Assembly (NCBI GenBank): GCA_024709165.1
Contig: JANJXF010000018.1
Span: 1-37,414, forward strand
Origin: Thiobacillus sp.
GTDB taxonomy: Bacteria > Pseudomonadota > Gammaproteobacteria > Burkholderiales > Thiobacillaceae
Reading direction: 5' to 3'
DNA: 37,414 bases
This document shows, piece by piece, positions 1 to 37,414 of the stretch (its first letter is position 1; the number at the start of each line of letters is the position of its first letter). The notes below the pieces were generated by a model. It worked only from the letters and a program-made list of their open reading frames with translations, ran no database searches and was not told the DNA's origin. Made by a program: the position numbers and the translations under genes.

Positions 1-222
1 GATTTTCTTGATTTCGCCGATCTGTTCGTCGAGCTTGACGATTTCCTTCTCGAGGAAGGCATTGCGCCCGTCCTGTGCCGATTGTTGCGTTGCAATGACC
101 GTGTGGCCGGCGATGACGACGACGACACCGACGGCGACCGCGACACCGAGCATGGCGGTGAACTGGCGCCGCCGCGCGGCGCGCGCCAGCTCACGGTGGG
201 GGAGTAGATTGATGCGGATCAT
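1..222 (-). CDS. pilN: Type IV pilus assembly protein PilN (N-terminal part, runs off the window)
   Basis: The visible 74 residues begin MIRINLLPHRE, the characteristic start of PilN. A short cytoplasmic N-terminus is followed by a membrane helix at about residues 22-42 and then a charged, probably coiled-coil stretch (FLEKEIVKLDEQIGEIKKI). PilN is a bitopic inner-membrane protein that pairs with PilO, and its INLLP segment docks into PilM to link the alignment subcomplex to the cytoplasm. The ATG overlaps the pilM stop as ATGA (219-222), so the two are translationally coupled. The rest of the gene lies to the left of the window. Confidence 0.93.
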   Translation of the reverse strand, partial: MIRINLLPHRELARAARRRQFTAMLGVAVAVGVVVVIAGHTVIATQQSAQDGRNAFLEKEIVKLDEQIGEIKKI

Positions 223-1307
223 TGGGGATCGAACCTCCGCATGGCGAGGCCACAGGCAACGAAGAGGGACGGCGCGTCTGCGGTCAGCGCCTGCGGGCGC
301 ACCTTGGGGCCGACGGCCATGTTGGCGAAGGGATTGACCACCTGCGTCGGGGTGCCGGTACGCTGGGCCACCACTTCATCGATACCGGGGATCATCGCAC
401 CGCCGCCGGCGAGCAGAACCTGGTCGACCTTGCGGTACTGGGTCGAGGTGGTGAAAAGCTGCAAGGCGCGGCCGATCTCCATCGCCAGCGTCTCGCTGTA
501 GGGTTGCAGCACTTCGACTTCGTAGCTTTCCGGCAGGGTGCCCTTGCGCTTGGCGTTTTCCGCCTCCTCGCCGGACATGCCATAGCGGCGCGAAATCTCG
601 TTGTTGAGCTGGTTGCCGCCAAAGCCATGTTCACGCAGATAGACCGACTCGTTATCGTGCAGGACGTTGATGTGCATGTTCTGCGCGCCGATGTCGATGA
701 TCGCGACAGTCAGCCCGGCCCCTCCGTTGGGCAGCAAGTGGGCGATCTGCTCGTATGCCGTCTGGGTCGCAAAGGTTTCGACATCCAGCACCAGCGCCTT
801 GAGGCCGGCCGCCTCCACCGCGGCGACCCGCTCCTCGACCTTTTCCTTGCGTGCCGCGGCAAGCAGGATCTGCACGTCGTCCGGGCTGGCGGGCGAGGGG
901 CCGAGTACCTGGAAGTCGAGATTCACTTCGTCGAGCGAGAACGGGATGACCTGATTGGCCTCCGTCTCCACCTGGCGTTCCAGGTCGAGGCCCTTGAGGC
1001 TGGCCGGCGCCAGGATCTTCTTGGTGATGACCGCGGACGACGGCAGCGCGATCGCCACGTTCCTGACCCGGCTGCCCAGATTCTTCCAGGCGGTGCGCAG
1101 CGTCTCGCCCACCTGGTCGAGGTTGGCGATATTGCCATCCGTGACCGCATCCTTGGGCAAAAGCTCGATGACGTAGCGCTCCACCCGCAGCATGCCCTTG
1201 CCCGCGTCGGATAACTCGACCAGCTTGACCGCGGTCGTGCTGATGTCGAGGCCCAGCATCGGCAGCCCCTTGGCAGACAACCAGTCCAGATTGATATTCA
1301 GGTGCAA
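219..1307 (-). CDS. pilM: Type IV pilus assembly ATPase-like protein PilM
   Basis: This 362-residue protein belongs to the actin/FtsA-like PilM family, a cytoplasmic component that binds the PilN N-terminus in the type IV pilus machine. Visible family features are GLDISTTAVKLVEL near residue 18 (first phosphate-binding strand), AIIDIGAQ in the middle, and VLLAGGGAMIPG near the C-terminus (nucleotide-binding loop). Length matches the family (about 350). The chosen start is a TTG at 1307, preceded by AAAGGAAAA at suitable spacing. An in-frame ATG at 1259 would remove about 16 residues and is the alternative. It is the first gene of the pilMNOPQ-type operon and is divergent from the PBP1A gene. 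Confidence 0.95.
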   Translation of the reverse strand: MHLNINLDWLSAKGLPMLGLDISTTAVKLVELSDAGKGMLRVERYVIELLPKDAVTDGNIANLDQVGETLRTAWKNLGSRVRNVAIALPSSAVITKKILAPASLKGLDLERQVETEANQVIPFSLDEVNLDFQVLGPSPASPDDVQILLAAARKEKVEERVAAVEAAGLKALVLDVETFATQTAYEQIAHLLPNGGAGLTVAIIDIGAQNMHINVLHDNESVYLREHGFGGNQLNNEISRRYGMSGEEAENAKRKGTLPESYEVEVLQPYSETLAMEIGRALQLFTTSTQYRKVDQVLLAGGGAMIPGIDEVVAQRTGTPTQVVNPFANMAVGPKVRPQALTADAPSLFVACGLAMRRFDPQ

Positions 1308-1448
1308 GTCTTTTCCTTTACGCTTCTGTGGGTTGGCGCTTTTTTTTGTTTTTCTTTTGAAATCCTAGCAACAACACACGGTTTTTGACAGTAATTTCCT
1401 TGCCACACCGCAAGAGTTGAACACCTGTGTCCAATTTCCAACACCACT

Positions 1449-1467
1449 AACGCCTATAATCGGCGAA
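1449..1467 (+). promoter_or_regulatory. Likely -10 element of the PBP1A promoter
   Basis: The pilM-PBP1A intergenic stretch (1308-1495) holds a perfect TATAAT at 1455-1460, about 35 bases before the PBP1A start codon. No good TTGACA lies 16-18 bases upstream (the best TTGA is 32 bases away), so the -35 is weak or absent. A ribosome-binding site, AAGGAAG, follows at about 1487-1493. A convincing promoter for pilM on the other strand was not found. Confidence 0.5.
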
Positions 1468-1495
1468 AACTTTAGGTATCCAACGAAGGAAGCGG

Positions 1496-3862
1496 ATGTT
1501 TTCAAAATGGTGGCATTACGCGCTGGCGGCGCTCGTCAGCCTTGGCGTGGTCGGCACCGCACTCGCCGGTCTGGCGGCGGCGCTGATCTATCCCAACCTG
1601 CCGCCGCTCGAGGCGCTCACCGACTACAAGCCCAAGCAGCCCCTGCGCGTGTACACCGCCGATGGCGCGCTGGTCGCCGAATTCGGCGAGGAGCGCCGCG
1701 CGTTCATGCCGATCGCGCAGGTGCCCGACTATATGAAGCAGGCGATCATCGCCGCGGAAGACGAGCGCTTCTACACGCACGGCGGAGTCGACACGCTGGG
1801 CATCATGCGCGCGGCCGGGGCGAACCTGGTATCGGGCGGCGCGAAGGAAGGCGCATCGACGATCACCATGCAGGTGGCGCGCAACTTCTTCCTGTCGAAC
1901 GAGAAGACCTTCACCCGCAAGCTGTCCGAGGCCATGCTGGCGATGAAGATCGAGCACACCCTGTCCAAGGACAAGATCCTCGAGCTCTACATCAACCAGA
2001 TCTATCTGGGTCAGCGCGCCTACGGCTTCGAGGCCGCTGCGCGCACCTATTTCGGCAAGCCGATGAAGGAATTGTCGCTGGCCGAGTTCGCCATGCTGGC
2101 AGGGCTGCCCAAGGCGCCCTCGCGCTACAACCCGGTGGTCAATTTCCCGCGCGCGAAGATCCGCCAGGAATACGTGCTCGGGCGCATGCGCACGCTGAAA
2201 TTCATCGACGAGGCGACCTGGCGGTCCGCCGTCGCGCAGAAGCTGGTGATCCGCCAGGCGCGCCAGCAGACCGATGTCGCCGCGGATTACGCGGCCGAAA
2301 TGGTGCGCCAGGCCCTGTTCGAGAAATACGGCGAGGCGATCTACAGTTCGGGCTTCAAGGCGGTCACGACGCTCAGGCGCGCTCAGCAGGACGCCGCCAA
2401 CCGCGCCGTCTGGCAGGGGATTGCCGATTATGACCAGCGCTACGGCTACCGCGGTCCGGAAAAACAGATGAACCTGCCCACCGAGAAAACGGCGCGCGCG
2501 GCCGCCATCGCCACGGCGCTGGAAGACATCGAGGCCGTCAGCGGCATGCTCCCGGCGATCGTGGTGAGCGCCGACGCCAAGCTGATCCGCGCCCGGCTCG
2601 CCGACGAGCAGGACATCGAGATCACCGGCAACTCGCTGAAATGGGTGGCGCAGTGGGCGGCGGCCAAGAAGGGCCGCAAGCTTCTGCCGGGCGCCGTGGT
2701 GCGGGTACAGGCGGTCGGCGGCAAACCGCAGTGGCGGCTGGTGCAACTGCCCGAGGTGGAGGCAGCGCTGGTCGCGCTGAACCCGAACGACGGCGCCATC
2801 ACCGCGCTCGTTGGCGGTTTCGATTTCAACCGCAACAAGTTCAACCGCGTCACCCAGGCGTGGCGTCAGCCCGGCTCGAGTTTCAAGCCCTTCATCTATT
2901 CGGCGGCGCTGGAGAAGGGTTATACGCCAGCCACACTCGTCGAAAACACGCCCATCACGCTGAGCGCGGAGGAAGCCGGCGGCACCGCCTGGGAACCAAA
3001 GAACTATGACGGCAGCACCGGCGGGCCGGTGCGCATGCGCGTGGCACTGACCAAATCGCTCAATCTGGTGTCGGTCCGCATCCTGCAGGGCATCGGCCCC
3101 TACTATGCGCGCGATTACATCCGCCGCTTCGGCTTCGATCCCACGCGCCACCCGCCCTACCTGACCATGGCGCTGGGCGCCGGTGGCGTAACCCCCTTGC
3201 AGCTGGCGGCCGGCTACAGCGTGTTCGCCAATGGCGGCTTCGGCATCCGCCCCTACCTCATCGACAAGGTTTACGACAAGGACGGCCGTCTGCTCATGCA
3301 AGCCGCGCCGCAACAGGCGCGACAGAACGCGCCACGCGTGATCGACCCGCGCAACGCCTGGCTGATGACGAGCATGATGCAGGACGTGACGCGCTACGGC
3401 ACCGCGGCGCGCGCCGCCCAGCTGGGGCGCAGCGACATCGCCGGCAAGACCGGTACCACCAACGACTCGCGCGACACCTGGTTCGCCGGCTACACACCCG
3501 ACCTGGTGGCGGTGAGCTGGATGGGATTCGACCAGCCGCGCCCGCTGGGGCGGGGCGAGACCGGCGGCCAGACCGTGCTGCCGATCTGGATCAATTTCAT
3601 GGGGACCGCCTTGCGCGGTGCGCCACAAAAGGGCTGGCCAATGCCAGGCGGCCTCATCAGTGCAAGGATCGACCCGGAAACCGGCACACAGGTGCCCGAA
3701 TCGGTGCTGGGGGAACTCATCGGCGACCTGCTCGGCAAACCGGAGGGCGGCATGCTCGAGCATTTCTACCAGGAATTCCCGCCGCCCGAGTCGGCGGGTC
3801 CAGGCTGGAACGCCGAGCCCGGCGCGACACCTGAACCGGCCTTGCCCGGAATGCCCCTATGA
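1496..3862 (+). CDS. mrcA: Class A penicillin-binding protein 1A (transglycosylase/transpeptidase)
   Basis: This 788-residue bifunctional murein synthase polymerises lipid II and cross-links peptides at the periplasmic face of the inner membrane. A membrane anchor sits at about residues 7-31. The GT51 glycosyltransferase domain carries AAEDERFYTHGG, with the catalytic glutamate near residue 88. The transpeptidase domain carries the three expected motifs: SSFK with Ser461/Lys464, SLN with Ser521, and KTGTT with Lys651. Length is normal for PBP1A. The start is well supported by AAGGAAG just upstream. It is divergent from pilM, the usual arrangement in Beta- and Gammaproteobacteria, and its stop overlaps the next start as ATGA. 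Confidence 0.96.
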   Translation: MFSKWWHYALAALVSLGVVGTALAGLAAALIYPNLPPLEALTDYKPKQPLRVYTADGALVAEFGEERRAFMPIAQVPDYMKQAIIAAEDERFYTHGGVDTLGIMRAAGANLVSGGAKEGASTITMQVARNFFLSNEKTFTRKLSEAMLAMKIEHTLSKDKILELYINQIYLGQRAYGFEAAARTYFGKPMKELSLAEFAMLAGLPKAPSRYNPVVNFPRAKIRQEYVLGRMRTLKFIDEATWRSAVAQKLVIRQARQQTDVAADYAAEMVRQALFEKYGEAIYSSGFKAVTTLRRAQQDAANRAVWQGIADYDQRYGYRGPEKQMNLPTEKTARAAAIATALEDIEAVSGMLPAIVVSADAKLIRARLADEQDIEITGNSLKWVAQWAAAKKGRKLLPGAVVRVQAVGGKPQWRLVQLPEVEAALVALNPNDGAITALVGGFDFNRNKFNRVTQAWRQPGSSFKPFIYSAALEKGYTPATLVENTPITLSAEEAGGTAWEPKNYDGSTGGPVRMRVALTKSLNLVSVRILQGIGPYYARDYIRRFGFDPTRHPPYLTMALGAGGVTPLQLAAGYSVFANGGFGIRPYLIDKVYDKDGRLLMQAAPQQARQNAPRVIDPRNAWLMTSMMQDVTRYGTAARAAQLGRSDIAGKTGTTNDSRDTWFAGYTPDLVAVSWMGFDQPRPLGRGETGGQTVLPIWINFMGTALRGAPQKGWPMPGGLISARIDPETGTQVPESVLGELIGDLLGKPEGGMLEHFYQEFPPPESAGPGWNAEPGATPEPALPGMPL

Positions 3863-4434
3863 AACAGCACGACATGCGCCGGCGCATCGCGCATGCCGCC
3901 GCGCGCCTGCTGGCCGAGGACGGCAGTCTCGATTACGGCAGCGCCAAGCGCAAGGCGGCGCGCCAGCTCGGCGCGCCCGACAGCCGCAGCCTGCCGGACA
4001 ACATCGAGGTCGAGGAGGCATTGCGCAGTTACCGGGCGCTTTATCAGGCAGAGGAAACGCGCGTGCAGCTTGCGCTGCTGCGCCAGGTGGCGATCGACTA
4101 CATGGAGCGGCTCGCCGAGTTCGATCCGCACCTGACCGGACCGGTGTTGAACGGTACGGCGGGCCGGCACGCCGGGGTACACCTGCAGCTTTTCAGCGAT
4201 CAGCCGAAGGAACTCGAATTCCTGCTGATGCGCCTGCCGGTATCGTACGAAACCGGCGAGTCCCGACCGGCAGACGCCGCCGGACGCGTCTTCCCGCGTT
4301 TCGTCCTGGACGATCCGCGCGCGCCCGTCGAGCTGGTCGTGTATCCTGCCGCCGAGCTGCGCAGCATGAAGCGGCTGCAGGCCGACGGCCGCCCGCGCCG
4401 CGTGCGTCTGTCCCAGGCGAAGGCTCTGACTTGA
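3859..4434 (+). CDS. Conserved hypothetical protein downstream of PBP1A
   Basis: A 191-residue soluble protein without signal peptide or membrane segment. The N-terminal half is a helical, charged region rich in Arg/Ala, with AKRKAARQLGAPDSRSLPDN. The C-terminal half looks like a mixed alpha/beta domain (GVHLQLFSDQPKELEFLLM, APVELVVYPAAELR). I do not recognise a characterised family. The start overlaps the PBP1A stop by four bases, so it is likely translated from the PBP1A transcript. Some homologues may carry a 'UDP-N-acetylmuramate--alanine ligase' label, but nothing here resembles a Mur ligase (no GKT loop), so that name should not be copied. Confidence 0.8.
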   Translation: MKQHDMRRRIAHAAARLLAEDGSLDYGSAKRKAARQLGAPDSRSLPDNIEVEEALRSYRALYQAEETRVQLALLRQVAIDYMERLAEFDPHLTGPVLNGTAGRHAGVHLQLFSDQPKELEFLLMRLPVSYETGESRPADAAGRVFPRFVLDDPRAPVELVVYPAAELRSMKRLQADGRPRRVRLSQAKALT

Positions 4435-4445
4435 TCCCGCGCCAC

Positions 4446-4461
4446 TGGCACGGAACATGCT
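4446..4461 (+). promoter_or_regulatory. Sigma-54 (RpoN) promoter of the sugar transferase-prsK-prsR operon
   Basis: TGGCAC-GGAAC-ATGC fits the -24/-12 consensus TGGCAC-N5-TTGC with one mismatch. The invariant GG (4447-4448) and GC (4459-4460) are exactly ten bases apart. It sits in the 64-base gap before the sugar transferase and would start transcription near 4472, about 27 bases before the GTG. The third gene of the operon, prsR, encodes a sigma-54 activator. A matching site precedes the PEP-CTERM gene at 22725-22739. Confidence 0.75.
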
Positions 4462-4498
4462 CGCTTCCTGCCATACCGAATAACGGCACACCATCAAC

Positions 4499-5893
4499 GT
4501 GATCCGATTTTTCAGGCACTACGTGCCGCTGAACCTGCTGCTGCTGGTGCTGGTCGAGGCGTGCATCCTCGGCGGCGCCATCTACGCCGGGGTCGGCGCA
4601 CGTTTCTTCGACGCCAATGCGATCCCCAGCGGTTTGCAGCCGCTGTTGCCCAAGGCCGTCGCCTTTTCGCTGGTGATGGTGGGCCTGATGAGCGCCAGCG
4701 GACTGTACGATCCCGACTGGCAGGGCAGTGTACGCGCCTTCCTGCAACGCCTCGGCCTGAGTTTCGGCCTAGGCCTGGTGGCGATGAGCCTGCTGTTCTA
4801 CTTCTTTCCGATCCTTCTGGTGGGGCGGGGCGCCTTCGTGCTCGCGTTCGGCATCGCGCTGGTCGGCATTCTCGCCAGCCGGATGCTGTTCACCCGCTGG
4901 GTGCGCACCGCCGCACTGAAGACGCGCGTGCTGGTGGTCGGCACCGGCAGCCGCGCCGCCCAGATCGAGTCGATGCTGGCCAAGCGCGGGCCGGCGAGCG
5001 GTGCCCAGGTGGTCGGCTATCTGCCGATGGGGAGCAGTCACCATTTCGTCGACCATGCGCGTATTCTCGACAGCAACGAATCCCTTCCAGCGCTCACCGC
5101 CCGCCTCAACATCGGCGAAATCGTCATCGCCGTGCGCGACCGCCGCGGCGGCGGCATGCCGGTGCAGGAACTGCTGGAATGCCGCCTGCGGGGCGTCAAC
5201 GTACTGGAGTTGTCGAGCTTTTTCGAACGCGAGAACGGTCATCTGCAACTCGACTCGATGAACGCCAGCTGGATGATCCTGGCCGAGGGCTTCCGCCAGG
5301 GCATCCTGCGCGACACCTTCAAACGGCTGTCCGACCTGCTCGCCAGCACCACGCTCCTCGCACTCGCCTTGCCGGTCATGGCGCTCACCGCGCTCCTCAT
5401 CAAGCTGGAAAGCGCGGGGCCGGTGCTGTACCGCCAGGAACGCGTCGGTCAGGGCGGACGCAGTTTCATCATCCTCAAGTTCCGCAGCATGTGCGTCGAT
5501 GCGGAGAAGGACGGCCGGCCGCGCTGGGCGCACCAGAACGACGACCGCGTCACCCTCGTCGGCCGTTTCATCCGGCGCACGCGCATCGACGAACTGCCAC
5601 AGGTGTTCAACGTCTTCTTCGGCGACATGAGTTTCGTCGGCCCGCGCCCGGAACGTCCCTACTTCGTGCAGGACCTGACGCAGAAGATCCCCTATTACGG
5701 CGTGCGCCACACCGTCAAGCCCGGCATCACCGGCTGGGCGCAGGTGCGCTATCCTTACGGCGCCTCCGACGAGGACGCCACGCACAAACTGCAGTACGAC
5801 CTCTATTACGTGAAGAACCACAGCCTGTTTCTCGATCTCATGATCCTGTTCCAGACCGTGCAGGTCGTCGTGTGGGGCAAGGGCGCCCGCTAG
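4499..5893 (+). CDS. XrtA/PEP-CTERM-associated polyprenyl-phosphate sugar-1-phosphate transferase (EpsB-like)
   Basis: This 464-residue integral membrane enzyme should start exopolysaccharide repeat-unit synthesis by moving a sugar-1-phosphate onto undecaprenyl phosphate. The N-terminal half has hydrophobic segments (from residue 9, near 50-70, and 90-130), then a Rossmann-like cytoplasmic region (TRVLVVGTGSRAAQIESML). The C-terminal half is the conserved bacterial sugar transferase domain: a re-entrant hydrophobic helix, then GPVLYRQERVG, LKFRSM, RRTRIDELPQ, GDMSFVGPRPERP and KPGITGWAQV. The length and the N-terminus MIRFFRHYVPL match the TIGR03013 group found with exosortase A. The start is GTG, with no clear Shine-Dalgarno. 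prsK follows 13 bases downstream. Confidence 0.9.
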   Translation: MIRFFRHYVPLNLLLLVLVEACILGGAIYAGVGARFFDANAIPSGLQPLLPKAVAFSLVMVGLMSASGLYDPDWQGSVRAFLQRLGLSFGLGLVAMSLLFYFFPILLVGRGAFVLAFGIALVGILASRMLFTRWVRTAALKTRVLVVGTGSRAAQIESMLAKRGPASGAQVVGYLPMGSSHHFVDHARILDSNESLPALTARLNIGEIVIAVRDRRGGGMPVQELLECRLRGVNVLELSSFFERENGHLQLDSMNASWMILAEGFRQGILRDTFKRLSDLLASTTLLALALPVMALTALLIKLESAGPVLYRQERVGQGGRSFIILKFRSMCVDAEKDGRPRWAHQNDDRVTLVGRFIRRTRIDELPQVFNVFFGDMSFVGPRPERPYFVQDLTQKIPYYGVRHTVKPGITGWAQVRYPYGASDEDATHKLQYDLYYVKNHSLFLDLMILFQTVQVVVWGKGAR

Positions 5894-5906
5894 CGCCACG
5901 CCCATC

Positions 5907-7988
5907 ATGGCCAGCATGCTGCTCCTGCTCGCCGGCGTCGGATATGGGCTCGCAGCACTTGCCTATCTCAGCCTGTCCGCTCTGATCGTCGCCAGCTGGC
6001 GGCGGCGGCCGCACGGCCGCCTGCTGCTGCTTGCCAGCGTCCTGTCGGCGGGATGGGGAACGCTCTCCCTGTTCACTGCCTGGGGGCTGCTGCCGATACG
6101 GCTCGAGCTGGCGGTGGAGGTGATGCGCAACGGCGCCTGGCTGGCGTTGCTGTTCCACATCCTGCGCCTCCGGCGTCCCACGGGCACGCCCCTGCCTACG
6201 CCGCTGCGCACGGTCCGCCTCGCGGGCGGGCTGCTGGTGGGCGGGCTGCTGCTCGCCGGACTGCAGCCGCTGGTGCTGCCCGACCTGCCGGGCCTGCCGC
6301 GCAGCCTTGGCAATCTCGGGCTGGTGCTGCTCACCGTGATGGGACTGGTGCTGGTCGAGCAGGTCTACCGCGGCGCGCGGCCGGAAGACCGCTGGGCGAT
6401 CAAGTTTCTCTGCCTCGGCGTCGGCGGCCTGTTCGTCTACGACTTCTATCTGTATGCCAACGCCACCCTGTTCGGCGCCTTCGACGCCCAGGTATGGGCG
6501 GCACGCGGCTACGTCGCCGCCCTGGTGGCGCCGCTGATCGCCGTGTCCGCCGCGCGCAACCCGGACTGGGCGGCGCCGGTCGGCCTGTCGCGCAGCATGG
6601 CCTTTCACACCGCGAGCCTGCTCGCCGCCGGCATCTACCTGCTGGTCATGGCCGGAGCCGGCTATTACCTGCGCCTGTTCGGCGGCGAATGGGGCGACGT
6701 GCTGCAAAGCGTGTTCGTGTTCGCCGCCGCGCTGCTCCTCGTCCTGCTGCTGTTTTCCGGCACGCTGCGCGCACGCCTGCGAGTGTTTCTGTCCAAACAT
6801 TTCTTCAGCTATCGCTACGACTATCGTGAGGAATGGTTGAAGTTCACCCGCACCCTCGCCGTGGGACCGTCCGGCGCGCAGTTGTGCGAACGTGCCGCCG
6901 AGGCGCTGGCGCGTCTGGTCGACAGCCCCGGTGGCGCGCTGTGGCTGCGCGAGGGCGATGTCGGCTACCAGCGCGCCAGTCACTGGAACTGGAGCGATCT
7001 CGTCGGCACCGAACCCGCCGACTCGCTCTTCGTGTGCTGGCTCGCGGCTCGCCAGTGGGTAATCGACCTCGACGAACTGAAGCGGCGTCCGGAGTTGTAC
7101 GGCGACCTCGAACCTCCCGTCTGGATCCGCAGCGCGGTCGACGCCTGGCTGGTGGTGCCGCTCATGCTGCACGACGAGCTGCTCGGCTTCGTCGTCCTCA
7201 AGCACTCGCTCGCCAAGGTGGTCTACAACTGGGAAGTCGGCGATCTGCTCAAGGTGGCGGCACGCCAGGCATCCAGCCACCTGGCGCAGATGCGCGCCGC
7301 CAACCAGCTCATCGTGGCGCGTCAGTTCGAATCGTTCAACCGCACCACCACCTTCGTCATTCACGACCTGAAGAATCTCGTCGCGCAACTCTCGCTGCTG
7401 CTCGCCAACGCCGAGAAGCACAAGCACAACCCCGAGTTCCAGGCCGACATGCTGGATACCGTGGCCAGCGCGGTGGCGCGCATGAACAAGGTGCTGGCGC
7501 AACTGCGGCGCGACAGCGATGCCGCGCCGCTGCAGTCGGTGGCCCTTGCCGAACTGCTGACCGAGGCTGCCGCCAGCAAGCAGGCGTTCAAGCTGCGCCC
7601 CGTGCTGGAATTGCCTCCCGCCACGCTGCGCGTGCGCGCCGACCGCGAGCGTCTGGTACGGGCCCTCGGCCACCTGCTGCAGAACGCGCTGGAAGCCACG
7701 CCACCGGACGGCAACGTCCGTCTGCGGGGTTTCGAACACGACGGCCAGGCGATCGTCGAGGTCGCCGATACGGGCATCGGCATGGACGACACCTTCATCC
7801 GTACCCGGCTGTTCCAGCCCTTCGATTCGACCAAGGGCGCGGGCATGGGCATCGGCGCCTACGAATGCCGCGAAACCGTGCGCGCACTGGGCGGCACACT
7901 CGACGTCGACAGCGCACCCGGGCGCGGCACCCGCTTTCTCATCAGCCTGCCGTTGGATCATAATGGCATCGGAGGACACGCCGCATGA
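5907..7988 (+). CDS. prsK: XrtA/PEP-CTERM system histidine kinase PrsK
   Basis: A 693-residue membrane sensor kinase. The N-terminal ~290 residues are a run of hydrophobic helices, probably sensing within the membrane. A GAF-like region follows (about 310-450, containing WLVVPLMLHDELLGFVVLKHS). The kinase core carries the phospho-accepting His486 in FVIHDLKN, the N box with Asn593 (LLQNALEA), G1 at Asp621 (VADTGIGMD) and G2 GAGMGIGAYE. The HDLKN box and length fit the TIGR02916 PrsK family. It overlaps prsR by four bases (ATGA at 7985-7988), marking a cognate pair. The substrate and signal are unknown. Confidence 0.93.
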   Translation: MASMLLLLAGVGYGLAALAYLSLSALIVASWRRRPHGRLLLLASVLSAGWGTLSLFTAWGLLPIRLELAVEVMRNGAWLALLFHILRLRRPTGTPLPTPLRTVRLAGGLLVGGLLLAGLQPLVLPDLPGLPRSLGNLGLVLLTVMGLVLVEQVYRGARPEDRWAIKFLCLGVGGLFVYDFYLYANATLFGAFDAQVWAARGYVAALVAPLIAVSAARNPDWAAPVGLSRSMAFHTASLLAAGIYLLVMAGAGYYLRLFGGEWGDVLQSVFVFAAALLLVLLLFSGTLRARLRVFLSKHFFSYRYDYREEWLKFTRTLAVGPSGAQLCERAAEALARLVDSPGGALWLREGDVGYQRASHWNWSDLVGTEPADSLFVCWLAARQWVIDLDELKRRPELYGDLEPPVWIRSAVDAWLVVPLMLHDELLGFVVLKHSLAKVVYNWEVGDLLKVAARQASSHLAQMRAANQLIVARQFESFNRTTTFVIHDLKNLVAQLSLLLANAEKHKHNPEFQADMLDTVASAVARMNKVLAQLRRDSDAAPLQSVALAELLTEAAASKQAFKLRPVLELPPATLRVRADRERLVRALGHLLQNALEATPPDGNVRLRGFEHDGQAIVEVADTGIGMDDTFIRTRLFQPFDSTKGAGMGIGAYECRETVRALGGTLDVDSAPGRGTRFLISLPLDHNGIGGHAA

Positions 7989-9337
7989 GCGACGCCAAAC
8001 AAAAAATCCTGCTGGTCGAGGACGATCCCGGGTTGCAGAAGCAGCTCAAATGGAGCCTCGCCGACTATGAACTGCTGATCGCCGCCAACCGCGACGACGC
8101 CATCGTGCAACTGCGCCGTCACGAACCTTGCGTGGTGCTGCTCGACCTCGGCCTGCCGCCCGACCCCGATGGCGCCACCGAAGGCCTCGCCACGCTGCAA
8201 CAGATCCTGTCGCTCGCCCCGGCGACGAAGGTCATCGTCGTTACCGGCAACCTCGACCGCGCCAACGCGGTGAAGGCCATCCATCTCGGTGCCTACGATT
8301 TCTTCCAGAAACCCTTCGACCCCGACGTGCTCGCGCTGATGATCGCGCGCGCGCTGCACGTCCATGCGCTCGAACTGGAAAACCGGCAGCTCGCGGCACG
8401 CCAACAGCAGTCCCCGCTGTCCGGCGTCATCACCAACAGCGAAGCGATGCTGAAAGTGTGCCGCACCGTCGAGAAGGTCGCGCCGGTCAACGCCACCGTC
8501 CTGCTGCTGGGCGAATCCGGTACCGGCAAGGAAGTGCTAGCGCGCGCCGTTCACGAACTCTCGCCGCGCACGAGCAAGCGTTTCGTCGCCATCAACTGCG
8601 CGGCGATCCCCGACACCCTGCTGGAATCCGAACTGTTCGGCTACGAGAAGGGTGCGTTCACCGGAGCCACCAAGCAAACCATTGGCCGCATCGAATACGC
8701 CAACGAAGGCACACTGCTCCTCGACGAGATCGGCGACCTGCCGATGCCCTTGCAGGCCAAGCTGCTGCGCTTCCTGCAGGAGCGCGTGATCGAGCGCCTG
8801 GGCGGGCGTGGCGAAATTCCGGTCGACGTGCGCGTCGTCTGCGCCACGCACCGCGATCTCGGCGAGATGATCCGCAACGGCAGTTTTCGCGAGGACCTGT
8901 ACTACCGCTTGTCCGAAATCGCCATCGTCCTCCCGCCCTTGCGCCAGCGCACCGGGGACGCGGTGCTGCTGGCGCGCAACTTCCTCGAACTCCAGGCGCG
9001 CGAGCTCGGCCGCAATCTCAAGGGGTTTACCACCGACGCGCTGGACGCACTCGAGGCGCACGCCTGGCCCGGCAACGTGCGCGAACTGGAGAATCTCATC
9101 AAGCGTGCCGCCATCATGGCCGACGGCAGCCTGCTCACCGCCGCCGACCTCGGCCTCGCCCCCCCCCACACGGAACCACCGCCATTCAACCTCCGCCTGG
9201 TGCGCGAGGACGCCGAGCGCGCCGCCGTGCGCCGCGCCCTCGCCCACAGCGACAACAACGTGGCGCAAGCCGCGGAACTGCTCGGGGTAAGCCGGCCCAC
9301 GCTGTACGATCTGATGACGAAAATCGGGCTGAAGTGA
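7985..9337 (+). CDS. prsR: PEP-CTERM-box sigma-54-dependent response regulator PrsR
   Basis: A 450-residue NtrC-class activator. The receiver domain (1-125) has the acidic pocket E12-D13-D14, phospho-acceptor Asp54 in VLLDLGLPP, and Lys in FFQKPFDP. The AAA+ domain (about 145-375) has Walker A GESGTGKE and, near residue 223, the sigma-54 contact loop GAFTGA. A C-terminal Fis-type helix-turn-helix ends in NVAQAAELLGVSRPTLYDLM. It should be phosphorylated by PrsK and open RpoN promoters. Two sigma-54 sites occur in the window, one before its own operon and one before a PEP-CTERM gene. Published work on Zoogloea links PrsK/PrsR and RpoN to PEP-CTERM protein expression and floc formation. Confidence 0.95.
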   Translation: MSDAKQKILLVEDDPGLQKQLKWSLADYELLIAANRDDAIVQLRRHEPCVVLLDLGLPPDPDGATEGLATLQQILSLAPATKVIVVTGNLDRANAVKAIHLGAYDFFQKPFDPDVLALMIARALHVHALELENRQLAARQQQSPLSGVITNSEAMLKVCRTVEKVAPVNATVLLLGESGTGKEVLARAVHELSPRTSKRFVAINCAAIPDTLLESELFGYEKGAFTGATKQTIGRIEYANEGTLLLDEIGDLPMPLQAKLLRFLQERVIERLGGRGEIPVDVRVVCATHRDLGEMIRNGSFREDLYYRLSEIAIVLPPLRQRTGDAVLLARNFLELQARELGRNLKGFTTDALDALEAHAWPGNVRELENLIKRAAIMADGSLLTAADLGLAPPHTEPPPFNLRLVREDAERAAVRRALAHSDNNVAQAAELLGVSRPTLYDLMTKIGLK

Positions 9338-9388
9338 TCCACGCTGGCCTATCGGAGTAATATCACCACCCGACATAGAGAGTTCCCC

Positions 9389-12166
9389 ATGTCCGTCCAC
9401 CGCAACCGTCATCGCCCGTTTGCCGCGCTCCTCCTGAGCCTCGTACTTGCCGCCTGCGGAGGTGAATCGGCCGATGCCCTGCTCACCAAGGCCCGCCAGA
9501 GTCTCGACGCCGGCGACGCGAAAGCCGCCATCATCCATCTCAAGAGTGCGATCCAGGCGGATGACAGCAATGCCGAGGCGCGTTATCAGCTGGGTCGACT
9601 GCAGCTCGAGGCCGGCGACTTTGCCAGCGCCGAAAAAGAACTGAAGCGCGCGCGCCAGGCCGGCTACGCTGCCGACAAGGTGAACCCGCTGCTGGCCAAG
9701 GCCATGCTCGGCCAGGGTGAATTCCAGCGCGTCCTCGACGAACTGCCGCAACCCGAAACCGGCAGCGCGGCGGACGTGCCCCTGCTGGTCGTGCGCGCCA
9801 CCGCCCAGCTCGGCGCCGGCGCGCAGGGTGATGCGCGGCAGAGCATCGAACGGGCGTTCGCCATTGCCCCGCAGGACGTCGAGGTCCTGCTCGCCCAGGC
9901 CCGCCTCGCGCTGTCCGAGAAGAACCCCGAGGAGGCGATGCGCCAGGTCGATCAGGCCCTGCAGAACGCCCCGCGCCATCGCGACGCCTGGCTGTTCAAG
10001 GCCGACCTGCTGCGCGTCACCGGCAAGCCCGCCGATGCTGCCAAGGCGTATCGGGCCGCCCTGGAAATCGATCCTGGCCACGCCGGCGCGCGCTTGGCGC
10101 TCGCCAGTCTTGCCATCGCCGAAAACCGCCTCGACGACGCGCGCCGCGATATCGACGCCGTACTCAAGGACGCGCGCAACCACCTGCAGGCCCGTCACCT
10201 CCTGGCGCTTGTCGAGTTTCGCGAAAACAAGCTCGAGGCCGCACGCGACCGTCTGGCGGGCATCCTCAAATCCGCACCCGGTTTCATGCCTGCCGTCCTG
10301 CTCGCCGGAACGGTCGAGTTCGCCCTCGGCAACCCGCAGACCGCCGAGGCGCACCTCAACCGCGTCGTCAAGGCCTCGCCGAACAACATCCAGGCACTGC
10401 GCCTGCTTGCCGCCACCCAGCTGCGCCTCAATCGCGCGGACGACGCGGCGCGTACCCTCGCCAACATCCCCGAGACGTCCCAGGATGCGAGCTATCAGCT
10501 CATCGCCGGCGAAGTCGCCCTCGCCAGGAAAGAGTTCGACAAGGCAGCCGGGCATTTCGAAACCGCCACCCGCCTCAGCCCCGACAGCGCCGCGCTGCGC
10601 ACCGAACTGGGCATCGCGCGCCTCGCGCAGGGCGACGCACGTGCCATGGACGACCTGCAGGCCGCCGCCGCCATGGAAGGCGGGGGCAGCCGCGCCGACA
10701 CCGTCATCATCCTCAACCAGCTGAAGCAGAGACAATTCGACGCCGCGCTCGCCAGCATCGCCGCGCTGGAAAAGAAACAGGGCACCGACCCGCTGGTCTG
10801 GAACTACCGTGGCGCCGCCTACCTCGGCAAGAAGGATCCGGCGAAGGCGCGTGAGAGCTTCGCGCAGGCCCTCACGCTCGATCCGAAATTCTTCCCCGCT
10901 GCCGCCAACCTCGCCCAGCTCGATCTCATCGACAAGCGGCCCGACGCCGCGCGCCAGCGCTTCGAAGGCATCCTCAAGGCCGAGCCCACGCATCTCAACG
11001 CCATGCTCGCACTGGCCGATCTCGCGCTGCGCAACAAGGATGACAAGACCCATGTCGCCTGGCTGGACAAGGCGATCAAGGCCCATCCGCAGGCGCTCGA
11101 ACCCCGCGTCATCCTCGCCCGCCGGCAGCTCGCCCGTGGCGACACCGCCCAGGCGCTGGCGACCGCGCGCGACGCCGCCAACGCCCACCCCGAGCACGCC
11201 GTCGCCCTGGAAACGCTCGCCGCCGCGCAGCTTGCCACGGGCGACACCACCAATGCACTGGGCACCTACCGCAAGCTGGTAGAGCGCTCGCCCAGGCCGG
11301 CGGTGCCGTTGACCCGCCTGGCGGCGGTGCAGGCGAGCACCCAGCAGTTCGTCGAGGCGCGCAAGTCGCTGCAGGATGCCCTGCGCGCGCAGCCCGACCT
11401 GCTGGAAGCGCAGATGCTGCTCGGCCGTCTGGACCTGCAGGCCAACCGCTACGACGACGCACTCAAACTCGCCCGACAGGTCCAGCAGCAAAAGCCCAAA
11501 TCCTCCGCCGGGCCGTTGCTGGAAGGCGACACCGCCATGGCGCAGAAGCAGTTCGACACCGCACTCGCCGCCTACGAGCGCGCGCACGCCCTCGAACCGT
11601 CCGGCGCGCTGCTGCTGCGGCAGCACCAGGCGCTCAGCCGCCTCGGACGCACCGAAGAGGGAGACAAGCGCGTCACCGCCTGGCTCGCGAACCATCCACA
11701 GGATGCCGAAACCCGCCTGGCACTGGCCAGCCTGCTGCTGAATCGCAAGCAATACAAGACCGCCGCCGAACACTATCTGGTGGTCAATCAGAACCACCCG
11801 GGCAGCCTCGTCGTCCTCAACAACCTCGCATGGGCGTTCCACGAAGCACGCGACCCGCGCGCGCTGAGCTTCGCCGAGCAGGCGTTTAAACTCTCACCCG
11901 ACAATCCAGCGGTAATGGACACCCTCGGCTGGATCCTGGTGCAGGAGGGACAGACCGCACGCGGCCTCAAGCTGCTGCAGCAGGCGTTGTCCAAAAAACC
12001 TGACGCTACCGAAATCCAGTGGCACCTTGCCGCGGCCTGGGCGAAAAGCGGAGATCGCGCCCGCGCCCGCAGCGAACTCGAACGCCTGCTGGGCAGCGGC
12101 CAGGCATTTCCGCAAGAGGCGGAAGCGCGTACGCTACTGAAGCAACTGCAGGGCGCGGCACGCTAA
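9389..12166 (+). CDS. prsT: XrtA/PEP-CTERM TPR-repeat lipoprotein PrsT (copy 1)
   Basis: A 925-residue lipoprotein. The signal peptide ends in the lipobox LVLAAC, so Cys would be lipidated and the protein anchored to a membrane facing the periplasm. Almost all the rest is tandem tetratricopeptide repeats, for example GDAKAAIIHLKSAIQADDSNAEARYQLG, built from alternating helices rich in Ala, Leu, Asp and Arg. This matches the TIGR02917 PrsT family of exosortase A gene clusters, thought to scaffold polymer or PEP-CTERM export; its precise role is not established. It starts 51 bases after prsR, with a weak GAGAG site. The next gene encodes a second protein of exactly the same length. Confidence 0.92.
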   Translation: MSVHRNRHRPFAALLLSLVLAACGGESADALLTKARQSLDAGDAKAAIIHLKSAIQADDSNAEARYQLGRLQLEAGDFASAEKELKRARQAGYAADKVNPLLAKAMLGQGEFQRVLDELPQPETGSAADVPLLVVRATAQLGAGAQGDARQSIERAFAIAPQDVEVLLAQARLALSEKNPEEAMRQVDQALQNAPRHRDAWLFKADLLRVTGKPADAAKAYRAALEIDPGHAGARLALASLAIAENRLDDARRDIDAVLKDARNHLQARHLLALVEFRENKLEAARDRLAGILKSAPGFMPAVLLAGTVEFALGNPQTAEAHLNRVVKASPNNIQALRLLAATQLRLNRADDAARTLANIPETSQDASYQLIAGEVALARKEFDKAAGHFETATRLSPDSAALRTELGIARLAQGDARAMDDLQAAAAMEGGGSRADTVIILNQLKQRQFDAALASIAALEKKQGTDPLVWNYRGAAYLGKKDPAKARESFAQALTLDPKFFPAAANLAQLDLIDKRPDAARQRFEGILKAEPTHLNAMLALADLALRNKDDKTHVAWLDKAIKAHPQALEPRVILARRQLARGDTAQALATARDAANAHPEHAVALETLAAAQLATGDTTNALGTYRKLVERSPRPAVPLTRLAAVQASTQQFVEARKSLQDALRAQPDLLEAQMLLGRLDLQANRYDDALKLARQVQQQKPKSSAGPLLEGDTAMAQKQFDTALAAYERAHALEPSGALLLRQHQALSRLGRTEEGDKRVTAWLANHPQDAETRLALASLLLNRKQYKTAAEHYLVVNQNHPGSLVVLNNLAWAFHEARDPRALSFAEQAFKLSPDNPAVMDTLGWILVQEGQTARGLKLLQQALSKKPDATEIQWHLAAAWAKSGDRARARSELERLLGSGQAFPQEAEARTLLKQLQGAAR

Positions 12167-12227
12167 CACCGGTTGAAACGGCGCTGCCGCGCGGAGCCAC
12201 CCCATTGCGCAACGGAGCACAGAACAC

Positions 12228-15005
12228 ATGACCCGGCATCCCATCGCTCTTGCCATCGCTGCTGTCCTTGGTGCATCCGTGCCGCTATATGGATGTAACC
12301 GCGTCGCCAGCCTCACCGAACAGGAACACATTCAGCGTGCCAAGGATTTCGAGGACAAGGGCCACCTCAAGAGCAGCATCGTCGAGCTGAAGAACGCCAT
12401 CCAGAAAAACCCGGACAGCCCGCAGGCGCGGCTCCTGCTCGGGCAGATCTACCTGAAGGCCGGGATGAACGCCGAGGCCGAAAAGGAACTCACCCGCGCC
12501 GAAAAGCTCGGCGTCAGCCGGGAAAGCATCAAACTGCAACTGGGCGAGGCCCTGGTGAATATGGGCGAGTACCAGCGGGTGCTGGAGGAAATCCAGCCTG
12601 GCGAACAGAGCTCCGGCCCCAACCTCGCGCGTATCCATCAACTGCGCGCCGACGCGCTGCTCGGTCAGGGGCAGCTGAAGCCGGCATGCGAGCTGTTCCA
12701 GCGATCGCTCGACACCGACCGCAACAATCCTGCAACCTATTGGGGTCTGGCCCGCTGCGCCATCGCCGAACGCAACGTGCCGGCCGCCCAGGCATGGCTC
12801 GATGCCGCACTCAAGCTTCCGGAGAAGCAGGCACGAACCTGGGTGTTCATCGGCGATCTGAAGCAGGTCAGCAACGACATCGAGGGTTCGCTGTCGGCGT
12901 ATTCAAGTGCACTGAAAATCGATCCTGCGAACCTCGGTGCATTGCAGAGCCGCGCAACCATCAACACCGTGCTGGGCCGCCTGGAACCCGCGCGGACCGA
13001 CATCAAGACCATACGCGAGTTGTATCCAAAGACCACTGCAGCCAACTATCTCCAAGCTTTCCTCCACTTTGCGGAGAAAAAATATCCGGAGGCACGCGAG
13101 CCCTTGCTGGAAGCGCTCAAGACCGCCCCCGACCACCTGCCCAGCCTGTTGCTCGCCGGCCGCATTGAGTCTGCCCTCGGTAATCTGCAGATGGCCGAGA
13201 CGTATTTCGGCAAGGTGCTCAGAATCGTACCGCGCAACGGCTTTGCGTTGCGGGCGCTGGCAACGACCCAACTGCGCCTGGGGCGTCCGGACGACGCCGT
13301 GAAAACCCTCGCCCCGATCGATCTCGAAAACTCCGCCGATCCCGGCCTGCTGGCCCTCGCTGGCGACATCGCCGTGGCGAAGAAGGATTTTTCCCGAGCC
13401 GCGTACCTGTTCGAAAAGGCTGCCGAACTCAGTCCCGGCAGCGCAGCCATCCGCTCGGAACTCGGCATGGTTCGCCTGGCGCAGGGCGACGACCGGGCAA
13501 TGGATGACCTGCAAGCTGCCGCCCGCATGGGAGGCGCAACCGAAGAAGTCGACAGCGTCCTCATCCTGAGCCAGATCAAGAGAAGGCAGTTCGATGCCGC
13601 GCTCGACAGCATCGCGCGCCTGGAAAAGAGACAGCCCCAGGATCCTCTCGCACGGTATTACCGCGGCGTCGCCCTGCTGGGGAAGGATAACAGTGCTCAG
13701 GCACGCAGCAGCTTCGAACAGGCGCTCACGCTCGACCCAGCATTCTTGCCGGCCGTGACGAGCCTCGCCGCTCTGGACGTGCTGGACAACGAGCCGGAAG
13801 TCGCCCGCGCACGCTTCGAAGCGCTGCTGAAAGCGGACGCAAACAATGTGCGCGCGATGATGGCCCTGGCGGATCTCGCAGCATCGCGGAACAACGACGC
13901 GGAGCAGGTGAAGTGGTTGGAGAAGGCCATGAAGACCGATCCGCGCACCCTCGCCCCGCGCAGCAGCCTGATCCAGCGCCATCTTGGGAAAAAGGAACCT
14001 GGCAAGGCACTCGCACTCGCCCGTGAGGCCGTCGATGCCGCCCCGGAAAGTCTCGCGGCACAGAGTTTGCTCGGCACGACACAAATGGCTGCCGGCGAAG
14101 CGGAAAACGCCGTCGCCACGTTTACCAAGCTCGCACAAAAGCGGCCAGATTCCGTGGACCTCCAATTACGTCTGATTCTGGCGCAGGTGGCTGCGAAGAA
14201 ATATGCCGAGGCGCGCACCACACTCAACCGATCCCTGCAAAGCAACCCCGACAATCTGCAGATGCTGGATACCCTGATGCGTCTCGAACTCGCCGACAAA
14301 AAACCCCAGGTCGCGCTTCAAGTGGCCCAGCAAATACAGAAGCGGCAGCCCAGGTCTCCTGTCGGCTACGACAGGGCGGCCGACATTCTTTCTTCGCTAA
14401 AGCGCCACCCGGAAGCCATCACGGCCTACCGTCAGGCGCTCGCACTCGGCGCGCCCACGGCAACGCTGGTCAAGCTCCTTGGCGTCATGACGGTTGCCGG
14501 CGACCGGAAGGGCGCGGAAAATTTCCTTGCGACCTGGATCACGCAGCATCCCGATGATCGGGAAGCACGGCGCTATGCAGCACAGCTATACACGCGCAGC
14601 GGCAGGAACAAGGAAGCCATCGCGCAGTTCGAGGCGTTGCAACACAAGTATCCCGACGACGTCGCGGCCATCAACGATCTCGCACTTCTCTACCAGCTCG
14701 AGAAGGACGCCCGGGCACGCCCCACCGCCGAGCAGGCGCTGCGGCTCGCCCCCGACAACGCAGCGGTTCAGGACACGCTGGGCTGGATTCTGGTGGACGA
14801 AGGCCAGTTCAAGCGTGCGCTCGAACTGCTTGGAAAAGCCAGCGCCAGGGCGCCCAAGGTCGGCAGCATCCAGTACCATTACGCCGTCGCCCACGCGCGT
14901 TCCGGCAACAAGGCCGAGGCGAAGAAGCGGCTCAGGCAGCTGCTCGGTTCAGACGCGAAATTTCCGGAACGCACGGACGCAGAGAAGCTGCTCAACACAC
15001 TCTGA
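12228..15005 (+). CDS. PrsT-like TPR-repeat lipoprotein (copy 2)
   Basis: Also 925 residues, with a signal peptide ending in PLYGC (lipobox) followed by TPR repeats throughout. It aligns end to end with the preceding PrsT: both have the segments RAKDF/KARQS...IVELKNAIQ, RLAQGD.RAMDDLQAAA, DNxAVxDTLGWILVxEG and a C-terminal RxLLGS. This points to tandem duplication with later divergence. A GGAG lies 13 bases before the ATG. It is followed after five bases by a permease gene, so this copy, unlike the first, is coupled to the transporter genes. That could mean the copy has been recruited to the ABC system (inference). Confidence 0.88.
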   Translation: MTRHPIALAIAAVLGASVPLYGCNRVASLTEQEHIQRAKDFEDKGHLKSSIVELKNAIQKNPDSPQARLLLGQIYLKAGMNAEAEKELTRAEKLGVSRESIKLQLGEALVNMGEYQRVLEEIQPGEQSSGPNLARIHQLRADALLGQGQLKPACELFQRSLDTDRNNPATYWGLARCAIAERNVPAAQAWLDAALKLPEKQARTWVFIGDLKQVSNDIEGSLSAYSSALKIDPANLGALQSRATINTVLGRLEPARTDIKTIRELYPKTTAANYLQAFLHFAEKKYPEAREPLLEALKTAPDHLPSLLLAGRIESALGNLQMAETYFGKVLRIVPRNGFALRALATTQLRLGRPDDAVKTLAPIDLENSADPGLLALAGDIAVAKKDFSRAAYLFEKAAELSPGSAAIRSELGMVRLAQGDDRAMDDLQAAARMGGATEEVDSVLILSQIKRRQFDAALDSIARLEKRQPQDPLARYYRGVALLGKDNSAQARSSFEQALTLDPAFLPAVTSLAALDVLDNEPEVARARFEALLKADANNVRAMMALADLAASRNNDAEQVKWLEKAMKTDPRTLAPRSSLIQRHLGKKEPGKALALAREAVDAAPESLAAQSLLGTTQMAAGEAENAVATFTKLAQKRPDSVDLQLRLILAQVAAKKYAEARTTLNRSLQSNPDNLQMLDTLMRLELADKKPQVALQVAQQIQKRQPRSPVGYDRAADILSSLKRHPEAITAYRQALALGAPTATLVKLLGVMTVAGDRKGAENFLATWITQHPDDREARRYAAQLYTRSGRNKEAIAQFEALQHKYPDDVAAINDLALLYQLEKDARARPTAEQALRLAPDNAAVQDTLGWILVDEGQFKRALELLGKASARAPKVGSIQYHYAVAHARSGNKAEAKKRLRQLLGSDAKFPERTDAEKLLNTL

Positions 15006-15010
15006 GAGAC

Positions 15011-16285
15011 ATGGCCTTGAAGCCTGCTGCGGATACCGGCAAGGGGCCGGGGGCGACCTTCGGCTTCCTGCTGGTCGACTCGCGGCTGGCCCTGCGCAAC
15101 GTGCTGCGCCAGAAACGGCGCAGTTACATCGCGATTCTGGCGATCGCCTTCGGCGTCGTGGCGATGATGTTGTCCGCCGGTTTCATCGAATGGATCCTGC
15201 AGGAAACCCGCGAGGACGCCATCGCCAATCAATACGGCCACATCCAGATCATCAGGCCGGGCTACCACGACGCGGGGCAGGCCGATCCCTTCGCCTTCCT
15301 CCTGCCGGGCGCCGACCCCGCGCTCTCGGTGCTCGCGCGCACGCCCGGCGTCGCAAGCGTGGCGCCACGCCTGCAATTCACCGGCCTGGTCAGCCATGGC
15401 GAAAGCACGCTGTCGTTCATCGGCGAGGGTGTCGATCCGGAAAATGACCCGGCGTTACGCAACCTGCACGTCGTCAAGGGCAAACCACTTGGCCGGGACG
15501 GTGGCCGGGAAATCCTCATGGGAGTGGGGCTGGCCGACAATCTGGGCGTCCGCGTTGGCGACACGGCAGTGCTGCTCGTCAATACCCCGAGTGGCGGCAT
15601 CAATGCCGTGGAAGGCAAGGTGATCGGCCTGACCTTCACCGCGATGAAAGCCCTCGACGATTCCGTCCTGCGGATCCCGATCGACATGGCGCGCGAGCTG
15701 TTGCGGGTTTCCGGATCGCATGCGTGGATCGTAACGTTGCAGCATACCGGGATGACCGATGCGGTACTCGCCCGGCTAAAAGGCGAGGACGCGTTCCGCG
15801 CCTACGGAATCGTGCCCTGGAGTGAGCTTGCGGACTTCTACAACAAGACCGTCGAGCTTTTTTCCAGACAGATCGGCGTGGTCAAGCTCATCATCGCCAT
15901 CATCATCGTGCTGGGCATCAGCAACACCATGACCATGAACGTCATGGAACGCACCGTGGAAATCGGAACCGCCATGGCTTTGGGTGTCCGGCGGCACAGA
16001 ATCCTCGTGCTGTTCCTGCTGGAAGGCCTGCTGGTCGGCCTGCTGGGCGGCGCCATCGGCATCACCGTCGGCTATCTGCTCGCGCTTGCGGCCTCGGCGA
16101 TCGGCATCCCCATGCCGCCTGCGCCCGGCATGACCGAGGGATTCGACGCCGCCATCGTCGTCACGCCGGACATCGTCCTGGATGCGCTGGTCCTTTCCAT
16201 CACGACGACCCTGGCTGCCAGCATCTATCCGTCGTGGCGGGCTTCGCGCCTGGTGATCGTCGAGGCACTGCGCCACAACCGTTGA
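15011..16285 (+). CDS. ABC transporter permease, MacB/LolC-like (FtsX domain), first of two
   Basis: A 424-residue inner-membrane permease. A cytoplasmic N-terminus (RLALRNVLRQKRRSYIAILAI) leads into TM1 at about residues 37-60. A large periplasmic MacB-type core domain follows (about 65-280). Three C-terminal helices form the FtsX domain, with VVKLIIAIIIVLGISNTMTM, LEGLLVGLLGGAIG and the closing helix before YPSWRASRLVIVEALRHNR. This mechanotransmission topology is shared by LolC/E and MacB, which move lipoproteins or other envelope substrates without transporting through the membrane themselves. The gene is five bases after prsT copy 2 and eleven before the second permease. The ATPase partner is probably at 19083-19829. 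Confidence 0.9.
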   Translation: MALKPAADTGKGPGATFGFLLVDSRLALRNVLRQKRRSYIAILAIAFGVVAMMLSAGFIEWILQETREDAIANQYGHIQIIRPGYHDAGQADPFAFLLPGADPALSVLARTPGVASVAPRLQFTGLVSHGESTLSFIGEGVDPENDPALRNLHVVKGKPLGRDGGREILMGVGLADNLGVRVGDTAVLLVNTPSGGINAVEGKVIGLTFTAMKALDDSVLRIPIDMARELLRVSGSHAWIVTLQHTGMTDAVLARLKGEDAFRAYGIVPWSELADFYNKTVELFSRQIGVVKLIIAIIIVLGISNTMTMNVMERTVEIGTAMALGVRRHRILVLFLLEGLLVGLLGGAIGITVGYLLALAASAIGIPMPPAPGMTEGFDAAIVVTPDIVLDALVLSITTTLAASIYPSWRASRLVIVEALRHNR

Positions 16286-16296
16286 GCATCCCGCCC

Positions 16297-17508
16297 ATGT
16301 GGAAACTTGCCCTGCGAAATGTCCTGCGCCACAAAAGCCGGTCCGGCATGACCCTGCTCGCCATCATCACCGGCGTGGCGGGCCTCGTTCTCAGCGGCGG
16401 CTTCATCCACGACATCATCGAACAGTTCGGCGAGAGCCTGATCCATTCGCAGACCGGCCATCTCCAGCTCGCGCGCAGCGGGTATTTCGCCCACGGAACA
16501 CGCAGCCCCGAAAAATACGTCATTAGCGATCCGGCGCCCGTACGCGAAGCGGTCGCCAAGACGAAAGGCGTGGATGACGTCATGGGCAGGCTGTATTTTT
16601 CGGGCCTGCTCAACAACGGCCGTTCGGACCAGCCCGTGGTGGCTGAAGGCGTCGAGCCCTCGCGCGAAGCACGCCTCGGCACCGGCATGGTCGTCGCCGC
16701 AGGCCGCATGCTGCAGGATGCGGACAGTCACGGCATGATGATCGGCCAGGGACTTGCGCGCACCCTGAAACTGAAACCCGGCGATTTCGCCACCGTGGTG
16801 ACGAACACCGCCGACGGCGCCATGAACAGCCTCGAGTTCGAAGTCGTCGGCGTCTTCCAGACTTTTTCCAAGGACTACGATGCGCGGGCCGTGCGCATCC
16901 CCCTGGCCGCCGCCCAGGAATTGCTCGCCACCTCGGGGATCAATATCCTGGTCGTCTCGCTACACCACACGAACGACACGCGGCCGGTGGCGTCCGCGCT
17001 CGGCGCGGTCCTGCGCACAGCGGGCATGGAGATCAGGACCTGGGTGGAACTCAATGATTTCTACACCAATGCCGTCGCAATGTACGAAGCGCAGTTCGGC
17101 GTGCTGCAGGTCATCATCCTGCTGATGGTGTTGTTGAGCGTGGTCAACAGCGTCAACATGACCGTCTTCGAACGGGTCGGCGAATTCGGCACCATGATGG
17201 CCCTGGGCAACCGCGGTCGCATGGTGTTCCGCCTCATCGTTGCGGAAAGCACCATCCTGGGACTGGCGGGCGCGGGACTCGGCGTTGTCCTGGGGATCGT
17301 CCTCGCATTGACCATATCCGCCGTCGGCATTCCCATGCCCCCACCGCCCAACGCGGACCTGAGCTATATCGCCCGCATCCAGGTCGTGCCTGCGGTCGCT
17401 GCCGGCGCCTTCGCGGTGGGATTGTTCGCCAGCGTCGTCGCCGCCCTGCTGCCGGCCGCACGGGTGCGCACGATTCCGGTGGTGGACGCGCTGCGCCAGA
17501 ACGTCTGA
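16297..17508 (+). CDS. ABC transporter permease, MacB/LolE-like (FtsX domain), second of two
   Basis: A 403-residue permease with the same architecture as its neighbour: MWKLALRNVLRHKSRSGMTLLAIITGVAG (TM1), a periplasmic core, then VLQVIILLMVLLSVVNSVNM and two further helices, ending ARVRTIPVVDALRQNV. The ATG at 16297 is chosen because the homologous WKLALRNVLRHK begins there; a longer frame from 16234 would overlap the first permease. The two permeases share motifs (ALRNVLRxK, SAVGIPMPP) and probably form a heterodimer. The gene ends only ten bases before the convergent DUF1302 gene, with no terminator visible between them. Confidence 0.9.
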   Translation: MWKLALRNVLRHKSRSGMTLLAIITGVAGLVLSGGFIHDIIEQFGESLIHSQTGHLQLARSGYFAHGTRSPEKYVISDPAPVREAVAKTKGVDDVMGRLYFSGLLNNGRSDQPVVAEGVEPSREARLGTGMVVAAGRMLQDADSHGMMIGQGLARTLKLKPGDFATVVTNTADGAMNSLEFEVVGVFQTFSKDYDARAVRIPLAAAQELLATSGINILVVSLHHTNDTRPVASALGAVLRTAGMEIRTWVELNDFYTNAVAMYEAQFGVLQVIILLMVLLSVVNSVNMTVFERVGEFGTMMALGNRGRMVFRLIVAESTILGLAGAGLGVVLGIVLALTISAVGIPMPPPPNADLSYIARIQVVPAVAAGAFAVGLFASVVAALLPAARVRTIPVVDALRQNV

Positions 17509-17518
17509 CCCCTGCGCG

Positions 17519-19081
17519 TCAAAAATCGCGTCGCAGCTCGGCGTACACCCGGTCGTTGGCGTCGTACTGGCCAAAAATGCCGGTCGGCGGTCCCTTGAAG
17601 ACATCCAGACCGAAAACCGCGCGCCAGTCGCGCTGGAACTTCCATGTCGCCTTGGGACGCAACAGCCAGTCGCTCCGGTTCAGACTGCTGATCAGCAGCA
17701 CATCCGCCTCCCATCCGCGCGGCAGATCGCGATGCACCAGGATGGAAAAGCCGTTCTCGAACCTGTCGAAATTGATGTCCGGTTCGTGATCGAAGTACAC
17801 GCGCTGGAAGAACTGGGTGTTCAGGCGCGTGTCGGACGAAGGGTTGAAGTCCAGGCCCGCCGCCCAGTCGAGCGTGTTCTGCACGACCACGCCGTCGCTG
17901 TCGATGAGGTTCGTCACGTTGAACCGCCGCCCGTCGGTATACACGGCCTCCCCCTTGAGGACGAACGAACCGAGATCCTTCGCCAGCGTTCCGCCCGCCT
18001 GCCAGATTCGCCTGTGAACGGGCGTGAAGACGTTCTGCACCACGGCATCGCGCAGGAAGGTGGGCGCGCTGTCCATGCTCGAATAGTAGAAGCCCGACAG
18101 GTCCCAGCCGCCGACGAGGCGCGACAGGCGCGCCCCGAAATTGGTATGCTCGAGCCCGTTGCCGGGTTTGACTTCCTTCCTGACGACCGGCATGCCTGCA
18201 GGCGACAGCGGATACGGGTAGAAGTCCGTCCCCGCACCAGGTTTGCCGGCATCCAAGGGTTCGCCGATCTCGTCATATCCGGCGAACGGGACCCACACCA
18301 GTTCGGCATGGAAATCGCCGCCGAAATACTCGCTGCGGACCGCCCATTGCGGGATGCGCAGGATCTGGAAATCGGGCAGGATGAATTCCCTCGAGTCCTT
18401 CACCGAAACGACATCGGCGAAGAACAGGCCGACCATCTCGCCCCACACGACATGCTGACGGCCCACGCGCCATTCCCAGTCGCCGGTGGCGAAGTCGACA
18501 TAGGTCTCCCGCAGCTGCAAGTTCAGGCGCTGCTCATCGCCCACCCCCGAGTGATAGAAGTCGTTCAGGTCATACACCGGGTTGTAATCGACACGGCCGC
18601 TCAGCTTCCACTTGGCGCCCTGGCCAAATCGCCCTTCCGTGGCAAGCTCCAGGCGCCCCAGCACCTTGGACCAGTGCCGCGGATCGCCATAGGTCCAGGC
18701 CAATTCGCTCTGGAAATAGCCGTGCACCGGCATGCCCTGCGCGTCCCCAGCTTGTTTTTCCGCCTTGCCAGCCGGATGTCCGTCGCCGAACAGTGCATCG
18801 CGCGTGGCCGGCATCCCCGGGTCGGGCGCGGGCTGCTGCGGTTTTTCCGCCGCCGGTTCGAGCGCGAACAGATCGTCTCGCGTTGCCGGCCCGGCAGGCT
18901 GCTTGGTTTCGTCCCTGGCAGCCGGTGCAAGCTCGAACAGCGCATCCCGCGACATGGGCAGCTCCGCACCCTTGTCCGCGACAAAAACCCGTCCGCCGAT
19001 CCCCTCGACGTTTCCGGCAAGTCCCACGGCGGGGGCGCTGCACGCCAGCAAGCCCAACGCCGGCATCAATCGCCGCCTCAT
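17519..19081 (-). CDS. DUF1302-like outer membrane beta-barrel protein with three (S/T)RD(A/D)LF repeats
   Basis: A 520-residue secreted protein. The signal peptide spans about residues 1-22. A low-complexity Pro/Ala linker (about 40-115) contains three spaced copies of one motif: SRDALF (44-49), TRDDLF (67-72) and TRDALF (93-98). From about residue 118 it has alternating aromatic strands and DUF1302-type signatures (WRVGRQHVVWGEMVGLFFADVV, KDSREFILPD), and it ends in a terminal Phe (AELRRDF), as expected for BAM-inserted barrels. The start at 19081 follows GGGAGAGG and lies one base after the ATPase stop, so the two genes are coupled. It is probably the outer-membrane part of the ABC system; the substrate is unknown. 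Confidence 0.85.
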   Translation of the reverse strand: MRRRLMPALGLLACSAPAVGLAGNVEGIGGRVFVADKGAELPMSRDALFELAPAARDETKQPAGPATRDDLFALEPAAEKPQQPAPDPGMPATRDALFGDGHPAGKAEKQAGDAQGMPVHGYFQSELAWTYGDPRHWSKVLGRLELATEGRFGQGAKWKLSGRVDYNPVYDLNDFYHSGVGDEQRLNLQLRETYVDFATGDWEWRVGRQHVVWGEMVGLFFADVVSVKDSREFILPDFQILRIPQWAVRSEYFGGDFHAELVWVPFAGYDEIGEPLDAGKPGAGTDFYPYPLSPAGMPVVRKEVKPGNGLEHTNFGARLSRLVGGWDLSGFYYSSMDSAPTFLRDAVVQNVFTPVHRRIWQAGGTLAKDLGSFVLKGEAVYTDGRRFNVTNLIDSDGVVVQNTLDWAAGLDFNPSSDTRLNTQFFQRVYFDHEPDINFDRFENGFSILVHRDLPRGWEADVLLISSLNRSDWLLRPKATWKFQRDWRAVFGLDVFKGPPTGIFGQYDANDRVYAELRRDF

Positions 19082-19082
19082 T

Positions 19083-19829
19083 TCACCTCTCCCGTTTTTC
19101 ATGTGAATTCCGTCCCGTCCTGACTTGCTGCCAGCGGTCATCCACCTTCACCGCCAGCTTCGCCAGATGGCCGTCCTCGATGCGCACGAGACGATCCGCC
19201 ATGGCCATGACACGTCGGTCATGCGTGGAAAATATGAACGTCGTCGCGTAGCGGCGGTTGATTTCCTTCATCAGGTTCAGGATCTCCTGCCCCGTGTGGC
19301 TGTCCAGGTTCGCGGTGGGCTCATCCGCCAGCACGATGCGCGGATTGATCGCCAGGGCCCGGGCGATCGCCACGCGCTGGCGCTGGCCGCCGCTCAACTG
19401 GTTCGGCACGTGGTGGGCGTATTTCTCCAGCCCCACCAGCGCAACGTAACGCCGTACCCGCTCGCGCCGCTCGGCCTTGTCGACCTCGGGGATCTGCAAC
19501 AGGGGATATTCGACGTTCTCCGCCACGTTCAGTACGGGGAACAGGTTGAAGGTCTGGAAAATGAAGCCGATGGTCCGCGCGCGCAGATCCGCCAGAGCGT
19601 CGGAAGACAAGCCCGTGACTTCCCTGTCGTCGATGAATACCTTGCCGCGCGTGGGGGTGTCGATGCAACCGATGATGTTCAGCAGCGTGGTCTTCCCGCT
19701 TCCCGAGGGACCCGCAATGGCCAGGAACACCCCTTCCTCGATGGAGAGTGTGATATCTTGAAGCGCGGTCACCTTCTGTTCGCCAAGCAGGTATTCCTTG
19801 GCAACCGCCTCGATACGCACCAGGCTCAT
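19083..19829 (-). CDS. ABC transporter ATP-binding protein, LolD/MacB type
   Basis: A 248-residue ATPase with Walker A GPSGSGKT (40-47), Q-loop in FIFQTFNLFPVL, signature LSGGQRQR (145-152), Walker B IVLADE (165-170), D-loop and switch histidine in FSTHDRRVM. It is of the LolD/MacB/FtsE class that pairs with FtsX-type permeases. Two such permeases lie on the opposite strand at 15011-17508, so this is the likely motor of that transporter, split across a convergent junction. A basic tail of about 25 residues (ending SHEKRER) extends past the usual LolD end. The ATG at 19829 is only 44 bases from the divergent LolA-like gene. Confidence 0.93.
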   Translation of the reverse strand: MSLVRIEAVAKEYLLGEQKVTALQDITLSIEEGVFLAIAGPSGSGKTTLLNIIGCIDTPTRGKVFIDDREVTGLSSDALADLRARTIGFIFQTFNLFPVLNVAENVEYPLLQIPEVDKAERRERVRRYVALVGLEKYAHHVPNQLSGGQRQRVAIARALAINPRIVLADEPTANLDSHTGQEILNLMKEINRRYATTFIFSTHDRRVMAMADRLVRIEDGHLAKLAVKVDDRWQQVRTGRNSHEKRER

Positions 19830-19873
19830 GGCTCTCTTTTCGTATGGCGTCGCTTCATTGGCAGGACTCCCAA

Positions 19874-20650
19874 ATGCGTAACAAATCCGTGGTCATCGCC
19901 GGTCTGCTGTCAGGCTGCCTGGTATTCGGCGCATCCGTTCCCGGCGTTCGCGCTGCCGAGGACACCCCCGCCGAGGATGCCGTAGCGCGCGGGATCCTGG
20001 CCAAATCCGACGGAATCCGCTTTCCCGCGGAGGGTTTCCAGGTCGACATCGACATCACCAGCGCAGCCCCCGACGGCGAAACGGAAAAGCGGAAATACCG
20101 TGTCCTTTCGAAAGGCAACGAGAATTCCGTCGTCATGATACTTGAGCCCGCTTCGGAACGGGGCCAGATCATGCTCATGAAAGGTCGGGATCTGTGGGTG
20201 TTCATGCCCAACGTATCGCAGCCCATCCGTCTCGGGCTCGCACAGCGGCTGACCGGCCAGGTGGCCAACGGCGACCTCGCACGCGCCAATTTCAGCGGCG
20301 ATTATACGCCGCGCATCCTGCGCACCGAGATGCTGCAGGGCGAGGAGCAATACGTGCTGGAGCTGCGCGCCGTCGACCGTGGCGTGACCTATCATCGCGT
20401 GCTGTACTGGGTGAACAAATCCAACCACTGGCCACGCAAGGCGGAGTTCTACGGCGTGTCGGGGCGCCTCATGAAAACCTGCCTCTACGAGAAATTTGAA
20501 CTCATGGCGGGTCAGAAGCGGCCAACCCGTCTGGTGATGGAAGACGGACTCAAGCCGGGGAATGTGTCGGTGCTCGAATACGACGACATGAAAATGCGCG
20601 ATCTGCCAGACAAAGTGTTCTCCAAGGATTATCTGAAGAAACTGCAGTAG
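19874..20650 (+). CDS. LolA-like outer membrane lipoprotein-sorting protein
   Basis: A 258-residue periplasmic protein. The signal peptide (MRNKSVVIAGLLSGCLVFGA... cleaved near VRAAED) precedes a LolA/LppX-like half-barrel: YRVLSKGNENSVVMILEPASERGQIML, LWVFMPNVSQPIRL, YVLELRAVDRGVTYHRVLYWV, WPRKAEFYGVSGRL. The family carries lipoproteins or lipids across the periplasm. The start at 19874 follows GCAGGACT; an in-frame ATG at 19844 is less likely because it would put ten polar residues before the signal. Its position next to an ABC ATPase and near two FtsX permeases suggests it receives the extracted substrate. It is divergent from the ATPase. Confidence 0.87.
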   Translation: MRNKSVVIAGLLSGCLVFGASVPGVRAAEDTPAEDAVARGILAKSDGIRFPAEGFQVDIDITSAAPDGETEKRKYRVLSKGNENSVVMILEPASERGQIMLMKGRDLWVFMPNVSQPIRLGLAQRLTGQVANGDLARANFSGDYTPRILRTEMLQGEEQYVLELRAVDRGVTYHRVLYWVNKSNHWPRKAEFYGVSGRLMKTCLYEKFELMAGQKRPTRLVMEDGLKPGNVSVLEYDDMKMRDLPDKVFSKDYLKKLQ

Positions 20651-20729
20651 CGCGCCGCGGCCTGCCCGAGGCCTGGCGCCGCCATCCGGGAAAAACGTCG
20701 TGGACCCGACCTGAACCGAGGGGAGTCTC

Positions 20730-21566
20730 ATGCAAGTCGTCCTCATCACCCTGGCCGCGACACTGTTGATTCAGTGCGGCTATTTCCTGTGGAAGCTGAG
20801 CGCCGACACCCTGCCCGAGGTAGGCAAGGCGCCCCTGCCCACGGTCGTCGCGGGTTTCCTCGGCAACGTCAGGTGGATGCTCGGCCTGATCGCCACGATC
20901 ATCGGCTGGCTGCTGTTCATCAAGGCCACCGACCTCGGCGAAATCAGCGTGGTACAGCCGTTGATGTCGGTCGGCGATGTGTTTCTCGTCATCCTCGCCG
21001 TGGCCTTCCTGCACGAGCGGCTCACGCGCGGCGAATGGCTGGGCCTCGCCACCACCGTGGCCGGCGCCATCGCGCTGGCGTTCGAAGCCGAGGTCACCAC
21101 ACCCTCCGGCATCGCCTGGCCGCGGCTGGCGCTCTTCCTCGCCATCGTGCTTGCCGCAGGCGCGTTCATGCTGGTACGGGGCTGGCGCAGCCGGCACGGA
21201 GAATTGCCGCTTGCGATCGCGGTCGGCATCGGCTTCGGCCTCGGTGCGGTACTGACCAAGTTGATGACGGCGTACATCGCGCTCGATGGCAAGGAACTGG
21301 AATCGTCGGCGTTCCTGCTCAACCCTATCCTGCCATTCATGATCCTCGCCAACGTGGCGGGGCTCACCCTGCTGCAAGTGGCGTTTCAGCGCGGGCGCGC
21401 CGCGGTGATCGTGCCGGTGCAGCTTTCCGTCGTCAACGGCATCGTGGTGCTGTCGGGTTACCTGGTGTTTGCGGAGACGCTCGCCTGGTCCCGCCTGCTC
21501 GCCATCGCGCTCATCGTCCTGGGCACGGCCTGGCTGCACGTCGCCGCGCCGGATCGGCACGGCTGA
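20730..21566 (+). CDS. DMT/EamA-family membrane transporter
   Basis: A 278-residue protein with about nine or ten predicted membrane helices in two halves, typical of the drug/metabolite transporter superfamily. The EamA-like segments are DLGEISVVQPLMSVGDVFLVILAVAFLHERLTRGEWLGL in the first half and QRGRAAVIVPVQLSVVNGIVVLSGYLVFAETL in the second. The substrate cannot be told from sequence; some relatives export amino acids, nucleotides or sugars linked to polyprenyl phosphate. A strong GAGGGGAG site precedes the ATG. It is followed by a strong terminator shared with the convergent PEP-CTERM gene. Confidence 0.85.
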   Translation: MQVVLITLAATLLIQCGYFLWKLSADTLPEVGKAPLPTVVAGFLGNVRWMLGLIATIIGWLLFIKATDLGEISVVQPLMSVGDVFLVILAVAFLHERLTRGEWLGLATTVAGAIALAFEAEVTTPSGIAWPRLALFLAIVLAAGAFMLVRGWRSRHGELPLAIAVGIGFGLGAVLTKLMTAYIALDGKELESSAFLLNPILPFMILANVAGLTLLQVAFQRGRAAVIVPVQLSVVNGIVVLSGYLVFAETLAWSRLLAIALIVLGTAWLHVAAPDRHG

Positions 21567-21635
21567 TCCGGGAAGCGCCGCGGGATCGCACCACGCTGCG
21601 CGCCGTCACCCGGCCGCCGAAAAAGGGCGAAGACC

Positions 21636-21668
21636 AAAAAAAAGGCAGCCCTCTCGGGCTGCCTTTTT
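21636..21668. terminator. Bidirectional rho-independent terminator
   Basis: A perfect 8-bp stem, GGCAGCCC-TCTC-GGGCTGCC (21644-21663), is flanked by eight A on the left and five T on the right. It can therefore stop transcripts on both strands: the DMT transporter (plus) and the PEP-CTERM gene (minus, stop codon at 21688). Confidence 0.95.
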
Positions 21669-21687
21669 GCTGCGGGAATCAGTCGAT

Positions 21688-22671
21688 TCAGGCTGCGCGG
21701 CGACGCATGCTGGCAAGACCGACAAGCCCGAGGCCGAGGAGCGCCAGGGTGGCAGGCTCCGGCACCGAGATCACCGCCGGGTCGTTGCTCACGTAGAGGA
21801 AGGGAGAGAAGGCATCCCCGTTCAGCCAGTTGTGCGTATTTTTTTCGATTTCCGAGGTGGCCACGAACTGCGCGCAGCTGATGGCGGGATTGGCGATTTC
21901 CGCTGCCGTGCAGAGCAGGGTGCCGGTCACGCCGCCCACGATGCTCTCATTCACATCGTTGATCAATCCCAGCGGACCCGCGTTGTAAGAGGGGCCCTGC
22001 GTCAGGAGCGTCAGCGCCAGAAAGCTCTCGGTCGTCGTCGACGTGCCCGGCGCGGTCAGGTCATCGATGGCGTAGGCGAAGTTGTCGGGCGACACCGCGG
22101 CAAGCCCCAGGCTGCCCCAAAACACGCCGTCCGTCGCCAGGGCGATGACGTCCTGCACGCGCGTCACCGAGCCGACGGCGCCGGTGCTCCCCGCGGTGAA
22201 ATCGGTGAAGAGCGTCGTGCCCCCACCGGATTGCGTATACAGGCGGAACATCTCGCCGGCGGCGAGGATGCCGAAGGGATCGGCCGCCACCGTGCCAAAG
22301 GTGATCTGAGCGGCAGGGCCCACCGGGCCGACCGCCGTCACCTCCTGGGCGAAGTAGCCGGTGAACTGGTCCGTCGGCGTGGCCATCCAGGTGCCGGACG
22401 CATAGTTGTTGTTCTGGACGTTGAGGATGCCGGCGAAGATGTCGCCAACCACAACGTTCCCCGCAATGGCCGGATTCACCAGCTGATAACCAGCCGGCCC
22501 GGTGCCCGCGCCCAGACACCCGCCGGCCGCACACGCGGCATCGGAACGGTACTGGTTTTCCAGGTTGTTGTAATAAATGGAATTGCTGCCCGCGCCAAAC
22601 GTGACAGCCTGGGCCCCGCCCGCCGCCACTGCCAGGGACGCCGCCAGCAAGGTCTGCTTGAATGTGGTCAT
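21688..22671 (-). CDS. PEP-CTERM sorting-signal exported protein
   Basis: A 327-residue secreted protein. The signal peptide is MTTFKQTLLAASLAVAAGGAQA. The body is Gly/Ala/Thr/Asn rich with few charges and four cysteines. The C-terminal 25 residues (303-327) form a PEP-CTERM signal: VPEPATLALL, a hydrophobic helix, then the SMRRRAA basic end. Exosortase A would cut there and the protein would be secreted or linked to extracellular polymer. The start at 22671 has GGAG six bases upstream; an ATG at 22683 is in frame but poorly placed. A sigma-54-type promoter lies about 55-70 bases before the start, and a bidirectional terminator follows. No enzymatic domain is recognised; such proteins are implicated in floc or biofilm formation. 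Confidence 0.92.
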   Translation of the reverse strand: MTTFKQTLLAASLAVAAGGAQAVTFGAGSNSIYYNNLENQYRSDAACAAGGCLGAGTGPAGYQLVNPAIAGNVVVGDIFAGILNVQNNNYASGTWMATPTDQFTGYFAQEVTAVGPVGPAAQITFGTVAADPFGILAAGEMFRLYTQSGGGTTLFTDFTAGSTGAVGSVTRVQDVIALATDGVFWGSLGLAAVSPDNFAYAIDDLTAPGTSTTTESFLALTLLTQGPSYNAGPLGLINDVNESIVGGVTGTLLCTAAEIANPAISCAQFVATSEIEKNTHNWLNGDAFSPFLYVSNDPAVISVPEPATLALLGLGLVGLASMRRRAA

Positions 22672-22724
22672 GATCTTCTCCATGTGAATTGCTCGGGCCG
22701 CAAACTGCGGACACGCTAACCAAA

Positions 22725-22739
22725 GCATGCAGCGTGCCA
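22725..22739 (-). promoter_or_regulatory. Sigma-54 (RpoN) promoter of the PEP-CTERM gene
   Basis: On the minus strand TGGCAC-GCTGC-ATGC matches TGGCAC-N5-TTGC with one mismatch and correct GG-N10-GC spacing. It shares every non-spacer base, including the unusual A of ATGC and the following T, with the site at 4446-4461. Transcription would begin near 22713, about 40 bases before the start codon. Confidence 0.77.
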
Positions 22740-22751
22740 GCCCCATGGAAA

Positions 22752-22818
22752 CGCAAATATCTTTATGTTTTATAGGAATAAAATATTTTTCTGCCGAAAG
22801 CGGCCAAGCGGCTTTCCG
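22752..22818. promoter_or_regulatory. Candidate activator site (imperfect palindrome) plus AT-rich bend upstream of the sigma-54 promoter
   Basis: An interrupted palindrome at 22794-22818 pairs GAAAGC with GCTTTC and an inner GC with GC. It is centred about 90 bases upstream of the predicted start of the PEP-CTERM transcript. Between it and the promoter lies a strikingly AT-rich stretch (22752-22792) in otherwise GC-rich DNA. This layout resembles an enhancer, a bend or IHF region, and a -24/-12 promoter. The hairpin could instead be a weak terminator for the PIG-L gene ending at 22853, though no T-run follows it on that strand. Confidence 0.4.
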
Positions 22819-22852
22819 CGTCGAGTGTAAAGTTTTCCGACACCCAAACGGG

Positions 22853-23806
22853 TCATTCCGAACGTGTCCCGGGCCGGATCGTCCAGTAACGCTCGACCGG
22901 CCCGCCCGCGTAGCCGATACGCGCTGCGTAGGCCCGGTAAAGCCGCTCGCAGTCCGCCGTGTCGGCAAAGAACTCGCGGAACTGGCTGCCATACAGATCC
23001 ATCGCTTGGAGCTTGCGCGCGAAAACGTCACCCAGCGCGGAAACCTGCGGTTCGAGACGCCGCGACGGCGACGAGGTCGCCGCCAGGCGGCGGTGCAGCG
23101 CAATGAGCCGGTACAGATAGACGCCCACGACAGGAAGCGCGGCCCAGCGCACGACAGCAGGTCGGAGGTTCCTCATCAGGGCGGTGTCGGCGTAGGCGGC
23201 GACCGTGGCGCGCCACGCCCGCCCCTCCGGCACAGGCGCCAGCGTGAAATCGTCCTGTTGCAGGGGGTAGGCGCCCAGTTCGTTGAGACGATGGCGCGTG
23301 GCATGGGGAATCAGGCAGTAGGGCGCGTCCTCGTAATGGATCAGCGCGTCCCGGCCGATCCAGGGCTCGAACAGCAGGTGCGTGAGTACGTGGTCCACGT
23401 GCCAGCCGATCCCCAGGGGAACGTACAGACGCTCGTAGTCGACGCCCGCCAGCCAGTCGAACACCTGCTCGCGCAGTGCCGGCAGGTAATCGTCGAGGTC
23501 TTCCCGCACCGGCGGCCTGAAAATGTTGCCGAGCGAACGGTAGGCCGGGCGTCGGAACGATACGTCCAGCTCGCCGAAATTGTGCGATGCGAAACCGAGA
23601 AACTCCGCCGCGGCGGCTTCTTCCCGGTAACGTTCCTCCCCCAGCACGACGGCGCGCAGCTTGACCTCGCCGAGATAGCGGGTGAACAGATTGAGCACCA
23701 GCACCGGGCCTTCCTCGGCCAGCCGGGCGATTTCGCCGCCGCAGGAAAACACGGCGTCGTCCAGGTGGGGCGAGACAAAAACGGCCTTGTAGCGGGGTGT
23801 GCTCAT
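22853..23806 (-). CDS. PIG-L family N-acetyl-sugar deacetylase
   Basis: A 317-residue protein of the PIG-L/LmbE metal-dependent de-N-acetylase family (GlcNAc-PI deacetylase, MshB, BshB). The metal-site motifs are present: SPHLDDAVFSCGG with His14/Asp16/Asp17, and GWHVDHV with His136/His139. It is longer than BshB (about 235), with a C-terminal extension (RLYRAYAARIGYAG). The ATG overlaps the glycosyltransferase stop (ATGA at 23803-23806). A GT4 enzyme followed by PIG-L is the logic of bacillithiol and mycothiol synthesis: add an N-acetyl sugar, then deacetylate. The acceptor here is unknown. It is the last gene of the five-gene operon. Confidence 0.88.
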   Translation of the reverse strand: MSTPRYKAVFVSPHLDDAVFSCGGEIARLAEEGPVLVLNLFTRYLGEVKLRAVVLGEERYREEAAAAEFLGFASHNFGELDVSFRRPAYRSLGNIFRPPVREDLDDYLPALREQVFDWLAGVDYERLYVPLGIGWHVDHVLTHLLFEPWIGRDALIHYEDAPYCLIPHATRHRLNELGAYPLQQDDFTLAPVPEGRAWRATVAAYADTALMRNLRPAVVRWAALPVVGVYLYRLIALHRRLAATSSPSRRLEPQVSALGDVFARKLQAMDLYGSQFREFFADTADCERLYRAYAARIGYAGGPVERYWTIRPGTRSE

Positions 23807-24981
23807 GCACGGCGCCCTCGGATGGCATCACGATAGGCCTGCTCCAACGCCGACACCACCAGTTCAGGCCGATAGGCGTCGGCACGCCGTCGACTGGCCG
23901 CCCCCATGGCGGCGCGCAACCCGGCATCCGCCGCCAGCGCGGCAAGCCGCCCGGCGAGTTCCTGCGGCACATCGGGATCGACGATGTAGCCGTTCACCCC
24001 TGGATCGACCATTTCCGGAGCCGCCACGATGGCGCGGGTGACGATGACCGGCCTGCCGAACCACATCGCTTCCATTGCCACCAGGGGTTGCGCTTCCTGA
24101 ATTGAAGGCAGCACAAACACATCGCATGCGGCGTAATACCGCGCCAGGTCGGGATGATCGAGGAAGCCCAGGAACTCGACTCGCGCATCGACCCCCAACT
24201 GCGTGCAGAGACGCCGCAACGCCTCGTCCTCCGGACCGCGGCCGGCGATCCACAGTACGGCGTCGGCAACGCTCTGCAACAACGTGGCAAACGCCCTGAT
24301 CAGGTAGGGGAGATTTTTCTCCGGCCCGAGGCGCCCGGCATAGAGAATGGTGAAGCCGGGCGTGCGTCGGGCGGGCACGACGTCGGCGGCATCCTCGAAC
24401 ACCACCGGGTTGGTGATGTAGCGCACGGAGGTGCGCACGCCTTCGGCGGCAATCTGTTTGGCGAGATTCTGCGACGGCACAATAACCATGTCGAAACGGT
24501 TGTTGGCATCGACCATCTGTCTGCGGATGAGGCCGCGAAAGGGCCGCATCGGCAGGGGTTGCGTCAGCACCTCGGCGCTGAAATGGTAGGTCGACACCTG
24601 GGGCAGGCGCATGCGCTGGGCGACCGCACACACGCGCCGCATCATGATGCCGACGTAGTGGTGATGCACGACGTCGGGCTTTTCCCGCTCGAGAATGCGC
24701 CGCACGGTGGCGCGGGACGGCAGGGCCTGGTAGAAGCCATACACCTTGACGGTGAAGACGCGGTGTACGGTGACGCCCTGCCACTGCTCCACTTCGGGTT
24801 CGCCCTTGCGCCGCGTCGTGATGACGGCAACCCGGTAGCCGCGCCTGGCAAGCTCCGGGGCGATGAGCTTGAGGTGAACCCCCACGCCGGTGGCCGCCGG
24901 CAGAAAGTCATCCGAAATCATGCAGATGGAAAACGGGCGCGCCAGCGTATCTTGCGTGGCGTGATCGGGTTCGTTGACCAC
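23803..24981 (-). CDS. GT4-family glycosyltransferase
   Basis: A 392-residue GT-B fold enzyme. The N-terminal domain has the acceptor-side glycine loop DFLPAATGVGVHL, typical of GT4. The C-terminal domain has ILYAGRLGPEKNLPYLIRAF and an EX7E donor motif, Glu296 to Glu304 in EAQPLVAME. It probably transfers a nucleotide-activated sugar (GlcNAc would suit the adjacent PIG-L deacetylase, by inference) to a lipid or small-molecule acceptor. The GTG start at 24981 follows the nitroreductase stop with no gap, so it is translationally coupled. It could also be an exopolysaccharide transferase, but no other polymerisation genes are nearby. Confidence 0.9.
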   Translation of the reverse strand: MVNEPDHATQDTLARPFSICMISDDFLPAATGVGVHLKLIAPELARRGYRVAVITTRRKGEPEVEQWQGVTVHRVFTVKVYGFYQALPSRATVRRILEREKPDVVHHHYVGIMMRRVCAVAQRMRLPQVSTYHFSAEVLTQPLPMRPFRGLIRRQMVDANNRFDMVIVPSQNLAKQIAAEGVRTSVRYITNPVVFEDAADVVPARRTPGFTILYAGRLGPEKNLPYLIRAFATLLQSVADAVLWIAGRGPEDEALRRLCTQLGVDARVEFLGFLDHPDLARYYAACDVFVLPSIQEAQPLVAMEAMWFGRPVIVTRAIVAAPEMVDPGVNGYIVDPDVPQELAGRLAALAADAGLRAAMGAASRRRADAYRPELVVSALEQAYRDAIRGRRA

Positions 24982-26067
24982 TCAGTGCACTCCGTTCACG
25001 AACAGCTGCGACAACGGCTTGCGCAACGAGCGGGCCAGCGGGGCGGGGCCATAGCCGATGCGCCCCATGAATACGGTCTGGCGCGCGTCGTCCGCGCCCA
25101 TCCAGCCTTCCATGCGGAGCGCCAGCCGGGCGGCGCGATCCCGGACCGCTTCGACGGCAGTGAACGGGCGTCCCTCGCGTATGTAGCGGGAGAAAATCAC
25201 CGGCGTCATCTCCGGCTGCATGAACAGGCCCAGGCTCGTGGCCACGAGCCACAGACGCTGCAGCGCGCGCCCGGCGGCAACGTAGTCGTCGGTGCCCGCG
25301 GGTGGACGCTCGGCGACGAGGGCGAAGTGGGCGGCACAGCGCAGGCCGGGCAGCAGGTCGAGCTGGAGGCGCGGCATGACGGTGCCGGCGAGCCAGGTGT
25401 TAAGAAATTCGACACGCCCCCAGCTGCGCAATGCCCAACGCATGAGACGCGCCGTCATGGGATCGACGCCGACAGCGCGTTCGGGAACGCGATCCTCGCT
25501 GAAGCGCGCCGCCCATTCGATGATGTCGCGGTGCGTCGGGTAGGCTTCCGGCATGGTGAGGCGGTTTTTCCCGTTGGCCGCCATGAAGCGCGCCAGCGCC
25601 CAGCGCCGTGAAATGCCCTCGAACCATACCAGCCGATAGCCGGGCACGCTGGCGGCAAGCGCCGCCTTGTGCGCGGGATCGAGGGGATGGCGCGACATCG
25701 CGCGGCGTTGCACAGTGCGCCGTTCGATCATCGCGACCAGCGGATCGGCCGCCAATCCCTCGCACGGGGCGAGGTGCACCTCATAAACCGGCGCGCTGTC
25801 CGGACATCCGGGCTGGCGCCGAACGTCGGCGTGCAAGCCCTCGGCCGTCGCGGCAATGGCCAGCGTCTCCAGCAAGGCGCCATGCGCGATCTGGCTGGCG
25901 TGGCCATCGAGGTCGTAGACACAGTGCGTGCGGGTGTCGTGTCCGAACACGCGCAGGCGGTCGTCCGCAAGCACCTCGAAACGCCACGGCTGGGTGTTGT
26001 CACCGCTGGGCGCCCAGCGGGCCAGTTCGAGAATGCGCCGCAGCGACGCGGAGATGGCGGAGTTCAC
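24982..26067 (-). CDS. Nitroreductase-fold flavoprotein, Acg/MoeY-like
   Basis: A 361-residue protein of the nitroreductase superfamily, closest in layout to the Acg (Rv2032) and MoeY (Rv1355c C-terminal half) type. It shows the entry motif LARWAPSGDNTQPWRFEVL and repeated nitroreductase half-domains; near the C-terminus are LVATSLGLFMQPEM and a final GRIGYGP segment. It likely binds FMN, and its substrate is unknown. The start is taken as GTG at 26067, one base after the ThiF stop; a frame extending to 26187 would overlap ThiF by about 120 bases. In MoeY a ThiF domain and this domain are fused in one protein, and here they are adjacent coupled genes. Confidence 0.8.
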   Translation of the reverse strand: MNSAISASLRRILELARWAPSGDNTQPWRFEVLADDRLRVFGHDTRTHCVYDLDGHASQIAHGALLETLAIAATAEGLHADVRRQPGCPDSAPVYEVHLAPCEGLAADPLVAMIERRTVQRRAMSRHPLDPAHKAALAASVPGYRLVWFEGISRRWALARFMAANGKNRLTMPEAYPTHRDIIEWAARFSEDRVPERAVGVDPMTARLMRWALRSWGRVEFLNTWLAGTVMPRLQLDLLPGLRCAAHFALVAERPPAGTDDYVAAGRALQRLWLVATSLGLFMQPEMTPVIFSRYIREGRPFTAVEAVRDRAARLALRMEGWMGADDARQTVFMGRIGYGPAPLARSLRKPLSQLFVNGVH

Positions 26068-26068
26068 C

Positions 26069-26926
26069 TCAGAGTCCCAGTTGCCGCCTGGCGATCGCCA
26101 GTGCAATACGGTTGAGGGGATGGCGGTTGCCGCCCGGACGCCAAGTGTGCGCAAGCCGGTTGCGGTAGGCATCGTACTGGATGCCATGCGGCGCCGCCCA
26201 TGCCCTGCCGCGGCCGAGCAGGAGCTTCAGCGTCTCGGCCGCCGCGACACCGGCGCAGAGCTGGCAGGCGACGACGGTCGACGGCCCCTTGCGCGCCCGG
26301 AGATCGACCCGTGTCCGGTCCGCCAGATAATGCCGGTGCAGCAGGCCGGGGGCGAGGCCCACGAGAAAGCGGATCGCCTTGTCCAGTTCGGCACGGCCGC
26401 GCAACTGAAAATAATCCTCGAAGCTCATATGCCCCGGCAGGAAATTGAGCAGGGCCGCACTCATGCCAAGCGGTGCGACGGTGACGGCGGGAATGCGGCG
26501 TTCGGCGCAGTAGGCGAAGACCCGCTCGCGCGCGTCGAACGCAAAAAAATCGAGGCCGTCGACGTAAAGGTCAACGCCGCGGAAGAATTCGGCAAGATTC
26601 TGCGCATCCACTCCCTGGGGGAAAACCCGGATGTCCGCCTCGGGATTGATGTCGCGCGCCATCCCGGCGAGAACCTCCACCTTGGAGCGACCGAGCGTGG
26701 CCATGCCCGCGCCGGCCTGGCGATTGAAATTGGCGAGTTCGAACTCATCCAGATCGGCGATGCAGAAACGTCCCACGCCCAGCCTTGCCAGGGCGAGAAG
26801 ATGAAATCCCCCCACGCCGCCCATGCCGGCAATGGCCACACACTTGCCGCGCAGGGCCTGCTGCTCGGATTCGGTGGTCCAGCCGATGTTGCGCGAAAAT
26901 GCGGTCGCGTAGTCGAAAGGACGCAT
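26069..26926 (-). CDS. ThiF/MoeB/HesA-family E1-like adenylyltransferase
   Basis: A 285-residue protein with the E1 adenylation fold: GMGGVGG (34-40) for ATP, ADLDEFELANFNRQ (57-70) with the acidic and Asn/Arg residues of E1 enzymes, and YVDGLDFF at the switch strand. Only one CxxC is visible, Cys221-Cys224 in VACQLCAG, and it lies in the crossover helix. The usual pair of zinc CxxC motifs is missing, so it is not a standard MoeB or ThiF. No ubiquitin-like partner ending in GG is encoded nearby, so it may adenylate a small carboxylate (inference). It is 17 bases after the FeeM-like gene and one base before the nitroreductase. Confidence 0.87.
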   Translation of the reverse strand: MRPFDYATAFSRNIGWTTESEQQALRGKCVAIAGMGGVGGFHLLALARLGVGRFCIADLDEFELANFNRQAGAGMATLGRSKVEVLAGMARDINPEADIRVFPQGVDAQNLAEFFRGVDLYVDGLDFFAFDARERVFAYCAERRIPAVTVAPLGMSAALLNFLPGHMSFEDYFQLRGRAELDKAIRFLVGLAPGLLHRHYLADRTRVDLRARKGPSTVVACQLCAGVAAAETLKLLLGRGRAWAAPHGIQYDAYRNRLAHTWRPGGNRHPLNRIALAIARRQLGL

Positions 26927-26943
26927 CTCGGCCCCTCCTGGGA

Positions 26944-27738
26944 TCAGCCCCCCTGAAGACGCCGCGCGATACCCAGCTCATCCGCTTTCGAAAAGCCGTG
27001 AGGGTAAAGCGATTTCTCGCCCGGCGGCGGCGGAAGCACGCCACCCAGTTCGGCGACCTTGCGATCGATGTAAGCCATCTCGATGTGCAGCAGCACGGCC
27101 GGCGCGCCGACCCGGGGGCACATTCTTTCCGGGCCGAGCTGTTCGTAGCCGAGCATTCGCTTGTAGAACAGCACATGGCGCGGATTCACTTCGATCACGA
27201 AATCCGTGTATTTGTGGATGTGGTAGGCATAGATGAAGGCGATATGGAACAACGCCGCGAGCACGGATTTCGACGCCGTGCTCTCGTCGACCGCCAGTTT
27301 CGTCAACTCGGCGACCCGTCTGCCCCGGGCGCGCAACTGATCGACTTCCGTCCGGTAGAGCTCGTCGACCACCAGCCCCGCCGGGCTGTCGAGACCAAGC
27401 GTCACGGTGCCGGCGACCTTGTCTTCCTGATGCGCTACCAGCGTGATCCGGTTGGGATCGCGTCTGACACCGCTGGCCCCGTAGCCACGCCAGCCGTACA
27501 TTTTTTCGATCAGCACGCTGGCCGACTTGCGCCGTTCGTCATCGTGCGCGAGGCGAATCTTGAATTCCTGCCGGCTGACCCGCGTGGTATCGCCGGCCTG
27601 CACCTGACTCTGGTCCAGGCACAGGTCCTTCAGGCGGTACGGCGACTGGAAGGAAACAATGGTCTTGTCCCATTCGTCGGGTTCGCGCCGGTTTCTTCTG
27701 AAACCGAAAATGGGTTTGTGAGACTCAGACATCATCAT
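26944..27738 (-). CDS. N-acyl amino acid synthase (FeeM-like) acyltransferase
   Basis: A 264-residue cytoplasmic protein with a GNAT/autoinducer-synthase-like fold matching FeeM, which joins an acyl-ACP fatty acid to an amino acid. The recognisable core is VAELTKLAVDES, then a helix LFHIAFIYAYHIH, then FVIEVNPRHVLFYKRMLGYEQLGP. A related 'exosortase-associated acyltransferase' group (TIGR03694) exists, and a search is needed to decide between them. Three ATG codons in a row (27738, 27735, 27732) offer alternative starts; a GGA lies six bases before the third. It is the first gene of the five-gene operon, about 105 bases downstream of hemB. Confidence 0.85.
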   Translation of the reverse strand: MMMSESHKPIFGFRRNRREPDEWDKTIVSFQSPYRLKDLCLDQSQVQAGDTTRVSRQEFKIRLAHDDERRKSASVLIEKMYGWRGYGASGVRRDPNRITLVAHQEDKVAGTVTLGLDSPAGLVVDELYRTEVDQLRARGRRVAELTKLAVDESTASKSVLAALFHIAFIYAYHIHKYTDFVIEVNPRHVLFYKRMLGYEQLGPERMCPRVGAPAVLLHIEMAYIDRKVAELGGVLPPPPGEKSLYPHGFSKADELGIARRLQGG

Positions 27739-27789
27739 TCCAGCCCCGCACGGGAAACGCAGTCCGGTCGTGTCCGCGCCCGGCTGCCA

Positions 27790-27795
27790 TCTATA
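27790..27795 (-). promoter_or_regulatory. Possible -10 element for the FeeM-like operon
   Basis: In the 105-base hemB-FeeM gap the minus strand reads TATAGA at 27795-27790, about 52 bases before the first ATG. No clear -35 lies at the right distance, and no -24/-12 sigma-54 match was found here. An 8-bp palindrome CAATATTG (27800-27807) sits just upstream. The operon may instead be read through from hemB. Confidence 0.3.
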
Positions 27796-27843
27796 CAGTC
27801 AATATTGCGACAACCGTGCGGCAAAACTTGAGGGAAGCACGTC

Positions 27844-28851
<1,008 letters not shown>

Positions 28852-28911
28852 CTATCTCCAAAAAAATTTTCCGAGCCGGCGGAACTCTCGTGCCGGATCA
28901 CCCTCTATCGT

Positions 28912-29016
28912 ACAGACGATTTGGTTCGTCTCCCGCTTTTCCTCCCTGAGCGGGTTGCCTTAATCCCCTTAAGGCACCTTTTGCCCCGATCCCTTCCCTT
29001 GATCGGGGCTTTTTAT
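28912..29016 (+). ncRNA. Candidate C-rich-loop small regulatory RNA in the hemB-engB gap
   Basis: The plus strand folds into four consecutive perfect hairpins: AGACGA/TCGTCT (28914-28931), CCCGCT/AGCGGG with loop TTTCCTCCCTG (28932-28954), TGCCTTAA/TTAAGGCA with loop TCCCC (28956-28976), and a terminator GCCCCGATC/GATCGGGGC with loop CCTTCCCTT (28983-29009) followed by T5. Three loops are C-rich; one contains CCTCCC, complementary to Shine-Dalgarno sequences. The RNA converges on engB exactly as Spot 42 does in E. coli and as ErsA/sX13-type RNAs do near engB elsewhere. A TATCGT at 28906-28911 could be the -10. No protein-coding frame explains this plus-strand terminator. Confidence 0.7.
28983..29014 (+). 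terminator. Rho-independent terminator of the small RNA
   Basis: A 9-bp perfect stem GCCCCGATC/GATCGGGGC with a 9-base loop, then TTTTTATT. It overlaps the last codons of engB on the opposite strand. There is no A-run on its left, so it works on the plus strand only. Confidence 0.9.
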
Positions 29017-29639
29017 TCCTGCGCACCGGCCACGGCCGGTTGCGCCCCGTCCGCTGCGGTGGGCTGCAGCCACGACTCGATGACCGCTGCCGCTTCGTCG
29101 GCACCGAGCTTCGACAGGCTGGAAAACAACTGCACGCTGACCTGCGCCATGCCGGCGAGTTCCGCACGCACGCGGCGTAGCGTCTGCGCACGCTCGCTGT
29201 TCGACAGTTTGTCGGCCTTGGACAGCAGGATGTGGACCGGCTTGCCGGTCAGCGCGAACCAGTCCAGCATCTGGCGATCCAGCGCCGTGAGCGGATGGCG
29301 CGCGTCCATGATGAGGGCGAGCCCGGCAAGCGCCTCGCGCGTCTGCAGGTAGGCCGACAGCAGCGCCTCCCACTGTGCTTTCACCGCCGGCGGCACCTTG
29401 GCATAGCCGTAGCCCGGCAGATCGACGAGGTAGATTTCCGGCGCGAGGGCGAAATAGTTGATGAGCTGCGTGCGCCCCGGCGTCTTCGAGGTGAACGCGA
29501 GCCGATGTTTGCGGGTGAGCAGGTTGATCGCGCTGGACTTGCCGGCGTTGGAACGGCCGGCGAAGGCGATTTCGCCGCGGCTGGGCGGCAGGTCGCGCAG
29601 GTGCGCGGCCGAGGTATGGAAGCGGGCGTGATGAAGCAC
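29013..29639 (-). CDS. engB: Ribosome biogenesis GTP-binding protein EngB/YihA/YsxC
   Basis: A small GTPase (208 residues from the chosen start) needed for late 50S subunit assembly. The G motifs are clear: GRSNAGKSS (G1), TPGRTQ (G2), DLPGYGYA (G3), LLSKADKL (G4), FSSLSKLG (G5). The open frame runs far upstream without an ATG in a sensible place. GTG at 29639 is chosen because [18 protein letters not shown] aligns with the usual EngB N-terminus, but it lacks a clear ribosome-binding site; a start slightly upstream is possible. The C-terminus ([16 protein letters not shown]) is a short Ala-rich tail. It is divergent from the cytochrome c4 gene. Confidence 0.93.
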
Positions 29640-29643
29640 GGAC

Positions 29644-29672
29644 TTGGCAGTAGTGGAGCTTGCAATTAAACT
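29644..29672 (+). promoter_or_regulatory. Sigma-70-type promoter of the cytochrome c4 gene
   Basis: TTGGCA (29644-29649) and TAAACT (29667-29672) are separated by 17 bases. Transcription would begin near 29679, about 33 bases before the cytochrome start codon. The same stretch must also hold the engB promoter on the other strand. Confidence 0.5.
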
Positions 29673-29711
29673 ACCTTTTTTACCAGGTTTTGCAAGCCTC
29701 AGGAGCTTTCG

Positions 29712-30326
29712 ATGAAATTCGCCCTTCCCCTGGCCGCCGCGCTGCTCGCCGCCTATCCCATCGTCTCGTTCGCCGCGACCCCGGGCAATGCCAAGGCCGC
29801 CGAGCCCATCGTCGCCCAGGTCTGCGCCGCCTGCCACGGCACGGACGGCAACAGCGTGGCCGCCGCCAACCCCAATCTGGCCGGGATGAATGCGGAATAT
29901 CTCTACAAGCAACTGAGCGAGTTCAAGGCAGGCACACGCAAGGGAACGGTGATGCCCGCCATGGTCGCCAGCCTGAGCGACGCCGACATGAAGAACCTTG
30001 CCGCGCATTTCAGCGTGCAGAAACCGAAACCCGCGACGGCGCAGGACCAGGCGCTGGCGCTGGCGGGACAGAAAATCTTCCGCGGCGGCGTGCAGGGCAC
30101 CGGCGTGCCGGCATGCGCCTCCTGCCACGGCGCGCAGGGTCAGGGCATTCCGGCGCAGTTCCCGCGCCTCGCCGGCCAGCACAGCGACTATGTGTACGGA
30201 CAGTTGAACGCCTTCCGCGTCGGCGAGCGCGACAACGACGCCGCGCGCATGATGCGCACCATCGCCGAGAAGATGACCGACGCCGACATGAAGGCGGTGT
30301 CCGCCTACATCCAGGGCCTGCGCTGA
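29712..30326 (+). CDS. Di-heme cytochrome c4
   Basis: A 204-residue periplasmic electron carrier. The signal peptide ends near SFAATPG. Two class I cytochrome domains each have a CxxCH heme site: Cys38-Cys41-His42 (CAACH) and Cys135-Cys138-His139 (CASCH). Axial Met candidates lie in GTVMPAM and [11 protein letters not shown]. Length and the two-domain repeat ([11 protein letters not shown] / [11 protein letters not shown]) are typical of cytochrome c4, which feeds electrons to terminal oxidases. CAGGAGC lies at good spacing before the ATG. The engB-cytochrome c4 neighbourhood is common in Betaproteobacteria, but the usual ccs/res genes do not follow here. Confidence 0.95.
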
Positions 30327-30370
30327 ACGACAGGATTGGCCGGAGGCCGCACGACGGCAGCCGGTTCGCA

Positions 30371-30400
30371 GGGGGGCGCGCGTCACCCCCCCTTTTGTTT
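30371..30400 (+). terminator. Rho-independent terminator after cytochrome c4
   Basis: GGGGGG (30371-30376) pairs with the C-run at 30386-30392 across a GC-rich loop and is followed by TTTTGTTT. The rest of the gap between cytochrome c4 and the DUF302 gene (30327-30608) shows no other clear gene or repeat. Confidence 0.7.
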
Positions 30401-30608
30401 CGCACCGCGCGCCTGCCGTCCCCCGGACAACACGCGAGATACCGTCACCCGTTCGCGACCCATTGTCTTGCCGGCGAACGGCAAATCCCCTTTGACGGCT
30501 GGTTGATTTGGACCTTGCCTGAGCGCCCCGGCTCGGCCACACTGGAAAATGAATAAAGTGTTGCGGCGTGTGGCCGCTGCTATGTCTGTTTCTGTCCCGG
30601 AGAGCCCC

Positions 30609-31322
30609 ATGCAAAAAAACATTGCCGCCCTGTTGTGCGCCGTCGCCGTCGGCCTGTCGGCCACGGCGTTCGCCCAGACGCCCGCCGCGCCGAAGTCCAC
30701 CAACCCCTACCTGCAGAACGTGCCGGCGCCGACACCCAACCTCTTCACGGTGATGCCCAAGGGCACCGGTTCGCTGGCGGGTTCCACCCCTTGGGCGATG
30801 ACGCCGATGCCGACGGCCGAGCAGAAGCGGCAGTTGATGAAGGCGATGCTCCCCATGCTCAGCAATATGGGCCTGAACATCCGCGACGTCATGAACTACA
30901 TGACGACCAAGTATCAGGCGAAGGCGGGTCTGTCGTTCGACGAGGTGGTGGAGTCGATGACCCTGCGCGCCAACCAGATCAATCTCAAGCTGGTCGGCCA
31001 TTCGCCGATGATCAAGGATATCCAGGCGGTGCTCGGCGACACCACCTCGCCACGCATGGAGGTCTTCCACTTCTGCGACATCGCCGCCGGCCGCGAGATC
31101 ATGCGCCTGGTACCCGAGTCGATCGTCTATCTGCCCTGCCGCATCGCGGTGATGGAAGACGACAAGAAGAACATCTGGCTGTTGACGCTGGACTGGGACA
31201 TGGCCTGGCTCGACAGCATCAATGGCTCGATGGGCATCACACCCGAGCTGGCCAAGATGGCGATCGACATGCGCGACAAAATGGACAACGCGATGCGCGC
31301 AGGTGCCAACGGCGACCTCTGA
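30609..31322 (+). CDS. Secreted DUF302 domain protein
   Basis: A 237-residue protein with a signal peptide cleaved after AFAQ, a Pro/Thr-rich linker, and a DUF302 domain at about residues 98-200 ([68 protein letters not shown]). DUF302 is of unknown function and is often found in sulfur-oxidising and methane-oxidising bacteria. Two cysteines in the domain (FHFC and LPC) could bind a metal or pair, but this is not shown. The start at 30609 follows GGAGAG; an upstream frame start at 30549 has no signal-peptide logic. The Met-rich secreted protein follows 68 bases later, probably in one transcript. Confidence 0.85.
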
Positions 31323-31390
31323 CCTCCCCACGCAAACCTGCGCCGCCCGACGTGGGCGGCGCATCCACCCTGGCCCACCTGGAGACCTCC

Positions 31391-32035
31391 ATGCACCTCC
31401 GCACTCTCGCCCTCGCAGCCCTCATCGTCGGTCCCGCCAGCGCTCACGCGCAGTTCGGCATGGGCCAGCCGATGAACCCGATGATGAACCCCTTGACCAT
31501 GATGAATCCCATGACCATGGCCAATCCGATGATGAACCCCATGAGCATGATGGGCCCGTTGGGCATGGCGGCAGCGCCGATGCTCATGCCGCTGGGGGCC
31601 AACATGATGTCGACGCAGACTTTTTCCAGTCCGCAGGCCATGATGAACCCCTATCTCAACCCGATGGCCGCAAGCAACCCCTATCTCAATCCGTACGGCA
31701 GTCCTGGCGCGGGCTTCCCCGGCATGCCTTCTGGCGGCTATGGTTACGGTGCCCCCGCACCACAACCCTTCTTCGGAGCACCGCCGGCCCCCGCCTACGG
31801 TGCGCCGGCGCAGATGGCGCCGATGCCGTTCTTCCCGGCACCGGCCGCACCGGCGCAGATGGCGCCGATGCCTTTCCTTCCGCCGGCCGCCGCCGCACCG
31901 GCCCCGGCCATGAACCCGTTCGATCCGAGTTTCTGGATGCAGATGATGGGCGGCATGCAACCGACGGCACCCGCTCCGGCCGCGGTGGTCCCCACACCTG
32001 CCCCGGCCGCGGCGGCCCCCGCACCCGCCCCATAA
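31391..32035 (+). CDS. Secreted Met/Pro/Ala-rich low-complexity protein
   Basis: A 214-residue protein with signal peptide [20 protein letters not shown]. The mature N-terminal part is extremely Met- and Asn-Pro-rich ([23 protein letters not shown]). The middle has [15 protein letters not shown] repeats and a Gly/Tyr stretch. The C-terminal half contains a duplicated [12 protein letters not shown] block, from a 23-base direct repeat at 31805-31827 and 31850-31872, and ends in an Ala-Pro tail. Methionine-rich periplasmic proteins can bind Cu(I), which would suit the neighbouring cytochrome and DUF302 genes, but this is inference. GGAG lies ten bases before the ATG. No known domain. Confidence 0.78.
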
Positions 32036-32141
32036 GCCGCGGCCCACGGCAGCGACGGGCCGGTAGTGTCCAGCGCCCATCGCTGCCTGTTCGCATCAAG
32101 ATCTGGACAATTTGCCCGTATTTGCGGCAAACTCGCGTCCC

Positions 32142-32672
32142 ATGACGATCAAGCGAACCGGCCGCGCCGCGGCCAGACCGGCTGATGTCCGGCGCCCGCG
32201 CCTCCTCGTGGTGCACGGCCCCAACCTCAACCTGCTCGGCAGCCGCGAGCCCCGGCATTACGGCCGGGCCACGCTGGCCGACATCGACCGCGCGCTTGTC
32301 GCGCGCGGCGAGAGCGCGGGCGCCCAGGTCGAATGCTTTCAGCACAACCACGAAGGTGCGCTGATCGAGCGCATTCACCAGGCCGGACAGGATGGAGTGG
32401 ATTTCATCCTCATCAATCCGGCCGGCTACACGCACACCAGCGTCGCGTTGCGCGACGCACTGGCGGCGGTGGCCATCCCCTTCGTCGAAATCCATCTTTC
32501 CAATATTCACACGCGCGAAAGTTTCCGCCACCACTCGTATTTCTCCGACCTGGCCATGGGCGTCGTCTCCGGGCTCGGCGCGCAGGGCTACGAACTGGCG
32601 CTGGAATACGCGCTGCGCCATCTCCAGGACAGGACCCCCCATGGACCTCAGAAAACTGAAAAAGCTCATTGA
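32142..32672 (+). CDS. aroQ: Type II 3-dehydroquinate dehydratase
   Basis: A 176-residue cytoplasmic shikimate-pathway enzyme converting 3-dehydroquinate to 3-dehydroshikimate. Signatures are [21 protein letters not shown] (active-site Asn/Tyr loop), [35 protein letters not shown] and [20 protein letters not shown]. It is longer than usual (about 150) because of a 20-residue Arg-rich N-terminus before [10 protein letters not shown] and a C-terminal tail. The start could be 32142 (chosen) or 32112. The tail overlaps accB by 32 bases. The aroQ-accB-accC order is conserved in Proteobacteria. Confidence 0.95.
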
Positions 32673-33090
32673 CCTCGTCGAGGCCTCCGGCATCGCGGAA
32701 CTGGAAATCACCGAAGGCGAGGAGAAGGTCCGTATCGCCAAAAGCATCGCCGGTGCACCGATGATGATGGCACCGCAGCCGCAGATGTTCCATGCGGCCA
32801 CACCGGCGGCTGCGCCCCCGGCCACAGCCGCACCCGCCGAAGAGACGGTCCCCGAAGGTCACGTCGTCCGCTCGCCGATGGTCGGCACCTTCTACCGCGC
32901 GCCGGCCCCCGGCGCCAAGGTGTTCTCCGAAGTCGGCCAGACGGTTGCCGCCGGCGATACGCTGTGCATCATCGAGGCAATGAAGCTCCTGAACGAAATC
33001 GAGGCGGACCAGGGCGGGATCATCAAGGCCATCCTGGTCGAGAACGGTCAGCCGGTGGAATACGGCGAGCCGCTGTTTGTGATTGGTTGA
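32641..33090 (+). CDS. accB: Biotin carboxyl carrier protein of acetyl-CoA carboxylase
   Basis: A 149-residue BCCP, the swinging-arm subunit for malonyl-CoA formation. The N-terminal helix [23 protein letters not shown] is typical. A Met/Pro/Ala-rich linker (35-66) leads to the biotinyl domain with the biotin-accepting Lys115 in EAMKLLNE and the BCCP thumb [18 protein letters not shown]. The start inside aroQ is fixed by the conserved [10 protein letters not shown]. accC follows 112 bases downstream, an unusually long gap for this pair, containing an inverted repeat. Confidence 0.97.
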
Positions 33091-33115
33091 GAAAGGATTC
33101 GGGATCCAGGGACCA

Positions 33116-33180
33116 GAATTCAGGGAATGCACGGCTTTGCCGCGCCAAATCGACCGGCACACGGTGCTTTCCCTGAACTC
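33116..33180. repeat. Inverted repeat between accB and accC
   Basis: Two 17-base arms at 33116-33132 and 33164-33180 are complementary at 15 positions (core TTCAGGGAA / TTCCCTGAA plus GCAC/GTGC), around a 31-base loop. The left flank also contains a run of GGGATCCAGGGACCAG-type near-repeats. No T-run follows. It could be a dispersed repeat element, an RNA hairpin that sets the accB:accC ratio, or a processing site. Confidence 0.7.
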
Positions 33181-33202
33181 TGACGCCCCAGCCCCTGCAA
33201 AC

Positions 33203-34552
33203 ATGTTCGAAAAAATCCTGATTGCAAACAGAGGCGAGATCGCCCTGCGTATCCAGCGCGCCTGCCGCGAAATGGGCATCCGCACGGTGGCTGTCTATTC
33301 GGAGGCGGACCGCACCGCCAAGTACGTGAAACTCGCCGACGAGTCGGTGTGCATCGGCCCGGCGCCGTCGACGCAAAGCTATCTCTATGTGCCGTCGATC
33401 ATCGCCGCCGCGGAGGTCACCGACGCCGAAGCCATCCACCCCGGCTACGGCTTCCTGTCGGAAAACGCCAATTTTGCCGAGCGCGTGGAATCGTCCGGTT
33501 TCACCTTCATCGGCCCGCGCCCGGACAACATCCGCCTGATGGGTGACAAGGTCGCCGCCAAGCAGGCGATGATCGACGCCGGCGTGCCGTGCGTGCCCGG
33601 TTCCGACGGCGCGCTGCCCGAGGACCCCGACGAGATCCTCGGCATCGCCGCGCGCATCGGCTATCCGGTGATCATCAAGGCCGCGGGCGGCGGTGGCGGG
33701 CGCGGCATGCGCGTGGTGCACACCGAGGCGGCACTGCTCAATTCGGTGTCCATGACACGCACCGAAGCCGGCACGGCCTTCGGCAATCCCATGGTGTACA
33801 TGGAAAAGTACCTGCAGACGCCGCGTCATATCGAAATCCAGATACTGGCCGACGAGCACGGCAACGCGGTGCATCTCGGCGAGCGCGACTGCTCGATGCA
33901 GCGCCGCCACCAGAAGGTGCTGGAAGAAGCGCCCGCGCCGGGACTCGACCCCAGGCTGCGCGACGCCATCGGCGAGCGCTGCGCCGAGGCCTGCCGCAAG
34001 ATCGGCTACCGCGGCGCCGGCACCTTCGAATTCCTGTACGAAGATGGCGAGTTCTATTTCATCGAGATGAACACCCGCGTGCAGGTCGAGCATCCGGTCA
34101 CCGAGCTCATCACCGGCATCGACATCGTGCAGGCGCAGATCCGCGTCGCCGCCGGCGAGAAACTCGCATTCAGGCAGAAAGACATCAAGTTCCGCGGCCA
34201 CGCCATCGAATGCCGCATCAACGCCGAGCACCCCACCACTTTCGTGCCCAGCCCCGGCAAACTCACCAACTACCACGCCCCCGGCGGCCCCGGCATCCGC
34301 GTCGATTCCCACGTCTACCACGGCTACTACGTGCCGCCCCACTACGACTCGATGATCGGCAAGCTGATCGCCTACGGCGACACGCGCGAGCAGGCCATCG
34401 CACGCATGCGCGGCGCGCTGGTCGAAATGGTCGTCGAGGGCATCCAGACCAACATTCCGCTGCATCAGGATTTGCTCAACGACGCCGCGTTCATCGCCGG
34501 CGGCACCAGCATTCATTATCTGGAGCAAAAGCTGGCCGGAGAAAAGGCGTGA
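33203..34552 (+). CDS. accC: Biotin carboxylase subunit of acetyl-CoA carboxylase
   Basis: A 449-residue ATP-grasp enzyme that carboxylates biotin on AccB. Conserved features: [17 protein letters not shown] start, [18 protein letters not shown], the glycine-rich ATP lid [30 protein letters not shown], the [14 protein letters not shown] active site and [13 protein letters not shown]. Length is standard. The start at 33203 is set by the family N-terminus; no Shine-Dalgarno is visible, and a longer frame from 33083 is only the read-through of the intergenic repeat. prmA follows 86 bases later, after a tandem repeat. Confidence 0.97.
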
Positions 34553-34583
34553 GCGGCAAGCGGTAGGCAGCAAGCGGCAAAAC

Positions 34584-34632
34584 CCGCTCACCACTCACCG
34601 CTCACCGCTCACCGCTCACCGCTCACCGCTCA
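34584..34632. repeat. 7-bp tandem repeat (CCGCTCA)7 between accC and prmA
   Basis: Seven contiguous 7-base units CCGCTCA occupy 49 bases; the second unit is CCACTCA. The preceding 30 bases contain related inverted pieces (TGAGCGG, CAAGCGG). The array ends seven bases before the prmA ATG, so it replaces the normal ribosome-binding region. Such arrays can vary in copy number by slippage. Confidence 0.95.
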
Positions 34633-34638
34633 CCCCCA

Positions 34639-35529
34639 ATGCCCTGGCAATCCCTCCGCATCCGCGTCGATTCCAAGGCTGCCGAACCGCTGTCGGACGC
34701 CCTGCTGGAGGCGGGTGCGCTGTCGGTCTCGCTGGAGGATGCCGACGCCGGCACGGTCGACGAGACGCCGTTGTTCGGTGAACCTGACCACCCAAGCGCC
34801 GAAATCTGGACGCACAGCTTCGCCGTCGCGCTGCTGGACGAAGCAGCCGACGTCGCCGCACTGCTCGCGGAGGCGGCCGCACGGGCGGGCATTGAGGTGC
34901 CGGACGCCTGGACGGTGGACACCGTCGCCGAACAGGACTGGGTACGCCTGACGCAATCGCAGTTCGACCCCATCCCCATTTCGCCGCGCCTGTGGATCGT
35001 GCCGACCTGGCACGAGGCACCCGATGGCAGCGCGATCAATCTCAAGCTGGATCCGGGGCTGGCCTTCGGCACCGGCAGTCATCCCACCACGCGGCTGTGT
35101 CTGCGCTGGCTCGACGAGCACATCGCCGGCGGCGAAACGGTGCTCGACTACGGCTGTGGCTCGGGCATCCTCGCCATCGCCGCGGCTCGCCTTGGCGCCG
35201 CGCGCGTCGACGGCGTCGACATCGACGCGCAGGCGGTGATGTCCGCGCGCGACAACGCTTTGCTCAACGGCGTCGCAGCCTGGTTCGGGCTGCCTGGCGA
35301 GCTGGTGCCCGGCGAGTACGACGTGGTCGTCGCCAACATCCTCACCAACCCGCTGAAGGGTCTCGCACCGCTGCTCACCGGCCGGGTGCGCCGCGGCGGC
35401 CGGCTGGTGCTCTCCGGCATTCTCGCGGAGCAATCGGAGGACGTGATGGCGGTCTACCGGACCGGCTTCGATTTCGACCCGCCCGCCGACGACGAGGGCT
35501 GGGTACGGCTCAGCGGCACGCGACGGTGA
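34639..35529 (+). CDS. prmA: Ribosomal protein L11 methyltransferase
   Basis: A 296-residue SAM-dependent enzyme that trimethylates ribosomal protein L11. The N-terminal domain (to about 100) binds L11. The linker and catalytic domain contain LDPGLAFGTGSHPTTRLCLRWL, the SAM motif VLDYGCGSGILAIAAARLGA, an acidic VDIDAQAV, and the NPPY-like VVANILTNPL typical of PrmA. Length matches the family. The ATG is directly downstream of the 7-bp repeat array, with no clear Shine-Dalgarno. The stop overlaps the following gene start (GTGA). Confidence 0.96.
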   Translation: MPWQSLRIRVDSKAAEPLSDALLEAGALSVSLEDADAGTVDETPLFGEPDHPSAEIWTHSFAVALLDEAADVAALLAEAAARAGIEVPDAWTVDTVAEQDWVRLTQSQFDPIPISPRLWIVPTWHEAPDGSAINLKLDPGLAFGTGSHPTTRLCLRWLDEHIAGGETVLDYGCGSGILAIAAARLGAARVDGVDIDAQAVMSARDNALLNGVAAWFGLPGELVPGEYDVVVANILTNPLKGLAPLLTGRVRRGGRLVLSGILAEQSEDVMAVYRTGFDFDPPADDEGWVRLSGTRR

Positions 35530-36617
35530 AGTACCGCACCACCTGCCCGCACTGCGCCAGCGTGTTCCGACTCGTCCCGGACCAGCTCGAAGCGACCGCG
35601 GGCTGGGTGCAGTGCGGCGTGTGTGGCATCCCGTTCGACGCCTGGCCCTCCCTGCTGCAGGAAGACGGCACGCCGCTGGCGTTTCCGGCCGAGCCGCCGC
35701 CCGCGACACCGGTCCCTGAAACGATCATACCCGGCGAGGCGCCCGACGCGGAAACTCCGGCGATCGAGGCGCCCTCCGAGGTGCCGACCGACGAGACGGC
35801 AGCCAGCGAGACCCTTGCCACAGCCGACGTACCGGCAGCGCCGCCGCCACCGTTGGGCATCGCCGGGCGCGCACATGCGGAGGAGCTCCCCTCGATCATT
35901 CTGGTCGACCCCGACCACCCGGCCGACGACGAGTTCGGGCCGTTGCCCGTCATGCCCTCACAGCCGTCGATGCCGCCGGTGTATCCGCCGCTCGACAGAC
36001 CGTCGCCCTCCGTCGCCCCCTTGCCGGAGTCCATTCCGGAACCGGCGCCGGTCGCTGCCGCCGTGTCACACGACGACGCCGCAGCGCACCTATCCGGGGA
36101 GTGGCCCGACAACGACTTCGAGTCCACGACCGTTCCCGTCGCCCGCCGCCGCTTCGCCTGGGCGTGGGCGGCGGCGAGCCTGCTGCTGCTGGCGACCTTT
36201 CTGGGACAGGCGGCGTATTTCCTGCGCGACACCCTCGCCGCCGAGTTGCCGCAAACCCGGCCGGCGCTGGAACAGGCATGCGCGCTGCTCGGCTGCACCC
36301 TGGAACTGCCGCACCAGATCGGGCAACTGCGCATCGTCGGTTCCGACCTGCAGACCGAGGCGACGGAACGCCTGCGCCTGACGCTCACCCTCGGCAACCG
36401 CTCCGCGCAGGCGCAGGCGTGGCCGGTGCTGGTACTCACCCTCACCGATCCGCAGGGCCAGCCGCTCGCACGGCGCAGTTTTGCCCCCAGCGAGTACCTC
36501 GGCGACCCCGCGCGCATCGCCGCCGGCGTCCCGCCACGCAGCGAGCATCCACTCAGCCTGCCGTTGAGCGTGCGCAGCCTCAAAGCCACGGGCTTCGACC
36601 TGCGCCTGACGTATTGA
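35526..36617 (+). CDS. Zinc-ribbon DUF3426 membrane protein
   Basis: A 363-residue protein starting with GTG that overlaps the prmA stop. The N-terminal MJ0042-type zinc ribbon has two CxxC pairs, Cys7/Cys10 and Cys30/Cys33. A long Pro/Glu/Thr-rich disordered region follows (about 50-205). One membrane helix lies at about 211-230 (AWAWAAASLLLLATFLGQAAYFL). The C-terminal periplasmic DUF3426 domain is about 235-363. The prmA-DUF3426 pair is a standard betaproteobacterial neighbourhood. Function unknown; a membrane-tethered zinc-ribbon sensor or scaffold is possible. Confidence 0.9.
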   Translation: MKYRTTCPHCASVFRLVPDQLEATAGWVQCGVCGIPFDAWPSLLQEDGTPLAFPAEPPPATPVPETIIPGEAPDAETPAIEAPSEVPTDETAASETLATADVPAAPPPPLGIAGRAHAEELPSIILVDPDHPADDEFGPLPVMPSQPSMPPVYPPLDRPSPSVAPLPESIPEPAPVAAAVSHDDAAAHLSGEWPDNDFESTTVPVARRRFAWAWAAASLLLLATFLGQAAYFLRDTLAAELPQTRPALEQACALLGCTLELPHQIGQLRIVGSDLQTEATERLRLTLTLGNRSAQAQAWPVLVLTLTDPQGQPLARRSFAPSEYLGDPARIAAGVPPRSEHPLSLPLSVRSLKATGFDLRLTY

Positions 36618-36686
36618 CGCACCGGTTCGTAAGGACGTCATCCAGACAACAGGTCTGCAAAGTTCCCCAAGGCCCCGGAGCTCCTG

Positions 36687-37277
36687 TTGTGCCGTGGCCA
36701 CGGCAGTGTCCCAATGGGCAATCCGGATTCATCGCGAGTCGATACGGCCCGCCGTAGTGCGCCGCGCAAGCAAGCAAATGTCGATTTTCTTTACACACGT
36801 CGGCTGGCACGTCCCTTCACGGACGGCTTGCAGCCCTCGTGGACGGAAAGCGCGCAACAGCTCGCGCTCGACGGGCTCGAGATCGGCAAGGTATACGAGA
36901 TTTCCTTTGAGCAGGCCATTTCCCGCAGCACCTGGTCGCAGACCGGCGGTTACTGGCGCATCACCTTCGGTTCCGAGACCCATGATTCCGCCCTCATGGA
37001 CATTCCCGATTTTGGCGTGTTTGCAGGGTGGGACTGGCAAACCATGTTCTTTACCGCCACCGCCACGTCGCAGTCGCTCACGGTCTCTGCAATGAGCGAC
37101 ACCAATGGATTGCGGACCGATCTCGGTATCGACAGTTTCTATCTCGGCAATCCGGGCGAGAACCCGGACAATCCCGACAACCCGCCGGTATATGTCCCCG
37201 AACCCGCTTCGCTCGCGTTGCTGGGAATCGGTGTGATCGGTCTGGCCGCCATGCGCCGGCGCAAAGCCCAGGCATAA
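36687..37277 (+). pseudogene. N-terminally truncated PEP-CTERM protein
   Basis: The frame (196 residues from a TTG) has a complete PEP-CTERM tail (VPEPASLALL, hydrophobic helix, AAMRRRKAQA) and a C-terminal beta-sandwich-like region (GLEIGKVYEISFEQA, GYWRITFGSETHDS, WQTMFFTATATSQSLTVSAMSD). It has no signal peptide: the first ~45 residues are Arg/Pro-rich and look like read-through of noncoding DNA. Meaningful similarity seems to begin near 36820. No ribosome-binding site or promoter is evident. It lies in a 163-base gap after DUF3426 and directly abuts an IS630-like transposase gene, so it is best read as a remnant that lost its 5' part. A functional leader elsewhere cannot be excluded. Confidence 0.75.
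36690..36705. repeat. 16-bp perfect palindrome
   Basis: TGCCGTGGCCACGGCA is perfectly self-complementary. It sits between the DUF3426 gene and the recognisable part of the truncated PEP-CTERM protein, near the likely breakpoint. It may be an operator, or a junction left by rearrangement. Confidence 0.6.
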
Positions 37278-37295
37278 TTCTAATTTGCATTAGAA
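37278..37295. repeat. Perfect 7-bp hairpin at the PEP-CTERM/transposase junction
   Basis: TTCTAAT-TTGC-ATTAGAA begins immediately after the PEP-CTERM stop codon and overlaps the last codons and stop of the convergent transposase. It is AT-rich and lacks a T-run, so termination would be weak at best. Confidence 0.7.
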
Positions 37296-37414
37296 ACGAT
37301 ATTAATAATCCAATCCCATCCGGTGATGCTTTTGACCCGCTCGGGATTGTTTTCGAGATCGCGTAGCGCAAGGACGAGATGGTCTTCGAGCGCATCGAGG
37401 CTGTCGAAGACCCG
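37280..37414 (-). mobile_element. C-terminal end of an IS630-like transposase gene (runs off the window)
   Basis: The last 44 codons of a minus-strand frame read RVFDSLDALEDHLVLALRDL, then ENNPERVKSITGWDWIINIV and SNAN. This resembles the C-terminal helix region of IS630/Tc1-type DDE transposases (an F..L..LE..L...L..LE....R..SI.G..WI pattern). The stop is two bases from the PEP-CTERM stop, so the two genes converge almost end to end. The catalytic domain and terminal inverted repeats lie beyond the window, so the family call rests on a short segment. This insertion sequence may have contributed to decay of the neighbouring PEP-CTERM gene. Confidence 0.6.

Follow-up and report, generated by a model that had tools for sequence, protein, structure and literature searches.

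Acyl-oxazolones and N-acyl-dehydrotyrosines are made by OxzAB, TyzABC and TrzAS (PMC10404671, PMC12856293, PMC12479983). These systems, from Pseudoalteromonas (OxzAB) and mycobacteria (TyzABC and TrzAS), use a FeeM-type acyltransferase, a ThiF cyclase and an Acg-type flavin oxidase, whose genes are adjacent or joined in a fusion. In related producers the products are open-chain dehydro-acyl-tyrosines, with no oxazolone detected. The clusters for kyonggic acid, thalassotalic acid and the stieleriacines likewise combine an N-acyl amino acid synthase (NAS), ThiF and a nitroreductase with tailoring genes; the tailoring discussed for them is methylation, and the terms glycosyl, deacetylase, PIG-L, sugar and exosortase are absent from the main text of that paper (PMC12479983). 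A literature search of open-access PMC full text found no glycosylated member of the acyl-oxazolone class. In contrast, the Thiobacillus operon described here carries the same three genes and then continues with genes for a GT4 glycosyltransferase and a PIG-L deacetylase, beside PEP-CTERM genes. It lies in a 37,414-nucleotide stretch of a Thiobacillus sp. contig, called the window below, which has the following features:

26944..27738, minus strand: FeeM-type N-acyl amino acid synthase (PF21926)
26069..26926, minus strand: putative ThiF/E1-like adenylating cyclase (PF00899, NF006077)
24982..26067, minus strand: putative Acg/TyzC-type flavin-dependent oxidase of the nitroreductase family, GTG start (PF00881, Acg fold)
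23803..24981, minus strand: GT4 glycosyltransferase, possibly GlcNAc-transferring, GTG start (PF00534/PF13439)
22853..23806, minus strand: putative PIG-L/LmbE zinc N-deacetylase (PF02585)
22724..22739, minus strand: sigma-54 −24/−12-like site upstream of the PEP-CTERM gene (consensus match)
21688..22683, minus strand: companion PEP-CTERM gene (PF07589)
27844..28848, minus strand: hemB (PF00490/NF006762)
15011..20650, mixed strands: Lol-like export block, candidate exporter (Pfam)
4499..15005, plus strand: XrtA/PEP-CTERM system genes, namely EpsB-2 sugar transferase, PrsK, PrsR and two PrsT (TIGR models)

Open reading frames and sequence confirmed the preliminary description of five genes on one strand in the order FeeM, ThiF, flavoprotein, GT4 and PIG-L, with junctions of 17, 1, 0 and −4 bases, and its proposal that they form one operon is supported. 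A longer alternative frame for the oxidase, starting at ATG 26187, would overlap ThiF. The hemB gene is the usual upstream neighbor of FeeM in the genus (order HemB>FeeM>ThiF in 27 of 37 fetched loci), and a search ahead of FeeM yielded no sigma-70-like promoter. Frame calling relied on a custom codon model whose training set was 14 genes of the window; because these include the five operon genes, the calls are no independent proof of coding. The caller also missed the window gene at 29013-29650 and placed the start of the PEP-CTERM gene of locus L158 too far downstream, so that start was re-read.

The FeeM protein matched PF21926 (E=3e-54; 183 bits, cut-off 27), and its sole PDB relative at E≤0.1 was FeeM itself (2G0B, E 8e-11), which upheld its earlier assignment as an N-acyl amino acid synthase. 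It matched no NCBIfam model of PEP-CTERM/exosortase-associated acyltransferases (such as TIGR03694) at E≤0.01; its only NCBIfam match, below cut-off, was to part of the 989-position fusion family NF011425. ThiF matched PF00899 (E=5e-40) and NF006077 (446 bits, cut-off 266), and its nearest structures were TcdA, MoeB and ThiF. Its glycine-rich loop, R69, K82 and D126, presumably ATP-site positions, were invariant in 14 homologues, and these matches support the suggested E1-like adenylation of a carboxylate. A sulfur-carrier E1 (MoeB/ThiF proper) was rejected since no invariant cysteine was found across the 14 homologues and the NCBIfam MoeB and ThiF models scored below cut-off. The oxidase, separated from ThiF by 1 base, matched PF00881 (E=5e-10) as well as NF005901 (131 bits) and NF047509 (120 bits), both below cut-off. 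Its AF2 model (pLDDT 95) gave the Acg homologue 2YMV as the best Foldseek match (E 6e-13), and this fold supports the redox step that had been proposed for the flavoprotein. Two fusion families, NF011424 and NF011425, matched both ThiF and the oxidase below cut-off, and the second of these is a three-part family that covers FeeM, ThiF and the oxidase. No oxidase was found at 15 of the 37 fetched loci; one of these, L035, is truncated by a contig end. The preliminary description knew of no pathway with this gene set; judged by profile and fold, its first three genes match an already described kind, acyl-oxazolone/N-acyl-dehydrotyrosine biosynthesis.

The two remaining proteins completed the proposed profile check, in which PF21926, PF00899, PF00881, PF00534/PF13439 and PF02585 were all matched. 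The GT4 (PF00534, E=4e-39; PF13439, E=6e-27) has a conserved E-x7-E at 296/304. Its nearest PDB chains were 3MBO, 2JJM, 6KIH, 3C4Q/3C48 and 5D00; 5D00 is named BshA, and we take 3MBO/2JJM to be BshA and 3C48 to be MshA. From this distant similarity, its sugar is possibly GlcNAc. In BshA/BshB, MshA/MshB and eukaryotic PIG-A/PIG-L, a GT4 enzyme adds GlcNAc and an LmbE/PIG-L enzyme de-N-acetylates it. The preliminary description had drawn this analogy with bacillithiol and mycothiol synthesis, of which a generic likeness stood. The GT4 scored 94.3 bits against BshA (cut-off 273.7) and 92.8 bits against MshA (cut-off 462.5), the PIG-L protein scored 18.5 bits against BshB1 (cut-off 182.5), all NCBIfam models, and the genetic company is different. 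Bacillithiol/mycothiol synthesis was set aside on these scores. It is very unlikely that the pair makes a similar small thiol or GlcN-conjugate unrelated to the acyl-amino acid: the BshA and MshA matches and structures of that kind speak for such a product, but there is no cysteine ligase among the five operon genes and ThiF-oxidase constantly accompanies the pair.

The PIG-L protein (PF02585, E=2e-10) is nearer to the glycopeptide GlcNAc deacetylases, and its closest solved relatives are Dbv21 (3DFI) and Orf2*. The HLDD and HVDH motifs are invariant in all four aligned sequences, as are H14, D16, D17, H136, D138, H139, P162 and Y163. Its HxDD and HxDH zinc motifs, common to these PIG-L-family pseudoaglycone deacetylases, align to both Dbv21 and Orf2*, and the Pro-Tyr aligns to Orf2* only; zinc-ligand and catalytic roles of these residues are given in a portion of PMC4101496. 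The same portion describes Orf2* and Dbv21 as removing the acetyl group from GlcNAc carried on a tyrosine-type residue (PMC4101496). Identity to the window protein is 17-20% in Foldseek alignments; the AF2 model, made from four sequences, was poor (pLDDT 62), and the Foldseek ranking agrees with the sequence search. Unlike in the glycopeptide systems, the partner glycosyltransferase here is a GT4 and the aglycone cannot be such a glycopeptide. The earlier view of GT4 and PIG-L as a pair for amino-sugar addition and de-N-acetylation is plausible.

We examined how often the genes occur together, the named loci being the best 80 of at least 569 confirmed. Thiobacillus sp. 65-29 has all five genes in the same order, each 88-94% identical to its window counterpart, and so does G545, from another genus of the family, at 44-81% per gene. 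With the window, the five genes adjoin one another in three genomes representing two genera, and the neighborhood is not due to chance; for the pair, too, recurrence in other genomes led us to reject chance neighbors. In all seven genomes with the clade's PIG-L (>50% identical), three of which (G545, G930 and G1154) were found through a PIG-L search blind to ThiF, the pair lies at most 7.5 kb from a ThiF-adjacent oxidase gene (6.2 kb in G1154 and 4.3 kb in G799). ThiF, oxidase, GT4 and PIG-L are contiguous on one strand in five of the seven. Contiguity of all five genes in three genomes and of the last four in five, together with proximity in 7/7, favors a role of GT4 and PIG-L in the same pathway as the core. 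Free variation of neighbors, which the preliminary description took as evidence against a pathway, was found for FeeM-ThiF, where the pair occurs at 1 of 37 fetched loci, but not for this clade's GT4/PIG-L, which stay near ThiF-oxidase throughout. The branch recurs in Thiobacillaceae, a Rhodocyclaceae-type family and another Burkholderiales MAG.

The position of FeeM is more variable, as its gene adjoins ThiF in only three of the seven genomes. In G798 the locus is split, with a strong FeeM and the outer-membrane protein, ABC and LolA genes on one contig and the two FtsX genes followed by ThiF, oxidase, GT4, PIG-L and PEP-CTERM genes on another, an arrangement consistent with a single pathway. 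The G798 and G930 loci have, in FeeM's stead, a PF13444-type acyltransferase about 2.6 kb away behind the FtsX pair; these proteins fit PF13444 better than FeeM, against which they score 28 and 32 bits (cut-off 27). FeeM is on a different contig from the ThiF-oxidase locus in G799, and none was seen within the locus stretch of G1154.

Rarity raises the question of whether this is an ordinary, unmodified acyl-oxazolone operon in which GT4 and PIG-L are passengers without lasting function, present by chance or through transfer. Besides the single fetched locus with the pair, PIG-L was found in 2 of 60 relatives, a count that includes the window's genome, a phylum-wide PIG-L search returned 2 of 398 (self and one weak match), and the core alone is known to function elsewhere. 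We nevertheless regard passengers as improbable: PIG-L frames are intact at 51-88% identity across two bacterial families, the catalytic motifs are kept in the four aligned sequences, and the association is repeated on the oxidase tree. On that tree the pair requires five changes, at least four of them forced by well-supported branches; the tree was built quickly and carries warnings about long branches, and as few changes arose in 7 of 500 shuffles. GT4 and PIG-L are a rare add-on to the core, yet a coherent module. A distant GT4/PIG-L pair in G463 (37-39% identity) has no such ThiF nearby, and its five scanned neighbors showed no lipid or sortase theme.

NAS genes adjoin PEP-CTERM/exosortase genes (Craig et al., 2011, as cited in passages of PMC4897644 and PMC11072679); the window FeeM differs from such synthases in its lack of a match to their NCBIfam models and in its train of ThiF, oxidase, GT4 and PIG-L genes. 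The PEP-CTERM link in the preliminary description held up. The window protein scored 30.7 bits against PF07589 (cut-off 20.7), and one homologous family of companion proteins stands beside GT4/PIG-L in six of seven genomes, the protein of G799 being unrelated. A PEP-CTERM gene is the immediate neighbor of the pair in 7/7, and this holds for both loci at which ThiF-oxidase lies at a distance from the pair. Among 297 genomes searched, the companion family occurred in three, the same three that have PIG-L; because these had contributed to the query profile, the information lies solely in the 294 genomes without a match. The correspondence between the GT4/PIG-L branch and a PEP-CTERM protein of its own is nearly one-to-one. 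PEP-CTERM genes, called by regular expression, were close to ThiF at 58 of 76 loci in a set for which GT4/PIG-L loci had partly been picked for the pair. The 76 were drawn from 105 with non-identical ThiF by requiring 5 kb on both sides, and L095, from the same genome as L185, was dropped.

The site at 22724..22739 has one mismatch to TGGCACG-N4-TTGCW, and sigma-54-type sites with at least 9/11 matches precede the companion PEP-CTERM genes in 7/7, although for L158 more sequence was scanned than for the remaining six, its initial scan having given 6/11. Such sites are not enriched across the window (10 found, 8.4 expected), and only their placement is informative. The companion gene is thus predicted to have its own sigma-54-type promoter. 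The window also holds matches over cut-off to TIGR03013, TIGR02916, TIGR02915 and TIGR02917 (twice). The XrtA exosortase (367 bits, cut-off 208) is encoded on another contig, and the genome has a PEP-CTERM signal, XrtA, PrsT, PrsK, PrsR and EpsB-2. The export block consists of two MacB/FtsX permeases (plus strand), a DUF1302-like outer-membrane protein and an ABC ATPase (both minus) and a LolA-like carrier (plus); each of the seven GT4/PIG-L genomes has a homologue of one or more of these parts no farther than 6.5 kb from ThiF.

Rather than acting on the acyl-amino acid, GT4 and PIG-L might glycosylate and de-N-acetylate the companion PEP-CTERM protein, or else an exopolysaccharide or a lipid-linked sugar attached to that protein. 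Their place in the operon would then reflect that each of the two pathways contributes to the PEP-CTERM surface system. The distribution of the companion family, the adjacency even where ThiF-oxidase is distant, and PrsK, PrsR, PrsT and EpsB within the window are consistent with such a target, as are the GT4's NCBIfam matches, all below cut-off, to the exopolysaccharide glycosyltransferase EpsE (the best, 102 bits) and two XrtA-system glycosyltransferases (85 and 79 bits). However, in 5/7 genomes the pair comes directly after ThiF-oxidase and in the same orientation, with junctions of 0 and −4 bases in the window, the PEP-CTERM gene has a predicted promoter of its own, and the pair is near ThiF-oxidase in G799 despite the unrelated PEP-CTERM protein. 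We consider this alternative rather unlikely.

We lean slightly towards an operon that makes a sugar-tailored acyl-amino-acid lipid, in which an N-acyl (dehydro)amino acid or oxazolone would be glycosylated with GlcNAc and de-N-acetylated to a glucosaminyl surface lipid. FeeM would acylate an amino acid, probably an aromatic one, with a fatty acyl chain; ThiF would adenylate the carboxylate and close the oxazolone ring; and the Acg-type oxidase would introduce a 2,3-double bond, steps shown for homologues elsewhere. GT4 would then move GlcNAc onto the product, most simply onto a tyrosine phenol, and PIG-L would remove the acetyl group to leave a glucosaminyl lipid with a free amine; we infer these two steps from family chemistry, operon structure and co-occurrence. 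The linked Lol-like exporter and the XrtA/PEP-CTERM system would then deliver both the lipid and its companion PEP-CTERM protein to the cell surface or matrix. The GT4 substrate may not be an oxazolone, given the open-chain products of related producers, and the ranking of EpsE first among the GT4's NCBIfam matches and the FeeM positions weaken the sugar-lipid model. The addition of GT4 and PIG-L suggests a new sugar-bearing lipid, and the recently described acyl-oxazolone/dehydro-acyl tyrosine class would gain a probable glycosylation/de-N-acetylation branch.

An extension of the sugar-lipid model, speculative and improbable as it stands, is a bacterial counterpart of GPI anchoring. GT4 and PIG-L would cap an acyl-dehydro-amino acid or oxazolone membrane lipid with glucosamine, and the free amine would be the nucleophile for XrtA as it joins the cleaved C terminus of the PEP-CTERM protein; GT4 would correspond to PIG-A, PIG-L to its namesake and XrtA to the transamidase. 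This fits the membership of the PEP-CTERM partner in a single family (6/7), which was found in none of the 294 pair-less genomes, and the general closeness of ThiF and PEP-CTERM genes. It also fits an amine-nucleophile model proposed for archaeosortase in a passage of PMC7157517 and the linking sugar of T9SS cargo, which loses an acetyl group and gains an amino acid according to a section of PMC7468200. The route cannot be a general anchor because the pair is missing from most of those related loci that have PEP-CTERM and PrsT genes. The exosortase attachment target of PEP-CTERM proteins is described as unidentified in that section of PMC7468200, and the locus offers a route to testing their linkage partner: its small, defined gene set combines a lipid with a sugar that may bear a free amine and with one partner protein, all open to joint testing. 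The operon also bears on flocs and biofilm matrix, for which passages of PMC9850573 and PMC11072679 describe phenotypes of PEP-CTERM genes and of an N-acyl amino acid synthase with a link to exosortase.

The five open reading frames share a strand, with junctions of 17, 1, 0 and −4 nucleotides, as the preliminary description had read them, and Pfam searches bore out all five families: FeeM (PF21926, E = 3e-54), ThiF (PF00899, 5e-40), nitroreductase (PF00881, 5e-10), GT4 (PF00534, 4e-39; PF13439, 6e-27) and PIG-L (PF02585, 2e-10). Its statement that no described pathway uses this set did not hold for the FeeM-ThiF-flavoprotein core, which is known chemistry and matches the clusters of N-acyl amino acid synthase (NAS), ThiF and oxidase genes described in excerpts of PMC10404671, PMC12856293 and PMC12479983. 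In the first of these excerpts, TyzA N-acylates L-Tyr or L-Phe, TyzB (ThiF) performs an ATP-using cyclisation and TyzC, an Acg-type flavin oxidase, an O2-using desaturation, giving C12:0-tyrazolone as the final product. TrzAS yields N-acyl tryptazolones with cyclisation and desaturation in obligate order (excerpt of PMC12856293); the excerpt of PMC12479983 describes dehydro-acyl-tyrosine producers with NAS, ThiF and nitroreductase clusters, in which oxazolone was not observed. Successive parts of one NCBIfam family, NF011425 (989 positions), correspond to FeeM, ThiF and the flavoprotein; NF011424 and NF005901 ('Rv1355c'), which are both ThiF-flavoprotein families, also gave matches, and all scores were below the full-length family cut-offs, as expected for single domains. 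The sole PDB match of FeeM at E ≤ 0.1 was 2G0B, a FeeM. The closest structures to ThiF were TcdA, MoeB and ThiF; its glycine-rich loop, R69, K82, D123 and D126 were kept in all 14 aligned ThiF proteins, which had no invariant cysteine in common. The predicted model of the flavoprotein (pLDDT 95) matched the Acg homologue 2YMV best (E = 6e-13; runner-up 5e-5).

ThiF was found in 37 of the 60 genomes searched and, within the genus, in 33 of 36 (the window's own counted). The window's contig comes from a Thiobacillus-like genome, and the closest genome found was the MAG Thiobacillus sp. 65-29 (ThiF 91% identical). Neighbourhoods were compared at 37 loci from 36 genomes other than the window's. 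FeeM was present at 36 of these loci, the order HemB>FeeM>ThiF at 27, a detectable oxidase at 22, and GT4 and PIG-L at one, that of Thiobacillus sp. 65-29; alternative tails carry methyltransferase and alpha/beta-hydrolase genes, or PEP-CTERM genes. The core is constant in the genus and the tail following it is variable, so the earlier expectation of stable neighbours fails in part. Four genus relatives at the hemB locus (L057, L059, L061 and L063) carry FeeM and ThiF on opposite strands, along with genes for an alpha/beta hydrolase, a methyltransferase and a PEP-CTERM protein (Pfam was run on the L057 genes only). No oxidase was detected in these four loci, which hold a separate tailoring set on the same core. 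Overall, 15 of the 37 loci have FeeM-ThiF with no oxidase detected within the stretch fetched (for example L049, L050, L055, L056 and L064-L066), one of which (L035) ends at a contig end; in several, a PepA-like or other PEP-CTERM gene lies immediately 3' of ThiF. A ThiF cyclase without oxidase would give a saturated oxazolone or an activated acyl-amino acid. At L037-L042 the oxidase shares just 26-31% identity with that of the window and the ThiF ahead of it 64-77%, as if an exchange of the oxidase had taken place; in the oxidase tree the L037-L039 enzymes fall far from the window's. ThiF reading frames of 648-684 aa, a size that fits ThiF-oxidase fusions, occur in L099, L105, L106, L117, L139 and L150, whose hosts are Gammaproteobacteria, an unclassed proteobacterium and a Sulfuricella MAG.

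What stood of that expectation concerns the pair. GT4 and PIG-L form a genuine module of the ThiF-oxidase system and lie near ThiF-oxidase in each genome found with a PIG-L >50% identical to the window's. Two carriers came via ThiF: G798 (Rhodocyclaceae HKST-UBA153, locus L147), with the order ThiF, oxidase, GT4, PIG-L, PEP-CTERM gene, and G799 (a Burkholderiales MAG, L095), in which the pair is 4.3 kb from oxidase and ThiF. Searches with PIG-L only added three more at this level of identity: G545, which belongs to a different genus of the same family as the window, and two members of G798's family, G930 and G1154. Positives numbered three of 399 genomes (the window's own, G545 and, at 37%, G463), three of 117 (own, Thiobacillus sp. 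65-29 and G545) and three of 297 (G798, G930 and G1154). ThiF-oxidase was near the pair in all three new genomes: in G545 the full five-gene set runs uninterrupted at the hemB locus, G930 has a contiguous run ordered as in G798, and G1154 shows a distance of 6.2 kb between pair and oxidase. We estimate the chance of a match within 8 kb in a 3.7-4.2 Mb genome at ~0.4% each. No such ThiF was near the distant PIG-L homologues of G463 and G087 (37% over half length). In a quick oxidase tree of 66 rows, which carried long-branch warnings, the seven pair-bearing rows needed five state changes, at least four forced by well-supported branches, so the pair met ThiF-oxidase loci repeatedly or was lost repeatedly. 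Shuffled labels needed a mean of 6.8 changes, and 7 of 500 shuffles were as low as five; the pair label is thus also somewhat clustered.

As to the ACYLTRANSFERASE, FeeM adjoins ThiF in the three Thiobacillaceae-type genomes. G798 and G930 have a 249-250-residue acyltransferase behind an FtsX pair, ~2.6 kb from ThiF, scoring higher with PF13444 (54 and 60 bits) than with FeeM (28 and 32 bits; cut-off 27). G798 also has a strong FeeM (L187), that of G799 lies beside an EpsB homologue (L186), and none was seen within the fetched stretch of G1154.

L147:4681-5430, minus strand: PF13444/FeeM-like acyltransferase upstream of ThiF, behind FtsX pair
L184:15624-16376, plus strand: PF13444/FeeM-like acyltransferase, same placement
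L186:1961-3295, minus strand: FeeM protein of G799, 444 aa, with a weak PilZ hit at the C terminus (21.2 bits; cut-off 22.5)

The 444-residue protein is possibly a cyclic-di-GMP-linked acyltransferase. Similar-sized reading frames occupy the L147/L184 position in several other Rhodocyclales-type loci.

The PDB chains closest to GT4 were 3MBO and 2JJM, which we take to be BshA, followed by 6KIH, 3C4Q/3C48 (3C48 presumably MshA) and 5D00, named BshA. Its top NCBIfam match was the exopolysaccharide glycosyltransferase EpsE (102 bits), which counts against a GlcNAc-on-lipid role, and two XrtA-system glycosyltransferases came close after BshA and MshA, all below cut-off. PIG-L has conserved zinc and catalytic motifs; its closest solved relatives were glycopeptide pseudoaglycone deacetylases, both by sequence (Dbv21, 3DFI, E = 6e-10; Orf2*, 7e-5) and as the top eight matches of a fold search with a weak model. 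According to an excerpt of PMC4101496, these strip acetyl from GlcNAc on a tyrosine-type residue and own a hydrophobic fatty-acid pocket. GT4 probably glycosylates acyl-(dehydro)tyrosine with GlcNAc, which would be placed on the aryl (or another) hydroxyl, and PIG-L would then de-N-acetylate this sugar. Searches of open-access PMC full text listed no report of such a pair joined to the NAS-ThiF-oxidase pathway. A link between NAS and exosortases is reportedly known from Craig et al.

A PEP-CTERM gene is the immediate neighbour of the pair in all seven genomes. Six of these companion proteins form one family (33-87% identity, sorting signal removed), to which the other PEP-CTERM proteins of the fetched loci added one weak relative (L139, 25-28%); for the seventh, that of G799, the sole relative is a weak one in L138 (27%). 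A family profile found the companion in exactly three of 297 genomes of G798's family, the PIG-L carriers; as the profile included these three, the information lies in the 294 misses. By these comparisons the companion appears dedicated to the pair. This link strengthens the alternative that the pair acts on the PEP-CTERM protein itself or on a lipid-linked sugar, which we regard as less likely than action on the acyl-(dehydro)tyrosine; a GPI-like glucosamine lipid serving as exosortase acceptor is improbable. More widely, of the 76 ThiF loci flanked by 5 kb on either side, 58 have a PEP-CTERM gene within that distance, compared with ~4% expected per locus, an estimate from the window's genome alone (10 motifs in 2.65 Mb). 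That genome encodes XrtA, and EpsB-2, PrsK, PrsR and two PrsT in the window all score over cut-off.

A sigma-54 −24/−12-like site (at least 9 of 11 matches) stands shortly upstream of all seven companion genes, six from the first scan and that of L158 counted after its PEP-CTERM start was re-read; random stretches, of the length scanned for the other six, gave 236 of 5000. The sites resemble the mapped RpoN-dependent promoter of Aquincola pepA (−24 TGGCAC; excerpt of PMC9850573). None was present in four FeeM upstream regions, and the operon and its PEP-CTERM partner are therefore probably under separate control despite their adjacency. The window has only two one-mismatch sites, before the PEP-CTERM gene and before EpsB-2.

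4446-4461, plus strand: sigma-54-like site just before the EpsB-2 gene, one mismatch
36828-37277, plus strand: second, short PEP-CTERM reading frame at the window's end

Beyond the PEP-CTERM gene, Pfam identified a putative export block and, before it, a further transporter.

15011-20650: LolA-like carrier, ABC ATPase, DUF1302-like outer-membrane protein, two MacB/FtsX permeases
20730-21566, plus strand: EamA/DMT-type transporter, flanked by the PEP-CTERM and LolA-like genes

Each of the seven pair genomes has homologues of one or more parts of the block no more than 6.5 kb from ThiF. G798 carries the system on two contigs, one with its strong FeeM beside outer-membrane protein, ABC and LolA genes, the other with two FtsX genes beside the ThiF-to-PEP-CTERM run; in G799 the pair leads directly into ABC, FtsX (a weak match, 27% identity) and LolA. 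The simplest reading of the block is a lipid exporter, and the EamA/DMT-type protein could be a product flippase. Lol/Mac-like parts also recur next to ThiF, or next to the oxidase, at several loci from the genus and of Rhodocyclales type.
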